A DNA stretch of 64,000 nucleotides from Candidatus Sulfopaludibacter sp. SbA3 (GCA_945893365.1 CAMDED010000012.1:1-64000), one strand, 5' to 3'. Numbered from the stretch's first letter, positions 1-64,000 are shown. Program-made: numbers and translations. The notes: generated by a model not told the origin, from the letters alone.

Positions 1-1
1 T

Positions 2-124
2 TCCCGCCTCAAACAGTCTGGGATGTTTTGGACCGTTCGCGGCGCCAACGCCATCATCGCCTTGCGATGCTGCCATCTCAACGGCCGGTTTGAGGATTAC
101 TGGGAGGCGCGCCGGGCCGCATGA
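2..124 (+). pseudogene. ISKra4-family transposase, C-terminal end only
   Basis: The first 40 codons of the window read in frame 2 to a TGA at 122-124. They include the stretches SGMFWTVRGANAI and LNGRFEDYWE, which are typical of the extreme C-terminus of ISKra4-family transposases. The rest of the gene lies before the window, so I cannot tell whether it is intact. I call it a partial gene of a mobile element. The TGTCGCGCACCCC sequence just after the stop could belong to the end of the element. Confidence 0.7.
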
Positions 125-133
125 ACTCCACTT

Positions 134-328
134 CTATGTCGCGCACCCCGGACAGAGTATTGTCCCGATGCGCGGCTTGAAGGTAGGGTTTTCCATCGAC
201 ACAAAACTCAGCGTCCCGAGACGGTACATACCTGCCTCGCTTTTCTCTCCTCGCGAATAAACGTATTCCTCGGGATCGGCGCGGAGTCGGACTCGGCCGC
301 GACGGAGCCAAACCCGAGCCGTGCACAC
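134..328 (-). other. Possible truncated hypothetical gene beside the ISKra4 end
   Basis: A 64-codon minus-strand frame lies between the ISKra4 tail and the thioredoxin gene. Its middle part (RADPEEYVYSRGEKSEAG, then YRLGTLSFVSMENPTFKPR) reads like real protein, but its last residues run into sequence that looks like the IS end. It may be the remains of a gene cut by the insertion. I do not recognise the family. The alternative is that it is noise in a 230-base spacer. Confidence 0.25.
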
Positions 329-352
329 GTCAAACGGGGTCCCGTGCAGTCA

Positions 353-916
353 TCACTTCGCGGGCAGATTCCGGACCAGAGGGTCGGGAGCAGGCCCGCT
401 CCGATTGCCGGTCAACCACTCGAGCCGCTCCTTCATCCGGTCCTTGGGCATCTGGCCGAGCACCCGAGCCACGATGCGCCCTTCCGGGTCGAGGAATGCC
501 GTTGCGGGAACCATGGAGCCCAATTTGAGGTCGTCAAGGTCCATGGAGCTGGCGCCCACCCACACGGGAAAACCGATGTTGAATTTGTCGATGAATTCCG
601 GGATTTTCGGCCTCGTCTCACGGTCATCGAGCGATACCGCCACGAACACGACGCCTCGGGCCGCATATTCCTTTTCCATTTCAACGAACATCGGCATCTC
701 TACCCGGCATGGCAGACACCAGGTAGCCCAGAAGTTCAGCACGACGACCTTGCCTCGAAAATCGCGCAGGCGCACTTTCCGGCCTTTCAGGTCCTTACAC
801 GTTAGGTGGACCGGGCGCGGGTCCTTCGCAACCGCGATGGCGGATGAAAGTACGAACGGCAATAGCGCCCCGGCCGAAGCAAGCTTTGATCGCAATGGAA
901 GCATTGTTGATGACAC
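353..916 (-). CDS. TlpA/ResA-like thioredoxin-fold protein, exported
   Basis: The 187-residue product has an N-terminal hydrophobic segment (residues about 9-30, ending SSAIAVAKD) and a redoxin domain. The active site is WATWCLPC, with Cys67 and Cys70, followed by VEMPMFVEMEKEY, the usual TlpA arrangement. Later segments VVFVAVSLDD and VPATAFLDPEGRIV match the family, the latter holding the cis-Pro. Such proteins reduce disulfides outside the cytoplasm, for example during cytochrome c maturation. The chosen start is GTG at 916, which has a GGGGG ribosome-binding stretch about five bases upstream; ATG at 904 is possible. It is transcribed away from the outer-membrane gene at 1127. A link to the decaheme cytochrome at 10.8 kb is only a guess. 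Confidence 0.88.
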   Translation of the reverse strand: MSSTMLPLRSKLASAGALLPFVLSSAIAVAKDPRPVHLTCKDLKGRKVRLRDFRGKVVVLNFWATWCLPCRVEMPMFVEMEKEYAARGVVFVAVSLDDRETRPKIPEFIDKFNIGFPVWVGASSMDLDDLKLGSMVPATAFLDPEGRIVARVLGQMPKDRMKERLEWLTGNRSGPAPDPLVRNLPAK

Positions 917-1126
917 GCAGTCCCCCGAAGGATACGCAGCGAAAGCAAAACGACGATATCACCCAGCGCGCGGACCCCGCAATAATTCGAAAATACTACG
1001 CGCCGGTCCATCATACGCGGTCTTCGGCGCCGCGGACGATCCGCTAATTTCGCGAGAATTAATAATACATTGCCATTATTGATTCCGTCTCCGCTACTCC
1101 TTATGATTGGCGCGTTTGGAGGAAAA

Positions 1127-2227
1127 ATGCAGAAAAAGCGCTTGCAATTTATGGCGGCCGCCGTTGCGATCCTTGTACTGGCGGGCACGGGACAGCGGGC
1201 CTACGGCCAAGGTTGTGTGGCGGGACGGCAGGGTGCGCCCATGGTTGGGGCGCTATGCGCCGGTGGTGCTCACGGTGGAGGAGCGGTCTCGACCGGCACG
1301 GGCGCGGCGGCGGCCAATAATTCGTCCGCGGGCCGCTGGGAAGTTAGCGTCGGCTACCGCTGGCTGAATTCAAACCGCCATTTTGTGGGAGACGTGGAAC
1401 AGCCGCAGCGGATGGCGCAAAATACGCAGCAGGAAAATAAGCAGCACTTGTTCGACCTCGGGCTGAGCTACCGCCTCAACCGCCGTTGGACCCTTACTTT
1501 CAGCGCTCCTTTCATGGACGCCGACCGGATCAATCATCGCACCGGCGGAGTGACGGAAAGCACGGGACTGGGCGACATGACGGTTGGAGCGAAGTTCTGG
1601 GTCTTCCGGCCGCCCGCGGAGTCCCGCCAAAACATTCAAGTGGGATTTTCTCTCAAGATGCCCACGGGGACCCCGGACGCGACCAGCATCATCACCGGCA
1701 CGGCAACACCATCTACTACAAAGACGACCGTCGATCAGTCTATTCAGTTGGGTGATTCCGGAACGGGAATCTCGGTCGATTACCTGGCGTACAAGGTGCT
1801 GCCGCGGCGGTTTACGTTGTTTTCGAACGGCATCTATTTGTTCAACCCGAGAAACACGTACAGTGCCACTACTCCGGGCGCGCGCGTGGGAGGGCTGTCC
1901 GTTTCCGACCAATACCTGGTCCGTGGCGGAGTCGGCTACGCGGTTCCAAAATTGCGCGGGCTGGCCCTGAGCGTTGCGGGACGACATGAGGGCGTTCCGG
2001 CGCGAGATATTATACGGCGGGAAGACGGGTTTAGGCGTCCTGGATACGCGGTCTCGGTGGAGCCGGGAGTTCAATTCTCCCATGGCAGGGACCTCTGGTC
2101 CTTCAGCTACGCTTATGCGTAGTACCGCAATCGCACCAGGAGCGTCGCGGATGTCCGCAGCGGTGGACATGGCGATGCGGCGTTTGCCGATGGCGTCATC
2201 ATTGTCGGCTACTCCCGGATTTTCTAG
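1127..2227 (+). pseudogene. Outer-membrane beta-barrel protein with a late in-frame TAG
   Basis: The start ATG at 1127 follows GGAGG closely and opens a Sec signal peptide (MQKKRLQF..., cleavage near AYGQG). The rest alternates in beta-strand style (VGYRWLNSNR, LGLSYRLNRRWTLTFSAPF, QVGFSLKMPTG), as in acidobacterial porin-like or transporter proteins. The frame meets TAG at 2120-2122 after WSFSYAYA. Without that codon it continues for 34 more residues (YRNRTRSVADVRSGGHGDAA, then FADGVIIVGYSRIF) to a second TAG at 2225-2227. The final Phe is the usual last residue of a barrel, so the true C-terminus is probably at 2227. The gene is therefore a recent nonsense mutant, a sequence error, or read through. 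The truncated form would end at 2122 with 331 residues and lack the C-terminal beta signal. Substrate unknown. Confidence 0.75.
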
Positions 2228-2261
2228 GGATCTCGGCGATCGGCGGTGCGGCAGGGGCTAG

Positions 2262-2279
2262 CAGCCCGTGGTAGAAGTG
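2262..2279. repeat. IS left inverted repeat
   Basis: The 18 bases CAGCCCGTGGTAGAAGTG are exactly complementary to 3694-3711 at the other end of the element. CTAG precedes it. Confidence 0.85.
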
Positions 2280-2310
2280 CCTAGATTTCGGAACCAAACC
2301 TGCCGGGCGA

Positions 2311-3629
2311 CTACGGGGCGCAGATAGAAAATGTAAAGCAAGGTTCGCAGAAGGCCGTGAAGTTAGACCAAGTCGCGCAGATTGACGTCCAGGTGGTCTG
2401 AACGTGCGAAATCGCAGCGGAGAAGCCCTGCAGGGTCCTCGGTTTACCGATTCCGAACGACTTCCGGACCAGCAGCGCCAAGTTGAATCCCACCGCGTGG
2501 AACAGAAGCCGCTTGAGAATGTTATTGTGCCCACGCAAGTGAGTTCGTCGCATGCCGCCGGTTCGTACATGTGAGCAAAACTTCTTTCGGTCAGCTCCGT
2601 GCGCAGTTTTTGCAGGTCCTTGCCGCGCCGTCCGGCCATCCGGCGCCGGTTGGCATACACCCGCTTCTGTTCTTTTTCCTTGCCGTCCCATTTCCTCGGC
2701 CCGCGCTCCGGCTCCGGAATGTAGCTGCGCACACCTTCGGTATTCAGGTCGACCAGGACCTGATTGCTGTGATATCCCTTGTCGGCCACCACCTCTTCGA
2801 CACCGCGTTCGTTGATCAGCGCCGCGTTCGCCTGAGCCTCTTGTAACGTCACTCCGAGGGTAGTGCTGTCACCCAGATCCGCGCCTTGCAACGTGATCGC
2901 CACCACCGCGCCGCTGGACATATCCACCGCGTGCTCGGCTTTGTGCGCCAGGTGCGTGCGGCCATCCTTCATCTTGGTGATGCGCGCGTCCGCATCCGCT
3001 GGGCTCTTCCAATCCTGATTGGAGGCCTTCTTCTTGCGCTTGCGGTCCAGGCGCGCCGCCTGCTCGCGCGTGGGTTGCTCGATGCCTTCCGCTTTCGCCA
3101 AGTCTTTTATATACTCCTCATACCCGCGGCCATCGTCGCGCCGCTGGATCGAACGCAGCGCGGCATTGGCTTCCAGCGTGGTCGCGTCAATGGCGATGGT
3201 CTGCCCCTCGATCAAGCCTTCTTCACCCAGTACTTTCACAAACCAGCGGAACACGGCCTTGTGCGTCTCCACGGGTATCAGCCGCCGCGTTCGCGAGAGG
3301 GTTGAATGGTCCGGTGTCGCGTCCGTCAGACTCAGTCCCAGAAAATCACGCAGCGACAGGGAATCCGCCGCGCGCCACGCAATCCCTCGTTCCGATTCGA
3401 TCCCTTCACAATAGCCCAGCAGCAGCATCCGAAAGTACACTCCGGGAAGCATACTCGGCCGCCCCATGACCGGTTTGTAGAAGCGACGGCACAAGTGTTC
3501 CAGACGCTTATCGACCTTGTTCCGATCCAAGACCTCGTTCACCTTGGAATAAAACGGGTGACTTGCTGCCTTGGGGATCTCTTGCGTGCTGAAAAACAGC
3601 ACCACCTGCTTCGCTTTCCGCTTGCCCAT
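2311..3629 (-). pseudogene. IS1182/IS4-like DDE transposase, frameshifted near the C-terminus
   Basis: The start (MGKRKAKQVVLFF) is placed at 3629; ATG codons at 3635 and 3662 are also in frame. The N-terminal DUF772-type region contains GRPSMLPGVYFRMLLLGYCE and WRAADSLSLRDFLGL. The DDE core follows, with IAIDATTLEANAA (first Asp) and VVADKGYHSN (second Asp). After FAHMYE, at about 2562-2566, the frame is lost by what looks like a one-base deletion. The expected ending (TGGMRRTHLRGHNNILKR, then AVGFNLALLVRKSFGIG) continues in another minus-strand frame to a stop at 2311. Without correction, the main frame runs on nonsensically to 2199, past the IS end. Closely related intact copies would settle whether this is a mutation or a sequence error. 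Confidence 0.85.
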
Positions 3630-3693
3630 CGCCATACCCTCTATGACGCCTGAAACATTCAAGAGGTAACATGTTTCCGTGTTCTTTTCCTGC

Positions 3694-3711
3694 CACTTCT
3701 ACCACGGGCTG
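3694..3711. repeat. IS right inverted repeat
   Basis: CACTTCTACCACGGGCTG is the exact reverse complement of 2262-2279. TTAG follows it, one base different from the CTAG at the left end. Confidence 0.85.
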
Positions 3712-3737
3712 TTAGAGCTGCGTGCTAGAGTTTCGGT

Positions 3738-3965
3738 ATGAGGTTTCCATCCCGGGTTGAAGCGAATCCGAACGTCATGAGGGGCAAGCCGTGCATCAAA
3801 GGGACGCGGATTCCCGTTTATCTCTTGCTGGAGAAGATGGCCGCGGGCGAGACCTCCGAGTCCCTGCTCTCCGCCTATCCGCAACTCTCCGCGGAAGACC
3901 TGCAGGCTTGCCTGGAGTATGCGGCTTTGCTTGCCGCCGACGAAGTCGTTTTGACAGAAGCGTGA
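3738..3965 (+). CDS. DUF433 protein, antitoxin-like
   Basis: This 75-residue protein is a full-length DUF433 domain. It has the family hallmarks NPNVMRGKPCIKGTRIPVYL near the N-terminus and the helical part LLSAYPQLSAEDLQACLEYA. DUF433 proteins are small helix-turn-helix-like proteins, often the antitoxin partner of a PIN-like DUF5615 toxin. Here no DUF5615 gene follows. Instead an NYN-domain gene begins 54 bases downstream on the same strand. The start ATG at 3738 lies just outside the insertion sequence, so the original upstream region may have been displaced. Confidence 0.85.
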   Translation: MRFPSRVEANPNVMRGKPCIKGTRIPVYLLLEKMAAGETSESLLSAYPQLSAEDLQACLEYAALLAADEVVLTEA

Positions 3966-4019
3966 AAACGGGCCGCTCGACTTGCTACTTTGTTTCATCC
4001 CTTGATTAGAGTTGGAATC

Positions 4020-4871
4020 ATGACGTATCTGTTCATAGACGGTGGTTACCTGCGGACCAGCTTTAAGGACTGCATGTCGCGCTACCATTCCGAGGAAGTT
4101 GATTGCTCGATCCGAGCAACGACGAATGCCCTTCACCAACTGCACGCGCTTAGTGCCATTCCGGAGAAGATGTTTTACTATGATTGCGTTGATGAGCGCC
4201 GAGACGGCAATGAATCCGATGAACAACTTGCCCGGCGCGTGAAGGCGCAGGAGGACCGCTTCAACTTGATTCGCGATGCACCAGGCTGGCACGTGCGAGA
4301 GGGCAGGCTGGTCGGTGCACGAAAGGGAGTGCGTCAGCGTCAAAAGCCAGTCGATATTCTGCTGGCAGTCGAAATGCTGAGTCATGCCTTCAACAAGAAC
4401 ATGCACGAGGCGATTCTCATCGCAGGCGATGACGACTTCACGCCTCTCGTCGAGGAGCTTCTCCGACACGGAACCTACGTTCAGGTGTTGAGCGATCGCC
4501 GGTCTGGTTCCCTGCACCTCATGCATACTGCTGATGTCGGACGGAGAATGGGCTATCCCTTCTACTGGCACCTCACACCGATTGGGTTTCAGAAAGAGCA
4601 TCCACTGCCAGACGACGCAAGCGTTGCCTTCAACGTGGACGGCGGGCGGCGCGTGGAGTATGGCATCTGCGAAGCAGGCGAGAAGGTGGAAATATTCGAA
4701 TCCGGAGGTGTATTCCATTTCTGCGTCCCGCGCGAGCGCAACATGGTGTCGAAAGTGCGTGCGCGCGATCTGCGAATGTTACGGGCGTATCTCGAATATG
4801 AGTTCTCAGAACGCAATCTGCTCCCTGAGGAATGGAAGCCATTCAACTCTGCAACACACGCTCTCGAGTAG
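4020..4871 (+). CDS. NYN-domain (PIN-like) nuclease-type protein
   Basis: The 283-residue product has an N-terminal NYN fold. It shows FIDGGYLR with the first acidic residue near the N-terminus, FYYDCVDERR, KPVDILLAVEML with a second acidic residue, and ILIAGDDDFTPLVEEL, the signature third acidic cluster. NYN proteins are metal-dependent RNases related to PIN domains. The C-terminal hundred residues (VAFNVDGGRRVEYGI to RARDLRML) are a separate region that I do not recognise. The start at 4020 is chosen because the NYN strand begins directly after it; an in-frame upstream codon at 3990 adds only a non-conserved leader. Its partner may be the DUF433 gene upstream. Confidence 0.8.
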   Translation: MTYLFIDGGYLRTSFKDCMSRYHSEEVDCSIRATTNALHQLHALSAIPEKMFYYDCVDERRDGNESDEQLARRVKAQEDRFNLIRDAPGWHVREGRLVGARKGVRQRQKPVDILLAVEMLSHAFNKNMHEAILIAGDDDFTPLVEELLRHGTYVQVLSDRRSGSLHLMHTADVGRRMGYPFYWHLTPIGFQKEHPLPDDASVAFNVDGGRRVEYGICEAGEKVEIFESGGVFHFCVPRERNMVSKVRARDLRMLRAYLEYEFSERNLLPEEWKPFNSATHALE

Positions 4872-5077
4872 GAAAATCGCGAGAATGCCTCAATCTTCGA
4901 GCGGATGAAGACTGCCGGGTTGTTTCCTTAAACGACCTGCCGCCCATGCGACGCTTACGTAACCGCCCTAATCCAGCAGTACCCGCCTTGTCGTAGTGAC
5001 CGTAACCGCACGAAGGCCCACGCGCATCTTCCTCACGAGAACCGCGTCCTTCTGGCAATTCCCGCTAAGATCATATA

Positions 5078-6034
5078 ATGCAACCCGCGCACTTCTATCG
5101 CACCGCCCAGGGGCGCCGCGTATCGACCCTCGGACTCGGCACCTACCTCGGAGGCGCGGACGACGAGACGGACGCCCATTACGCGGACGCCGTGCGCGCC
5201 GCCGTCGCGGGCGGAATCAACGTGATCGACACCGCCATCAACTACCGTCACCAACGCTCTGAACGCTCCATAGGCGCGGCCCTGCGCGGCCTCGATCGCG
5301 ACAGCCTTCTCATCTGCACCAAAGCCGGCTTTCTCACGCCGGGCGCGATTCCGGAGAGCATCCTCAACGAGAGCGACGTCGTTGGCCGCATGCACTCGAT
5401 GGCGCCAGCCTTCCTCGCCGACCAGATCGATCGCAGCCTGACGAACCTCGGCGTCGATACCATCGACGTCTTCTACCTGCACAATCCGGAAACGCAGCTC
5501 GGCTTCGTGAGCCGCGACGAATTTCATGCACGTATCGGCGCTGCGTTCGCGCGCCTCGAACGCCTGGTCGCCGACGGCAAGATCCGCTGGTACGGCACGG
5601 CCACCTGGGACGGTTACCGGAAAGCCGGGTCGCTCGATCTCAACACGCTTCTTGAAATCGCAACCGATCAAGGCGGAGCGGATCATCATTTCCGGTTTAT
5701 CCAGCTCCCTTTCAACCTGGGGATGGTCGAAGCCTTCGTCAGCCAGCCGGGCCGTCAGAGCGTGCTCGAGATTGCCGCGGGGGCCGGAGTCACTGCGATC
5801 GCGAGCGCCACCTTGATGCAGGCGAGCCTCGCTTCCAACATGCCCGAGGGCGTGATTGAACGCCTGCCCGGCTTGGTCACGAACGCGCAGCGGGCTATCC
5901 AATTCACGCGGTCGACGCCGGGAATCGCGGTGGCGCTCGTCGGAATGAGCAGTGCGGCCCATGTCGCGGAGAATCTCGGCGTCGCCGAAGTCGCGCCAGC
6001 GACGCGGGAAGAGTACATGCGGCTTTATCAGTAG
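5078..6034 (+). CDS. Aldo/keto reductase
   Basis: The 318-residue TIM-barrel protein carries the AKR tetrad: Asp51 and Tyr56 in VIDTAINYRHQRSE, Lys82 in ICTKAGF, and His135 in FYLHNPET. The strand LGLGTYLGG and the late segment ALVGMSSAAHVAENL (cofactor phosphate region) also fit. It would reduce or oxidise a carbonyl with NAD(P)H in the cytoplasm; the substrate cannot be read from the sequence. It lies four bases before the HAD gene, so the two are probably co-transcribed. The preceding 206 bases (4872-5077) hold no gene that I can support. Confidence 0.88.
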   Translation: MQPAHFYRTAQGRRVSTLGLGTYLGGADDETDAHYADAVRAAVAGGINVIDTAINYRHQRSERSIGAALRGLDRDSLLICTKAGFLTPGAIPESILNESDVVGRMHSMAPAFLADQIDRSLTNLGVDTIDVFYLHNPETQLGFVSRDEFHARIGAAFARLERLVADGKIRWYGTATWDGYRKAGSLDLNTLLEIATDQGGADHHFRFIQLPFNLGMVEAFVSQPGRQSVLEIAAGAGVTAIASATLMQASLASNMPEGVIERLPGLVTNAQRAIQFTRSTPGIAVALVGMSSAAHVAENLGVAEVAPATREEYMRLYQ

Positions 6035-6038
6035 GCCA

Positions 6039-6734
6039 ATGAAGACGCCCGCGAAACCCGCTCCCGCGTTTGTCCTTTTCGATATCGACGGCACGCTCAC
6101 GCGGCGCGCCGGCCCGCATCATCGGGAGGCCCTTGTGAAGGCGATACGCGATGTCACAGGCATGGACACGTCTCTCGATCACATTCCGCTTCATGGGATG
6201 CTCGATCCGGATATTCTTCGCCAGATGATGGTCGACGCCGGGGCGTCGGCTGCATTCGCGAAGCGGATGATGGCGGCGATCGTGGAGCGCGCGGAATCGA
6301 TTTACGTCGATACCTGTCCGAGCCTGGTCCGAAAGACCTGTCCCGGAGTGCGGCCATTACTGCGGCGGCTCACGGCGGAGGGAATTCCGCTGGCGCTCGT
6401 GACCGGCAACCTCACGCGCATCGGATGGAAAAAAGTGGAGCGCGCAGGCCTGAAACCGCACTTCCTCTTCGGCGCGTTTGCGGAAATGGCGTCGACGCGC
6501 ACGGCCCTTGCCCGCATGGCGATCCGCAAGGCACGAGCGGACGGGCTCATCGAACGCAGGACGCCGATCTCGCTCATAGGCGATTCCCCCAACGACGTGA
6601 TCGCCGCCCGCGCCAACGGCATCCGTGCGATCGCCGTGCACACCGGCATCTCAACTGCCGAGGAACTCGCTGCGCACGCGCCCGACATTCTGCTCGAAGA
6701 CCTGCGAGCGCTGAGGCTTCACATGCTGCTGTAG
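6039..6734 (+). CDS. HAD-superfamily hydrolase (phosphoglycolate-phosphatase-like)
   Basis: The 231-residue protein has all HAD motifs. Motif I is LFDIDGTLTRR with Asp15 and Asp17, motif II is ALVTGNLTRIG, and motif IV is ISLIGDSPNDVIAARANGI. The cap region between them contains the helices around HREALVKAIRDV. Such enzymes hydrolyse small phosphate esters; substrate unknown. The start at 6039 comes just after the aldo/keto reductase stop at 6034. Upstream in-frame codons lie inside that gene and are rejected. Confidence 0.87.
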   Translation: MKTPAKPAPAFVLFDIDGTLTRRAGPHHREALVKAIRDVTGMDTSLDHIPLHGMLDPDILRQMMVDAGASAAFAKRMMAAIVERAESIYVDTCPSLVRKTCPGVRPLLRRLTAEGIPLALVTGNLTRIGWKKVERAGLKPHFLFGAFAEMASTRTALARMAIRKARADGLIERRTPISLIGDSPNDVIAARANGIRAIAVHTGISTAEELAAHAPDILLEDLRALRLHMLL

Positions 6735-6755
6735 GGCGCGCTGGCTATCGGGCTA

Positions 6756-8060
6756 CTACTTCACCTTGCTCAGCACCCTGTCCTTGATCCAGTGTTCGTC
6801 CCACCACTCCACCGGATTGATCTGTACCCCGTCCAATTGCATGCTGAAGTGCAGGTGGTCGCCGCCAGCAAGGCCCGTCGAGCCACTCTTCCCGAGCGTC
6901 TGCCCGTTCTTCACCGCATCGCCTTCCTTCACCGAAATCGAGCTCAAGTGCGCGTACATCGATTGGAGTCCATACCCGTGATCCACAACCACGCAATTTC
7001 CGTAGATGCCGAGATCCGCGGCCCACACCACCGTGCCATCGTTCGACGCCGGCACGTCGACGTGCTGCGTCACCGAGAGGTCGAATCCGAGATGCACCTG
7101 CTCGTCCACCTTCTTTCCGCGATACATGTACGTCCGCCGGTCGGCGAATTGCGACTCCACCTGGGAATTGGCAAGCTGCCGGAACGGGCCGTTCCATAGG
7201 AATTTCTCCGCCGTCTTCAGCCGCAAATCCGCAAGCGTCTTGTTGTTCTGCCTGCGCAGTGCGCCGTTGATTTTCAGGAACCGTGCGAGCAAATCCCCGC
7301 CGCTGCCCTCCGAGTCGATCTGCGGCACCACTTTCTCCAGAAACTTGTCGTCAATCTCCAATTCGCGCGCGCGAAATTTCTTCGGGAAAATCTTGTTCCA
7401 GAACTTCGCCGAAGCCTCCGCGCCGCTGGGATTCCGCGCGAACACCACGGGCTCGGCGCCCGCCGCCGAATCCCACGGCAAGGCAAACAGGGAGAATCGC
7501 TCTCCAGGTCCGCCGCCCGGAACCGCGAAGCTGCGGAACGTGTGCGGCCCCACTCTTACGCCGGATTCCGTCACGTATCCCGAGATCGTAAAGACCGCCA
7601 GTTCCGAGCCGCCCTGATTGATGTAATGCTGGAATCCATCCGTCACCACCTTTGGCGGCCTCGTGTTCACGTCGAGGTCTATCGTGACCGTGTCTACCTG
7701 CGCGCGCAAATCGTTCGACTGCGCTTCCATCACCAGCTTCGCCGGGCCATCCTTCAGCGCGCCGACTTTCTTCCTCCCGACTGAGAAAACGACTTGCCGC
7801 GCAGGGTGACGCCGCTTCCAAAACGCAAGACGGGTGGGCGCGGAGCTCTCTTCATAAACGGGATAGCGCACCCCTCCCTGCTCAAGTGCCGCCGTCAGGC
7901 GGCGAAGTCCGTGAATGTTGATCACCTTCACTTTGACCTGCGTCTCCATGCCGATCACCTTGACCGGCTCGACAGTCATCGACGTTCCGAGACACAGGAA
8001 CCACAGCACTCCAAAAATAATCGTGACAAAAAGCAGGACTCCCGCGAAGACAATTTTCAC
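6756..8060 (-). CDS. M23-family metallopeptidase, membrane-anchored
   Basis: The 434-residue protein starts with one transmembrane segment (MKIVFAGVLLFVTIIFGVLWFL). After a long region without a recognised domain comes a C-terminal M23 LytM domain. The zinc ligands are His323 and Asp327 in HLGFDLS and His404 in GDHLHF, with His371 in MYAHLS and His402 also in place, so it should be active. These enzymes cut peptidoglycan cross-bridges. The GTG start at 8058-8060 overlaps the stop of the S9 peptidase by four bases (GTGA), so the two are translationally coupled. Confidence 0.88.
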   Translation of the reverse strand: MKIVFAGVLLFVTIIFGVLWFLCLGTSMTVEPVKVIGMETQVKVKVINIHGLRRLTAALEQGGVRYPVYEESSAPTRLAFWKRRHPARQVVFSVGRKKVGALKDGPAKLVMEAQSNDLRAQVDTVTIDLDVNTRPPKVVTDGFQHYINQGGSELAVFTISGYVTESGVRVGPHTFRSFAVPGGGPGERFSLFALPWDSAAGAEPVVFARNPSGAEASAKFWNKIFPKKFRARELEIDDKFLEKVVPQIDSEGSGGDLLARFLKINGALRRQNNKTLADLRLKTAEKFLWNGPFRQLANSQVESQFADRRTYMYRGKKVDEQVHLGFDLSVTQHVDVPASNDGTVVWAADLGIYGNCVVVDHGYGLQSMYAHLSSISVKEGDAVKNGQTLGKSGSTGLAGGDHLHFSMQLDGVQINPVEWWDEHWIKDRVLSKVK

Positions 8061-10087
8061 TTTTTCGTCCAGGTATCGATCCAGTCAAGGAAGGTTTTGT
8101 ACCACAACAACGTATTCTGCGGCTTCTGTACCCAGTGCCCCTCATCCGGGTAGAGTAGCAGCTTCGACGGCACTTTCTGCATTTGCAGCGCCGTGAATAG
8201 CTGTAAGCCCTGGCCTGCGGACACGCGGTAGTCCTGCTCGCCGTGAATGACCAAAGTAGGCGTCTTGAACTCCTTCACGAAGTGGCTCGGAGACCAGCGC
8301 GCGTACATCTCCGGGTTATCCCAAGGCATGCCGCCGAACTCCCAGATCGGAAACCAGAGCTCTTCCGTTTCCCCGGCTTTGCTGCGCAAATCGAATACGC
8401 CCGCGTGCGACACGAGCGCCTTGAACCGGTTGGTATGGCCCATGATCCAATTGACCATGTAGCCGCCGTAGGACCCGCCCGCGGCTGCCATGCGAGTCTT
8501 GTCCGCGTAGGGAAGCGCCGCAGCCTGATCGGCCGCCGCCATAACGTCGTCGTACACGCGCCCGCCCCAGTCGCCGTTGATATCGTCGATAAATTTCTGC
8601 CCGAAACCGGTCGACCCCCTCGGATTCGGCATCACCACCACGTATCCGGCGGCGGCGAAGACCTGCGCGTTCCAGCGGTAAGTCCACGCCTCTCCCCACG
8701 CACCCTGCGGACCCCCGTGAATCAGCATGAGCACCGGATACTTCTTCGACGCGTCAAATCCGAACGGCTTGACGAGGAAACTCTGAACCTTCGCGCCTTC
8801 CGCGCCCTCCGTGGACAACTCCTCATACGGAGTGAGCTGATGCATGGCGAGCAGATCGTCGTTCATCCTGGTAAGCGGGGCCGCGGCGCCGCCGCTCGAA
8901 GATACCTTGTAGAGTTCGACCGGACGGGAGCCGCTCTGTCCGGAATAGACCATCGTCTTCCCATCCGGCGTGAACTGCACGTCGTCGAGCTCGGTGTCGC
9001 TCGCGACCGCGACGCGCGCCGCTCCGCCCTCGACCGATATGAACTGGATCGAGCGGCGTCCGCGATCCTCCACGGTGAAGAATATCTTCGACGAATCCGG
9101 CGCCCACGTCTCGCCGGTGACCCATCGGTCCATCCTCTCCGTCAGGTTCGTTACCTTTCCCGTCGCCCGCTCATGCAGCATGAGCCGCCAGCGGTCGGAC
9201 TCGTAACCGGCCCGGAACTGCGCGCGGAAAGCCAGGAACTTTCCATCGGGTGAGTATGCCGGTGAACTGTCGGCGCCGGGATTGTTCGTGATCTTCTTCG
9301 CCGCGCCGCCTTCGATCGGTACTACGTACAACTCCGAATTCGTACTCGTCGCAGCGGATCCGTCCGGATTCATGGCGAAACAGACTTCGGTGCTATCCGG
9401 CGAGATCGCGTAATCGTCCTGCCCGCCGAGCGAAAACGGCGGCACGTCGTGGGTTCCGGGCGTCAAGTCCTTCGCCGGCCCGCTATCCGCGGGAACAGTG
9501 AGCAGGTGGGTGCGCCGCGCGGTCCGCCACTGGTTCCAGTGCCGATACAAAAGAGAAGTAATGATCCGCGCCTTTACCTTACTCGCCTTCTCTTCATCGA
9601 GCTTCTTCCGGTTGCAGTCGTCGTCCGCGCCGCACTCGGGATAGACCTCGCTTGTGAACACGAGGCGCTTCCCGTCGGGGGAAAACAGCACGCCGTCGGC
9701 TTCGGTTGAAAGGTTCGTTATCTGCTTTGCGCCCGTGCCGTCGGCACTCATCATCCAGACCTGGGAACTGCCGGAGCGGTCGGAGATGAATACGATCTGC
9801 TTTGAGTCCCTGGACCACCTTGCCCGCTCGTTCTTCTCTCCGGCGTCGGTCAATTTCCGAGGCGCGCCTCCTGCGAGCGGCACGACGTAGATATGCTTGG
9901 GCCGTTTGTTGTTCGCCACGTCCACGGTTTGAACCGTAAAGGAGGCCAAACGGCCATCCGGGGAAACCTGTGGATCGGCAATACGGGACAATCTCAGCAG
10001 CGCCTGGACGTCGAACGGAAGCTTCTGCGCGAACACTCCGGAACAAGCGGCCAAAGCCAGCAACGCGACACGGCACATATTCTTCAA
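8057..10087 (-). CDS. S9-family serine peptidase (prolyl oligopeptidase/DPP-like), secreted
   Basis: The 676-residue protein opens with a signal peptide (MKNMCRVALLALAACSGVFA, then Q). A beta-propeller made of WD40/TolB-like units follows (PQVSPDGRLASF, RWSRDSKQIVFISDRSG, AYSPDGKFLAFRAQ). The C-terminal alpha/beta-hydrolase domain has Ser539 in GGSYGGYM, Asp619 in HGEQDYR and His651 in DEGHW. It should cleave short peptides in the periplasm. The start is TTG at 10087, which has GAGG about eight bases upstream; ATG at 10078 is the alternative. It is the first gene of a two-gene unit with the M23 peptidase. Confidence 0.92.
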   Translation of the reverse strand: MKNMCRVALLALAACSGVFAQKLPFDVQALLRLSRIADPQVSPDGRLASFTVQTVDVANNKRPKHIYVVPLAGGAPRKLTDAGEKNERARWSRDSKQIVFISDRSGSSQVWMMSADGTGAKQITNLSTEADGVLFSPDGKRLVFTSEVYPECGADDDCNRKKLDEEKASKVKARIITSLLYRHWNQWRTARRTHLLTVPADSGPAKDLTPGTHDVPPFSLGGQDDYAISPDSTEVCFAMNPDGSAATSTNSELYVVPIEGGAAKKITNNPGADSSPAYSPDGKFLAFRAQFRAGYESDRWRLMLHERATGKVTNLTERMDRWVTGETWAPDSSKIFFTVEDRGRRSIQFISVEGGAARVAVASDTELDDVQFTPDGKTMVYSGQSGSRPVELYKVSSSGGAAAPLTRMNDDLLAMHQLTPYEELSTEGAEGAKVQSFLVKPFGFDASKKYPVLMLIHGGPQGAWGEAWTYRWNAQVFAAAGYVVVMPNPRGSTGFGQKFIDDINGDWGGRVYDDVMAAADQAAALPYADKTRMAAAGGSYGGYMVNWIMGHTNRFKALVSHAGVFDLRSKAGETEELWFPIWEFGGMPWDNPEMYARWSPSHFVKEFKTPTLVIHGEQDYRVSAGQGLQLFTALQMQKVPSKLLLYPDEGHWVQKPQNTLLWYKTFLDWIDTWTKK

Positions 10088-10242
10088 TTGTACCGCCTCG
10101 AAATCCGGTCACAAACTTTCAAATTTATTTTTGCCCCGCTAGCTCGTTGTATCGCAAGCCATTTACGCGCGAGCTCGGCGGGCGGCCGGGCGTTTTGCGA
10201 CGTCGCTGCTGATATTATCCGGGCGAGGAGCAGTAATACGAA

Positions 10243-10776
10243 ATGCCAACCACATCCCCAGCCGGAGCGAACCGGCGCGACGGAAAGAAACCGGGCTGCC
10301 AAGCGCCGGAAAGCCGCGAGATCGTCATTCTGGACGGAGTCCGGCACGGACTCCGGGCCAAGACCGCTTTGTTGCCTTTTGAAGACCCAGCCGAGTTCGA
10401 GGCGTTGAAATCGCACCTCGAAGCCGAGTTGCGTCCCTGCGGGGTTCGGGAATTGCTGGCCTTCGACGGAATCGTTCATGCCGCATGGCTTCTTCAGCGA
10501 GCGCGGATTTTTCACACCGCTCACACCTCGTATCTTTTTATCTGCACGCACAGCCGCATTACGGAGAGCTTGGGCGAAAGCTCCGGCACAATCCAGACCC
10601 TTGGAGTCATGCTCGATGAAGACGCCCGCGGCGCCAAAACCCTCGAATACATCTCCCGAATGGAAAAGCGCTTCGAGAGCGCGTATTCAAGCGGAATTCG
10701 AGAACTGGCTCTCCTCCAGGCGGCTCGCAAAGCCCCGGCCGCCGAGGCGTCCGACTCCATGGCTTCGACGGCCTGA
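10243..10776 (+). CDS. Conserved hypothetical protein
   Basis: The 177-residue protein has a basic N-terminus (ANRRDGKKPGCQAPESRE) followed by HGLRAKTALLPFEDPAEFEAL, then a helical region. This arrangement is familiar from uncharacterised proteins common in Acidobacteria and Planctomycetes, whose N-termini list Asn, Ala and Arg/Lys before a HGL-type motif. No function is known to me. The start ATG at 10243 follows GAGGAG closely. It precedes the cytochrome gene by 74 bases, a gap that is AT-rich and contains a small palindrome. Confidence 0.65.
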   Translation: MPTTSPAGANRRDGKKPGCQAPESREIVILDGVRHGLRAKTALLPFEDPAEFEALKSHLEAELRPCGVRELLAFDGIVHAAWLLQRARIFHTAHTSYLFICTHSRITESLGESSGTIQTLGVMLDEDARGAKTLEYISRMEKRFESAYSSGIRELALLQAARKAPAAEASDSMASTA

Positions 10777-10789
10777 CGCGCGAAAAACC

Positions 10790-10804
10790 GTACAAATTTT
10801 GTAC
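10790..10804. promoter_or_regulatory. Short palindrome in the leader of the decaheme cytochrome gene
   Basis: GTACAAATTTTGTAC is a dyad with six-base arms and a three-base centre. It lies 46 bases before the cytochrome start in a locally AT-rich stretch. It could be an operator or part of a promoter region. This rests on position and symmetry only. Confidence 0.3.
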
Positions 10805-10850
10805 CAATTCTTTACAAATTGTGAGCGCGGTTGTGTTTGATAATAGGGAA

Positions 10851-11804
10851 ATGGGGCTTTGGTTACTGCTTTTCGCGACGTTATTCGCCTGCGCGCAATC
10901 CGCGCCCGGCCAAGCCAAGCCCCCGAGCGGCATACAGGTCAAGGACCTTGGCGGCGGTTTCGTGGGGAGTACGGTTTGCCGCGCCTGCCATCCGGGACAA
11001 TGGCAGAATTTCTACAAAAACCCGCACTTCAAGAGCATTGCCGCCGCCGAGGCGCCGGCTTTGTCGGGTTGCGAGGGCTGCCACGGACCGGGAAAGAGCC
11101 ACGTTGAGGCGGGAGGCGGAAAGACCACGATCCCGCGAGCCTTCTCGCTGATGGAGCCGCGCCAGGCTCTCGATACCTGTCTGAGCTGCCACTCCAAGGA
11201 TTTCGGCCGCGTCAATATTCGCCGCTCGCAGCACACGCTTTCGAACGTAGCCTGCAACAGCTGCCACTCCATCCACAAGTCACCCGTACCGAAGTTTCTG
11301 CTCGCCAAACAGCAGGCGGAGCTCTGCTACGGGTGTCACCCCACGGTCCGCGCTCAATTCTCCATGCCGTTCAAGCACCGCGTGAACGAAGGTTTCATTC
11401 AGTGTTCGGACTGCCATAATCCGCACGGTGCCTTCGCCGCCACGTGGCGAAGCGGGACGCGTCCGCGCATGGTCGAGCAGGCACTTGGCAACGAAGAGGC
11501 TTGCATGAAATGCCATTCCGACAAGCGCGGTCCTTTCCAGTTCGAACACGCCGCCGTGCGCGTCGAAGGATGCGAAACCTGCCATATTCCCCATGGCTCG
11601 ACCAACGCCAAACTTCTTCGACGCCCGGCTGTTTTGGCGGTTTGTCTCGAATGCCACAACGGCGCGGGCTCCTTCGGACGCCAGGCCGACGGCATCACAA
11701 CGCAATCCGGGTCGCACAACATGTTCGATCCGCGCTACCAGAAATGCACCACGTGCCACGTGCGCATACACGGGTCGAACAGCGATCCGCGGTTCTTGAG
11801 GTGA
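10851..11804 (+). CDS. Decaheme c-type cytochrome, DmsE/MtrA type
   Basis: The 317-residue protein begins with a signal peptide (MGLWLLLFATLFACAQSAPG) and contains exactly ten CXXCH haem-binding motifs. In order they are CRACH, CEGCH, CLSCH, CNSCH, CYGCH, CSDCH, CMKCH, CETCH, CLECH and CTTCH. Length, haem count and spacing match the DmsE/MtrA family, periplasmic decaheme proteins that sit inside an outer-membrane barrel and pass electrons across the membrane. The gene directly downstream encodes such a barrel, which makes the assignment strong. I chose ATG at 10851 because it opens the signal peptide. No cell-surface MtrC-like cytochrome or DMSO-reductase gene is next to it. Confidence 0.9.
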   Translation: MGLWLLLFATLFACAQSAPGQAKPPSGIQVKDLGGGFVGSTVCRACHPGQWQNFYKNPHFKSIAAAEAPALSGCEGCHGPGKSHVEAGGGKTTIPRAFSLMEPRQALDTCLSCHSKDFGRVNIRRSQHTLSNVACNSCHSIHKSPVPKFLLAKQQAELCYGCHPTVRAQFSMPFKHRVNEGFIQCSDCHNPHGAFAATWRSGTRPRMVEQALGNEEACMKCHSDKRGPFQFEHAAVRVEGCETCHIPHGSTNAKLLRRPAVLAVCLECHNGAGSFGRQADGITTQSGSHNMFDPRYQKCTTCHVRIHGSNSDPRFLR

Positions 11805-11815
11805 GGTGGAGCCCA

Positions 11816-13792
11816 ATGAGAAAGCGCACACTCCCACTCACCTTCCTCGCCGTTCTCGCTCACGCTCTTCAGGCCCAGCAGGTCGGCAGCGCGCGGGGCC
11901 AGGACGTCAACGGTTACAACGTCATCAATTCTTTTGAAACGGGCTACCGCTTTTCGTCGATCGACGGCGACCTGGGGAAGTACCGCAGCGACGTCAATTT
12001 CCGGAATGGTATCCGGCTCCTTGGCAGCAGCCTCACCGTCAATTCGAAAGACGGCAGAGGACGGCTGTTCGACGAGCTGGTGCTTCAGACCCTCGGGCTC
12101 GGCAACGACCCCTACGAGTCCTCCACGTTACGGCTGCAGAAGAACCGGTGGTATCGCTACGACATGCTCTGGCGCATGAATGAGTACTACAATCCCGGCA
12201 TTCCCATCGCGAACGGGCAGCATCTGCTCGACACCCGGCGCAGGTTGCAGGACCACGATTTTACGATCCTTCCGCAATCGAAGTTCAAGTTTCGCCTCGG
12301 CTACACACGCAATACGCAGGACGGGCCGGCGCTTTCCACGATTCAGCTCTTCGACGGGCGGGGAGACGAATTCCCCTTATTTACGAACATCCGGCGCGAG
12401 CGCAATGAGTACCGCGTTGGCGGCGACTTCGAATTCGTTGGCATCAAACTGCACTGGCTCCAAGGCTGGGACTATTTCAAAGAAGACACGGCGAACCGCC
12501 TCGACGGTCTGAGCGCGGGCAACAACTCCGAGGACCGCACTACACTTGCGGCTTTCTATCGCGCCGAGCCCTATCACGGCTCCACGCCTTTCTCGCGCGT
12601 CAACCTGCGAACGGAACGGAAGTACTTCGCGGTGAATGCGAGGCTCACCTACGCGGGCGGCCGGCGCAACTTCATCATGGACGAAAACGCCATCGGGACG
12701 AACCGGCTTGGCGCGGCCCAGAACCGCCAGATCGTTGTCGGTGGAAATGCCCGCCGGCCCGCGACCACGGGAGATTTCAGCCTGAGCGTCCTGCCAACGA
12801 CTCGCCTTTCGGTAACCAACTCCACGTCCATCTCCAGCGTGCGTATCGATGGCGACGCCGTTTACCGCGAGCTCAGCAACGCCTCGCTCCAGGCGACCAC
12901 GCTGCAATTCCGCTTCCTCGGCATCCACACGACTACGAACATGACCGACACGCAGTATCGCATGTCGGACCGGTTCTGGCTTTACACGGGCTATCATTTT
13001 TCGACCCGAGAAATCCGCTCGGTCGAGTCCGATAAGGACCCGTCGTTCGATCCATTCGTGACAGCCGGCTACCAGGAGAACCGCCAGCACTCCGGAGTCT
13101 TCGGCATCCGGATCAAGCCGCTGAAGCCGGTGACGGTTACGCTCGACGGCGAGGTAGGCCGCGCGGATACGCCGTTTTTCCCCGTCAGCGACAGGAATTA
13201 TCATGCGCTCGGCGGACGGGTTCAGCTCAAACAGAAGAGCGTCCTGCTTTCAGCCGCGTACCGTGAGAAATATAACACGAATTCCGTTTCGCTGTCGGCG
13301 CATAGTTCGCGGGGACGCAACTATTCATTCGACGCCTCCTGGGCGCCCGCCGCCAAGTTTTCGCTCGACGCCGGGTATTCCAAGATGCATCTGGACACCG
13401 TCTCGGGCATCGCCTTTTTCGGCCTCGGCAACTTTCTCCAAAGCAACTCGTATTACGTCAGTAACCTGCACGCCGCAAATATCGGCGTGCGCGTGGCTTC
13501 GCACAAACGGGCGGAATTTTACGGCGGTTATTCGATCACGAAGGATGTCGGAGGGTCGAAATTCGCGTTAGGGCCACTAGCCTTGCCGCCGCCGAACACG
13601 CTGTTGTTTCCGCAGGAGTTTCCGCTATCGTTCCAGTCTCCCCTCGCGCGGGTTTCCATCCTTGTGCGCGACAAGCTTCGCTGGAATTTCTCCTGGCAGT
13701 ATTACCGGTACAGCGAAGATTTCGGGCTTTTCGGCGTGGGGCAGAACTACCGGGCGCATACCGGTTACACTAGCCTTCTATGGGCTTTCTGA
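11816..13792 (+). CDS. MtrB/PioB-family outer-membrane barrel
   Basis: The 658-residue protein has a signal peptide (MRKRTLPLTFLAVLAHALQA) and then long alternating strands such as INSFETGYRFSSIDGDLGKY, LRLQKNRWYRYDMLWRMNEY and KHRLGY-like repeats through to TGYTSLLWAF. It ends in Phe like a typical barrel. The Tyr/Arg/Asp-rich strands, length near 650-700 and position 11 bases after a decaheme cytochrome all fit MtrB/PioB, the sheath that holds MtrA-type cytochromes. The N-terminal CXXC of Shewanella MtrB is not present. The start ATG at 11816 follows GAGGTGGA. The stop overlaps the next gene by 13 bases. Confidence 0.82.
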   Translation: MRKRTLPLTFLAVLAHALQAQQVGSARGQDVNGYNVINSFETGYRFSSIDGDLGKYRSDVNFRNGIRLLGSSLTVNSKDGRGRLFDELVLQTLGLGNDPYESSTLRLQKNRWYRYDMLWRMNEYYNPGIPIANGQHLLDTRRRLQDHDFTILPQSKFKFRLGYTRNTQDGPALSTIQLFDGRGDEFPLFTNIRRERNEYRVGGDFEFVGIKLHWLQGWDYFKEDTANRLDGLSAGNNSEDRTTLAAFYRAEPYHGSTPFSRVNLRTERKYFAVNARLTYAGGRRNFIMDENAIGTNRLGAAQNRQIVVGGNARRPATTGDFSLSVLPTTRLSVTNSTSISSVRIDGDAVYRELSNASLQATTLQFRFLGIHTTTNMTDTQYRMSDRFWLYTGYHFSTREIRSVESDKDPSFDPFVTAGYQENRQHSGVFGIRIKPLKPVTVTLDGEVGRADTPFFPVSDRNYHALGGRVQLKQKSVLLSAAYREKYNTNSVSLSAHSSRGRNYSFDASWAPAAKFSLDAGYSKMHLDTVSGIAFFGLGNFLQSNSYYVSNLHAANIGVRVASHKRAEFYGGYSITKDVGGSKFALGPLALPPPNTLLFPQEFPLSFQSPLARVSILVRDKLRWNFSWQYYRYSEDFGLFGVGQNYRAHTGYTSLLWAF

Positions 13793-14850
13793 TTCTGCTG
13801 GTCGCGCTGGCGGCCGCCTCCCCAGCCGCCGAACATATCCTGGTCTACGAAGACAAGGGCCGTTTCGGGGGCTGGCCCGCGAACCACGGCATCTGGTCCT
13901 GGGGCGACGAAATTCTGGTAGGCTTCAGCGCCGCATGGCATCAGGTGAAGGACATCGGCCGTCATCAGGCCAACTCGGATAAACCCGAAGAACCGCGCCT
14001 CGCCCGATCTCTCGACGGAGGCCGCACGTGGAAGATCGAAACGCCGCCGGGCCTGCTGCCGCCCGAGCAGGGAGGCCGCCCCATCGCGGAACTTGCCGAG
14101 CCGCTCGACTTCACGAATCCCAACTTCGCGATGACGCTCCGGTTCACGAATATTCACACCGGTCCCTCGCGCCTGCACTACTCAAACGACCGCGGCCGTA
14201 CGTGGCACGGAGCCTTCAATTTCCCCTTATTCGGCCAGAAGGGCATTGCCGCTCGCACGGATTACATCGCCCTCGGCAAGCGGGAATGCCTGGTATTTCT
14301 CACGGCGTCGAAGCAGAATGGCCGCGAGGGACGTCCGCTGGTTGTCCGCACGACCGACGGCGGCCTCAATTGGAAGTTCCTTTCCTGGATCGGGCCTGAG
14401 CCCAGCGGCTTCTCGATCATGCCTTCCTCCATCCGCCTTTCGACGGGGCGCATCATCACGACCGTCCGGGTGAAGGAAGATCCTCCAAACTGGATCGACG
14501 CCTACGCCTCGGACGACAACGGCGCGACCTGGAGCTACTTGAACCGCCCCGTGCCCTCGACGGGCGGGAGCAGCGGGAATCCACCGAGCCTCCTTAAGTT
14601 GAAGGATGGCCGGCTCGCGCTGACCTACGGCCATCGGTCTGAACCCTATTCGATCCGCGCGCGCCTCAGCAACGACCAAGGCAAGACCTGGAGCGGCGAT
14701 ATCACGCTCCGCGACGGCGCACCGGCCTGGGACCTGGGCTATACCCGCTCCGTCCAGCGTCCGGATGGTAAGATCGTGACGGTGTATTACTTCATGCGCG
14801 AAAAGCATGCGGAGCGTTTTATCGCCGGCACGATTTGGGATCCAAAATGA
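13780..14850 (+). CDS. Sialidase-like BNR/Asp-box propeller protein, exported
   Basis: The 356-residue protein has a short signal peptide (MGFLILLVALAAASPAA) and five Asp-box repeats: SLDGGRTW, SNDRGRTW, TTDGGLNW, SDDNGATW and SNDQGKTW. This is the six-bladed sialidase fold. It may remove terminal sugars, but I cannot place the full set of three Arg residues and the catalytic Tyr, so exo-sialidase activity is not certain. It overlaps the barrel gene by 13 bases and the isomerase-like gene by four, and so belongs to the same transcript as the cytochrome genes. Confidence 0.8.
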   Translation: MGFLILLVALAAASPAAEHILVYEDKGRFGGWPANHGIWSWGDEILVGFSAAWHQVKDIGRHQANSDKPEEPRLARSLDGGRTWKIETPPGLLPPEQGGRPIAELAEPLDFTNPNFAMTLRFTNIHTGPSRLHYSNDRGRTWHGAFNFPLFGQKGIAARTDYIALGKRECLVFLTASKQNGREGRPLVVRTTDGGLNWKFLSWIGPEPSGFSIMPSSIRLSTGRIITTVRVKEDPPNWIDAYASDDNGATWSYLNRPVPSTGGSSGNPPSLLKLKDGRLALTYGHRSEPYSIRARLSNDQGKTWSGDITLRDGAPAWDLGYTRSVQRPDGKIVTVYYFMREKHAERFIAGTIWDPK

Positions 14851-15800
14851 ACACCGATATTTCCCGCCGTACCCTCCTTGCAGGCGTCGCCACGGCAGCC
14901 GCATCATCCACGGCATCATCTGCCGCAACCGCCCCTGGCGCGAAACCTCAACTCTGCGTCTTCTCGAAGCATTTCCAATGGACCAACGTCCCGGAGATGA
15001 CCTCGCTCGTCTCGGAAATCGGTTTCGAGGCTGTCGACCTCACCGTGCGCGACGCCGGACACGTGCTGCCGGAGCGCGTTGCCGATGACTTACCGAAAGC
15101 GGCCGAGACAATCCGCAAGGCGGGGCTGAAGCTCGCGATGATCACGAGCGGCATCGTCGACGCGCATTCGCCGCATGCCGAAACGGTCGTGAAGACGGCA
15201 TCGGCAGTCGGCCTCAAGTATTACCGCTGGGGCGGATTCAAATACAGCCAGGCGAAGAGTATTCCCGCGCAACTTGTGGAGTTTCGCGCGCGGTCGAAGG
15301 ACCTGGCGGCGCTTAACAAATCGTATGGCATGTGCGCGATGTACCACACGCACTCGGGTGTAGGGCAGGTCGGCGCTTCGTTCTGGGATCTGTGGGAGAT
15401 CCTGAAGGACCTCGACAACGACGCTGTTTCCGTGAACTACGACATTGGCCACGCGACGGTCGAAGGCGGCTTGGGCGGCTGGCTTCACAGCGCCCGCTTA
15501 TTGATGCCGATGATCCGGGGCACCGCGATCAAGGACTTCTACTGGGCGAAGGGAACGAAGGGGTGGACGCCCGAGTGGTGCGGCCTCGGACAGGGAATGG
15601 TGAATTTCGCCGAATATTTCAGGATGCTCAAGAAAGGCGGCTTCGCCGGACCGGTCCAGGTTCATTTCGAGTATCCGGAGTTGGGCGACGCGCATACCGG
15701 TAAGACGAAGTCCACGATTTCACGAGACAAGTTCGTCGCAATCATGAAGCGCGACCTAAAGGTCTATCGGGCGGTGGCCGCGGAGACGGCATTCGCCTGA
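14847..15800 (+). CDS. Sugar phosphate isomerase/epimerase-like TIM-barrel protein, Tat-exported
   Basis: The 317-residue protein starts with a Tat-type signal (SRRTLLAGVATAAASS). Next is an AP-endonuclease-2/xylose-isomerase-like barrel with MTSLVSEIGFEAVDLTV, MYHTHSG, VNYDIGHA and VQVHFEYPEL carrying likely metal ligands. Such exported TIM-barrel proteins are abundant in Solibacter and Planctomycetes, and few have known substrates. ATG at 14847 overlaps the previous stop (ATGA); an ATG at 14835 is also in frame. A sugar-processing link with the sialidase-like neighbour is inferred. Confidence 0.82.
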   Translation: MNTDISRRTLLAGVATAAASSTASSAATAPGAKPQLCVFSKHFQWTNVPEMTSLVSEIGFEAVDLTVRDAGHVLPERVADDLPKAAETIRKAGLKLAMITSGIVDAHSPHAETVVKTASAVGLKYYRWGGFKYSQAKSIPAQLVEFRARSKDLAALNKSYGMCAMYHTHSGVGQVGASFWDLWEILKDLDNDAVSVNYDIGHATVEGGLGGWLHSARLLMPMIRGTAIKDFYWAKGTKGWTPEWCGLGQGMVNFAEYFRMLKKGGFAGPVQVHFEYPELGDAHTGKTKSTISRDKFVAIMKRDLKVYRAVAAETAFA

Positions 15801-15875
15801 GCGGGAGGTCCGGCGGCCGATCTACGAGCGCCGCCGCGATCGGCCTCACCCGTTGAAGTGAAACGCCGGGCCCGC

Positions 15876-18140
15876 CTATCGGCGAACCCAGATCGGACTG
15901 GCCCACGCCATGTTCTTATCGGTCTGGATAACCCGGACGTAGTAGTAGCACTCTTCGCCCGCGTAACCTTCGTCGCGAAACGTGAACTGGGTCTTCTCCG
16001 TCGAGTAAATGAACTTTCCGTTCTTGACGATGTCGATCTTCGCGATCGGTGCAGTGCCCCGCACTGCAACCGTCAGCTCCGGAATCCCCGCAACTACCGT
16101 CTCCTCACCCATCAAAGCATTCCCGATGCGGAAGTCGAGAAGAATCTTGTCCGTCGAGGCGTACGTGCGCCGAGCGCGAAGGCCTTCGAAAATGCCGTCA
16201 CGATCGAGCGACTTTACGTAGACCGCGGCGAACGACATATGGGTCGAGCGGTGGTCGGAGCTGGCGATGAAGCCCAGCTTCAGCTTCTTCTCAAGCGCAT
16301 TCCAAATGAAGTTCCTGCTGTCCGTCTCGTAGATCGCGCGGCCGGCCGGGTCGGGTGCGCCGTTGTACTCGTAGGTGCTTCGCAATCCCTGGTAGATTTC
16401 GACCACGCGCTCGATGTCCGGGTCGTTGTACTCCCAGCTCACTTGCTTGTTGGCCCAGGCCGAGGTGTGCGGAATCGAGAGCGCCTTCTTGCCTCTCAAC
16501 ATGCGAAACAGGCCGTCCGGGCTCACGCCGGTGTCGCCGATATCGTACGAACCGGGCACGGGCGTATAGTCGCGGTTCAAGTGAACGATGTTGCGATGGC
16601 CCCACGGCGAATACTGGCTCCGCTCGTACGCATGCATGGGGGAAAACACGCCAGGCCGGTAGTAGAGGTCCGAAATCTGCTGAATGCGCCACAAATTGTA
16701 GCGGCGCGGAAGGTAACGCGTGTGGTCGGTGACTCCGATGAAGTCAAGCCCCGCCGCATCGGCGGAATACCGCATCGTATCCATCAGGGATCCGTCGATC
16801 GTCCCGCCGTCTTCGGAGATATCCGTATGACGGTGCAGGTCGCCCCACGCCAACTGATAACCATTGAGCGTATGACGCGCGGGAACCGGCGCCGCGCTTT
16901 TCGCCGTCATGGGAGGCGCCGGTGTCAGAGCGGGAGCCGATCCCGATGGCTCGAATAACCGGGCGTACACCGTGTTGTGCGCCGAGCCGGCCGGATAGAC
17001 GGCCAGAATCCGCGAACCCAGGTTCGCCGCAGCCACTCGTTGATCGATGCGGCCCTCGCTATTCAGAATCAACTCCGGCTTCCTCCAGGAACCCGACTCC
17101 CACACCGTGCTCTGAACGCTCAGCCAGTTCACGTTTCGCGCCGTGCGGAAAAACAGGCGCAATTGGCCCTCCGGGGTCACTACGATCGCGGGAGCTTCCA
17201 TCCCCGCCGCGCCCACGAGCTTCGCGAGCGCGGCCTGCGCTTCGGGCGATGTGTAGAGCTTCCCGTTCCGGTAGCAGGCGAAGCCGATATCGCGCCGCGG
17301 CCGCAATCCGCCTTCAGCCGAATCGCTCGCCCACGCCTCGGGACCCATCTCCCAGGCAATCCACGCGCGGTCGTTTGCGTCGACGAAAAGACTGGCGTGA
17401 TTTTCGAGCCGGGCAGAGACGGCAACAGGAATTTCAGCACTCCATGTGGTTCCATTCAGCGTGCGCAGAAATACGTCATAGTCTCCGCGGTAGCTGTCCC
17501 AGGCGACATAGAACGCGCCGGTTTTCTGTGAACCCGCGACCACCGGCTCCCAGTCATTCGCCGCATTTTCAGTGACGAAGCCTTCCTTGCCCCAGGAATT
17601 CGTGTGGAGGCGGTAGAGAATATCGAGGTTCCCGCCGCGCATGCTTTGCCAAACCAGCAGCACGCGGGACCCGGCGGCGGCGAGCTGCGGCGAGACGTCA
17701 GCGGCCGCATCCGTGGTGAGACGCTCGGTCTTCGACCAAGCCCCGCCACGGAGCACGCGGGCGTAGATGTCCCAGTTGCCGCGAACCTGAGCGGGCCAGG
17801 CAACCCAGACGGCGTCTTTCTCATCCACGGCTATGGCGGGCTTATGGTAGTCGCCGGCGATCTCGGTGACCTGTGCGGCGTCGCTCCACTTGCCGCCCTC
17901 GAAGCTCGAGGCGAAGACATGCGACGTTCCTTCCGTTTCGGAGTAGGAGACCCAGGCAACCCAGGCCCGGCCGTTCCGCACGGCGAGCGCGGGGTGATCG
18001 TCCTCGCGGACTCCGCTGGTGATGGGCATCAGCGCCTTAAGAGCCGCTTCCATCGCCGGGTCCGGGCGCGGGCTTGGACCGGGGTTCGGACGCTGCGCGC
18101 AAAGCGGTGCGAGCGAAAGGAAAACGATCCACGCACGCAT
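15876..18140 (-). CDS. Secreted PHP-domain (DUF3604-like) protein with N-terminal propeller
   Basis: The 754-residue protein has a signal peptide (MRAWIVFLSLAPLCA). The first part, up to about residue 420, contains repeated propeller-like units with the WVAW pattern (AWVAWVSY, AVWVAWPAQ, AFYVAWDSY, AWIAWEMG). A PHP-type metallo-hydrolase region follows: WGDLHRHTDISEDGG, FIGVTDHTRY, LSIPHTSAW and FIASSDHRSTH supply the His and Asp ligands. This matches the DUF3604 family, whose substrates are not established. Its ATG directly follows the DUF1080 stop, so the two are one transcript. A paralogue begins at 61351. Confidence 0.8.
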   Translation of the reverse strand: MRAWIVFLSLAPLCAQRPNPGPSPRPDPAMEAALKALMPITSGVREDDHPALAVRNGRAWVAWVSYSETEGTSHVFASSFEGGKWSDAAQVTEIAGDYHKPAIAVDEKDAVWVAWPAQVRGNWDIYARVLRGGAWSKTERLTTDAAADVSPQLAAAGSRVLLVWQSMRGGNLDILYRLHTNSWGKEGFVTENAANDWEPVVAGSQKTGAFYVAWDSYRGDYDVFLRTLNGTTWSAEIPVAVSARLENHASLFVDANDRAWIAWEMGPEAWASDSAEGGLRPRRDIGFACYRNGKLYTSPEAQAALAKLVGAAGMEAPAIVVTPEGQLRLFFRTARNVNWLSVQSTVWESGSWRKPELILNSEGRIDQRVAAANLGSRILAVYPAGSAHNTVYARLFEPSGSAPALTPAPPMTAKSAAPVPARHTLNGYQLAWGDLHRHTDISEDGGTIDGSLMDTMRYSADAAGLDFIGVTDHTRYLPRRYNLWRIQQISDLYYRPGVFSPMHAYERSQYSPWGHRNIVHLNRDYTPVPGSYDIGDTGVSPDGLFRMLRGKKALSIPHTSAWANKQVSWEYNDPDIERVVEIYQGLRSTYEYNGAPDPAGRAIYETDSRNFIWNALEKKLKLGFIASSDHRSTHMSFAAVYVKSLDRDGIFEGLRARRTYASTDKILLDFRIGNALMGEETVVAGIPELTVAVRGTAPIAKIDIVKNGKFIYSTEKTQFTFRDEGYAGEECYYYVRVIQTDKNMAWASPIWVRR

Positions 18141-19064
18141 CTATTTCTTCGTCAGAGGAGTGACCGCGATCTTCCGGAACTCGACCGGCCCATGGTCGCC
18201 CTGCAAGATGAGCGGCCCCGGCGCGCCCTCGTCCGGGTTGTTCGCAACGGCCGTCAATCCCTCAATCAATCCTTTGTCGATGATCTTCTTCCCGTTCAGC
18301 ACCACCGTGACATCGCGCCCGACCAGACGGATATCGAACGTCTGCCATTCACCGGCCGGCTTGCTCGCATTCAAAGATGGGACGATGCGGCTGTAGAGCG
18401 CGCCGTTGCCATGCGAATCCGGCGGCTTCCCGAAGTCTTCGAGAATCTGTACTTCATAGCGGCCGCGAAGCCCGATGCCGCTGTTGCTGCGCTCTCCCAC
18501 CTTGAACTCGGCATGCAGATCGTAGTTCCAGAAGCGCCGCGTCGTAATCAGGTTGTTCGCTCCAGCCACGTTCGTCATGGACCCTTCCTTGACGGCCCAC
18601 CCAAGAGGTTTATCGGGAATCATGGCCTTCCAGCCCGTCAGATCGAAGCCGTTGAACAGCGGTATGGGCTCGCCGGGCTGCCAGGAGCCGTCGTCACGCT
18701 CCGTGATTTCCGGCGCTCGCAATCCTGTCCACTCGAAATACTCTTTGCCCGCCTTGAGCGTGCCGCGAAGTCTTCCGTTCGCAAGGTGCGCCCGGTACTC
18801 CTCGTCCGGAGCGCGCCGCTGCGCGCCCTCAAAGCTGAAAACCAGATCGCCATCCTTGGTGGAAAGGTGCGGAATATCGTACATTCCGCCTCCGGGAGCG
18901 CCGACAAAGCGTCCTTTCACTCCCTTTACCTCGAGCCACCACGCGCGGTTTCGGGGTTCGTTTGCGACGTGAATATTCCAGCGTCCGTCGTAGGAGGCGT
19001 CCGCCCCCAAGAGGCAGAAGGCGGGCGGCAATCCCACCAGCAATCCGAGCATCAGTTTCCGCAT
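18141..19064 (-). CDS. DUF1080 (3-keto-disaccharide hydrolase-like) protein, exported
   Basis: The 307-residue protein has a signal peptide (MRKLMLGLLVGLPPAFCLLG). The DUF1080 concanavalin-like fold follows, with PLFNGFDLTGWKAM, YDLHAEFKVGERSNSGIGLR, YEVQILEDFG and the late LQGDHGPVEFRKIAV. Some DUF1080 members hydrolyse 3-keto-glycosides, which suits carbohydrate breakdown outside the cell. It directly precedes the PHP gene with no gap, and follows the M3 peptidase stop in reverse order by only six bases, so all three minus-strand genes may be co-transcribed. Confidence 0.87.
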   Translation of the reverse strand: MRKLMLGLLVGLPPAFCLLGADASYDGRWNIHVANEPRNRAWWLEVKGVKGRFVGAPGGGMYDIPHLSTKDGDLVFSFEGAQRRAPDEEYRAHLANGRLRGTLKAGKEYFEWTGLRAPEITERDDGSWQPGEPIPLFNGFDLTGWKAMIPDKPLGWAVKEGSMTNVAGANNLITTRRFWNYDLHAEFKVGERSNSGIGLRGRYEVQILEDFGKPPDSHGNGALYSRIVPSLNASKPAGEWQTFDIRLVGRDVTVVLNGKKIIDKGLIEGLTAVANNPDEGAPGPLILQGDHGPVEFRKIAVTPLTKK

Positions 19065-19070
19065 GATCGA

Positions 19071-21134
19071 CTATCCTATCAATAACCCGTTGCGTTCGAG
19101 AAGCGCATTCGAATCGGGATCGCGCCCCATAAAGCCGCGGTATAGCTCGGCGGGATCTTCACTATCCCCTTTGGCGAGAATCCCGTCGCGAAATTCAAGC
19201 CCGACTTCGCGGCTGAAGATACCCTCGGCCGTGAATCGCGTGAAGGCGTCCGCGTCGAGCACCTCCGCCCACTTGTAGGAATAGTAACCCGCTCCATAGC
19301 CGACCGGGCTCGAAAACAAGTGCGTAAACGCGGCGAACGTCGCATGCTCGGGTGGAAGCGGGACTGCCGAGAAGGACTCAAGCAGCCGCCTCGAATAGGC
19401 GATGCATTCGCCATCCGTCTCGGGCGAATACTCACGATGCAGGGCGAGGTCCACGAACCCGTTGCTTAGTTGACGCATCTGTGCGTTGCCGCCTCGGAAG
19501 GTCCTGGCGCGGTTCATCTTCCGGAAAAGGTCGTCCGGAATGAGTTCACCGGTCTCGTAGTGTTTGGCGAACAGGTCGAGCGCCGGACGCTCCCAACACC
19601 AGTTTTCCATGATCTGCGACGGGAGCTCGACGAAATCCCAAGCTACGTTCGTGCCGGCAAGGCTGCGAATTTCGACGCGGCTGAGACAGTGGTGCAACAG
19701 GTGGCCGAACTCGTGAAAAATGGTTTCCACTTCTCGGTGCGTCAACAGCGCGGGCTTGTCCGCGGTGGGCGGCGTCAAGTTGCCGCAAATCAGACCCAGA
19801 TGCGGCTCGAAGCCCGGTTCGAAGCCCATGGACTTAGGGGCGCCTGTTAGGAACGCATCCATCCATGCTCCACCATGTTTATTCTGCCGCGGAAACCAGT
19901 CCGCGTAGAAGGCGCCCAGGAGAGCCCCGTCCCGGTCGTCGCAAATCTCGTAGAACTTCACGGCGGGGTCCCACACGGGCACCCCCACACGCTCGGAAAC
20001 GCGAATTCCGAAAGTGCGGCGGAAGATCTCAAACATCCCTTCGGTCACTTGTTCCAGGGGGAAGTAGGGGCGCAGGATTTCCTCATCGAAATCGTACAGG
20101 GCTGCACGCTGTTTCTCCGCGTAGTAAGCGACGTCCCACGGCGTAAGGCCGGGCGCATCCGGTCCTTCGATCGACCGCCGGAAGCGGATGAGCTCCCGAT
20201 TTTCGCGTTCGAAGCTCGCCTGAGTTTTGTCGCGCATGCCGTCGAGAAAGGCTTGCGCGCACGCACCGTCGTGAGCCATTCGGTCTTCAAGGACAAGATC
20301 CGAAAAATCCTTGAAGCCCAGAAGTACCGCCCGCTGGCGGCGCAATTCAAGGATGCGAGCGATCAAAGCGCGATTGTCGTGTTCACCCGTCGTGGCCCGG
20401 GTGGTGTAGGCACGGTAGAACCTCTCGCGAATCCCGGCGTCGTCGAGGTACGTCATCAGAGGCGTGTAACTCGGCGCCTGCAGTGTGAAACGCCAACCCT
20501 CGACGCCTTTCCCTTCCGCGGAGTGGCGGGCGGCTTCGATGGCCGTGGGCGGGAGGCCCGACAACCTCGTTTGGTCCGTTATGACGTACTCATACTCGTT
20601 GGTCGAGTCGAGCACGTTTTCCGAGAACCTGGTCGTGACGGTTGCCAGTTCGACGTCCATTTCTCCGAGAAGCCTCTTCCGGTCCGGACCGAGCATGGCC
20701 CCATGGCGCTTGAAGCTGTCGATCGTCTTAGTAAGAAAGCGCTTTCTGGGACCCTCCAGCGCCTTGGCTTCGGCGGTCGCCGCAAACTCCTGGACCGCCT
20801 CCCAGAGACCGGCGTGGATTGGGATGCCGGCGTAGAAGGCGCTCACTTCAGGCTGTACCGCGTTGAAGGCGGCGCGCAATTGCGGGTAGGTGGCAACCCC
20901 TTCCAGGTGCCGGACGACCCCGATCGCCCAATCCAGACCGTCCGTCATCTTGTCGAGAGCCATCATCGTGTCTTCAAACGTTCGGGGAAGACCGCCCCTG
21001 TCGCGGCCGGAGGCGATTTCTTCGAGGCGCAGCCGGGACTCCTCGATCAACTGCCGAATCGCCGGCTCAACATGTTCGGCGCGGATGAGGTCAAAGGGAA
21101 CTGTGAATTTAATGGAAAGCAGGGGATTCGGCAT
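19071..21134 (-). CDS. M3-family oligopeptidase
   Basis: The 687-residue protein has the zinc motif HEFGH at residues 474-478 and the third ligand Glu503 in DFVELPSQ. The C-terminal GYGAGYYSYKWAEVLDADAF is diagnostic of oligopeptidase A/Dcp-type M3 enzymes. It should degrade short peptides in the cytoplasm, as no signal peptide is present. I place the start at 21134 (MPNPLLSIKF); a longer frame to 21242 exists, but its extra residues are not protein-like. Downstream are the DUF1080 and PHP genes. Confidence 0.9.
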   Translation of the reverse strand: MPNPLLSIKFTVPFDLIRAEHVEPAIRQLIEESRLRLEEIASGRDRGGLPRTFEDTMMALDKMTDGLDWAIGVVRHLEGVATYPQLRAAFNAVQPEVSAFYAGIPIHAGLWEAVQEFAATAEAKALEGPRKRFLTKTIDSFKRHGAMLGPDRKRLLGEMDVELATVTTRFSENVLDSTNEYEYVITDQTRLSGLPPTAIEAARHSAEGKGVEGWRFTLQAPSYTPLMTYLDDAGIRERFYRAYTTRATTGEHDNRALIARILELRRQRAVLLGFKDFSDLVLEDRMAHDGACAQAFLDGMRDKTQASFERENRELIRFRRSIEGPDAPGLTPWDVAYYAEKQRAALYDFDEEILRPYFPLEQVTEGMFEIFRRTFGIRVSERVGVPVWDPAVKFYEICDDRDGALLGAFYADWFPRQNKHGGAWMDAFLTGAPKSMGFEPGFEPHLGLICGNLTPPTADKPALLTHREVETIFHEFGHLLHHCLSRVEIRSLAGTNVAWDFVELPSQIMENWCWERPALDLFAKHYETGELIPDDLFRKMNRARTFRGGNAQMRQLSNGFVDLALHREYSPETDGECIAYSRRLLESFSAVPLPPEHATFAAFTHLFSSPVGYGAGYYSYKWAEVLDADAFTRFTAEGIFSREVGLEFRDGILAKGDSEDPAELYRGFMGRDPDSNALLERNGLLIG

Positions 21135-21142
21135 TTCCCCTA

Positions 21143-21328
21143 TTATCTCAATTCCGGGATGATGCCGGGCAGCGAGCGATTCCAGGAAAACCCCCGGCAC
21201 AGACCGGCCCGCAAGTGGATGCCGGCCTGGATCCATTCCCAACCGTTCAACGCTTCGAGGGTTTCGTCCGTCCTCACTCCGCCGGCAATCGACTCAATGC
21301 CGAAAGCGTGCCCAATTCCGCGGGGTTA
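21143..21328 (-). pseudogene. Possible EAL-domain remnant
   Basis: In the 320-base gap between the M3 gene and the tRNA, a minus-strand frame with no good start reads GHAFGIESIAGGVRTDETLE, then ALNGWEWIQAG. This resembles the late part of EAL cyclic-di-GMP phosphodiesterases (A.LG...IAEGVET..QL..L...G....QG). The conserved acidic residues are partly lost. A stop lies just upstream, and the frame ends at 21143. If real, it is a decayed fragment. I see nothing else in this gap. Confidence 0.4.
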
Positions 21329-21454
21329 CACACTCCGAGCGCCGTAATCCGCCCGCCGGGCGACCACACAAATGAGCCGTGGAGTAGCCGAACCGCCTCC
21401 GCAGCCGGCCAGGGCGAGTCCGAAGCGCTGCTCATGGCGTCTGCACGGAGCGTA

Positions 21455-21531
21455 TGGTAGGCGCGGCAGGACTCGAACCTGCGACCCTCGGCTTAGAAGG
21501 CCGATGCTCTATCCACCTGAGCTACGCGCCC
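21455..21531 (-). tRNA. tRNA-Arg(UCU)
   Basis: Read on the minus strand, the 77 bases fold into a standard cloverleaf: acceptor GGGCGCG with CGCGCCU, D-arm GCTC/GAGC, anticodon stem TCGGC/GCCGA and T-arm GCAGG/CCTGC with TTCGAGT. The anticodon loop CTTCTAA gives anticodon TCT, which reads AGA. The 3' CCA is encoded at 21455-21457. Confidence 0.96.
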
Positions 21532-21736
21532 GCTCCACGATTATCGCAAATGTTTACGCCCGGATATGGGCCGCGCCTTTGACTGAGCGGCCCCCTCTTC
21601 AAGGCGCTTGAACGGCAGACACGCCGCCGGATGCCCGCCATACGGCGGAACAGGTTACCGCCAGAGCCGTTGCAGGAGCGCCGCGCGGGAAACCTGGCTG
21701 GCCATGCCCGCGGCGCCGGTCCGAGACGGAGCTTCG

Positions 21737-21950
21737 TCAGACGTTCAGCAGAAACTTCGTGAATTCTCTTTCGACGTGCACGTCCGTCAGACGTCGATCG
21801 CGGCCTTGATAGAAATACGTCAGCTTCGTGTGGTCTAATCCCTTCAACCGCAGGATCGTGGCATTGGCGTCGTGTGAATCGACCGGATTGACGACGGGGC
21901 GCATCATCCCTACGCGTTCAGCATCATCCGAAGGGAAGAACGGGCGCGTT
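21737..21950 (-). pseudogene. DUF1501 protein, C-terminal remnant
   Basis: A minus-strand frame ending in TGA at 21737-21739 reads [20 protein letters not shown], then [20 protein letters not shown] and [15 protein letters not shown]. This is clearly the extreme C-terminus of a DUF1501 protein (NPVDxHDxxATIL, LTYxxQGRDxRLTDVHG). Upstream of about 21950 the similarity fades and no start exists, so only a fragment remains. The rest of the 21532-22107 stretch holds nothing else that I can support. Confidence 0.7.
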
Positions 21951-22107
21951 GCCCGATCTCCCCTCGGCGCTTTCCGGTCAAAGTCGTGTCCCGTGCGACG
22001 CCGGAATGGGCCGCGCGGCGCGCGTTACAGCGAGGCGATCCCGGGGCGCTCCGCCACATTTGCAGGCACGGTAGCGCACGGTAGAATTGAAAGATCGGCT
22101 TGCTTGA

Positions 22108-23529
22108 ATGCCTAATACAAAAATCGTCGTTACGTTAGGTCCTTCCTCCGACGCTCCCGGCGTCCTGGGTCAGCTCATGCACGCGGGCGCGGATGTCTTC
22201 CGCCTCAACGCCTCCCACGGAACGCACCTCCAGCACCTCGCGCGAATTCGCGCCGTTCGCGCGCTCGCCGCTGAACTTGGAAGACATGTTTGCATCCTGC
22301 TGGATCTGCAAGGTCCCAAGATCAGGTTGGGCGATTTTGAGAACGGCGGCTGCTACCTTGCCAAAGGCGGCGAATTCACTATAACCGTGGATCCCGTGAT
22401 CGGTACCGCCCAGCGCGCTTCGACCGGCTACTTGCGTTTCGCCGAAGACGTACACGCCGGGGACCGCGTCCTTCTCGCCGACGGCACGGTCGAGCTGCGG
22501 GCGATTTCGAGCGATGGACGCAGCGTGCGCTGCGAGGTCGTGGCCGGGGGGCCCATCAGCGATCACAAGGGAATCAACCTCCCCGGCGCGCTCACGAATG
22601 TCCCGTCACTGACGGAAAAGGACTTGGCCGACCTCGATTTCGGCATCGAGAACGCCATCGACATGGTGGCGCTCTCGTTTGTGCGCACCGCCAAGGACGT
22701 GCGCGGATTGCGGCGTCAGTTGCGAGACACCGGGACGCACATTCCGATCGTCGCGAAGATCGAGAAGCCGCAGGGGTGGGAGAACATCGATTCGATTCTC
22801 GATGAAGCGGACGGCGTGATGGTGGCGCGCGGGGACCTGGGCGTCGAGATGGCGCTTGAGAAGGTTCCGGCGATTCAGAAGTCCATCATTCGCCGCGCCC
22901 GCCGTCACGGCAAGTTCGTCATCACCGCCACCCAGATGCTCGAATCGATGATCGAGCATGCGACGCCCACGCGCGCCGAAGTGAGTGATGTCGCGAATGC
23001 GATTTATGATGGAACCGACGCCGTCATGCTTTCCGCCGAGACCTCGGTGGGCAAGTATCCCGTGGAGGCGGTTGGCATCATGACCAGAATTGCGACGGAG
23101 GCTGAACGGGCAATCGGCGTGCGCGGATTTCAGGAGTTGCCGCATAGCCAGACGCCTTCAACGGCCGAGATTCTGGCCGATGCCGCCTACAGAGCCGCGC
23201 GCGATGCGGGGGCCGCCGCGATTGTGGTGTTCACGGCCAGCGGGTCGAGTGCGCGGCTGGTAGCGCGGTCCCGGCCCCCTGTGCGAATATTCGGCGTTAC
23301 GCCGAGCGAAGCGACGGCGCGGAGTCTCGCCGTGATCTACGGTGTGACTCCCGTGCTCGCTCAGCAATTGGCGTCAACCGACGAGATGCTCGCGCAAATG
23401 GACCGCCTGCTGCTTGACGGGAAGCATTTGAAGCAGGGTGAGATGGTGGTCTTCGTTGCAGGCCAACCTATCGGCAGGCCTGGTACAACGAATCTGCTGA
23501 AATTGCACAGGATTGGGGAACTGAGATAG
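22108..23529 (+). CDS. pyk: Pyruvate kinase
   Basis: The 473-residue protein covers all pyruvate-kinase parts. The N-terminal strand is TKIVVTLGPSS, followed by FRLNASHG and LLDLQGPKIRLG, and the B-domain lies around residues 70-150. The catalytic region IVAKIEKPQGWENID leads to the MVARGDLGVEM signature. Then come ATQMLESMIEHATPTRAEVSDVANAIYDGTDAVMLSAETSVGKYP in segments, and the C-terminal regulatory domain. It converts phosphoenolpyruvate and ADP to pyruvate and ATP in glycolysis. It stands alone as a metabolic gene between the tRNA region and an esterase. Confidence 0.96.
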   Translation: MPNTKIVVTLGPSSDAPGVLGQLMHAGADVFRLNASHGTHLQHLARIRAVRALAAELGRHVCILLDLQGPKIRLGDFENGGCYLAKGGEFTITVDPVIGTAQRASTGYLRFAEDVHAGDRVLLADGTVELRAISSDGRSVRCEVVAGGPISDHKGINLPGALTNVPSLTEKDLADLDFGIENAIDMVALSFVRTAKDVRGLRRQLRDTGTHIPIVAKIEKPQGWENIDSILDEADGVMVARGDLGVEMALEKVPAIQKSIIRRARRHGKFVITATQMLESMIEHATPTRAEVSDVANAIYDGTDAVMLSAETSVGKYPVEAVGIMTRIATEAERAIGVRGFQELPHSQTPSTAEILADAAYRAARDAGAAAIVVFTASGSSARLVARSRPPVRIFGVTPSEATARSLAVIYGVTPVLAQQLASTDEMLAQMDRLLLDGKHLKQGEMVVFVAGQPIGRPGTTNLLKLHRIGELR

Positions 23530-23574
23530 ATCGTTGGTCCTGCCGGGCGCGTGCGGTAGAATCGGACTCTACTT

Positions 23575-24924
23575 ATGACTACCGACAACCGTCACGGCGG
23601 GCGCCTCCTTGCGGGAATCCTGCTTCTGGCTGCGTTCGCTTCGGGCGCCACGTCCGCTGAGAAGACGCCCGCGCCTAAGCTGATCGCCATGGCTGCCCAC
23701 GAAGCTACGTCTCCGGCCTTCCGCCAGGCGCTCACCGATACTCTCGGCGCCGACGAAATGAAGAAAGGGACGGCCTTCATCGGCGAAGGCGCGGATTTCC
23801 TGTGGGCCGTCGAGTCCGCCGTTACTCCGTGGCTGGTGGTCGACGAAAAGCCCCAGGTGGCGATGAAGCGGATCAAGCCCACGAACCTTTGGTTCGCGAC
23901 CGGCAAACTCGCCGTTTACGCGCCGCACGGCTTCCACTACATGGTGGCCGGAAAGAAGTTCGGCGGCAGCTTGAACGTGACGGCCTACGGTCCGGATTCC
24001 TACGCGAAGCCCGGCGTACCGCAGGGCAAGCTCTCGGAAAAGATGGTCCACAAGAGCAAGATCTACGACGGCATGTTGAGCGACTGGTGGATTTACGCGC
24101 CTGCACAGTACGACGCCTCCAAGCCTGCCGCTCTGACGGTCTGGCAGGATGGGCAAGGGCACATCAGCCGCACAGGCGGGCCTCGCACCATGAACGTGGT
24201 GGACAACCTGATCCATCAGGGCAGGATTCCGGTGATGATTCAAGTGTTCATTTCGCCAGGCGACATCGCCGCGGCGGCGGGTACGCCAACATACAGCTTC
24301 GTTTCAAATTTCTCGAAGACTACCGGCCGCACGCTTAAGGATTCCATGCGCAGCGTGGAGTACGATACGGTGACCGGCCGCTACGCCCGCTTCCTGCGTG
24401 AGGAGATAATTCCGGAGGTGGCGTCGAAATACAACATCCGCAAAGATGCCTACAGCCACGGAATCCAGGGGAGCTCGTCCGGCGCGATCGCCGCGTTTAA
24501 CGCCGCGTGGTTCGAGCCGGATCTCTTCAGCCGCGTGCTCTCACACATTGGAACCTACACGAGCATTCAGTGGCAGCCGGGCGCGATCGATGGCGGCAAT
24601 ATCTATCCGTTCAGAGTGCGCAAAGAAGAGAAACGCAATCTGAGGGTGTGGCTCCAGGACGGTTCGGAGGATGTTGAGTCGCCGCACGGGAGCTGGCCTC
24701 TGCAGAACATCCAGATGGCGAATTCGCTCAAGCTGCGGGGGTACGATTTCCATTTCAGCTTCGGCGCCGGGCCTCACTCCGGCGCGCACGGGAACGCGGA
24801 ATTGCCGTTGTCGCTGGCTTGGCTCTGGCGGGATTACGATCCGGCGAAGACGGAGCAGCTCTACGAAATGGAAGCCGCCGAGAAGGAGAAGCCCCTCTTC
24901 CGCGTGAAAATCGCGAACCGCTAG
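23575..24924 (+). CDS. Secreted esterase, enterochelin-esterase-like
   Basis: The 449-residue protein has a signal peptide (RLLAGILLLAAFASGATSA). An N-terminal carbohydrate-binding-like region (LWFATGKLAVYAPHG) is followed by an alpha/beta-hydrolase of the esterase D/Fes type. The nucleophile elbow is GIQGSSSGAIAA, and the late His is in GAGPHSGAHG. The segment IYDGMLSDWWIYAPAQYDAS is typical of this group. It probably cleaves carbohydrate or siderophore esters outside the cytoplasm; the substrate is not shown. It ends seven bases before the biotin carboxylase gene. Confidence 0.82.
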   Translation: MTTDNRHGGRLLAGILLLAAFASGATSAEKTPAPKLIAMAAHEATSPAFRQALTDTLGADEMKKGTAFIGEGADFLWAVESAVTPWLVVDEKPQVAMKRIKPTNLWFATGKLAVYAPHGFHYMVAGKKFGGSLNVTAYGPDSYAKPGVPQGKLSEKMVHKSKIYDGMLSDWWIYAPAQYDASKPAALTVWQDGQGHISRTGGPRTMNVVDNLIHQGRIPVMIQVFISPGDIAAAAGTPTYSFVSNFSKTTGRTLKDSMRSVEYDTVTGRYARFLREEIIPEVASKYNIRKDAYSHGIQGSSSGAIAAFNAAWFEPDLFSRVLSHIGTYTSIQWQPGAIDGGNIYPFRVRKEEKRNLRVWLQDGSEDVESPHGSWPLQNIQMANSLKLRGYDFHFSFGAGPHSGAHGNAELPLSLAWLWRDYDPAKTEQLYEMEAAEKEKPLFRVKIANR

Positions 24925-24931
24925 AGCCCGC

Positions 24932-26437
24932 ATGTTCCGAAAGGTGCTGATCGCGAATCGCGGCGAGATCGCCGTGCGCATCATTCGTACGCTGTGCGAG
25001 ATGAATATCGCGAGCGTCGCCGTCTATTCGGACGCCGACCGCCGGTCGCTCCACGTGCGCATGGCGGACGAAGCCGCTCACATCGGGCCGTCGGCCTCTT
25101 CGGAAAGCTATCTGCGGATCGATCGGATTCTCGACGCGGCGCGCAAGCACGGAGCCGAAGCGATCCATCCCGGTTACGGCTTTCTGAGCGAGCGGGCGGA
25201 ATTCGCGGCCGCCTGCGAAGCGGCTGGGATCGCGTTTATCGGACCGTCATCGGAAGCCATTCGCGCGATGGGATCGAAGACCGAAGCCCGGCGCATAGCC
25301 GTCGCGGCCGGAGTTCCCGTTGTTCCCGGCACTGCCTCCGGATCCAAGGATCCGGCCGGTGTCAGGCGCTTCACCGAGGAGCACGGCTACCCCGTCATCC
25401 TGAAGGCGGTGGCGGGCGGCGGCGGAAAAGGAATGCGCCGGGTCGAGCGGGAGGGCGATCTCGAAGCCGCATTTCGCGACGCCTCAAGCGAAGCCGAGCG
25501 CGCCTTCGGAAATGGCGATGTTTATATCGAGAAGTTTATCGTGGATCCGCGCCATATTGAGATCCAGATCTTCGGAGACAGCCACGGCAACTACGTTCAT
25601 CTAGGGGAGCGGGAGTGCTCGCTGCAGCGCAGGCATCAGAAGATTCTGGAAGAATGCCCGTCGCCGCTGGTTGCGGCGTTTCCCGATCTGAGAGAACGCA
25701 TGGGGACGGCGGCTCTAAAAGCTGCTGCCGCGGCGGGTTATTTGAACGCCGGCACCGTCGAGTTTCTGGTCGATGGGGAGCGGAATTTTTACTTCCTCGA
25801 AATGAACACCCGCCTGCAAGTGGAGCACCCCGTCACGGAACTGGTCACCGGTCTCGATCTGGTGCGTTTACAGCTCGAAATCGCGGCGGGCCTGCCCCTG
25901 CCTTTCCGGCAGAGAGACGTCGAGTGGCGTGGCGCGGCCGTCGAGTGCCGGATCTACGCCGAAGATCCCGACAACCAGTTCTTCCCCTCGCCCGGGAAGA
26001 TCGAAACCTTGGAGAGGCCCGCCGGCCCTGGTGTGCGGCTCGACTCCGGGGTCTACCAGGGATGGACGGTGCCTCTCGAATATGATCCCCTTCTAGCGAA
26101 GCTCGCCGTTTGGGCCGGCTCGCGGGAACATGCCATCGCCCGGATGCGGCGTGCGCTTGGCGAGTACATTGTCTCTGGAATCAAGATCAATACGGGCTTC
26201 TTTCAGGTTTTACTTGAAGATCCGCGGGTATTGGCCGGGGCGCTCCACACCGGGCTTGTCGACGAGCTCCTTACAGCCCCGAAAGCGCCTGCGCCCTCCG
26301 GCGCCGTGACGGCCGCCGCACTCGCAGCGGCGGTTCATGCGATCTCCCGCACGGACAACGCATCGAAGGCCGCGGTCGCCACGTTTGCTCAGAGCTCCCG
26401 CTGGCGCGACGAAGGGCGGGAGAGCCTGCTTCGATGA
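24932..26437 (+). CDS. accC: Biotin carboxylase subunit
   Basis: The 501-residue protein is a full biotin carboxylase. It opens with FRKVLIANRGEIAVRIIRT and has HPGYGFLSERAEFA. The ATP-grasp glycine loop is AVAGGGGKGMRR, with RRHQKILEE and EMNTRLQVEHPVTE for metal and bicarbonate binding. It carboxylates biotin using ATP and bicarbonate. The C-terminal extension after about residue 445 is usual for acyl-CoA or pyruvate carboxylase subunits rather than E. coli AccC. Its stop overlaps the carrier gene by four bases (ATGA). No carboxyltransferase gene lies nearby, so the final substrate is unknown. Confidence 0.88.
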   Translation: MFRKVLIANRGEIAVRIIRTLCEMNIASVAVYSDADRRSLHVRMADEAAHIGPSASSESYLRIDRILDAARKHGAEAIHPGYGFLSERAEFAAACEAAGIAFIGPSSEAIRAMGSKTEARRIAVAAGVPVVPGTASGSKDPAGVRRFTEEHGYPVILKAVAGGGGKGMRRVEREGDLEAAFRDASSEAERAFGNGDVYIEKFIVDPRHIEIQIFGDSHGNYVHLGERECSLQRRHQKILEECPSPLVAAFPDLRERMGTAALKAAAAAGYLNAGTVEFLVDGERNFYFLEMNTRLQVEHPVTELVTGLDLVRLQLEIAAGLPLPFRQRDVEWRGAAVECRIYAEDPDNQFFPSPGKIETLERPAGPGVRLDSGVYQGWTVPLEYDPLLAKLAVWAGSREHAIARMRRALGEYIVSGIKINTGFFQVLLEDPRVLAGALHTGLVDELLTAPKAPAPSGAVTAAALAAAVHAISRTDNASKAAVATFAQSSRWRDEGRESLLR

Positions 26438-26919
26438 CCCTCGTCGTGGATATGGCTGGCGGTTCCCTTCCGCTTGAGCTTCGCAAGGAAGGTGAAACCT
26501 GGACGTTCCGTCTGGGATCTGATGAAGAAGGGACAGCGGAGATCGAGGAAGTCGAGCCCGGTGTCTATTCCGTAATCCTCGACGGCCGCAGCTATGAAGC
26601 GCGAATCGAACCCGGGGCGGTACGGGTGGGCGGGCACAGGATTGAGTTGCAGGTATCCGATCCACGGCGGCGGGCGGCGCGATCCGGGCGGCGCGCGGTG
26701 GAAGGCCGGTTTTCCGTGGTTTCGCCCATGCCGGGTAAGGTGGTTCGTGTCCTGGTCGCGCAAGGTGAAGCGGTGGAGGCAGGGCAAGGAATCGTGGTCG
26801 TGGAAGCGATGAAGATGCAGAACGAGCTGAAATCGCCGCGCGCGGGGTGCGTTACATCGCTGAGTGCGCGCGAGGGGGCCACTGTGGCCGCGGGCGAAGT
26901 GCTCGCCGTGATCGAGTAG
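26434..26919 (+). CDS. Biotin carrier protein
   Basis: The 161-residue protein ends in a biotinyl domain: VSPMPGKVVRVLVAQGEAVE, then VVVEAMKMQNELKSPRAG, where the Lys of EAMKM is the biotin site. The N-terminal half (SYEARIEP, RIELQV) matches the linker of acyl-CoA carboxylase alpha chains. Together with the preceding gene it makes a split version of a biotin-dependent carboxylase alpha subunit. ATG at 26434 overlaps the upstream stop. Confidence 0.88.
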   Translation: MTLVVDMAGGSLPLELRKEGETWTFRLGSDEEGTAEIEEVEPGVYSVILDGRSYEARIEPGAVRVGGHRIELQVSDPRRRAARSGRRAVEGRFSVVSPMPGKVVRVLVAQGEAVEAGQGIVVVEAMKMQNELKSPRAGCVTSLSAREGATVAAGEVLAVIE

Positions 26920-26933
26920 CGGATAATCGGGAC

Positions 26934-27698
26934 ATGACTGAGAGCGTCTGCGAAAAATGCGGCGGGACGGGCTGGAAAATTCAGGAGCGCGAGGGGCTCT
27001 CCGGCGCTGAACGGTGCGAATGTGTTTTCGTTGGCCGCACCCGGCGCATGGAGGAGTCCAGCCGCGTTCCGCCCCTCTACCGCAATGCTTCGCTCGATAA
27101 TTTCGTCCTCCCCAAGGACAATCCGACGGCCGGCCGCGGCTTAGCCCAGGTGATGACCACCGTCAGTTCGTTCGCCCGCAATTTTCCCGACGAAAAGCGC
27201 CCCGGACTGCTGTTGATCGGCGAGCCCGGCTGTGGAAAGACCCACCTCGCCGTGGCCGCGCTGCGCCTGTTGATCGCACGGGGTTTCGAGGGCCTGTTCT
27301 TCGACTATCAAAACCTTCTGGACCGTATCCGGGCCGGCTACGACGCAGCCGCCGGCGCGAGCGACCGCGAAGCCTATCGCTTTGCGCTCGACACGGAGAT
27401 CCTCCTGCTGGACGATCTGGGCGCGCACCGCGTCAACGACTGGGTGGAGGATACCGTGACGTCCATTATTACTCACCGCTGCAACAATCGGAAGCCGCTG
27501 ATCGCCACGACAAATCTACCCGACCCCGAGGTGGGCGACCAGCTCGCGAGCCGCGGAACGGCGATCGCCGGCAAGGTGGAATATCGCATTTCGCTCGCCG
27601 AACGCATTGGGGAGCGGGCGCGTTCGCGGCTCTTCGAAATGTGCAAGGTGATCCGCATGCCAGGGGTGGAAGACTACCGGCTGCGGAAGGTGCGCTGA
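26934..27698 (+). CDS. DnaC/IstB-like ATPase with N-terminal zinc finger
   Basis: The 254-residue protein starts with a Cys cluster (CEKCGGTGW and later ERCEC) likely to bind zinc. An AAA+ ATPase domain follows, with Walker A GEPGCGKTH, Walker B EILLLDDLGAHR, sensor I IATTNLP and an arginine finger in SRLFEMCKVIRM. This is the DnaC/DnaI helicase-loader type; there is no istA neighbour, so it is not obviously an insertion-sequence gene. I chose ATG at 26934, because earlier in-frame codons lie inside the biotin carrier gene. Confidence 0.85.
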   Translation: MTESVCEKCGGTGWKIQEREGLSGAERCECVFVGRTRRMEESSRVPPLYRNASLDNFVLPKDNPTAGRGLAQVMTTVSSFARNFPDEKRPGLLLIGEPGCGKTHLAVAALRLLIARGFEGLFFDYQNLLDRIRAGYDAAAGASDREAYRFALDTEILLLDDLGAHRVNDWVEDTVTSIITHRCNNRKPLIATTNLPDPEVGDQLASRGTAIAGKVEYRISLAERIGERARSRLFEMCKVIRMPGVEDYRLRKVR

Positions 27699-27702
27699 GG
27701 CG

Positions 27703-29829
27703 ATGCGTGCGGCTTTTCTGCTGGCTGTGCTGGCGATTCCCTTCCCCGCGCAGCTCGCCTGTTCACAGTTCGTTAATGCCCAGTTCGTCAATGCAGTCGA
27801 GTTTCCCACCGAGCGCCTGCCGCGCGCGAATTGGGAACGCGAGTTGGTCTGGCTGAAGAATATCGGAGTTCGCGACGTCAGCGCCGGCGAGGTATCTTCG
27901 GCTCTGCTTCAACTGCTTCGCCGCCTTGAGATGCGGGTCTGGGTGCGCTCGCCATCCGCCCTCAGCGAGCAGGACATGGCGGCGCATGGAGGCCCCGTCA
28001 AGTGGATGGACGGCTCCGCGCCCGTACCGCAACCGGTCGTCCGCGTCTCCGCGAGCGACCCGGCCGCGTTGTTTCGAAGCCGCGCGGCGATAGCTTCCGG
28101 GCGAGGGACGCTGCTCTGGGCCGATGTCGAAGACACGCTCACCACGCAAGGGGTGTTTCAGAAAGGCGCGGTCTCGTTCGCGGGTAACGAGCGGGCGGGA
28201 GCGGCCATCGTGCGCCGCGAAGCCGCCCTTCTGCGGACTTGGACGCCGCTGCTCTCCGCCGCTCGCCGCCGTTCGGTTTCAGGCCGCTTCCCGCCGGGTG
28301 TACAGGCCTCGGCCTTGGTTTCAACCGCAGGTTTAGGATCTGCCGTCAGCCTGGTTAACCAGTCGTCGAAGCCCTTTTCAGGTCCTTTGAAAATCGGCAA
28401 GCTGCGGATCCCGAACGCGAAAGCCGCGCCCGGGCAGGCCGTCTGGCTGCCGCTCGACCTTTCCCTTTCGGCATCCGGCCTCTGCGCCGATTGCGCGGTC
28501 TTTGCGCCCTCCGACCGCATCGTCCATGCGACGGCCGAGCTGCGCGGAATCGAATTCGAGAACGGCATCCTCGCGATGGAGTTTACCGCGCCCGAGGAGG
28601 CGGAGGTTTTGGTCCGGCTGTCCCACCGTCCGAGCGGCCCTCTTATCGCCGGCGGACGCCCCCGAGAGTTCGATTGGGACGAGAGCGCCTCCACCGCCCG
28701 CATCGTAATTCCCGCGGGGAAGGCGCCCGTCTTCGATACGCGGATCGGCATCGCGATCGAGCCTCCCGAGTCTTCCGCCTTTTTCACGAGCGCGAAGTCT
28801 CTTCTGCTTGGGCAGACCAACCGTTTGCATGCGCAGTTCTCCTCCGCGGCCCTCGCGGCCCGCTCCCGGCTGCTTGCCCCCGCGTATTTTCAGGTGAAAG
28901 CCGCGCCCAAGTCCGAGACGGAGATCGATTACGAAGTGACGCCCCCGCCCGGCGCGCTTCACGGAGAGCGGGTGGAATTCGCGCTCGAAGCCGACGGCGT
29001 CCGGCTGGGACATGCGCGTCTCCAATTGTTGCGCCCAGCCTCCGTGCGTCTCGCGGACGCCGTGAGCCTGCACTTCGGAGCCGAGGCGGAATTGCCGTCC
29101 GTGCCTCCTTTGGTGGCAAGCACCGGAGATGTGCGCATCCGGATACGCAACAACGATTCCGCGATTCGCAACTACACACTCGACGCCCAATGCGAAGGAG
29201 TGGATCTTCTTCCAGCCCGCACGGAGATTGCGGTGGGGGCGTCGGCGGAAAGGGAAGTGACGCTGCGCGCGATCGGCGGCAGCGGAGTGCATTCGTGCAA
29301 TTTGGTTTTGGGCGGCATGGCCCCCGGCAACCTGACTACAGCCTTCCGCCATGCGCTGTTTAAGCGGGGCGAGGCGATGGCGTATCGGGCGGACCTCGAC
29401 GCCGATGGCGAGGATGAATGGATCATCGAGAATCAGAAGCTTCGCGCGGTCTTCTCGGCACGGGAAGGCGGGCGCTGGCTGGAGTTCGTGAGCAAAGACA
29501 ACAATTGGAACGCGCTGCCGGCCGCGGGCGCGCTGAGGAATGCGGGGTCCGTCGAGGTGACCGCGTCGAGTGGGCGGGAAGGGTCGGTACAGTTTTCCGG
29601 AAAGGGGTGGCGGCGCACCATCCGGTTGGGAGGCGGCGATTCCTACCTTGCGATCGAGCAGGACTCACCGCTGCCGTTCGAAATTCCGGCCAGCGGGCCA
29701 TCGGGAAGCCTGATGCTTGGCGTGGCGCGAACCGCGCCGAACCGTGCCGTCTATCTGTTGGACCGGTTTACCGAAACCCAGTTCGCGGAAGCAATGGAGC
29801 GGCTGATGGGCGGGCCTGTTCGTCCCTGA
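27703..29829 (+). CDS. 708-residue secreted protein of unknown function
   Basis: The frame starts four bases after the DnaC-like gene, with a signal peptide (MRAAFLLAVLAIPFPAQLA). Residues about 35-150 (RANWERELVWLKNIGVRDVS, LLQLLRRLEMRVWVRSP) look like the start of a sugar-hydrolase-type barrel, but I cannot confirm it. The rest is beta-rich, with possible Ig-like parts (VRIRIRNNDSAIRNYTLDA). A segment RADLDADGEDEWIIENQKL resembles a calcium-type DxDxDG loop. No catalytic motif is recognised. The gene is long, uninterrupted and well coded, so it is real. It converges on the arsenic operon. Confidence 0.75.
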   Translation: MRAAFLLAVLAIPFPAQLACSQFVNAQFVNAVEFPTERLPRANWERELVWLKNIGVRDVSAGEVSSALLQLLRRLEMRVWVRSPSALSEQDMAAHGGPVKWMDGSAPVPQPVVRVSASDPAALFRSRAAIASGRGTLLWADVEDTLTTQGVFQKGAVSFAGNERAGAAIVRREAALLRTWTPLLSAARRRSVSGRFPPGVQASALVSTAGLGSAVSLVNQSSKPFSGPLKIGKLRIPNAKAAPGQAVWLPLDLSLSASGLCADCAVFAPSDRIVHATAELRGIEFENGILAMEFTAPEEAEVLVRLSHRPSGPLIAGGRPREFDWDESASTARIVIPAGKAPVFDTRIGIAIEPPESSAFFTSAKSLLLGQTNRLHAQFSSAALAARSRLLAPAYFQVKAAPKSETEIDYEVTPPPGALHGERVEFALEADGVRLGHARLQLLRPASVRLADAVSLHFGAEAELPSVPPLVASTGDVRIRIRNNDSAIRNYTLDAQCEGVDLLPARTEIAVGASAEREVTLRAIGGSGVHSCNLVLGGMAPGNLTTAFRHALFKRGEAMAYRADLDADGEDEWIIENQKLRAVFSAREGGRWLEFVSKDNNWNALPAAGALRNAGSVEVTASSGREGSVQFSGKGWRRTIRLGGGDSYLAIEQDSPLPFEIPASGPSGSLMLGVARTAPNRAVYLLDRFTETQFAEAMERLMGGPVRP

Positions 29830-29893
29830 GCTGGCGTCCGGCCCGGTCGGCCGGATGACTCGCCTCTCTTCACAACCGGCCCGCCACGGGGTC

Positions 29894-30325
29894 CTATCCG
29901 GCCACGGCCGCCCGATCCTGAAAGAACGCTCTCACACGTTCGTGGATCCGGTCGCGAATGCGGCGGAACGCAGCCAGACGCTCCTGGTCGCTTCCCTGTA
30001 CGGCCGCGGGGTCTTCAAAGCTCCAGTGAATCCGCTCGCAGCTCGCCGGAAACACCGGGCAGTTGTCGCGCGCGTTGTCGCATACGGTCACCACATAGTC
30101 GAACGACCGGCCTGAGAACTCGACGACGGACTTCGACCGGTGACCCGAGATGTCGATACCGATCTCTCTCATCGAGGCAATCGCCTCGGGACGCACGGAG
30201 CTTGCCTTGGTTCCCGCGCTGAAGACTTCGAAACCTCCGCCGCCTTCCGATCGAAACAACCCCTCCCCCATCTGGCTACGGGCGGAATTGCCGGTGCATA
30301 GAACCAGAATCGTTTTCTTCGTCAT
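29894..30325 (-). CDS. arsC: Arsenate reductase, thioredoxin-coupled LMW-PTP type
   Basis: The 143-residue protein begins MTKKTILVLCTGNSARSQMG, with the phosphatase P-loop CTGNSARS (Cys10). The other two redox cysteines are in VTVCDNARDNCPVFP, as in Bacillus-type ArsC. It reduces arsenate to arsenite, passing electrons from thioredoxin. I place the start at 30325; upstream in-frame codons overlap the transporter gene. It is the last gene of the ars group, 19 bases after acr3. Confidence 0.93.
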   Translation of the reverse strand: MTKKTILVLCTGNSARSQMGEGLFRSEGGGGFEVFSAGTKASSVRPEAIASMREIGIDISGHRSKSVVEFSGRSFDYVVTVCDNARDNCPVFPASCERIHWSFEDPAAVQGSDQERLAAFRRIRDRIHERVRAFFQDRAAVAG

Positions 30326-30344
30326 CTGAGGCCTCCCCCTTCCG

Positions 30345-31430
30345 TCAGGTTCTCCGCGTGCGGCAATCGTCAATGCCGGCAAACACGCCACCGTACCATT
30401 TCCGATTGATCCACAGCGCCACATTGACCAGAGAAATGAGTACGGGGACCTCGACGAGCGGTCCGACTACGGCCGCGAATGCGGCGCCGTGGTGGATGCC
30501 GAAAGTGGCGATCGCCACGGCGATGGCGAGCTCGAAGTTGTTGGACGCCGAAGTGAAGGAGAGCGTGGTTGCCTCCGCATAGTTGGCGCCCACCTTCTTG
30601 CTCATCCAGAACGACACGAAGAACATCGACACGAAGTAGATGGTGAGCGGTATGGCGACCCGAACCACGTCGAATGGCAACTGCACGATCGTCTCGCCCT
30701 TTAGAGAGAACATCACCACGATGGTGAACAACAAAGCGATCAAAGTGATCGGGCTGATTCTCGGGATGAATTTCTTCTCGTACCATTCGCGGCCCCTGGC
30801 TTTCTGCAGCGCGAAACGTGTGAGCATGCCGGCCAGGAATGGGATGCCGAGATAGATGAAGACGCTCTGCGCGATCGCGGCCATGGAGATGTCCACCTCG
30901 ACTGCCTGGAGGCCCAACCAGCGTGGAATGGCGGCCAGGAACAAGTACGAGTAGACGGAAAAAAACAGGACCTGGAAGATGGAGTTGAGCGCGACGAGGC
31001 CGGCGGCGTACTCACGGTCGCCGCGCGCCAGATCGTTCCAGACGATGACCATGGCGATGCAGCGGGCCAGACCGATCAGAATGAGGCCTGTCATGTACTC
31101 CGGCTTGTCGCGCAGGAAAAGCACGGCGAGCGCGAACATCAGGATCGGTCCGGCCACCCAGTTCTGGACGAGCGAGAGGAGCAGAATGCGGCGGCGCCGG
31201 AAGACCCGTTCCAACTCCTCGTACTTCACCTTCGCGAGCGGCGGATACATCATCAGGATCAGTCCGATAGCGATGGGGATGGATGTCGTGCCGACGCTGA
31301 AACGGTCGAGAAACGGCACGACGCCGGGGACGAGGTAGCCGAGTCCAACCCCGGCTGCCATAGCGGCAAAGATCCACAGCGTGAGGTAGCGATCCAGGAA
31401 CGAAAGCCTGGGACTTGTCGCGTTTTCCAT
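30345..31430 (-). CDS. acr3: Arsenite efflux transporter, ACR3 family
   Basis: The 361-residue membrane protein has about ten hydrophobic helices. Its family features include [20 protein letters not shown], with the Cys that binds arsenite, and [20 protein letters not shown] near the C-terminus. It exports arsenite using the proton gradient, downstream of ArsC. It lies between the regulator and arsC on the minus strand. Confidence 0.93.
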
Positions 31431-31439
31431 ATCTGCCTT

Positions 31440-31578
31440 TCAGCCTTTCGAAGTTCCTGCAACGGCCAGTGAATCGCCCGCCAACTCCCTCAACAGTTGA
31501 GCACCACATCGGGGGATCGAAAACTTCTGCTTTGTTCGTATCCCTTCCTTCCGCTCTTCGTCGAAAGGCGATTTCCAA
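31440..31578 (-). pseudogene. Possible decayed arsD between arsR and acr3
   Basis: The 160-base gap between arsR and acr3 encodes, on the minus strand, the stretch AEVFDPPMWCST at 31495-31530. This closely resembles the start of ArsD (VFDPPMCCSTGVCG), an arsenic chaperone/repressor, with one Cys changed to Trp. The frame then loses ArsD likeness, while another frame reads QLLRELAGDSL to a stop at 31440. This fits an arsD with small deletions. The match is short, so I hold it with modest confidence. Confidence 0.38.
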
Positions 31579-31591
31579 ATCATGAAAGCGC

Positions 31592-31945
31592 TCAAATGAT
31601 CGCCACGAGAGCCTTCAGCTTTCGAAGCGTTTCGTGGTTGATGCAATATCCGATTCGAGGCCCGTCCCGACTGCTGCGAACCAACCCCGCGTCTTTCAGG
31701 ATTCTGAGGTGCTCGGAGACCGTCGACTGCGCGAGAGGCAGTTCGTCGACGATATGACTGCACACACGAGCCTCTTTCCGCGATAGCATGCGAAGAATGC
31801 GCACTCGAGCCGGATGGCCGATCGCCTTCGTCAGCTTCGCCAGTTCATCATCGGCGTCCGGACCCTCAAGACTCAAAAGGTTCGTATGCGGCTGCGGTTC
31901 GGCGGGCGGACAGCGGAGCGGATCGGGTTTCATGGGTCGCTTCAT
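31592..31945 (-). CDS. arsR: ArsR-family transcriptional repressor
   Basis: The 117-residue winged-helix protein has ELAKLTKAIGHPARVRIL, RVCSHIVDELPLAQSTVSEH and LRILKDAGLVRSSRDG. The N-terminal extension is Pro/His/Cys-containing (PLRCPPAEPQPH). ArsR repressors leave DNA when arsenite binds cysteines; here Cys residues are in RCPP and RVCSH, and the exact metal site is not certain. It would control itself, acr3 and arsC. The gap 31946-32141 upstream should hold the promoter and operator; the short stretch TTCGACGATTAACG near 31950 is a candidate. Confidence 0.9.
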   Translation of the reverse strand: MKRPMKPDPLRCPPAEPQPHTNLLSLEGPDADDELAKLTKAIGHPARVRILRMLSRKEARVCSHIVDELPLAQSTVSEHLRILKDAGLVRSSRDGPRIGYCINHETLRKLKALVAII

Positions 31946-32141
31946 AGTTGTTCGACGATTAACGATACCATGGATAACCCCTCGCTGTCAATCCCAGTGT
32001 GCCGCCTTTGACCGTTGTGGTGTAGGCCATTGTCGTTTGTGGCCTGCCGAGTGCGGAACCCGCCCGCTCCGCCTTCCAATCGCAACAGTTACGTTGTAGC
32101 AGACCCTGAACCCATCTGTTGCGTCCGTGAGAGGCCGTACT

Positions 32142-33848
32142 TCAGAACGCCCGCGATACCGGTTTGGCCTGCCCTTCTGTAATCGTCAAACTCCGATTTG
32201 CAGGGAGACCCTTCCAGCTTTGCACCCCTCCCGAAGGCCAGCGCACCTCAAGCCTGCCGATCGTCTCCGCGCCGCCCAGTCCAAAGTAGAGGGTGAGGTC
32301 GTTCTGAGAATAGTAGCTGCCGCCACTCATGACTTCATCCATCTGACGGACTCCCCCGGCCTCGATGGATACGCGGGCGCCGATTGCACTGCGGTTCGAC
32401 TTTGTGCCGATGAGCCGCACCGCCGCTCTGTTGAAGCCGGCCGCCGTGTTTTTCAGCAGACTCGGCGTTTCACCCATATTGACGATCGCGATTTCCGGCC
32501 GGCCGTCGCCGTCCAGATCTCCGCTTGCCATGCCGCGCGCGGGTCTCAAGGGCTCGAATCCGGGACCTGAGGAATTCGTAATGTCCGCGAATCGGCCGGC
32601 TCCGAGGTTCCTGTAAATCAGAGTCTTCTGCCGGTACCGCTCGCCCGACTGCTGTACGCGGTCGACCTCCGGATAGATGTGGCCGTTCGCCATGACGAGA
32701 TCCTTGCGGCCGTCTCCATCCACGTCCAGAAACAACACGCCCCAACCCAGGAGCTGATTTGCCCCGAGACCGGCTTCTCGCGAAACGTCCGTGAAAAACT
32801 TCCCGTCTTCGTTCTTATATAGAGAGGGTAGATCGCCGGAGAAATTCGTCTTCGCGATATCGAGCAATCCGTCGCCGTCGTAGTCGGCCACGGCCACTCC
32901 CATCCCGGCTTGAACGCGTCCGTCGAAATTGTAGGCCACGCCAGCCTCGACTCCGCGCTCCTCGAAAGTTCCGTTGCCCAGATTCCGGTAAAGCAAGCTG
33001 GGAGTCTGGTCGCAGGCGACATAAATATCGGGCCATCCGTCGTTGTCGAAGTCGGCGGCGGCCACACCCAAGCCGTAACGCGGACCCGGCTTCAGAATTC
33101 CGGCGGAAGCGGAAACGTCGCGAAACGTGCCGTCGCCGTTGTTACGATGAAGAATGTTCCGCGCCGCCGGCAGCCCCCGCGGGCCGCACAGCACAGGCAT
33201 GCCCTTCCAATTGCAGGAAGGGTCCTCACCCGCTTTCGGGGTCTTCGCGAGATCGAGGTCGACGTAGTTGGCGGCGAACAGATCGGCGTACCCGTCGCGA
33301 TCGTAGTCGACGAAGCTGCAGCCGGCGCCCCAGCGGGTACCCGTGTCCGGAAGGCCGGCCTTGCGTGTGACGTCGGCAAACCTGCCATTTCCGAGGTTCC
33401 TGTAGAGCGCGTTCACGCCGTAGTACGTGACCATCAGGTCCGGATGGCCGTCATTGTCGAAGTCCCCTACGCAGACGCCTTGCGCCCATCCTTCCTTCGT
33501 GAATCCGGCTTGATCTGAAACCGCGATGAAACGCCCCTTGCCGTCATTCTTATAAAGGTGTGACGCGATCGTAGGTTTTCCGCCAGTGCGCTCGAGGGTC
33601 GTACCATTCGCTATGAAGACGTCGTTCCAGCCGTCCCCATCGAAGTCGAATATGGCTACACCCGAGCCCGTGGTCTCGATCAGGTACGATTTTGCGTCGC
33701 GGCCGCCGAACGTATTCGGAAGATTAAGTCCGGCATCGCCGGCCCGGTCGATGAAGCGCAGGGCGGGCGAGAAGCACACGGCGGCGAGGGCCACTGTAGA
33801 CGCGAAGATTACGCCCCTGAAAATATTCCTTGCGTTTGCCGCGACCAT
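32142..33848 (-). CDS. CRTAC1-type FG-GAP / ASPIC-UnbV protein, exported
   Basis: The 568-residue protein opens with a signal segment (NIFRGVIFASTVALAAVCFS). Repeated FG-GAP calcium loops follow (IFDFDGDGWNDVF, VGDFDNDGHPDLM, FVDYDRDGYADLF, AADFDNDGWPDIY, VADYDGDGLLDIA, FLDVDGDGRKDLV). A C-terminal ASPIC/UnbV domain has GARVSIEAGG and LYFGLGGAETIGRLEVRWPS. These are secreted calcium-binding propellers of unknown role. It is clearly paralogous to 45986-47605 (shared CGPRGLP and YVACDQTPSLLY). ATG at 33848 is 42 bases from the divergent TonB receptor start. Confidence 0.88.
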   Translation of the reverse strand: MVAANARNIFRGVIFASTVALAAVCFSPALRFIDRAGDAGLNLPNTFGGRDAKSYLIETTGSGVAIFDFDGDGWNDVFIANGTTLERTGGKPTIASHLYKNDGKGRFIAVSDQAGFTKEGWAQGVCVGDFDNDGHPDLMVTYYGVNALYRNLGNGRFADVTRKAGLPDTGTRWGAGCSFVDYDRDGYADLFAANYVDLDLAKTPKAGEDPSCNWKGMPVLCGPRGLPAARNILHRNNGDGTFRDVSASAGILKPGPRYGLGVAAADFDNDGWPDIYVACDQTPSLLYRNLGNGTFEERGVEAGVAYNFDGRVQAGMGVAVADYDGDGLLDIAKTNFSGDLPSLYKNEDGKFFTDVSREAGLGANQLLGWGVLFLDVDGDGRKDLVMANGHIYPEVDRVQQSGERYRQKTLIYRNLGAGRFADITNSSGPGFEPLRPARGMASGDLDGDGRPEIAIVNMGETPSLLKNTAAGFNRAAVRLIGTKSNRSAIGARVSIEAGGVRQMDEVMSGGSYYSQNDLTLYFGLGGAETIGRLEVRWPSGGVQSWKGLPANRSLTITEGQAKPVSRAF

Positions 33849-33890
33849 GGTGATAGTATGACGCCAATCCCTGGGGTGGAAAACAAATCT

Positions 33891-36800
33891 ATGAATATAA
33901 AACGAACGATCGCGACGTCCAAGTTCGCTCTCGCGGCGTTGCTGCTGGCGAGTTCCGCATTCGCCCAGCGCGACTTGGGCACTATTCTCGGTACCATCAC
34001 GGACGCGCAAGGCGCCGTGATTACCGGCGCCAAGGTCACCATCTCCGAAGACGCCACCGGTCAAAGGTATCAAGTGGAGACAAACGACGCGGGCGAGTAT
34101 ATCCGCCCGCTGTTGAAGCCCGGCACCTATTCCGTGGAGGCGGAAGCGCCCGGTTTCAAGAAAACATTTCAGCGCGGCATCGGCCTTACGGCGGGGGACC
34201 GCCAGGCTCTGAACCTGCAACTGGCTGTCGGTGAAGTCACGCAGTCGGTCGAAATCACGGGCGCGGCCCCCGTTCTGCAAACCGAGAGCACGATCATCGG
34301 CCAGGCCGTGAATGCCAGAAACGTGAGCGAGCTGCCTCTGGGTGGGCAGCGCAAGTTCACCTATTTCGCGAGACTCTCGCCCGGCGTTCTGCCGGCTGAG
34401 CAGGGCGCGCGCGATACGGCGGGCGGCGGATTTGCCGCTAACGGCGTCCGCTCAAACGGGCAGAATAACTTCCTGCTCAACGGCGTGGACAACAACGTAA
34501 ACGTGATCGATTTCATCAATCAGACCGCCTACGTGATCGGACCGTCGGTCGAAGCCATCGGCGAGATGCGCATTCTCACCAATGGCTACAACGCCGAGTA
34601 CGGGCGCGGCGCGGGCGGCGTGGTGAACGTAACCATCAAATCCGGAACGAATGAGATTCACGGCGCGGCGTTCGAATTCCTGCAAAACGACAAGCTGGAT
34701 GCAAACCAGTGGGAATCGAACAAGGCCGGGAAGAGTCGTGGGCCGTTTAAGCAGAATCAGTACGGCATCGCGGCCGGCGCGCCCATCATCAAGAACCGCA
34801 CCTTCGTGTTCGCGGATTATCAGGGGACGAAGATCCGCTCGACGGGCGGCGCGGTGGCGGGGCTTGGCTCGACATTCATCGGAACGGTGCCTAAACCCGA
34901 GTTCAAGAACGGAGACTTCTCGAGTCTGCTCGGGAGCGTAATCGGAACCGATCCGCTGGGCCGCTCCGTGGCGCAGGGACAGATTTTCGACATACTCACG
35001 ACCCGCCCGAATCCGAGCGGCACGGGCTTTGTGCGCGATGCGTTTCCGGGGAACCAGATTCCGCTGAGCCGGATGGATCCGGTGGCGAAGAGGTTAGTGG
35101 ATCTGTTTCCGAGCCCGAACCAGAATCTTGCGCCCCGCCTCCCGGCCAGCAACTATTTCAACGTCGTCTCGGGGAAGGACGATATCCACCAGGGCGACCT
35201 TCGCCTTGATCACAGGATCAGCGACAAGGACAGCATCTTCGGCAGCCTGAGCTGGAGCGAAGAGCGTAAGTTCAACAGCCCTCCGCTTCCGGGCGCGCTC
35301 GACGCGGGCGGTTTCGCTGGACAGGACGAGACGAACCTGGCGCGCAACGCCATGATGAGTTACACCCGCGTCTGGACCCCGAACGTCCTGACCGAGACCC
35401 GCGCGGCGTTTACACGGCTGGTAACGGAGCGCGTCCAATCCAACTCCGACAAAGATCTCTTCAAGGAGTTTGGCATCGGCGGTTATAACCCGACCGGTCC
35501 GCTGAACGGCGGCTTGCCGCAGACGGTCATTCAAGGTTATCAGGGGATCGGCGCGGCAAACTGGCTGCCGACGAAGGAATACAACAACGTTTGGGACTTC
35601 ATCCAGAACGTTTCCGTCACCAAGGGACACCATGCCTTTAAGGCGGGCGGAGAGTACAGGCCGATCAAGTTTCCGTTCTTCCAGGTTCCAAACCCCCACG
35701 GGCAGTATACATTCAACCGCGATCGGACCAACCATCCGCAGAGCGCACTCCAGGCCGAGACAGGCGATGGCGTCGCCGCGTTTCTGCTGGGGTATCCGTC
35801 GAACGCTCAGATTTCCACGACGAATTTCATTTCGTCGGAAAAGCAGGCTTGGGCGTTCTATTTCCAGGACGATTGGAAGGTCTCGAGAAAGCTGACACTG
35901 AACCTCGGCATGCGGTATGAATTGTTTTCTCCGATCAGCGAAAGATTCGGCAGGCAATCGAACTTCGTGCTCGAAGACCTGACTCTTTACATCCCGAAGG
36001 GCAAGGATCAGGATGCGCCGCTGCCTCCGAACTTTGCCACCGCTTTCCCGAACGTGAAGGTTTCGCGAGGGGAAGTCGACAAGTACCTCATCAAGTGGGA
36101 CAAGACGAACTGGTCACCGCGCATCGGCATCGCTTACGCCCTGCAGCCGAAGACCGTGGTTCGCCTCGGCTACGGGATCTTCTACGGCGGCGAAGAGAAC
36201 CAGGGCGGATCGCCGAATCGTGGTGAATCCGTGCCGTTCAATGCAACCGTGGATCTGAATACCGGTACGAGGAGCAATTTCGAGCTGAATCCGTTCTTTG
36301 AAAACAGGACATACTCGTCCGGGTTCCCTTTGAACGTGTTCACGCAGCCCGCGCCGATTCAGTTCCGCGGCGTGTCGCCGAATTTCCGCAACTCGCTCGT
36401 GCACAAGTGGAACGTCGCCGTGCAACGCGAAATTGCGGCATCCACGACGCTCGAAGTCTCCTACATCGGCAACCACTCGGCGCGGCAGTTGCTGAACTGG
36501 GATCCGAACGGGGCGATGAATTCGCCCGATCCGAGCATTCCGGCCAACAGCTTGAGGCCGGTGCCGAATCTGGGGAGCATTTCGCAGTCGGCGTCATTCG
36601 GCTATGGTAACTATGCCGGGCTCGCGACGAAGCTCGAGAAGCGCTTCTCGAACGGGCTGGATTACCTGGTGTCCTACACTTATGGCCACGCGCTCGCGAA
36701 CACGGGCACGACGCTGTCGGGGTCTTCGGGCTGCTGCACGAAAAACCGCCGCAACATCGGCGAAGGCTACTCCAGCGCGGCGTGGGATTTACGCCACAAT

Positions 36801-37343
36801 TTAGTGAGCAGCGTGGTGTACGACGTTCCCATCGGCAAGGGCCGCAAGTTCCTCGGCGGCATCAGCAAGGCGGGCGATATGCTGATTGGTGGCTGGCAGG
36901 TCAACAGCCTCCTGTCGCTGCGCACGGGGCAGCCGTTTACGCTCGGCACGCGTAACTTTGTTGGACAGTTTGCCAACACGCTGCCCGACCTGGTGCCCGG
37001 CAAGAATCCGCAGTCCGCGCCGTCTGGCGGACGGTCGCCCGATCGCTACTTCGACATCACCGCTGTGACGCGGCCCGCGCCCGGAACCTACGGCACGCTG
37101 GGCTTGCAGAGCAATACCGCTCCTCCCCAAAAGAACCTGGATTTCTCGATGTTCAAGGATTTCCGCTTGAATGAGAGGATGAAGTTCCAGTTCCGCGGCG
37201 AATTCTTCAATCTGTTCAACACGCCGTATTTCGACGTGGGCAGCATTGGCCGCATCGAGGGAGACAGCAGCTTCGGCCGCATCGACCGGACCATCTCGGG
37301 AACCGAGAGGCACGTGCAGTTGGCCTTGCGGTTCATGTTCTAG
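33891..37343 (+). CDS. Oar-like TonB-dependent receptor 1
   Basis: The 1150-residue protein has a signal peptide (ALAALLLASSAFAQR). A carboxypeptidase-regulatory beta-sandwich (GTILGTITDAQGAVITGAKV, GTYSVEAEAPGFKK) comes next, then a plug with ANGVRSNGQNNFLLNGVDNN and GYNAEYGRGAGGVVNVTIKS. The large barrel ends in LALRFMF. This is the Oar-like group common in Solibacter-type bacteria, thought to import large organic compounds; the ligand is unknown. I chose ATG at 33891. The gap to the divergent CRTAC1 gene contains a -10-like GATAGTAT region. Confidence 0.92.
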   Translation: MNIKRTIATSKFALAALLLASSAFAQRDLGTILGTITDAQGAVITGAKVTISEDATGQRYQVETNDAGEYIRPLLKPGTYSVEAEAPGFKKTFQRGIGLTAGDRQALNLQLAVGEVTQSVEITGAAPVLQTESTIIGQAVNARNVSELPLGGQRKFTYFARLSPGVLPAEQGARDTAGGGFAANGVRSNGQNNFLLNGVDNNVNVIDFINQTAYVIGPSVEAIGEMRILTNGYNAEYGRGAGGVVNVTIKSGTNEIHGAAFEFLQNDKLDANQWESNKAGKSRGPFKQNQYGIAAGAPIIKNRTFVFADYQGTKIRSTGGAVAGLGSTFIGTVPKPEFKNGDFSSLLGSVIGTDPLGRSVAQGQIFDILTTRPNPSGTGFVRDAFPGNQIPLSRMDPVAKRLVDLFPSPNQNLAPRLPASNYFNVVSGKDDIHQGDLRLDHRISDKDSIFGSLSWSEERKFNSPPLPGALDAGGFAGQDETNLARNAMMSYTRVWTPNVLTETRAAFTRLVTERVQSNSDKDLFKEFGIGGYNPTGPLNGGLPQTVIQGYQGIGAANWLPTKEYNNVWDFIQNVSVTKGHHAFKAGGEYRPIKFPFFQVPNPHGQYTFNRDRTNHPQSALQAETGDGVAAFLLGYPSNAQISTTNFISSEKQAWAFYFQDDWKVSRKLTLNLGMRYELFSPISERFGRQSNFVLEDLTLYIPKGKDQDAPLPPNFATAFPNVKVSRGEVDKYLIKWDKTNWSPRIGIAYALQPKTVVRLGYGIFYGGEENQGGSPNRGESVPFNATVDLNTGTRSNFELNPFFENRTYSSGFPLNVFTQPAPIQFRGVSPNFRNSLVHKWNVAVQREIAASTTLEVSYIGNHSARQLLNWDPNGAMNSPDPSIPANSLRPVPNLGSISQSASFGYGNYAGLATKLEKRFSNGLDYLVSYTYGHALANTGTTLSGSSGCCTKNRRNIGEGYSSAAWDLRHNLVSSVVYDVPIGKGRKFLGGISKAGDMLIGGWQVNSLLSLRTGQPFTLGTRNFVGQFANTLPDLVPGKNPQSAPSGGRSPDRYFDITAVTRPAPGTYGTLGLQSNTAPPQKNLDFSMFKDFRLNERMKFQFRGEFFNLFNTPYFDVGSIGRIEGDSSFGRIDRTISGTERHVQLALRFMF

Positions 37344-37362
37344 TCCGCGCCGATTTCGAGAA

Positions 37363-37393
37363 AGGGGCAGGCCAAGCGGCTTGCCCTTTTTTT
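37363..37393 (+). terminator. Rho-independent terminator after TonB receptor 1
   Basis: GGGGCAGGCC and GGCTTGCCC form a hairpin around AAGC, followed by a run of seven T. It lies 20 bases after the receptor stop and separates it from the operon that starts at 37438. Confidence 0.85.
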
Positions 37394-37437
37394 ATGAATC
37401 CCGCGAGGCGCTCCTCTGCTGTGATACTGGAAACATC

Positions 37438-38442
37438 GTGTTTGCGGTACTTTTTCTTCTTCTGTTCGCGGACCTGGCCGCGTTCGAAGCCAGATATCGC
37501 GAAGGGCTCAGCGCGTTAAACGCGGGGCAAGTGGCGTCTGCGCGGTCGAACCTCGAAGCGGCCCGTGCCATTCAGCCGGAGAACGCGAGGGTTTGGCTGG
37601 CGCTTGCGCAGACGTACGCCCGGGCCGGTGACCCGAAAGCGGCGGAAGAGGCCGCCCAAAAGACTGAGGTGCTGGCTCGCGGGGATGCTATCGTCACGCA
37701 AGCGCTTGCGTTCTACCGGAATCAGGTGGGCAAAGCGCTGGCGGATGCCGCCCAGTTGCGCGAAGCCGTGCGATTGAATCCGTACGAAGAGGCGTATCAC
37801 TTCGATTTGGCGCAAGCGCTGCTGCGTTCGGCGAAGTTCGGCGAAGCCATTCAATCGATAGAGGAGAGCCGGAAGGTCTTCGCGCGGAGTCCTCAGCTCG
37901 AGTTGGCGATGGGTGTCGCCTACTACGGCCAGCGCCGTTTTGAGGAGTCCGCCGGCGCGTTTCTTCGCGTGATTGCGCTTGCGCCGGCGATCGAGCAGCC
38001 GTATTTATTTCTGGCGAAGATGATCGATCAGACAGGTTTGCGTCTGCGTGAGGTTGCGGCCTCGTGCGAGGCGTTCGTGCGCGCGAATCCAACCCGCTAC
38101 GTGGCGCAATACGCGCACGCGAAAGCTCTGATCGCCCAGGGCAAGGATGGAGAGAAGCCGCTCCGGGAGTCGATCGCGCTTAACCCGAAGTTCGCTGGAA
38201 CGCGTTTCGAACTTGGTAATGTACTTGAGAAAAAGCGTCAATGGGAGGAGGCGGCGCGGGAGTTTGAGAGGTCCTCCGAGCTCGACCCGAAGGATCCCGC
38301 TCCGCACTACCGCCTCGCTCGAATCTACGAACGGCTGGGAAAGCGGGAACGGGCGCTCGCCGAGCGGGCGCGTCACGAAAGGCTCAGCGCGGAGGAAGCC
38401 GCGGGCATGGACCGTCACGTGACGGGTATCGCGATAAAATAG
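37438..38442 (+). CDS. Exported TPR-repeat protein
   Basis: The chosen GTG start at 37438 opens a signal segment (FAVLFLLLFADLAAFEA) directly after the terminator; longer in-frame starts lie inside the receptor gene. The 334-residue product is almost entirely TPR helices, for example LNAGQVASARSNLEAARAIQ, NARVWLALAQTYARAGDPKA, AYHFDLAQALLRSAKFGEAI and PAPHYRLARIYERLGKRERA. TPRs bind other proteins, so it may be a scaffold for products of the following genes. The next gene begins 20 bases after its stop. Confidence 0.85.
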   Translation: MFAVLFLLLFADLAAFEARYREGLSALNAGQVASARSNLEAARAIQPENARVWLALAQTYARAGDPKAAEEAAQKTEVLARGDAIVTQALAFYRNQVGKALADAAQLREAVRLNPYEEAYHFDLAQALLRSAKFGEAIQSIEESRKVFARSPQLELAMGVAYYGQRRFEESAGAFLRVIALAPAIEQPYLFLAKMIDQTGLRLREVAASCEAFVRANPTRYVAQYAHAKALIAQGKDGEKPLRESIALNPKFAGTRFELGNVLEKKRQWEEAAREFERSSELDPKDPAPHYRLARIYERLGKRERALAERARHERLSAEEAAGMDRHVTGIAIK

Positions 38443-38462
38443 ACACGGCATATTGAGACAAG

Positions 38463-39107
38463 ATGGACCGGCGTCAATTCCTAGCTTCCGCGCAACTCCT
38501 GCTGCCGAGCGATAAGCCCGATGAATTCGGCTTCCGCCTCATGTGGTTCAACCCCGTCAAGCCCATCGACCAGCGTGCCTACCGGTTGAAAGTCACGGGT
38601 CTGGTGGAGAAGCCGCTGTCGCTCGCGCTGCCCGAGCTGCGAAGGCTGCCGCAAGAGAAACAGAATTCCCGCATGAAGTGCGTGCAATGCTGGAGCGGCC
38701 GCGCGGAGTGGGGCGGATTCCGGTTCGGGCATTTGATCGAGATGGCGAAGCCTCGGAAAGCCGCGAAAGCCGTCCGGATCGACTGCGCGGATAAGTGGTA
38801 CGAATACTTCTCGCTTGAGGATCTGCTCTCGCCGCGCGTAATGATGGCGCTCGACATGGCCGGTAAGCCGCTGCCGGATCGCCATGGCGCGCCCGTGCGG
38901 TTGATCGATCCCGCGCGCTATGGGTACAAATCGGCGAAGTTGATTACCTCGGTGGAATTTGTGGCCGTAGGTAAGGGCAGCATGGCATGCGATATCGGCC
39001 CTTACTATTCGCCTGGAGGAGAAATTCTGGCGGGATACGATCATCCGCTCGACCTCGGCCCGAACGCACGGCGCAAGATCACAGGCGGCGAGATCACGGA
39101 GTACTGA
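38463..39107 (+). CDS. Sulfite-oxidase-fold molybdopterin protein, Tat-like N-terminus
   Basis: The 214-residue protein begins MDRRQFLASAQLLLP, a short Tat-like signal. The molybdopterin core contains YRLKVTGLVEKPLSLAL and SRMKCVQCWSG, where Cys73 is the likely Mo ligand, then RIDCADKWYEYFSLEDLL, HGAPVRLIDPARYGYKSAK and VEFV. This is the SuoX/MsrP catalytic domain without a dimerisation domain. It is an exported oxidoreductase for a small substrate, possibly sulfoxide or sulfite. The stop overlaps the next start by one base (TGATG). Confidence 0.88.
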   Translation: MDRRQFLASAQLLLPSDKPDEFGFRLMWFNPVKPIDQRAYRLKVTGLVEKPLSLALPELRRLPQEKQNSRMKCVQCWSGRAEWGGFRFGHLIEMAKPRKAAKAVRIDCADKWYEYFSLEDLLSPRVMMALDMAGKPLPDRHGAPVRLIDPARYGYKSAKLITSVEFVAVGKGSMACDIGPYYSPGGEILAGYDHPLDLGPNARRKITGGEITEY

Positions 39108-40255
39108 TGCAACCGGGAAAGCGGCGATTCGTACAACTCGCGGGTCTTTCCATCGCCGGACGAATCGTACCTGCCCCACTGCTCGACGCGGCGCGCGCAA
39201 AAGGCGGCGGCAAAGTCATCATCGTCACCTTCGGCGGCGGCGTCCGATACTCGGAAACCTTCGCGCCGGATGGACTGCGGAACATTCCGCGCCTGGTTCA
39301 AATGCGTCCCGAAGGACGCTTCTTCCGTACCTGCACCAACGCCGGCGTGCTGTCGCATTTCAATTCCACGGCAAGCATCGTGACAGGCAACTGGCAGCGC
39401 GTGGACGATTTCGGATTTCAGCCGCCTGCCGGCGCAACGCTGTTCGAGCAATACCGCAAACAGACGGGCGCGGGTCCCACGGATGTCTGGGCCATCGCGA
39501 CGAACAAGAGCTTCTCGGCGATCGGCGCAGGGTCTGACCGCGATCTGGGACTGCCATATGGCGCGAACGTTGTGTTGCCGAAGCAGCTTCTTCTCGAAGC
39601 TGTTCAGGAAGTCGTCAAGAAGTATCCTAGCCAGGGCGTCGCAAGCCGGGAAAACGTGCTGCGGCAGCTCGAAGGAATTCTCAATGAAGGGTACGAAGGG
39701 ATCGGCTGGACGATCTTCAAAGCCAGGAGGCAGCTTGACCGGCATGTGCGCGAGACGCTGACGCGGGCGCTGGTTGAATACGTGCATGGGCCGGAAGCGC
39801 CGTCTTCGGGCGATGAGCTGACGTTTTTCATTACGCGCGAGGTGATGCGCGAGTTTTCCCCGCGTCTCATCCTGGTGAATTTTTGGGACATGGATGTGGC
39901 GCATTGGGGGTCTTACTCGCTTTATCTTCAAGCCATCACGCGCACGGACCGTCTCACCGGAATGCTGTGGGATGAGATTCAAGGCCAGCCGGCGTATAAG
40001 GACAAGACCACAATGCTCGTCCTGCCGGAGCTCGGCCGTGACGGCGACCAAAACACCGCGAACGGGTTTCTGAATCATCGCAGCGGCGATGCCTCATGCC
40101 GCACCATGTGGATGCTCGCCATGGGCGCGGGTGTGATGAAGGGCGAGACGGAGCGCCCCGTGTCTCACGTGGACGTGGCGGCGACGGCTGCGGAGCTGCT
40201 TGGCGTGAAGCCCGGCGAGATGGCCGGACGGGCAATCGGAGACCTGCTTTCATAA
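39107..40255 (+). CDS. Alkaline-phosphatase-superfamily (sulfatase/DUF1501-like) protein, Tat-like
   Basis: The 382-residue protein starts KRRFVQLAGLSIAGRIVPAP, a Tat-like signal. The fold markers are VIIVTFGGGVRYSE, ILVNFWDMDVAHWGSYSLYL, MLVLPELGRDGDQN, and SHVDVAATAAELLGV near the end. These match the alkaline-phosphatase superfamily in its DUF1501-like form, but a clear catalytic Ser/Thr or formylglycine site is not visible. Its role is unknown. The TAA overlaps the next ATG by one base (40255). Confidence 0.72.
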   Translation: MQPGKRRFVQLAGLSIAGRIVPAPLLDAARAKGGGKVIIVTFGGGVRYSETFAPDGLRNIPRLVQMRPEGRFFRTCTNAGVLSHFNSTASIVTGNWQRVDDFGFQPPAGATLFEQYRKQTGAGPTDVWAIATNKSFSAIGAGSDRDLGLPYGANVVLPKQLLLEAVQEVVKKYPSQGVASRENVLRQLEGILNEGYEGIGWTIFKARRQLDRHVRETLTRALVEYVHGPEAPSSGDELTFFITREVMREFSPRLILVNFWDMDVAHWGSYSLYLQAITRTDRLTGMLWDEIQGQPAYKDKTTMLVLPELGRDGDQNTANGFLNHRSGDASCRTMWMLAMGAGVMKGETERPVSHVDVAATAAELLGVKPGEMAGRAIGDLLS

Positions 40256-41463
40256 TGGCGGCCGCGGTTTCACCAGTGCTCGAACGGGCGATCACCGGCG
40301 GAGTATTCGATCGCCTGCCGGTCACCTTCGGAACGTTCGTCTTCGATCAGGTGAAGGACTGGGACCGGCTTTTTCCCGCGGAGAAGAGCTACTTTGAACG
40401 CCTGTTTGGATTGCTTGAGCGGTCCGAGCCGAAGACGGTAGACGGGCTCTTCACGTCACTGCGCACCGCCGAACAATCGATGGGCGTGAACGAGAAGGTA
40501 TGGCCCAAGCGGCAGTTCACCCTGGACCAGGTGGATTTTCTCAATCGTAACCCGCAATACCCGCAATGGCGGCGCGCCGTGGCCGAGATTTTCGCGAAGC
40601 TCGATCCGCTGCTCGACGAAGAGGTCGCGCGCAAGGGACGGCCAAGGCTCGTGGTCGTGGTGTCGCCGGCAGAGTTGCCAGTGGGCCCCGACCGCATGTG
40701 GCTCCGCCTAAGGGCGCACGGGCGTCGCGTGCCGGTGGAGCAGACGGAGCGGTTGCTTGCGGGATTTCGCGCGCTTGCGGCGGCCGCGGCGGCGAAGGCG
40801 CAGTCGCGCTACGATACGTGGATCGTCGCCGCGGGCGACTCGGACGCCCTGCCGGGCGCGGTGTCGATGAGTTACGAGCGCCTCGCGGCCTATCGCACCC
40901 GCCTGATGGGCGAAGTCAACCGGCTGGTGCGCGCGGAGGACATTAAAGGGCCGCGCCAGCTCGGCGCAAGGTTGAAGGAGTTGAGAATCTCGGCTCAGGA
41001 AGCCGCGATAGCAGACGATCCCGTTCTGGCTGAGTTCGTGCGGGCCGTGCTGCTGGCGGGCAACGGCACTTTGTTGATCAACAACACCTTCGCCGAATGG
41101 GCCACGGTACAGGCAGTGCGCCGCGCCCGGCCCACGGTGGCGATCGTCGGATTCGGAATCCGCAACAAGGTGAAGCCTTTCTCGAGCCTGCTGATCTATG
41201 CGGATCAGGAGGCGACGAATCCCATTCCCACGCAGATGGACACACTCGGATCGTATGTGGATCTCGAGGTGTTCTATCAATACTTGTGGCAGGAGTTCGA
41301 GAAGTATGCGGAGTACCGCCGCAACACGGCGTATCTGTTCGTCGCGGAACAGATGGACGAAATGTTCCTGATCGCTCCTCCGGATTTTCCCTTACCGGCG
41401 GCGGCCGCTCCGATCGGCATGCCGCGGGTTTTCGACCATGCGAAGGCGTGGTTGAACCTGTGA
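40255..41463 (+). CDS. Conserved operon protein of unknown function
   Basis: The 402-residue protein has no signal peptide and no domain that I recognise. Notable segments are VTFGTFVFDQVKDWDRLFPA, LFTSLRTAEQSMGVNEKVWP, RLVVVVSPAELPVGPDRMWL, GNGTLLINNTFAEWATVQAV, and FVAEQMDEMFLIAPPDFPLP near the end. It is long, clean and translationally coupled on both sides (one-base overlap before, GTGA after), so it is real and part of the operon. It would be a good target for structure prediction. Confidence 0.75.
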   Translation: MAAAVSPVLERAITGGVFDRLPVTFGTFVFDQVKDWDRLFPAEKSYFERLFGLLERSEPKTVDGLFTSLRTAEQSMGVNEKVWPKRQFTLDQVDFLNRNPQYPQWRRAVAEIFAKLDPLLDEEVARKGRPRLVVVVSPAELPVGPDRMWLRLRAHGRRVPVEQTERLLAGFRALAAAAAAKAQSRYDTWIVAAGDSDALPGAVSMSYERLAAYRTRLMGEVNRLVRAEDIKGPRQLGARLKELRISAQEAAIADDPVLAEFVRAVLLAGNGTLLINNTFAEWATVQAVRRARPTVAIVGFGIRNKVKPFSSLLIYADQEATNPIPTQMDTLGSYVDLEVFYQYLWQEFEKYAEYRRNTAYLFVAEQMDEMFLIAPPDFPLPAAAAPIGMPRVFDHAKAWLNL

Positions 41464-44400
41464 ATCGACGCGGATTCCTTGGAGCCGCCGTCGTTGGGAC
41501 GTGCGTGCGTCCGAACCTGCGCGCGCAGCCGGCGAAGTTTCCCGTTCGTTTCCGTAAACCGCCGCCGTACGCGGAGGCCCTCAGCCATATCGAGCCGGGC
41601 TCGGACGAGTTCGCGTGCGAGCGGCTTGCCGCCGAGGTGAATGCGAGCCTGGGCCGGCTCTTGCAGACGGGGTCTCTACCGCTCGCGCCGGAGTTTCGCG
41701 GCGCTTCGCCGGCGCCACTACGATATTCCGCGGTGGCGGATGGCGTGACAAAAGCGGAGTTCGGTGGGATGGACTCTCAGTCTGCCGCCACTTTCGCCGG
41801 CGAGCTTAAGAAGTGGGTCGAGTCCCTCGGCAAAGTGCGCAGCTCGCGATTTCACGTGCTCGCGGGCGGCGTGGTTCGCTACGAAATCGCCGCCGGGTTG
41901 CAGTATCGGGTGGGACGCTGGAAGCTCGGATGGAATGATACAAAACTGACGAGTTTCGAGCCTCTCGAAGAAATCGTCACAACTACGCCGAAGCCGCTGT
42001 TTCGCGACGTCACGGCGCACGCCTTCGGCGCCAACGCGTCTTTTCGGGAGCAGATGCTGCGCGGCGTGCCCTACTGGCGGGCGCGGATCGATTCCGCCGC
42101 CGGCATCGACGTCTACGGGAACAACGGAATCGCCGTCGGAGATGTCGACAACGACGGGTGGGACGAGGTCTACGTCTGCCAGCCCGGCGGCTTGCCGAAT
42201 CGCCTATATAAGAATCGCGGCGACGGACGCTTCGACGACGTCACGGACAAGGCGGGCGTGAGCGTCCTGGACGACACGGCGTCGGCGCTGTTCGTCGATT
42301 TCCGCAATGCGGGTTTGCAGGACCTGGTGGTACTGCGCGCTTCGGGGCCTCTGCTGTTCGTGAATCAGGGCGATGGAACTTTTCGCCCGAAGGACGATGC
42401 TTTCCGTTTCGGTACGCAGCCGCAGGGCGCATTCACAGGCATGTCGGCGGCGGATTACGATCGCGACGGCCGCGTCGATCTCTACCTGTGCAGCTACGTC
42501 TATTTCCAGAGCGAGGATCAGTATCGCTATCCCGCGCCCTATCACGATGCGCGCAACGGTCCCCCCAACTTCCTGTTTCGTAACACGGCGGACGGCGTGT
42601 TTGAAGACGTTACCGCGGCCGTGGGCCTGGGCGAGAACAACGATCGTTACAGTTTCGCGGCGGCCTGGTGCGACTACGATGGCGACGGTTGGCCGGACTT
42701 GTACGTCGCCAACGACTTCGGCGTGAACAACCTCTACAAGAACGAAGGCGGGCGCTTCCGTGACGTTGCCGCTGCCGCCGGGGTAGAAGATCTGGGGCCT
42801 GGAATGTCCGCTGCCTGGTTCGACTACAACGGCGACGGCCGTCCCGATCTCTACGTGTCGAACATGTGGAGCGCGGCGGGACAGCGCGTGGCGGACGACC
42901 CGGCCTTCGCGCTTCCACGCGCGCCGTATAAGCGGCACGCCAAGGGCAACTCGCTCTTCCGGAATCGCGGTGACGGGACGTTTGAGGAAACGCCCGGCGT
43001 CGAGATGGGCCGATGGGCGTGGTCGGCCGACGCGCACGATTTCGACAACGACGGCGCGCCGGAGATTTACTGCACCTGCGGAATGCTGACGAATTCATCG
43101 GACAGGGACCTGATGAGTTTCTTCTGGCGTCAGGTCGTGGCGCGGTCGCCCGCCGAAGCGAAGCCTCAACCTGAATACGAGAACGGATGGAATGCGATCA
43201 ACCAGCTGATTCGCGAAGACTATAGTTGGAACGGTCGTGAGCCGAATGTTTTTTACGCGCAAAGGAATGGCAAGTATTACGATTTCTCCGGTGTGAGCGG
43301 GCTCGATTACGCCGACGACAGCCGCGCGTTCGCCGTCACCGATATGGATGGCGACGGCAACCTGGATATTCTGCTCAAGAGCCGCCTCGGCCCGCAAGTA
43401 CGGGCGCTGCACAACGACTGCGGAAGCGCCGGACGGTCTCTCGGAATCGTTCTTCGCGGGACGAAGTCGAATCGCGATGGCATTGGGGCGCGCGTTGAGG
43501 TGGATGGTCAGGTAAACTTCGTGCAAGCCGGCTCCGGGTATCTCTCGCAGCACACGAAGACGCTGTACTTCGGGTTGCGCGGACGCCCAGGCGCGCGGCG
43601 GGTGCGGATCGACTGGCCATCCGGAACGAAGCAACAGTTCGCGGGACTTGAAGCGTCGCACCTCTACGAGATCGAAGAGGGTTCGGGACAGATCCGGAAG
43701 TCCGCGATGCGCGCGCACCGCGCCGTTGCCGGGAGTGTGCCTCTCAGGGCGGATAACCGGCCGCGCGCCACCGAGACGTGGATGCTCGACCCCGTTCCGC
43801 TGCCTGTTGCACGAACCGGACCCGGTTTGGTGCGGCTAACCGCCGAGGATTTGCGGACTGAGCCTGAAGAAACGGCTGCCGCTTTTGCGCTTTTCCGGCG
43901 CTACCTGTTCGATTGGCGCACGGAGCTCGAACTGCCCGCCGCGTACTTGATTGACGAGCGCGGAATGGTTCACAAGTTCTATCCTGTAATGCCCGGCGAA
44001 GCCAAAGTTCGCGAAGATCTGGTGAAGATGCGCGGCGCGGACAGGGAGAAGTTGGCATTGCCCTTCGCCGGCCGGTACGTGACGCGGCCGCACCGGAACT
44101 ACTTTCGGCTTGGCGCGGCGTTTCAGAATGCCGGGTATCCCGAACCTGCGCTGCGGTATCTGGCGGAGACATTGAAAAGCGCGCCGGAGAATGTTGTGGC
44201 ATTGCTCGCTGTGGGGCAGCTTGAACTGGAGGCGGGGCGTCATGAACGGGCGCGAGGCTATCTGGAAAAAGCGCTTCGCCTGCGGCCCGAATCCGCTAGC
44301 GGGTGGAACAATTTGGGAGGCGTGGAACTGGCGGCGGGAAATCCGCTGGCCGCGCTGCGGCACTATGAGAAGGCGCTACGCTTTCAGCCGGTCTTCACGC

Positions 44401-44762
44401 ATGCGGAGATGAATGCGGCCGAGGCGGAGAATCAGATCGGGTTGGACTTCGCGCGGCAGGGCCGGACCGCTGATGCCCGCGCCGCCTTCGAGCGGGCCAT
44501 CGCGCGCAGGAAGGATCATGCCGGCGCGATCAACAACCTCGGCGTGTTGTACATGCAAATGGAACATACGAACGACGCTACGGCTGCGTTTCAGTACGGG
44601 ATCTCGGTCGCGCCGCAAGACGATATACTGTACATCAACCTCGCGAAGGTTCATGCGCGAAGGGGCGACCGTGACAAGGCCGCCGCCGTGTTGCTCAAGC
44701 TGCTTGATCTGAAGCCCGGGCATGCGGTGGCGCGGCGCGCGCTGGAGGAGTTGAGTAAATGA
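41460..44762 (+). CDS. FG-GAP / ASPIC-UnbV / redoxin-like / TPR fusion protein, Tat-like
   Basis: GTG at 41460 (GTGA overlap) opens a Tat-type signal, NRRGFLGAAVVGTCVRP. The 1100-residue protein then has an N-terminal region without a known domain (to about 200) and FG-GAP loops (VGDVDNDGWDEVY, AADYDRDGRVDLY, WCDYDGDGWPDLY, WFDYNGDGRPDLY, VTDMDGDGNLDIL). An ASPIC/UnbV domain follows (GARVEVDGQVNFVQAGSG, LYFGLRGRPGARRV). A remnant like the C-terminal half of a redoxin (LELPAAYLIDERGMVHKFYP) precedes at least eight TPR helices to the end. This large calcium-binding multi-domain design is a hallmark of this operon. Confidence 0.87.
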   Translation: MNRRGFLGAAVVGTCVRPNLRAQPAKFPVRFRKPPPYAEALSHIEPGSDEFACERLAAEVNASLGRLLQTGSLPLAPEFRGASPAPLRYSAVADGVTKAEFGGMDSQSAATFAGELKKWVESLGKVRSSRFHVLAGGVVRYEIAAGLQYRVGRWKLGWNDTKLTSFEPLEEIVTTTPKPLFRDVTAHAFGANASFREQMLRGVPYWRARIDSAAGIDVYGNNGIAVGDVDNDGWDEVYVCQPGGLPNRLYKNRGDGRFDDVTDKAGVSVLDDTASALFVDFRNAGLQDLVVLRASGPLLFVNQGDGTFRPKDDAFRFGTQPQGAFTGMSAADYDRDGRVDLYLCSYVYFQSEDQYRYPAPYHDARNGPPNFLFRNTADGVFEDVTAAVGLGENNDRYSFAAAWCDYDGDGWPDLYVANDFGVNNLYKNEGGRFRDVAAAAGVEDLGPGMSAAWFDYNGDGRPDLYVSNMWSAAGQRVADDPAFALPRAPYKRHAKGNSLFRNRGDGTFEETPGVEMGRWAWSADAHDFDNDGAPEIYCTCGMLTNSSDRDLMSFFWRQVVARSPAEAKPQPEYENGWNAINQLIREDYSWNGREPNVFYAQRNGKYYDFSGVSGLDYADDSRAFAVTDMDGDGNLDILLKSRLGPQVRALHNDCGSAGRSLGIVLRGTKSNRDGIGARVEVDGQVNFVQAGSGYLSQHTKTLYFGLRGRPGARRVRIDWPSGTKQQFAGLEASHLYEIEEGSGQIRKSAMRAHRAVAGSVPLRADNRPRATETWMLDPVPLPVARTGPGLVRLTAEDLRTEPEETAAAFALFRRYLFDWRTELELPAAYLIDERGMVHKFYPVMPGEAKVREDLVKMRGADREKLALPFAGRYVTRPHRNYFRLGAAFQNAGYPEPALRYLAETLKSAPENVVALLAVGQLELEAGRHERARGYLEKALRLRPESASGWNNLGGVELAAGNPLAALRHYEKALRFQPVFTHAEMNAAEAENQIGLDFARQGRTADARAAFERAIARRKDHAGAINNLGVLYMQMEHTNDATAAFQYGISVAPQDDILYINLAKVHARRGDRDKAAAVLLKLLDLKPGHAVARRALEELSK

Positions 44763-44995
44763 CAAGCGCATTCGTGCTGATGTTGGCCGTGAGCGGCGAT
44801 CTGGAAAAGTTAACGAAAGCGGTAGCGAATTCAGGGCGCGTGACCGAACTTGCGGCGAAGCCTTCAGAACGCCTCGCGCCGCCTGAGCGGATCGCGCCCG
44901 GCGCGCCGCCTCTGCTGAGTTTTCGTTTGTTCGAAGGCGGACAGCGGCACCGTTTCGGGAATCTGGATTTGGTTCTGGACGATGCGAGCCATTAG
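44759..44995 (+). CDS. Small operon protein, 78 residues
   Basis: ATG at 44759 overlaps the previous stop (ATGA), and the stop overlaps the next gene by 14 bases. The N-terminus MTSAFVLMLAVSGDLEKLTK is moderately hydrophobic, and the rest is Pro-rich (RLAPPERIAPGAPPLL). No family is recognised. The coupling supports it, but a short frame of this kind could also be a chance bridge between neighbours. Confidence 0.45.
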   Translation: MTSAFVLMLAVSGDLEKLTKAVANSGRVTELAAKPSERLAPPERIAPGAPPLLSFRLFEGGQRHRFGNLDLVLDDASH

Positions 44996-45989
44996 CCGTG
45001 CCTTCACCGGACTCACCGCTGTGTGCGCCTTTGGGCAGGACGTGGGCACCGGCGTCGAACAGTTCCACAAGGGGCAGTATGCGGCGGCGCGGCAGACTCT
45101 GGAGCGTGCGCTAAAGGACTCTCCGGGCGACGCGCACTCGACAACCTTTCTGGCTCTCTCGCGCGCGGCAACCGGAGGATGCAAGGAAGCGGCGCCGGCG
45201 CTCGCCGCGCAATTCAACTCGGGTGCGGGCGACCTGCGGAGGCTTGCAGGCGTCGGCCTCGCGCAATGCCATCTCGCCGGGAGCCGGTTCGACGAAGCAT
45301 ACCCGGTCATCCAAAAGTTGGAGGAGCAGAATCCAGCCGACGCCGATGTGCTCTATCTCTCGGCAAAGCTGCACATGAGGGCATGGAACGGTGCGGTGTA
45401 TCGAATGTTCCAGAAAACTCCCGCGTCGTACCGCGTGAATCAGTTGTCGGCGGAGATTCTGGAGATCCAGGGAAAGTACGCCGAGGCGGCTGCCGAGTAT
45501 CGAAAGGCCATCTCGAAAAACCCCGCGGCGGTGAACCTGCACTACCGTCTAGGGCGCGCTCTGTTGATGGAGTCGCACGCGCCCGAGGCGCTCGATGCGG
45601 CGCGAAAGGAATTCGAGGCGGAGCTGGCGCTCAATCCGTCCGATGCCGCCGCGGAGTATCAAGTGGGGCAGATCCTGGCCGCGAAGGAGAACGATACGGA
45701 GGCGGCAGTGCACTTCGCCCGCGCTTCGGAACTTGCGCCGGACTTCCCGGAAGCTCTCGTGGCGCTGAGCAAACTGCGCGCGGGCGATGAAGCCGTCGCA
45801 TTGCTTGAGCGCGCCGTCCGGCTACAGCCTGCAAACGAGGCCGCGCGTTACAGCTTGATGTTGGCCTATCGCAAGGCGGGCCGGGCTGCGGATGCCTTGC
45901 GGCAGAAGGAAGAGCTGGACAAGCTGCAAAAGCCTCCCGAGGGTGAGTTTACGGAGTTCCTGAAGAAGCTGGGAGAGAAGCCGAAGTGA
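44982..45989 (+). CDS. TPR-repeat protein, probably exported
   Basis: The 335-residue protein starts MRAISRAFTGLTAVCAFGQD, a weak signal peptide, and then has TPR helices throughout: FHKGQYAAARQTLERALKDS, EILEIQGKYAEAAAEYRKAI, AVNLHYRLGRALLMESH and AAEYQVGQILAAKENDTEAA. It resembles the TPR protein at 37438 in plan, so the operon encodes several TPR scaffolds. Its stop overlaps the last gene by four bases (GTGA at 45986). Confidence 0.85.
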   Translation: MRAISRAFTGLTAVCAFGQDVGTGVEQFHKGQYAAARQTLERALKDSPGDAHSTTFLALSRAATGGCKEAAPALAAQFNSGAGDLRRLAGVGLAQCHLAGSRFDEAYPVIQKLEEQNPADADVLYLSAKLHMRAWNGAVYRMFQKTPASYRVNQLSAEILEIQGKYAEAAAEYRKAISKNPAAVNLHYRLGRALLMESHAPEALDAARKEFEAELALNPSDAAAEYQVGQILAAKENDTEAAVHFARASELAPDFPEALVALSKLRAGDEAVALLERAVRLQPANEAARYSLMLAYRKAGRAADALRQKEELDKLQKPPEGEFTEFLKKLGEKPK

Positions 45990-47605
45990 GAGCTCTCGCC
46001 GCCCTGGTGTTCTCCGTGGTTCTGGCGGCGCAGTTCGAAAACACCTCCCGCCGGGCCGGCCTCATCCACTCAATTCCAAACGGCGGCGTCGACTCGAAGC
46101 GATTCATCATTGAGACTACCGGCAGCGGGGCCGCGTTCATCGACTATGACAACGATGGCTTTTTAGACGTCTTCCTCGTCTCCGGCGGAGGCGGCACAAG
46201 CCGTCTCTACCACAACAACGGCAAGGGCGCCTTCGACGAGGTGACCGCGCAGGCCGGATTCACGCGCGACGGCTGGGGGCAGGGCGTGTGCGCGGGCGAT
46301 TTCGATAACGACGGCTTCACCGATCTCTTCGTCACTTATTGGGGCCGGAACGCCCTCTACCGCAACCGCGCCGGCAAGTTCTTCGAAGACATAGCGGCGC
46401 GTTCGGGCCTCACGCAGAACCGCATCCGTTACAACACCGGCTGTGCGTTTCTCGACTACGATAACGACGGAAGACTCGACCTGTTCGTGGCCAACTACCT
46501 CAAGTTCGATCCGGCTACGACTCCCAAGCCCGGCGAGAATCCCTACTGCTGGTATCGCAACATCCCCGTAAACTGCGGTCCGCGCGGGCTTCCGTTCGAC
46601 CGCAATATTCTGTATCGCAACGAGGGCGCGGGCGTGTTCCGCGATGTTTCGGAAGAATCGCGAATCGCCAAGCCGTCGCAGCATTACGCGCTCGGCGTGC
46701 TGACGGGCGATTTCAATGACGACGGTTTCACCGACATCTATGTCGCGTGCGACCAGACGCCGTCGCTGCTCTACATGAATCGCGGCGACGGAACATTCTC
46801 CGAAGAAGCCCTGCTGCGCGGCGTGGCGCTCGACGAGAACGGGAAGGCGCTCTCCGGCATGGGCGCGGCTTCGGCGGACTACGATGGCGACGGCTGGCCC
46901 GACATTTTCCGCACCAACTTCAGCGACGAGCGCGAAACGCTCTATCGCAACCTCGCCAAAGGCGAATTTGAGGATGTGACGCGCGGCGCGGGCCTTTCGC
47001 GTAACACGCGGTTCGTCGGGTGGGGCTGCGGCTTTTTCGATTTCGACAACGACGGATGGCAGGATCTGCTTCTCGTCAACGGACACGCCTTTCCCGAAGT
47101 GGAGAAACTCAAGCTCGACATCCGCTACAAGGATCGCGCCATACTGTACCGCAATACGGCTGGCGGGAAGTTCGACGATGTCTCCGATGCATCGGGGCCG
47201 GGCATTCTAGAGCGGCACTCCGCCCGTGGCGCGGCGTTCGGAGACATCCACAACGACGGTTCGGTTGAAGTACTAATCAACAATCAGAACGAGCCGCCCA
47301 CGCTCCTGGAGCGCGCCGGCAAACCGCGGAACAACTGGATCATCCTGAAGTTGACCGGCAGTCGTGCAAACCGCGGCGCCATCGGGGCGCGCGTCAAAGT
47401 CACGGCTGGCGGGCGGACGCAAACCGGCGAAGTCCGCAGCGGCGGCAGTTACCTGTCACAGAGCGATCTGAGGCTGCATTTTGGACTCGGCAGCGCTCCG
47501 AAGGTGGACGAGGTGGAAGTTCGCTGGCCTGGAGGCGCGACGCAAATTGTACGCAACCTGCGCCCGAATCGTGTGACCGCGATCACGGAGACGGCGCGGC
47601 CGTAG
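45986..47605 (+). CDS. CRTAC1-type FG-GAP / ASPIC-UnbV protein, exported
   Basis: GTG at 45986 overlaps the TPR gene stop. The 539-residue protein has a signal peptide (RALAALVFSVVLAAQ) and FG-GAP loops (FIDYDNDGFLDVF, AGDFDNDGFTDLF, FLDYDNDGRLDLF, TGDFNDDGFTDIY, SADYDGDGWPDIF, FFDFDNDGWQDLL). It ends in an ASPIC/UnbV domain (GARVKVTAGG, LHFGLGSAPKVDEVEVRWP). It is closely related to 32142-33848. It is the last gene of the coupled string. Confidence 0.9.
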   Translation: MRALAALVFSVVLAAQFENTSRRAGLIHSIPNGGVDSKRFIIETTGSGAAFIDYDNDGFLDVFLVSGGGGTSRLYHNNGKGAFDEVTAQAGFTRDGWGQGVCAGDFDNDGFTDLFVTYWGRNALYRNRAGKFFEDIAARSGLTQNRIRYNTGCAFLDYDNDGRLDLFVANYLKFDPATTPKPGENPYCWYRNIPVNCGPRGLPFDRNILYRNEGAGVFRDVSEESRIAKPSQHYALGVLTGDFNDDGFTDIYVACDQTPSLLYMNRGDGTFSEEALLRGVALDENGKALSGMGAASADYDGDGWPDIFRTNFSDERETLYRNLAKGEFEDVTRGAGLSRNTRFVGWGCGFFDFDNDGWQDLLLVNGHAFPEVEKLKLDIRYKDRAILYRNTAGGKFDDVSDASGPGILERHSARGAAFGDIHNDGSVEVLINNQNEPPTLLERAGKPRNNWIILKLTGSRANRGAIGARVKVTAGGRTQTGEVRSGGSYLSQSDLRLHFGLGSAPKVDEVEVRWPGGATQIVRNLRPNRVTAITETARP

Positions 47606-47607
47606 GC

Positions 47608-47623
47608 CAGGCCTCCCGGCCTG
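47608..47623 (+). terminator. GC hairpin at the end of the eight-gene operon
   Basis: CAGGCC and GGCCTG form a perfect six-base stem around TCCC three bases after the last stop. There is no T run, so it is a weak candidate terminator. It lies between two converging genes. Confidence 0.35.
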
Positions 47624-47674
47624 TCCGCGGACCATCGGACCACCTCCGCCCAAGCGTCTACTGAAGGAACCTTT

Positions 47675-47998
47675 CTATTTGCTTTTGTCCTTTTTCTGGA
47701 CCCTCGGAGACGGGGGCTCTTTGATCTTCAGGCCCTTCTGACGTCTTCGCTCTTTGTCGTTCTCTTCCTTCGCGATCTGTTGGGCGGTGCGAGTGCCCGT
47801 CGATTTCTTGACGGGCTCTACGTGTTTTCTGCCGTCAAACGTAGTGTCCGCGGACTTTGTGCCCCTTGCCGTATCCGAGAGAACTTTGCCATCCGGGGTG
47901 CCTCTAACGTCCTTCTTCTTGTCGGCCCCGCAGAGGGGTGACCCGGCGATGAGGAGGCTTATGGTTGCGGTAAGCGCTCTGGTCCAGGTTGTTCTCAT
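47675..47998 (-). CDS. Small secreted basic protein
   Basis: The 107-residue product has a signal peptide (TTWTRALTATISLLIAGSPL) and then a charged, Lys-rich, low-complexity tail (QQIAKEENDKERRRQKGLK, PRVQKKDKSK). ATG at 47998 follows AGGAG well; a frame start at 48013 lies further up. No domain is recognised. It may be a nucleic-acid or polyanion binder in the periplasm, but that is inference from charge only. Confidence 0.6.
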   Translation of the reverse strand: MRTTWTRALTATISLLIAGSPLCGADKKKDVRGTPDGKVLSDTARGTKSADTTFDGRKHVEPVKKSTGTRTAQQIAKEENDKERRRQKGLKIKEPPSPRVQKKDKSK

Positions 47999-48147
47999 TG
48001 GTTCTCCTTTCATGCCACATCATAGTTCAATGAATCGCGGGAATACAGTCTGTCAGCCGGCGTGGAAGTCGCCCGCCGGCTTCCCGGCTCCTGCGCAGAG
48101 CTTCGGCAAGCTCATCGCGTTGCGGCTAAGATGGATGTTCCGGAAGG

Positions 48148-49773
48148 ATGAATATGGCACAGCAACTATGGAATCTCCCGATTCTTTCACTTCTGTTTGG
48201 CGCGATGGCCGAGGCTCAAGTGACTCCTGGTTTTGTGGATCCCGCGCCCGTCTTACTGGCTGCCGAAAAAGCGATTGGCGCCGGCAACCTGAAATGCGTC
48301 ACGATCTCCGGCTCCGGCTACTCGGGCAAGGTGGGTCAACAGGTCGAATCCGGCTGGAACGTGGATTGGCCGCGAGGCGAAGCGCTGGCCGGCTACACGC
48401 GCACTATGAACTGGGAAACGCGAACGATGAAAGAGGAGTTCGACCGCGCGCCCGGCCTGAATCCGGCGTCCTGGAAATATGGTTCCGGTTGGAAGGGCGG
48501 AACGCCTGTCCAGCGCAACGCGCACCAGACATTCGCGGTGAACGGTAAGCACGCTTGGCACATCGACGGACGGGGAAACAGCCCGGTTGCCGCTCCTCCA
48601 GACGACGCTGAGCGGTGGCAGCTCGATCTTTGGGTGAATCCGCATGGCTTTCTCAAGGCGGCCAGGCTGCCCGGCGCAAATCCAAAGGCAGTGTGGCGGT
48701 GGGAGTTGGGAGAAATGGGGCGTGATGGACACACAGTGGCGCCTGAAAAAGTAACCGTGGTCTCGATTACGGTACTTGGCAAGTACAGAGTGGATGCCAC
48801 CATCAACAAGGAGAACCTGCTCCAGCGAATTCATACATGGGTGCCCGATCCCGTTCTGGGCGACATGAACTACGAGCACGAATTCACGAACGAAAGCTAC
48901 GTGGACCTGGGCAACGGCATGAAGTTCCCCACCGGATGGCATCATCACGACGGCTGGGATGACAACTTCGGAGCCCTCACGGTTACCGCCGGTCACAATG
49001 GTTTCGGCGGAACCTTCAAGAGCATCCAGGCGAATGCGTGCGCGGACTCGATCCCGATCCCTGAGACTGTGCGTCAGGCCGCATTTCCCGTGCGCGTCGA
49101 CGCGCAGAAGCTCGCGGAAGGAGTATTCCTGCTCGGCGGCGCGTCGCACAATAGCGTCGCCATCGAGTTCAAGGACTTCATTACGGTTGTCGAAGCGCCA
49201 CTCGACGAACGGCGGAATCTCGCCGTGATCGAGGAGATTGTGAAGCTGATTCCTAATAAGCCCATTCGCTTCCTGGTCAACACGCATCAGCACTTCGACC
49301 ACATTGGTGGTCTTCGCACCTACATGCACATCGGCGCGACCATCATCACGCATTGGAAGAACCTGAACTTCTACATGCGGGACGTGTTGAACTATGCGCC
49401 ACGGACTTTGGAGCCCGACATGATGGCTTCCTGGCCGCCGACGGAGGTAGCGGAGGGCTACCATTATGAGACCGTCAGGGAGAACTACGTCTTGAGCGAC
49501 GGTGTGCGAAACCTGCACATCACCTACGTCCAGCCGCTGGCGCACGTCGAGGGCATGTTGCTGGCGTACCTGCCGAAGGAGAAGATTGCGATCGAGGCGG
49601 ACCTCTATGATCCACAGCTCGCGAACGCTCCCTCGACGCCGACGGCCGCCAACAGGACCTTCTACAATCACGTGCGCCGGCTGGGGCTCGACGTCTCGAC
49701 GATCGCCCCCATTCACGGACGTGCGACGCGGTGGAGTGAGTTTGCGAAAGTAATGGGGAGCGGTATGCCATGA
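48148..49773 (+). CDS. MBL-fold metallo-hydrolase, exported
   Basis: The 541-residue protein has a signal segment (LWNLPILSLLFGAMAEA) and a long N-terminal region that I do not recognise (residues about 25-310). The C-terminal MBL domain has VFLLGGASHNSVAIEF, LVNTHQHFDHIGGLRTYM (the HxHxDH zinc site), QPLAHVEGMLLAYLP (His) and IAPIHGRATRW (His). These residues are complete, so it is probably active. Start ATG at 48148 follows GGAAGG. The gap 48014-48147 holds no gene. Confidence 0.86.
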   Translation: MNMAQQLWNLPILSLLFGAMAEAQVTPGFVDPAPVLLAAEKAIGAGNLKCVTISGSGYSGKVGQQVESGWNVDWPRGEALAGYTRTMNWETRTMKEEFDRAPGLNPASWKYGSGWKGGTPVQRNAHQTFAVNGKHAWHIDGRGNSPVAAPPDDAERWQLDLWVNPHGFLKAARLPGANPKAVWRWELGEMGRDGHTVAPEKVTVVSITVLGKYRVDATINKENLLQRIHTWVPDPVLGDMNYEHEFTNESYVDLGNGMKFPTGWHHHDGWDDNFGALTVTAGHNGFGGTFKSIQANACADSIPIPETVRQAAFPVRVDAQKLAEGVFLLGGASHNSVAIEFKDFITVVEAPLDERRNLAVIEEIVKLIPNKPIRFLVNTHQHFDHIGGLRTYMHIGATIITHWKNLNFYMRDVLNYAPRTLEPDMMASWPPTEVAEGYHYETVRENYVLSDGVRNLHITYVQPLAHVEGMLLAYLPKEKIAIEADLYDPQLANAPSTPTAANRTFYNHVRRLGLDVSTIAPIHGRATRWSEFAKVMGSGMP

Positions 49774-49788
49774 TATTCTCAAAGCATC

Positions 49789-50053
49789 ATGGATGCGAAG
49801 CAAGCTACACACATTGCGAAGGAGTACGCGAAGGAACTCCTGGGTAGCTATGACTTCACGCTTGAGGAAGTCGAAACGCGACGAGTACCGAAGCCGGGAC
49901 GTGTGGTCCATCACCCTCGGCTTTCCCCACCGATTTTACACTCCGGCCCTCTCGAAACTGACAGGAGGAGTCCGCGAGTATAAGAAATTCCTAATTGACT
50001 CGGGAAGCGGTGAACCGGTAGCGATGAAGGTTCGTGAAATTGAAGAATGCTGA
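49789..50053 (+). pseudogene. Frameshifted small protein, partner of a PIN-type toxin
   Basis: The frame from ATG 49789 (MDAKQATHIAKEYAKELLGS, YDFTLEEVE) loses sense at about 49872. A neighbouring frame continues KRDEYRSRDVWSITLGFPHR to VREYKKFLIDSGSG and stops at 50053. One inserted base in GAAACGCGAC joins them. The fused protein of about 88 residues resembles small proteins found beside a PIN-domain gene. The following PIN-type gene starts directly at 50054. Confidence 0.55.
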
Positions 50054-50544
50054 ATGATCGGCCGCTTGGCGTTCGCCTCGACTCGAAGCTACTCCCGGAA
50101 TCCTTCGACCAGGCGGCCAAAAGCGGTTGGTCTGTTTCTCGATGCGAGCCTCCTGGTGCTCTGGGTCGTGGGGAACGTCAACCCAAGGCGCATCGAAGGC
50201 TTTAAGGGGATCAGCAAGTACAGCATTGGCGATTTCATTCTCTTGTCGGACTTTGTCGGCCGCTACTCCGTGATGCGCACCGCCCCGCATGTGTTGGCTG
50301 AGGCAGGCAACCTGACGGACCTCAAGGGCGACGAGCGCCGCATGGCCCGGTTGTGTCTCAAGGACTGGATCGGTACCGCATTGGAATTTTAACGTCGCCA
50401 GCCGAAGGGCGTCCGAAGAGGGAGTCTACGAGCGGCTGGGATTGTCCGACGCCGCGATCACAAAGGTCGCCGGCGAACTCCGGTGTGCGGTACTCACCGA
50501 TAGCCCGGGGCGCATACCCGACCGACGGGCTTTACGGGAATTCC

Positions 50545-50559
50545 CGGTCATGTTGACCG
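50545..50559. repeat. 15-base dyad repeat, copy 1
   Basis: CGGTCATGTTGACCG is a perfect inverted repeat with six-base arms around TGT. The same 15 bases recur at 50606-50620. Confidence 0.7.
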
Positions 50560-50605
50560 AAACCGGTCACGAGAACGTTGCAAGCAAGCCTAACCCGAAT
50601 AGTCT

Positions 50606-50620
50606 CGGTCATGTTGACCG
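50606..50620. repeat. 15-base dyad repeat, copy 2
   Basis: CGGTCATGTTGACCG is identical to copy 1, 61 bases downstream, in the same orientation. It lies between the PIN-type remnant and an IS6 transposase remnant. Confidence 0.7.
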
Positions 50621-50669
50621 GGGAGGCTCGGGGAGGGCGCGCCACAAGAGGCGGCAAGCGAATTGGGTT

Positions 50670-50972
50670 TCAATCCCCTTCTGATCGGGGACCTTGCTTG
50701 TCGACGGCTCGGTACAGGTAAACCCATTCGCCGCGCACCTTGACGTAGGTCTCATCCATCCGCCATGAGTCGCCGACCGGGCGAGCGTACCGCTTCCAGC
50801 GCTTCTCGAATTCCGGCGTGTGATACTATACCCATCGCAGAATCGTCGTGTGCGCCAGCCTGATGCCGCGCTCGCTCATCATCCTGACCAAATCCCGGTA
50901 GCTCAGTTTGAAACTCAGGTACCACCGAACGCACAACACCACAATCTCCGCATCGAAATGGCGACCGGCGAA
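50670..50972 (-). pseudogene. IS6-family transposase fragment
   Basis: On the minus strand the sequence reads FAGRHFDAEIVVLCVRWYLS, then FKLSYRDLVRMMSERGIRLA, HTTILRWV, a stop at 50826-50828, and YHTPEFEKRWKRYARPVGDS, WRMDETYVKVRGEWVYLYRA, VDKQG. This is clearly the first half of an IS6 transposase, including DETYVKVRG with the first catalytic Asp. It is broken by a TAG and cut off after about 100 residues, so it is dead. The stretch 50973-51408 upstream holds no gene that I can support. Confidence 0.85.
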
Positions 50973-51408
50973 CAATTCATCAACTGGAACTAATCGGGAC
51001 AATCCACCATCTTCGCCGACACCGTTGATCTTGCACCAGAGCCATATGGCGGACCTTTTGCTGAATGCTGCTGCCAGCCCAAAGGAGTACGACAAATTCC
51101 GCGATTCACGAACTTCTCTCCGAAAAATGACAACCTGTTGACAGAACTGCACACGCACGGCGACAGCCGCCAGCATCGCCGCCTTCCGTGTTGGCCGGCA
51201 TTCGCAGGTCCAAGGCGGAAGTTGTCGAATTTCCATGGTCATTGAGTTTGTCTACGCATAGCGGTCGGAGGGTCACAGTCTGAGGGCTGCCGGCGACGAG
51301 GATGTGCAAAGTCTAGACGCCGCAGAGTTCAGGCAAAAGCAAGTCCGGGACGCACGCTCGCATTCGGTTGCGATGTATACTGCCTCTAACCTGGAAGGTA
51401 AGAATAAA

Positions 51409-54400
51409 TTGTTCTCTAAAGCGTTCTTGGCGCTACTGATTTGCCCAGCCGGTCTGATGGCACAGTCGACCGGTGCGATTGTTGGGGTCGTTCAGGACAA
51501 GTCCGGAGCCATCGTCTCCGGCGCCTCGGTGACTGTGACCAGTGAGCTTACCGGATTGAAGAACACGACCGCCGCCGACGATGCGGGGCGGTTCAGCTTT
51601 CCGCGCCTTCCGGTCGGCAACTACCGGCTCGAGGCGGTACAGCAGGGCTTCAGGCAGTTCGTGGTGGATGGCATTCGCCTCGATTCCGATCAAACGAGGC
51701 ACGCCGATGTGTCGCTCCAAGTCGGACAGGTGAGCGAATCGGTCAACGTCTCCGGCGCCGTCGCGCTGGTCGAGACGGTCGGCGGCACGATCAAGGAGAT
51801 CGTCGATCAACGGCGTATGGTGGACCTACCGTTGAATGGGCGCAATCCGCTGCAACTCCAATTGCTGGTCGCGGGAGCGGTGCCCAGCACCGGCACCGTG
51901 AGCCTCGGCCAGAACACGGCGATTTCGGTGAACGGCGCGCGCGGAATCGCCAACAACTACATGCTCGATGGCGGCGACAACAACGATCCGCTGACGAACA
52001 CCGCATCCCTGTTGCCTAATCCCGACGCGCTGGAAGAATTCAGCATTCTGACGAACAACTACTCGGCGGAGTACGGGCGGAACAGCGGAGCCGTTGTAAA
52101 CGCGATCACGCGGGCCGGAACAAATCAGTTGCATGGCGGGCTGTACGAGTTTCTGCGCAACGACACGCTGGATTCACGCAACTTCTTCGCGCTCCAAAAA
52201 TCAAAACTGCGCCGGAACCAGTTCGGCGCGACGCTGGGCGGACCCGTCTACATACCCAAACTCCACAACGGACGCGACCGGACGTTTTTCTTCTTTTCTT
52301 TCGAGGGAGTGCGAGACCGAAAGGGCGACACCTTGTCGAACCTCGTGGTTCCGACGGCGCTCGAACGGAGCGGCGATTTCTCTCAATCGACCTTGAAGCC
52401 GCTCGATCCGGTGACGCGGGTACGATTTCCGAACGACGCGATTCCGGCGAACCGGTTCGACCCGGCCGCGGCGAAGTTTATCGAGGTCATGGTGCCGCTG
52501 CCCAATACCGCCGATAGCCGGCACATCTTCAACCGTCCGATCACCCAGGACAGCAACCAAATCATGGGCCGCGTGGATCACATGGCCACGGCGAAGCAGC
52601 GCATCATGGTCCGCTACTTCTACGACTGGAGCAACCAGTTTCTTACGGCGGGCCTGCCTAAACTGCAATCCACGGTTGGCTTCAACACCTATCACCTGGT
52701 GGCCAATCACACCTACACGATAGGACCGAGCCTGCTCAACACGGCGCAGTTCAGTTTCGGACGCGTGGATTTGAAACGCGGACCGCTGCCAGTCGAGGGC
52801 GGCATCACTTATCAGTCACTCGGAATGCGCGTGGTCTCCGATACGCCGGAGTATCCGCAGAACTGGCGCGGAAGCGTCACCGGCTTCTGGAATCTCGCCC
52901 AGGACAACCTTGTCTATATAGACCGCAAGACGCCGCAGTTTAGCGACACGGTGTCGTGGATCCGCGGGCCGCACATGGTGAAGTTCGGCGGAGAGGTGCG
53001 CACTACCGTTAGCGACCGCCTGACCGCCAATCTGACCGATCCGCAGTTCACCTTCAACGGACAGTTCTCGACGAACCCGCTTGCCGATTTTCTCCTCGGC
53101 AGGCCGAACGTGATGAACCAGGGATCGCTGAGAAAGAACGAGGCCCGGTCGCGGGCGTTTTCCCTGTTCATGCAGGACGACTGGAAAGTACGCCGAAACC
53201 TGACGCTGTCACTCGGCCTGCGCTACGACCCGTTTTTCCCGTTCTACGACGCTGCCGACCAGTTCTCGGTGTTCCGGCCCGGCGTGCAATCGACGGTGTT
53301 TCCGAGTGCGCCAGCGGGGCTGCTTTACGTAGGCGATTCAGGAGTGACGCGGGGCGGCTCGCCGAACGACTGGAACAATTTCGCGCCGCGGTTCGGATTC
53401 GCCTGGACTCCGCTCAAAGGATCAAAGACCAGCGTGCGGGGCGCCTACGGAATTTTCTACGACACGCCGCGGCACTATACGTTGACGGCGTTCGCCAATA
53501 CCCAGCCGTATTCGCTGCAATTCAACATAAACACGCCGCCGAGCTTTGCCGATCCTTATGCCGGGCGCGCCATTCCGTTTCCCTTCAAGCCTCCATCGGC
53601 GGCGGAGGAGAAGCGCGCGTTCCGCTACACGTTCCCAGTAGTGATCGGTGAATCGGTCGATCCCAAACTGGCGGCCGCCTACTCGCAGCAATGGAACCTG
53701 AACATCCAACAGCAGGCGCCAGGGCAGGTCGTGTTGAGCGCCGGGTATGTCGGCGCGAAAGGGACGCGGCTGACGACGCAGCGGGAATTGAATCCAGGAG
53801 TCTTCGGCCCCGGCGCCACGACCGGCAATATCGACGCGCGCCGCATCTACGCGCCGGCCTTCGGCAGCATCAACAGCTATGATTCGATCGGCTGCTCGAC
53901 GTATCACGCCCTGCAGCTCGGCGTGAACAAGCGTTTCAGCCACGGCGTGAGCGTGAACGGCAACTATACCTACGGCAAGTCCATCGACGACGCATCGCTC
54001 GATGAAGCCGCCGCCTATCAGAATCCGCTGAATCTGAAGCCGGAGAAGGCTCTCTCCAACTACGACGTGCGCCAGCGCTTCGTCACCAGCTTCCTGTGGG
54101 AGACGCCCGCTCCGAAGACGGGTGCGGGCAAGTCCCTGCTCGGCGGATGGCAGTGGAATGGCATCGTGACCATCCAAAGCGGCTCGCCGTTCAATGTCGC
54201 AAGCGGCCGCGACCAAGCGCTGATCGGCACGGGAACGCAACGCCCGAACCTGGTAGGCGATCCGCATCTCGATACCGGCCGGTCGCGCGACGAGCTTCTT
54301 TTCCGCTACTTCGATTCGGCCGCTTTTGCACAGGCGCCTCTGGGCGCGTTCGGCAACAGCGGGAAGAACACGCTGATCGGACCGGGGAGTTATTTCTTCG

Positions 54401-54591
54401 ACTTCTCGGCGTTCCGCAGCTTCAAGGTCACCGAACGCGCGAAGGTGCAGTTCCGCGCGGAGTTTTTCAACCTGTTCAACCACGCCAATCTGACGAATCC
54501 GGTGTCAAATATCAGCTCGGCGACGGTGGGGCGGATTCAGAGCACGACCGACCCGCGGATCATGCAGTTCGGTTTGAAACTGATTTACTAA
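51409..54591 (+). CDS. Oar-like TonB-dependent receptor 2
   Basis: The 1060-residue protein is built like receptor 1. It has a signal peptide (FSKAFLALLICPAGLMAQ), a carboxypeptidase-regulatory domain (GAIVGVVQDKSGAIVSGASV), a plug (VNGARGIANNYMLDGGDNND, AEYGRNSGAVVNAITRAG) and a barrel ending in QFGLKLIY. I chose TTG at 51409 because GGAAGG lies just upstream and a -10-like TATACT lies before that; ATG at 51373 is the alternative. The PhoD-like gene starts two bases after its stop, so the receptor may import a phosphoester or its organic part. Confidence 0.92.
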   Translation: MFSKAFLALLICPAGLMAQSTGAIVGVVQDKSGAIVSGASVTVTSELTGLKNTTAADDAGRFSFPRLPVGNYRLEAVQQGFRQFVVDGIRLDSDQTRHADVSLQVGQVSESVNVSGAVALVETVGGTIKEIVDQRRMVDLPLNGRNPLQLQLLVAGAVPSTGTVSLGQNTAISVNGARGIANNYMLDGGDNNDPLTNTASLLPNPDALEEFSILTNNYSAEYGRNSGAVVNAITRAGTNQLHGGLYEFLRNDTLDSRNFFALQKSKLRRNQFGATLGGPVYIPKLHNGRDRTFFFFSFEGVRDRKGDTLSNLVVPTALERSGDFSQSTLKPLDPVTRVRFPNDAIPANRFDPAAAKFIEVMVPLPNTADSRHIFNRPITQDSNQIMGRVDHMATAKQRIMVRYFYDWSNQFLTAGLPKLQSTVGFNTYHLVANHTYTIGPSLLNTAQFSFGRVDLKRGPLPVEGGITYQSLGMRVVSDTPEYPQNWRGSVTGFWNLAQDNLVYIDRKTPQFSDTVSWIRGPHMVKFGGEVRTTVSDRLTANLTDPQFTFNGQFSTNPLADFLLGRPNVMNQGSLRKNEARSRAFSLFMQDDWKVRRNLTLSLGLRYDPFFPFYDAADQFSVFRPGVQSTVFPSAPAGLLYVGDSGVTRGGSPNDWNNFAPRFGFAWTPLKGSKTSVRGAYGIFYDTPRHYTLTAFANTQPYSLQFNINTPPSFADPYAGRAIPFPFKPPSAAEEKRAFRYTFPVVIGESVDPKLAAAYSQQWNLNIQQQAPGQVVLSAGYVGAKGTRLTTQRELNPGVFGPGATTGNIDARRIYAPAFGSINSYDSIGCSTYHALQLGVNKRFSHGVSVNGNYTYGKSIDDASLDEAAAYQNPLNLKPEKALSNYDVRQRFVTSFLWETPAPKTGAGKSLLGGWQWNGIVTIQSGSPFNVASGRDQALIGTGTQRPNLVGDPHLDTGRSRDELLFRYFDSAAFAQAPLGAFGNSGKNTLIGPGSYFFDFSAFRSFKVTERAKVQFRAEFFNLFNHANLTNPVSNISSATVGRIQSTTDPRIMQFGLKLIY

Positions 54592-54593
54592 TT

Positions 54594-56426
54594 ATGACCC
54601 GTTACGGCCTCCTCATAGCTTTGCTTACTGCCGCCGCGCCGGCCCAGCCTCCCCGTACACCGCCCGTTCGAGTGACGCATGGTCCAATGCTCGGGCACGT
54701 CACGTCAACCAGCATCTCCATCTGGGCGCGCACCTCGACGCCCGGCGAGTTTCGGATCCGCTACGGAACGTCACCGGACAAGCTGACTCAGGTATCCGCC
54801 CCGGTCACGACTACCGCGGTTCGCGACAACACCGGCTGGGCGCCGCTCACCGGACTGCAACCCAATGTTCGCTACTACTATCTGCCGTTCACTAGCAACG
54901 ACGTAGGGGAGGAAGGCTCTTTCCTTACGCTGCCCTCCGCCCCCGACTATCGCGACCCGGAGACGAACCCTCGCGGCCTGTTCAATTTTCGATTCCAGTT
55001 CGGCTCCTGCGCGAACCAAAAGCCAGGCGCCGGATCGGGACCGGGTTTGCCTGCCTACGAAACCATGCTGAAGACGCTGCCCGGCAAGGTCCACTTCTCG
55101 ATCATGAACGGCGATTGGCTCTATGAGGACAAGCGCGAATTCACAGTGGACGATTGGAAACAGCAGACCGGATGGCGGGACAGCGCCGTTCCCCGATTGC
55201 TGCAGTTGGCGCCTTCCATTACGGGCGTTTGGGAGAACTACAAATATTTCCTGGAACGCGGAGCGAATCTGGCGGCCTGGCATCGTTTGATGCCCTCGTA
55301 CTACACGCCGGACGATCACGAGCTTCTGAACGACATCTTCGGCACGGCGGAAGTGGGACGCCGGGACCGCCGCACCGTGTTCCGCGACATCGGGATGCAA
55401 GCCTGGTTCGATTACCTCGCCGGGTCGCAGCCGGTTCCGTATTCGCAACCGATTTATTTTGGAGAAGCTCGGCTGACCGCGGGCTCCGACGTGCTGACCG
55501 ATCCAGCGGCGGACTTCGTGAGGATGGATCGGAAACAAGCTTCGAACCTGCACATCCATTGGGGCGGCCAGTACGCCGGCGTGGATACCGGGCGATTCCC
55601 GGCCGGCGATGGGGACCCCAACGCCGGCGTCTACCAGATCGCCGAGGTCTTGGATGCTCACCGGCTCCGTATCCGTCCCACCCCGGCCGCCACCCGGAAC
55701 TCCGCCTACTCGATTGGACGTGCCTCTTTCTCCAGCTTCCGCGTCGGGAACGTCGAGTTCTACCTCCTGGACACCCGCTCCATGCGCGATCTGCAGGACA
55801 CAAAGAATCCGAACAAGCCGGGCACGTCGCTGCTCGGAAAGACACAGCGCGAGTGGCTCATCGACTCCATGAAGAAGAGCGACGCGGATATGTTCTTCCT
55901 TGCGTCTTCCGTGAATGTCACCATTCCTCATGAAGGACCGCCGGGCGGTGGAATCATCGAGAACAAGGACGACGCCTGGACTGCCTTTCTCGACGAGCGG
56001 GAGCGGATGATTCAGTTTTGGGAGTCTCTCGGGAAGCCCGTCATGATCATGACGGGAGATCTCCACAACAGCTGGGCGGTGAAGATCACGGAGGGCGTGT
56101 GGGAATTTGCGTCCGGTCCGCTCGGCTCTCAGAACCACCCGGCGAAAAGCGAAGGCGGAAGGCCCCCCAACGGAGCTTTCGATTCGCGCGGGCGCAAAGT
56201 GGACATCCGGTGGTCAAGCTTTATCCGCGACGACATGCCCGTTCAACTGCGCAAGATCCCGTACTACGCGGTCGCGCAGATCAATAACGTGTTCAACAAC
56301 CCGAAGGAGCCCGGCACGCCGCGCTGGATTGCCTACCCGCGTCCGCACGTGGTGATTCAGTACTACGATGGGCGCACAGGGGACCTCGTCTATGCTGAGC
56401 CTGTTCACGTTCGACCAAGGGACTGA
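54594..56426 (+). CDS. PhoD-like alkaline phosphatase/phosphodiesterase, secreted
   Basis: The 610-residue protein has a signal peptide (RYGLLIALLTAAAPAQ) and an N-terminal Ig/fibronectin-like region (GHVTSTSISIWARTSTPGEF). The metallophosphatase domain follows, with FRFQFGSCANQ, FSIMNGDWLYEDKREF, YYTPDDHELLNDI and MTGDLHNSWAV, which hold the metal ligands of the PhoD family. It probably frees phosphate from extracellular esters. Only two bases separate it from the receptor gene, which suggests one unit. Confidence 0.88.
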   Translation: MTRYGLLIALLTAAAPAQPPRTPPVRVTHGPMLGHVTSTSISIWARTSTPGEFRIRYGTSPDKLTQVSAPVTTTAVRDNTGWAPLTGLQPNVRYYYLPFTSNDVGEEGSFLTLPSAPDYRDPETNPRGLFNFRFQFGSCANQKPGAGSGPGLPAYETMLKTLPGKVHFSIMNGDWLYEDKREFTVDDWKQQTGWRDSAVPRLLQLAPSITGVWENYKYFLERGANLAAWHRLMPSYYTPDDHELLNDIFGTAEVGRRDRRTVFRDIGMQAWFDYLAGSQPVPYSQPIYFGEARLTAGSDVLTDPAADFVRMDRKQASNLHIHWGGQYAGVDTGRFPAGDGDPNAGVYQIAEVLDAHRLRIRPTPAATRNSAYSIGRASFSSFRVGNVEFYLLDTRSMRDLQDTKNPNKPGTSLLGKTQREWLIDSMKKSDADMFFLASSVNVTIPHEGPPGGGIIENKDDAWTAFLDERERMIQFWESLGKPVMIMTGDLHNSWAVKITEGVWEFASGPLGSQNHPAKSEGGRPPNGAFDSRGRKVDIRWSSFIRDDMPVQLRKIPYYAVAQINNVFNNPKEPGTPRWIAYPRPHVVIQYYDGRTGDLVYAEPVHVRPRD

Positions 56427-56461
56427 GCCACTGTGTTAGTCAGTCAAGATACGCTCGAGAT

Positions 56462-57928
56462 TTACCGCTTACGACTCCACTTGACTGTCGCCGGATCGAG
56501 CGTGTAATCACTCGCGCGGGGGCTGGCGGCTGCCGGTTTCGCCGGCAGCAGGGCGGCCATCTCCTTCGTTACCTGCGCCATTCCGGCACCGCCGGCCAAA
56601 TTGACCCACTCAGCCGGATCCTGGCGCCGGTTGTACAATTCCTCGCCTCCATCATGGTAGCGGATATAGTGCCAGCGCTCGGTGTACACACCCGAGTTCC
56701 CGTGCAGGTAATCGTTGATCGCCGGACGCTGCCACGCACCCGCTGGATCGGCGAGGAGCGGTTTCAGGCTGACTCCGTCCACCCCGGACGGCGCCGGCAG
56801 TCCAGCCAGGTCGGCAAGAGTCGGATAAACGTTAATCAGGTCCACCGGCCGGTCGCATCGACCCCCGGCTTTCGTAACCCCCGGCGCAGAGAAGATCAAC
56901 GGCACATGCGTCGCGCGCTGCCATAGGGCCTGTTTGTGCCAGTGCGACTTTTCGCCGAGATGATACCCGTGATCCGACCATAGAACGACGATTGTGTTGT
57001 CGCGATTGGGACCCGCATCGAGCGAGTCAAGCATCCTGCCCACCATCGCATCGGAAAACGTAATACACGCGAGATAGGCCTGCACGGCTTTCCTCCAGTT
57101 ACCGGTTCCAACCAACAGATCATGGTGCGATTCCTGGTTTAGCGCAAACTTCCACGCGGCGGGCGGCAGATCGGCCAAGTCATCCTGCCTCACTGTGGGC
57201 AGGACTACGTCTTCGAGCGGGTACATGTCGAAATAGCGCCGCGGCACGAACCACGGGATATGGGGGCGGAACATTCCCGCGGCGACGAAAACCGGCTGCT
57301 CCTGGCGGGCGCGTAAAATGCCGCCGGCCCACTCGGCGACTTTGAAGTCGGGCATGGTCTCCTCGGCCACATCGACGGGCGACCAGTCGAAATTGCGCCA
57401 GGACACCGAAGGCATGGGAGAGACCGGACGCCGAGGCTCCGGGTCCGGGGGGAAACTATAGCCGTCCGTCCAGCCGTTGGCTCGCGCCTGCGGATTCCAG
57501 AAGAAGTACCCGTCCCAGGAGCGCGGATCGTTGTAGCCCCGGCCGTGGTGAAAAACCTTGCCGCCGCCGTAGGCTCGATAGCCGTTAGAGCGGAAGTGCT
57601 GCGGCAGCGTGGTCACGTCCGGCATGGCCAGCCGAAAGGGCTGATCGTTGTCGTAGACACCGGAGGTCGACGGCCGGCGCCCCGTCAACAGCGCGCTACG
57701 CGAGGGATTGCAGAGGGGTGACGCCGTGTGAGCGTCGGTGAAGAGAACTCCGCGCGCAGCCAGCCGGTCGAGGTTAGGGGTCTTCACCTGCGGATGACCG
57801 CCCAGAGCGCCAACCCAATCGTTCCAGTCGTCCACCGCGATCATGAGAACGTTGGGCCGCCGCGCGCTCTGCGAGGGCAGAATCGAAGGTGCGGCTACGG
57901 ATAGCCGAAGAAGGTCGCGCCTAAGCAT
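56462..57928 (-). CDS. Sulfatase, iduronate-2-sulfatase-like
   Basis: The 488-residue protein has an N-terminal signal (RRDLLRLSVAAPSILPSQ). The metal-binding strand is NVLMIAVDDWNDW with Asp33 and Asp34, and the activation site is PLCNPSRSALLTGRRPS, with Cys73 as the formylglycine precursor in C-x-P-S-R. Other markers are FVAAGMFRPHIPW, TIVVLWSDHGYHLGEKSHWH and VDLINVYPTLADLAGL. It hydrolyses sulfate esters, probably of polysaccharides, outside the cell; it needs a formylglycine-generating enzyme coded elsewhere. It lies alone on the minus strand. The gap 57929-58150 holds only promoter-like sequence. Confidence 0.92.
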   Translation of the reverse strand: MLRRDLLRLSVAAPSILPSQSARRPNVLMIAVDDWNDWVGALGGHPQVKTPNLDRLAARGVLFTDAHTASPLCNPSRSALLTGRRPSTSGVYDNDQPFRLAMPDVTTLPQHFRSNGYRAYGGGKVFHHGRGYNDPRSWDGYFFWNPQARANGWTDGYSFPPDPEPRRPVSPMPSVSWRNFDWSPVDVAEETMPDFKVAEWAGGILRARQEQPVFVAAGMFRPHIPWFVPRRYFDMYPLEDVVLPTVRQDDLADLPPAAWKFALNQESHHDLLVGTGNWRKAVQAYLACITFSDAMVGRMLDSLDAGPNRDNTIVVLWSDHGYHLGEKSHWHKQALWQRATHVPLIFSAPGVTKAGGRCDRPVDLINVYPTLADLAGLPAPSGVDGVSLKPLLADPAGAWQRPAINDYLHGNSGVYTERWHYIRYHDGGEELYNRRQDPAEWVNLAGGAGMAQVTKEMAALLPAKPAAASPRASDYTLDPATVKWSRKR

Positions 57929-58117
57929 GGAGAGAGTATAACCCGGGTAAGAACTACAGTTTCGGCGCGAACTGCAAGACGGCTTGGATCATTGAAGGCC
58001 GGTCGTCCACGCTATTCGCGCACGTCGCAAACCACGGAGAGTTCGTTAGATCAAACGCCTCTGCCTTCGGGTTGAGATAAGGCGTGTTGCTACTCCTCAA
58101 GGAGGCCGCCGGCGTGA

Positions 58118-58123
58118 TATGAT
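58118..58123 (+). promoter_or_regulatory. Candidate -10 box upstream of TonB receptor 3
   Basis: TATGAT lies 27 bases before the receptor start, and GGAGG precedes the ATG closely. No clear -35 box is seen at the usual distance, so the call is weak. Confidence 0.3.
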
Positions 58124-58150
58124 TTATCCGCTTTTCACCTTGGAGGGTCT

Positions 58151-61100
58151 ATGCGACTTTGCTTCATGCTTTTGGCATTCGCCTCACTCTCTCTGGCACA
58201 GGTCGACACAGCCACCATAACCGGCGTTGTCACGGACCCTTCAGGAGCGGCCGTGGTTGGCGCGCGGATCCGGGCGATCAGCCAGACGACCGGGCTCGAC
58301 TACCGGACGACTAGCGCGGACTCAGGCGTCTATGTCCTCACGGCCCTGCCCATTGGCGCCTATGATTTTGAACTGACCGGCGACGGCTTCCAGACGGTCC
58401 GCCGCCGCGGCGTGATGTTGAACGCCGGCGCCCGAGCCAAGATCGACGTTCAAATGGTGCTTGGCCAGGTGGCCGAGGTAATTGAGGTGACCGGGCAGAT
58501 CCCCCTGCTCGAATCCGAGACCTCCAATCTCGGACAGGTGATCGAGAACCGCACCATCACTCAGATGCCGCTGAACGGCCGCAACTATCAGGATCTCGCG
58601 ATCCTGTCGGTGGGCGTGCTTCCTTCGCGCACGCAGAACTTCGTCGAGGATGCGTTCAGCGCCAATGGCGCAAGCCACGATCAGAACGTGTTCACGCTGG
58701 ACGGCGCGGACAACAACAACTACTTCAGCGGGATCGTGGTGGCTTCCAATCAAGCGGTGAAGCCGTCGATCGACGCGATTCAGGAGTTCAGGCTGGAAAC
58801 GCACAACTACGGCGCGGAATTCGGCCGTGGCGGCGGGGCCGTCGTCCAGGTGACCACCAAGTCCGGAACGAACGAATTCCGCGGCACGCTCTTCGAGTTC
58901 CTGCGCAATGACAAGCTGGACGCCAACAACTTCTTCAACAGCGGCCGTCCGAAACCAGCCTACCGTCAGAATCAATATGGCGGAACGCTGGGCGGGCCAG
59001 TAAAACGGGACCGGTTGTTCTTTTTCGGCAGCTTTGAGGGCGCTAACATTCGCGAGAAGCTGACGCGGTTGAGTACTGTGCCCGAACTGGCGCAGATCGC
59101 CGGTAATATTGCCGGCCGCGCGGTGATCGCCGATCCGGCGACGCAGACCGCGAACGGAAGCCGGACGCCATTTCCCGGAAATGCAATTCCCTCGGCGCGA
59201 TTCGACCCCGTGTCGATCCAGGTCCTTCGGCTGTTTCCGGAACCGAACCGTGCCGGCCCGCAGAACTATCTTTTCAATGCCCCGCGCAATCTGGATTCCT
59301 ACAAATATGATGCAAAGGTCGATTGGCGGATCGGCAGCTACGACACCGTCTTCGTGCGCTTTAGTATTCTCGACTGGTTTCGGCTGGAGCCGGGCAGCCT
59401 TCCGATGCCGGCTAGTGGCGGCGACACCAACGTGCGCACCTCGGACGCCAAGACCGGCGTCGCGAACTGGACCCGAGTATTCAAGAACGGCTCGATGGTA
59501 AATGAGGCGCGGCTCGCTTACAACCGCCTCGTAGGAACCATCAACACGCCCAATACCGAACAGCTCTGGAAGCAGTTCGGGTTCAAGGGGAGCTTCGACC
59601 GCGCGGACATCAATGGGGTTCCGCTCTTCCAGCCAGCCGGCTACCGCAACATTGGCGACCGCAGTTTCGCGCCCGATCCTCGCAAGCAGGACGTGCGGCA
59701 ATTCGTGGATACCTTTTCCTGGAACCGGGGCAGGCACGCTCTCAAGGTGGGCGCCAACGTCCGGAACACCATACAGTACACCGGCATCACGAACTTCGCG
59801 CGGGGCGTCTTTTCCTTCAATGGTCAATTCACACGCACCGTCGCAGGTACACAGACCGGGGGCGACTCCCTGGCGGACGCCCTGCTAGGCCTCACCAGCA
59901 ACGCCCAGTTCAGCGCGGTGCTCGACAACCGCCGCATCGGCTGGTCCCACGAGTTCTTCGTTCAGGACAACTGGAAGATCACATCCAAGCTGACGCTGAA
60001 TCTCGGAATGCGCTACGAGTACCAAACGCCGTACGTCGAGCAGAACGACCGCGTGGCGAACTTCGTCGTGGATCCTGCCGACAGGGGTTTCGGCACGATC
60101 GTCTTCCCGCGCGGTGACGGAGTAGAGGACCGGTCCTTCCGCCGCCGCGATCTAAACAATTTAGCTCCGCGTGTGGGCTTTGCTTATCAGGCCGGCCGGA
60201 AGACGGTGATCCGCGGCGGATACGGAATGTTCTATCTCGGGACGTTTACGCTGCCGACGGGAGCGACGCCGGACTACAACCCGCCGTTCTACCTACAGGT
60301 CAACATTCCGACGCAGGCGGCGGCGTCGACGTCGGCCCACGTCATCCGTGATGGATTCTCGCCGAGCGCATTGAATCCCACAGTGTTGGATGGGCGGTCG
60401 CTGGCGGCGATCTGGCCCTACTCGTGGTCGGACGGCACGATGAACCAGTGGAACCTGAACGTACAGCATTCGCTGCCTTGGAACTCGGTCGTTTCGCTCG
60501 CCTACGTCGGTTCGAATACGGTCCACAGCATGTTGAGCGCCGTCGATATCAACCAGCCTGTGCCCGGTCCGGGCGCGAACAGTCCGCGCCGCCAGTTCAC
60601 ACGCTTTGCCGACATCCTGATGTCAGTCCCGCTCGGCGGGGCGAACTATCAGGGTCTGGAGGCGAAGTTCGAACGCCGGTTCAGCGGCGGGTTCTCCATC
60701 CTGAGCGGCCACACGTTCAGCAAAACACTTGAAGGGCAGATCGGCCAGCAGACGAGCATCCTTGCTCCGGAAAAGAGGCTCTCGATCCAGCATCTGCCGC
60801 ATCGGTTATTCACTGCGGCGGTTTGGGATCTGCCGTTCGGAGCCGGGCGCAAGTGGATTTCCGGCGGCGCTATTTCGCGCATTGCCGGCGGATGGCAGAT
60901 TTCGCCGATCTTCGAGGCGCAGCGCGGCTTGCAGTACACTCCCAGTGTGAACGGCAATCCAGCCAACACGACGGGCGGGCTGCGTCCGGACCGGCTGCGA
61001 GACGGGAACCTGCCTCGTGGCGAGCGTTCGCCCGACCGCTGGTTTGATCCAACGGCGTTCGCGGCGCCGGCCCCGTTCACCTTCGGCAATTCGGCCGCCA

Positions 61101-61327
61101 ACGTCCTGGAAGGTCCCGGATTGGTGAATCTGGATGTCTCAATTGCCCGCACGTTCCGCTTCACCGAGCGGTTCTCGCTGGACTTCCGTTCGGAGTTTTT
61201 CAATATCTTCAACGACGCGCATTTTCTATTTCCAAACGCAGTCGTGAACACGGCGCCCGCGGGCGCGATCTCGGAAACTTCCAGTTCGGCTCGCCAGATT
61301 CAGTTTGGGTTAAAGTTCATATTTTAG
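58151..61327 (+). CDS. Oar-like TonB-dependent receptor 3
   Basis: The 1058-residue protein has a signal peptide (RLCFMLLAFASLSLAQ), a carboxypeptidase-regulatory domain (ATITGVVTDPSGAAVVGARI, DFELTGDGFQTVRRRG), a plug (SANGASHDQNVFTLDGADNN, GAEFGRGGGAVVQVTTKSG) and a barrel ending in QFGLKFIF. ATG at 58151 follows GGAGG. The next gene, a PHP-domain protein, starts 23 bases downstream, which hints that the receptor and that enzyme serve the same compound. Confidence 0.93.
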   Translation: MRLCFMLLAFASLSLAQVDTATITGVVTDPSGAAVVGARIRAISQTTGLDYRTTSADSGVYVLTALPIGAYDFELTGDGFQTVRRRGVMLNAGARAKIDVQMVLGQVAEVIEVTGQIPLLESETSNLGQVIENRTITQMPLNGRNYQDLAILSVGVLPSRTQNFVEDAFSANGASHDQNVFTLDGADNNNYFSGIVVASNQAVKPSIDAIQEFRLETHNYGAEFGRGGGAVVQVTTKSGTNEFRGTLFEFLRNDKLDANNFFNSGRPKPAYRQNQYGGTLGGPVKRDRLFFFGSFEGANIREKLTRLSTVPELAQIAGNIAGRAVIADPATQTANGSRTPFPGNAIPSARFDPVSIQVLRLFPEPNRAGPQNYLFNAPRNLDSYKYDAKVDWRIGSYDTVFVRFSILDWFRLEPGSLPMPASGGDTNVRTSDAKTGVANWTRVFKNGSMVNEARLAYNRLVGTINTPNTEQLWKQFGFKGSFDRADINGVPLFQPAGYRNIGDRSFAPDPRKQDVRQFVDTFSWNRGRHALKVGANVRNTIQYTGITNFARGVFSFNGQFTRTVAGTQTGGDSLADALLGLTSNAQFSAVLDNRRIGWSHEFFVQDNWKITSKLTLNLGMRYEYQTPYVEQNDRVANFVVDPADRGFGTIVFPRGDGVEDRSFRRRDLNNLAPRVGFAYQAGRKTVIRGGYGMFYLGTFTLPTGATPDYNPPFYLQVNIPTQAAASTSAHVIRDGFSPSALNPTVLDGRSLAAIWPYSWSDGTMNQWNLNVQHSLPWNSVVSLAYVGSNTVHSMLSAVDINQPVPGPGANSPRRQFTRFADILMSVPLGGANYQGLEAKFERRFSGGFSILSGHTFSKTLEGQIGQQTSILAPEKRLSIQHLPHRLFTAAVWDLPFGAGRKWISGGAISRIAGGWQISPIFEAQRGLQYTPSVNGNPANTTGGLRPDRLRDGNLPRGERSPDRWFDPTAFAAPAPFTFGNSAANVLEGPGLVNLDVSIARTFRFTERFSLDFRSEFFNIFNDAHFLFPNAVVNTAPAGAISETSSSARQIQFGLKFIF

Positions 61328-61350
61328 AGCACCAACGATAGGGAGCAAGC

Positions 61351-64000
61351 ATGTTTCTGAACAAAACTGCGATCGTCGCCGTTACCGCTTTCGGAGCGGC
61401 CGTATGGCTGTGGCAGGTGATTCCGTCGCGCGCTCAGGTTTCGATTCCCGTTACCCATCCACAGGCCACTCCCGCGGCGGGCGATCTTCAGTCCGTTACC
61501 CTCGTGTTCGGCTCCAAGGATGCCGAGCCTAGTCGCTGGGACGGCTCCGCTTCCATCTCGGCGGGCCGCATCGAAAAAATAGAAGGCTGGCACTTCACCG
61601 CCGCCGCCAAAGTGAATGGCGCCGCGTGGGAATGCTCCACCATCGCTTGGGCGCCCTTTTCCGGGGGGATGCATCCGAACGAAAAGCCACAGCCGCGCGC
61701 GACGTCAGTCGAGCCCGCCGGCGTCGCCATTTACTTCCGCGCTCCGGCCGATGCCGTGTTGACAGTCAAAGTGCCGAAAGGCGAATTTTCGTTTCGCCCA
61801 ATGGACCTGCCTGAACAGGAAGGCCTTTTCCCGCTGGCTGCCACAATCGAGGTTTACCGGACGCCCCCGGTAGAAAAGATCTCCGACAGTAGTCTGGAGG
61901 ATGATTACCCATCCATCACCGCCGAAGGGTCCTCGATTTGGGTGGCATGGCAGGGTTATAAGAACCTGGCCGAACAGGTCTTTCTTCGCAAATGGACGAA
62001 TGGCGCCTGGAGCGAGCCAGTCACGGTAACCGAGAAGCCATCTGACATCTTTGGAACCGCTGTCGCGGCCGCGGGCGGAAGGGCTACTGTTCTGTGGAGC
62101 GAGCGCACGAGTGACGGCTGGGCGATCCGCGCTCGCGCGGAGGGTGCGGCGGTAGAGACGGTGGCCGAAGCGGGTAATAATCTCTTCCACCGCGCGGCTG
62201 CCGACCGGCGCGGCAATCTGCATGTCGTGTATCAGAGCGCTCGCCGCGTCCACTCCGACGTCTACCTTCGTAGCCGCGTGGATGGCAAATGGCAATCCGA
62301 GATCAACCTCAGCGATCCCAAAAGGGATGCGCGCGCCAACGATTGGAATCCGGCCATCGCTGTGGATCGCGATGGCGTTGTCTGGGTCGCCTGGGATGGC
62401 TACTCCGCCGGAAGCTACAACATCTACATGCGCCCGGTCAGGGACGGCCGGCCGGGCAATCCGATTGCGGTAACCAACTCACCGCGCTTCCATGCCCATC
62501 CGTCACTCACGGTTGACGCGGGCAATCGTGTTTGGATCGCCTGGGATGAAGCGCCGGAGAACTGGGGTAAGGATATCGGGTTTCTCCTGACAGGTGGAAC
62601 GGGGTTGTACGACTCGCGCACCATCAAGCTTGCCGTCTACGCCAACGGCCAGTGGATGACGCCTCGCCGTCAGCCCGGCGACGTCGTCCCATGGTCTTAT
62701 CGGCGCTACTTCCACACACCACGGATTACAGCCGATTCAGCAGGCCGGATCTGGTTGCTGGCCCGCCCCCGAACCTCGGCGCGGCTTCCAACTACGCTGT
62801 GGGCGGCCGGCGGAAAGTGGGAAGCGGTGGCTACCCACTACTCCGGAGACCGCTGGAGCGAATTGACGATGATCCCGGAGAGCGTTGGCAGGAACGAGGG
62901 AGACATGGCCCTCACCGCTACGCCGGACGGAGGCGTCGCCGCCGCCATTATCAGCGACCAGCGTCTTTGGGGCGGCCCTAATTTTGGAGAGTCGCCTCGC
63001 AACAACGAAGTTATGTTCACGCGGCTGTCCGCACGATCCACCGTGGAACCCGCTCTTGCCCCGAGGCCCTCAGAGGAGCCTGGAGCCCTGCCTCACGAGC
63101 CGCGCGAAAAAGAGCAGATTGCGCGCATCCGGTCTCACACCGTTAACGCCGGCGGCAAGGCTCTGCGCATCTTCCGAGGCGACTGGCACCGTCATACCGA
63201 CATTTCGATGGACGGAGCCGGCGACGGCAGCCTCTGGGATTCCTATCGCTACGCCATGGATGCGGCGGGCATGGATTGGCTTGGCGTCACCGACCACCAA
63301 TCGGGGACATCCGAATACACGTGGTGGCGCATTCAGAAATCGGCCGACATGTTTCACGTCCCTGGCTTCTTTACCGCGGCCTATACGGTGGAACGCAGCT
63401 TACCCTATCCCAACGGACATCGGAATTTGATGTTTCCCAAACGCGGCGTCGCCGACCTGCCCAGCTCACCCGACGAACGGACCGCCAAGTCCAATACCGG
63501 GCCCGTTCTCTATCCCTACCTCCGCAAACACAATGGCGTGGCGACTTCGCACACTTCCCATACCAACATGGGAACGGACTGGCGCGACAACGATCCCGAT
63601 CTCGAGCCGGTTATCGAAATCTACCAGGGCGCCCGCACTTCCGCGGAGCACGAAGGCGCTCCCCTTTCTCCCCTCGAGAAACGAACGGAATTGCACGCTG
63701 GAGGCTACCGGCCCCTCGGCTACTGGTGGAAGGCGCTCGAAAAGGGATACAAGCTTGGCGTGCAAGCCAGCTCCGATCACGTTTCCACGCATACGTCCTA
63801 CGCCTGCGTCATTGCCGAAAGCCTTGATCGGCAGGCTCTCATCGACGCCATCCGGTCGCGGCACACCTACGGCGCCACTTCGAACATACTGATGGATTTC
63901 CGAATGAACGTTGACGGTAAGGCCCTGATGCAGGGCGATATCTCTTCTGCTTCGGGCACGCCCGAGATCACTGCGAAAATTGCCGCGGCGGGCCCCCTGA
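61351..64000 (+). CDS. PHP-domain (DUF3604-like) protein with N-terminal propeller, partial at 3' end
   Basis: The frame opens at ATG 61351 after GGGAG and stays open for 883 codons to the window end, so the C-terminus is missing. It has an N-terminal membrane or signal segment (AIVAVTAFGAAVWLWQVIPS) and propeller-like repeats with the WVAW pattern (SIWVAWQGYKN, VVWVAWDGYSA, RVWIAWDEAP). The PHP region begins GDWHRHTDISMDGAG and continues WLGVTDHQSGTS, GVATSHTSHTNM and QASSDHVSTHTSYAC, which supply metal ligands. It is a paralogue of 15876-18140 and longer at the N-terminus. Confidence 0.85.
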   Translation, partial: MFLNKTAIVAVTAFGAAVWLWQVIPSRAQVSIPVTHPQATPAAGDLQSVTLVFGSKDAEPSRWDGSASISAGRIEKIEGWHFTAAAKVNGAAWECSTIAWAPFSGGMHPNEKPQPRATSVEPAGVAIYFRAPADAVLTVKVPKGEFSFRPMDLPEQEGLFPLAATIEVYRTPPVEKISDSSLEDDYPSITAEGSSIWVAWQGYKNLAEQVFLRKWTNGAWSEPVTVTEKPSDIFGTAVAAAGGRATVLWSERTSDGWAIRARAEGAAVETVAEAGNNLFHRAAADRRGNLHVVYQSARRVHSDVYLRSRVDGKWQSEINLSDPKRDARANDWNPAIAVDRDGVVWVAWDGYSAGSYNIYMRPVRDGRPGNPIAVTNSPRFHAHPSLTVDAGNRVWIAWDEAPENWGKDIGFLLTGGTGLYDSRTIKLAVYANGQWMTPRRQPGDVVPWSYRRYFHTPRITADSAGRIWLLARPRTSARLPTTLWAAGGKWEAVATHYSGDRWSELTMIPESVGRNEGDMALTATPDGGVAAAIISDQRLWGGPNFGESPRNNEVMFTRLSARSTVEPALAPRPSEEPGALPHEPREKEQIARIRSHTVNAGGKALRIFRGDWHRHTDISMDGAGDGSLWDSYRYAMDAAGMDWLGVTDHQSGTSEYTWWRIQKSADMFHVPGFFTAAYTVERSLPYPNGHRNLMFPKRGVADLPSSPDERTAKSNTGPVLYPYLRKHNGVATSHTSHTNMGTDWRDNDPDLEPVIEIYQGARTSAEHEGAPLSPLEKRTELHAGGYRPLGYWWKALEKGYKLGVQASSDHVSTHTSYACVIAESLDRQALIDAIRSRHTYGATSNILMDFRMNVDGKALMQGDISSASGTPEITAKIAAAGPL

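Follow-up and report, generated by a model that had tools for sequence, protein, structure and literature searches.

Gene layout of the locus

We analyzed a 64,000-nt stretch of DNA from Candidatus Sulfopaludibacter sp. SbA3 (GCA_945893365.1 CAMDED010000012.1:1-64000), referred to here as the window; all coordinates are window positions. The genome that contains it comprises 7.88 Mb in 299 contigs. Eight plus-strand genes occupy positions 37438 to 47605, and each open reading frame listed in the initial annotation was found at its reported position (Table 1). Direct reading of the junctions confirmed the described overlaps of 1 base at 39107 and 40255, 4 bases at 41460, 44759, and 45986, and 14 bases at 44982. 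TPR1 and MPT are separated by a 20-base gap. Wrong start choices had been raised as a possible source of these overlaps. The assigned starts are supported by relatives, with AP and U402 overlapping or lying at most 20 bases apart in 68 of 97 loci, a count that includes 2 artefacts of N-filled gaps (at -1230). The fixed stoichiometry that had been read from these gene overlaps does not follow from them.

Table 1. Genes of the locus and the upstream Oar gene (window coordinates)
Gene	Position	Strand	Description	Basis and features
Oar	33858..37343	+	Oar-type outer-membrane beta-barrel gene (CarboxypepD_reg + OMP_b-brl_4)	PF25183 E 6.5e-231; PF13620
TPR1 (gene 1)	37438..38442	+	TPR protein	Pfam TPR models; GTG start; Sec-like hydrophobic N-terminus
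MPT (gene 2)	38463..39107	+	Small molybdopterin (sulfite-oxidase-fold) protein	PF00174 E 9.1e-32; RR-x-F-L N-terminus
AP (gene 3)	39107..40255	+	Tat-like alkaline-phosphatase-superfamily protein; first half of conserved pair	VIA; conserved residues
U402 (gene 4)	40255..41463	+	402 residues; predicted degenerate alkaline-phosphatase fold; second half of conserved pair	VIA; hhalign
FGTPR (gene 5)	41460..44762	+	FG-GAP repeats + ASPIC + cysteine-free middle segment + TPR	RR-x-F-L N-terminus
s78 (gene 6)	44759..44995	+	Small protein without family, Sec-like N-terminus; marker of second module	
TPR2 (gene 7)	44982..45989	+	TPR protein	Pfam TPR models; Sec-like N-terminus
CRTAC (gene 8)	45986..47605	+	FG-GAP + ASPIC protein	Pfam; GTG start; Sec-like N-terminus

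For genes 1 and 7 (TPR), gene 2 (PF00174), gene 5 (FG-GAP, ASPIC, and a TPR end), and gene 8 (FG-GAP and ASPIC), Pfam searches agreed with the earlier family assignments. No family in Pfam or NCBIfam scored above the cut-off for genes 3, 4, and 6. A segment of gene 5 had been described as redoxin-like; Pfam gave nothing for it even at E 10, and its aligned relatives have no cysteine in common. Residues ~745-890 of FGTPR, located between the ASPIC and TPR parts, form a conserved segment that is free of cysteine, contains an LPLxLLIDxxGxxxK(I/V)Y-like motif, and matches no Pfam family. AP, U402, and s78 are each present in a single copy in this genome, and FG-GAP/ASPIC genes are present in many.

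The leading terminator was borne out as a hairpin with a U-run at 37358-37393 (+) (-25.4 kcal/mol, z -5.75), which had escaped a simple terminator scan. The GC hairpin described at the 3' end is present at 47600-47630 (+), but it is modest (-19.7 kcal/mol, z -2.2) and a T-run is absent. The upstream neighbor of the eight genes, omitted from the initial annotation, is an Oar-type barrel gene whose homologues recur beside these genes in other loci. Because the terminator follows the Oar gene, this gene is probably transcribed separately from the eight genes. The genome is rich in Oar-type barrels, with PF25183 matching at least 65 times. Divergent from the Oar gene, at 32142-34151 (-), lies a second FG-GAP/ASPIC (CRTAC1-like) gene, and several relatives have similar minus-strand CRTAC genes upstream of the AP-U402 pair.

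AP and U402 are paired across Acidobacteria

Among 101 unique loci, 95 have AP directly upstream of U402 in the same orientation; in the remaining 6, AP was not detected next to U402. Conversely, across 396 sampled genomes of the phylum, U402 adjoins all 35 AP loci with E <1e-90, compared by eye. Of 200 genomes sampled from the family to which the window belongs, 77 contain U402. A pattern-based scan across a species-wide genome collection identified 145 relatives, and all 80 loci that were kept are titled as Acidobacteria or groups within it. The pair occurs in tandem in five loci (L123, L124, L135, L136, and L143), and three loci contain two opposed pairs (L129, L138, and L154). In L104, a rare break of the pair, AP and U402 are apart, with AP, MPT, TPR, and Oar on the opposite strand. 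Candidate natural AP-U402 fusions, considered as proof of contact, were rejected, as the open frames in L069, L157, and L161 run through N-filled assembly gaps.

The gene order as a whole is not unique to this genome; uniqueness was an outcome that the initial annotation had named as refuting its proposal. All eight genes occur in the same order in L034, whereas L031, L032, and L043 preserve part of it, the rest being lost or cut off by the end of a contig. The unit that is conserved across the phylum is the AP-U402 pair, which is smaller than the eight genes.

AP has an alkaline phosphatase fold and an unusual putative active site

AP belongs to the alkaline phosphatase superfamily by fold, as indicated by all 50 VIA rows and by Foldseek (E 1.5e-9). 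Its closest solved relative in VIA is PafA (Z 29.2, 2.8 A, 301 aligned residues, 14% identity). At the sequence level, AP falls below the Pfam cut-offs for DUF1501, Sulfatase, and Phosphodiest (Sulfatase, 11.5 bits versus 25). Membership in DUF1501 was rejected, with 0 matches among 26 members at E 1.

Alignment of AP relatives revealed that H84, H266, and H324 are invariant and that D261 is conserved in 98%. Invariance is complete or nearly so for D261, H266, H324, E308, G310, R311, D312, and K134. At the position of the candidate nucleophile, S90, 48 of 54 sequences have Ser and 6 have Ala. Judged by motif order and spacing rather than by coordinates, AP appears to lack both the Asp of strand 1 and the D-H-G His, and E-x-G-R-D is found where D-H-G is expected. 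AP resembles PafA and other superfamily members (sulfatases, NPP) in its whole fold, and its motif positions retain one Asp, two His, and in most cases a Ser. It differs from PafA in its low identity, in lacking a detectable strand-1 Asp and D-H-G His, and in having an obligate-looking partner gene. The complete two-metal ligand set with a Ser/Thr/Cys nucleophile was not found in AP. With these two residues seemingly missing and S90 variable, an intact two-metal mechanism is unlikely, and part of the usual site has seemingly been lost. An altered or single-metal site is possible. For the same reasons, AP itself may not be a hydrolase.

A related explanation is that neither AP nor U402 is catalytic and that together they constitute a unit of the cell surface with a binding or structural role. 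The apparent losses in the AP site and the Ala at position 90 in six sequences are consistent with this explanation, as are the neighboring genes, which encode mostly binding and scaffold folds. However, the (near-)invariance of D261, H266, H324, E308, R311, and D312 suggests a metal or active site under selection, and we consider a wholly non-catalytic pair to be unlikely.

U402 is a predicted degenerate relative of AP

U402 had been described as an unrecognised protein. Sequence searches of Pfam, NCBIfam, and the PDB yielded no significant match to U402, but it has relatives, and it is an alkaline-phosphatase-fold protein without conserved histidines that is homologous to AP by profile. The AlphaFold model of U402 has a pLDDT of 91.4. 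Foldseek alone gave a weak result (best E 0.011, none <0.001), with most of the listed matches in the alkaline phosphatase superfamily; the fold call was therefore made from a second look with VIA and from hhalign. In VIA, residues 127-402 matched sulfatases, PafA, NPP, EptC, and YejM with Z scores of 12.7-14.6, and 50 of 50 rows were members of the alkaline phosphatase superfamily. Residues 1-126 are helical and matched no known fold. Profile-profile comparison of U402 with AP using hhalign gave a probability of 95.6 over 238 columns, a value to be read with the caution due to single-pair probabilities.

No histidine is conserved at 80% or more in either alignment of U402; the overall alkaline phosphatase fold is present, and the metal-binding histidines are not. 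Based on the VIA fold, the hhalign homology, and the absence of conserved histidines compared with three invariant ones in AP, we conclude that U402 is a predicted degenerate relative of AP. Our reading of the model and alignments is that U402 is an apparently inactive pseudoenzyme partner of AP. The periplasmic domain of YejM/PbgA has been described as a pseudo-hydrolase of the alkaline phosphatase superfamily. It resembles U402 in having a degenerate alkaline phosphatase fold, and 6vat and 6xlp are among the VIA matches of U402. In contrast, YejM is membrane anchored and stands alone, whereas U402 is paired with its relative and has no evident membrane segment or signal.

Proposed export of the AP-U402 pair

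The N-terminus of AP resembles an atypical Tat signal with a short hydrophobic stretch. In a simple motif count, which is not a signal predictor, a K/RR-x-hydrophobic N-terminus was found in 79 of 94 AP sequences versus 9 of 103 U402 sequences. An evident export signal or membrane segment was not found in U402.

One explanation for this asymmetry is that U402 acts as a dedicated cytoplasmic chaperone, similar to a Tat proofreading protein, which would bind AP prior to export and stay behind. The genes of Tat proofreading chaperones commonly adjoin those of their substrates. The strict pairing of a signal-less protein with a partner that has a Tat-like signal would fit such a role. However, U402 has the fold of its partner rather than that of a known Tat chaperone family, and no chaperone family in Pfam or NCBIfam matched it. 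We regard a chaperone role as rather unlikely.

Alternatively, U402 may leave the cell together with AP. Signal-less partners are co-exported as Tat hitchhikers in PaoABC and hydrogenase 2 (PMC4273604). Because the combination of a signal-less protein with a neighboring, Tat-like partner is the pattern seen in hitchhikers, we propose that AP and U402 form an exported heteromer. PaoABC and hydrogenase 2 are cofactor-bearing redox enzymes, whereas AP and U402 are relatives within one hydrolase superfamily whose co-export is a prediction.

Neighboring genes and a second module

We then compared the surroundings of the pair in 68 loci of at least 15 kb with 40 control regions of 20 kb, using tblastn at the same cut-off. 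Homologues of Oar (74% of loci versus 25% of controls), FG-GAP/ASPIC (65% versus 0%), TPR (57% versus 0%), MPT (35% versus 0%), and s78 (16% versus 0%) were more frequent near the pair, with enrichment p-values that are optimistic because the controls were hand-picked positions in a subset of genomes without matching by clade and because the loci are themselves related.

The frequency of Oar near the pair raises another route for U402, which could be exported otherwise than with AP, for example across the outer membrane via the neighboring Oar barrel. There is a precedent in Myxococcus, where secretion of the signal-less protease PopC depends on Oar (PMC6434023). Oar is nevertheless missing from some loci and abundant in the genomes, and the pairing of AP with U402 is far stricter. 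We consider this route highly improbable.

When mapped on the U402 tree, the presence of MPT changes state 3 times and is found mainly in one clade, which includes the window. FG-GAP/ASPIC changes 16 times in presence and 24 times in position, with absences of neighbors partly due to short contigs. The association lasts while the order reshuffles. Of 200 family genomes, 53 contain the single-copy marker s78, and U402 is also present in 49 of these (Fisher 7e-22); by genus, the co-occurrence is 27 of 31 (1e-9), with neither value corrected for shared ancestry. In 22 genomes besides that of the window, s78 is located within 25 kb of U402. The eight genes look like two co-occurring modules that rearrange, present in the same genomes and often in the same region. 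The second, separable module consists of FGTPR-s78-TPR2-CRTAC and moves independently of AP-U402.

It is also conceivable that the wider gene set is a loose neighborhood, in which abundant FG-GAP/ASPIC, TPR, and Oar genes lie beside AP-U402 without shared function. Their high genomic copy numbers, variable order, and frequent absences would be expected in that case. However, the 40 control regions contained 0 homologues of FG-GAP/ASPIC, TPR, or MPT at the same cut-off, and s78 co-occurs with U402 at both the genome and the genus level. On balance, chance proximity seems improbable.

MPT resembles MsrP and other sulfite-oxidase-type proteins in its match to PF00174 (110.4 bits versus a cut-off of 24) and in having a Cys in the expected stretch. 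Unlike MsrP, it scores 84.2 bits against an NCBIfam cut-off of 207 and is only 214 residues long. The initial annotation proposed an exported oxidoreductase or surface assembly. The notion of a conserved, mostly exported multi-gene locus holds, but an oxidoreductase as its core is without support because the molybdopterin gene is largely limited to one clade. The region as a whole is similar to SusCD-type loci, in which a TonB-type outer-membrane barrel lies beside TPR proteins and exported enzymes. It differs from them in that no SusD model matched TPR1 or TPR2, whose matches are to TPR models, and in that the eight genes include no glycoside hydrolases.

Proposed role of the AP-U402 module

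Our best overall explanation, which we hold tentatively, is that AP and U402 form a two-protein module that is co-exported via Tat and acts outside the inner membrane with its neighbors. The gene pairing, fold, homology, and absence of conserved histidines on which this explanation builds are supported by the analyses above. In this model, U402 would bind AP in the cytoplasm, where it could stabilize AP or shape its probably altered, perhaps single-metal, active site. U402 would then hitchhike out of the cell with AP through Tat. Once past the inner membrane, AP-U402 may act on a substrate bearing a phosphate, sulfate, or similar ester, which would be handled by the Oar-type outer-membrane transporter and the co-encoded TPR and FG-GAP/ASPIC proteins. 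In the clade of the window, the small molybdopterin protein would have been added to the AP-U402 module, and FGTPR-s78-TPR2-CRTAC would accompany it as the separable second module.

The Oar, TPR, and FG-GAP/ASPIC neighbors suggest that AP-U402 may work at the outer envelope and that its substrate may be one that is transported or bound. Taken with the pairing, this suggests a two-part surface enzyme in soil Acidobacteria, composed of AP and its degenerate relative. A bolder version is doubtful. In it, the two proteins would form an obligate enzyme-pseudoenzyme heterodimer, with the signal-less pseudo-half co-exported via Tat alongside its signal-bearing relative, and this heterodimer would be central to a surface machine, widespread in Acidobacteria, that also includes Oar, TPR, and FG-GAP/ASPIC proteins.

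To our knowledge, members of the alkaline phosphatase superfamily are mainly homodimers and monomers, and the pairing of a member with a signal-less degenerate relative is new, although the pieces themselves are of known kinds. If true, our proposal would add an enzyme-pseudoenzyme pair to the superfamily. The earlier remark was that no described system with this gene set was known, and searches of open-licence literature found no description of it; in a 2011 paper on Solibacter, ASPIC/UnbV is named as one of the duplicated genes. The low-copy, alignable AP-U402 pair offers a handle on the large and unexplained FG-GAP/ASPIC, Oar, and TPR families of these bacteria. Because Acidobacteria are plentiful in soil and difficult to grow, it is useful to have a marker locus that can be put to a clear biochemical test.

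Other genes in the window

Just 3' of the eight genes, positions 48148-49773 (+) encode a metallo-beta-lactamase-fold protein with a long N-terminal part. A short ORF at 50826-51242 (-) resembles, by eye, a fragment of an IS6-type transposase. Two more Oar-type barrel genes are located at 51304-54591 and 58151-61327.
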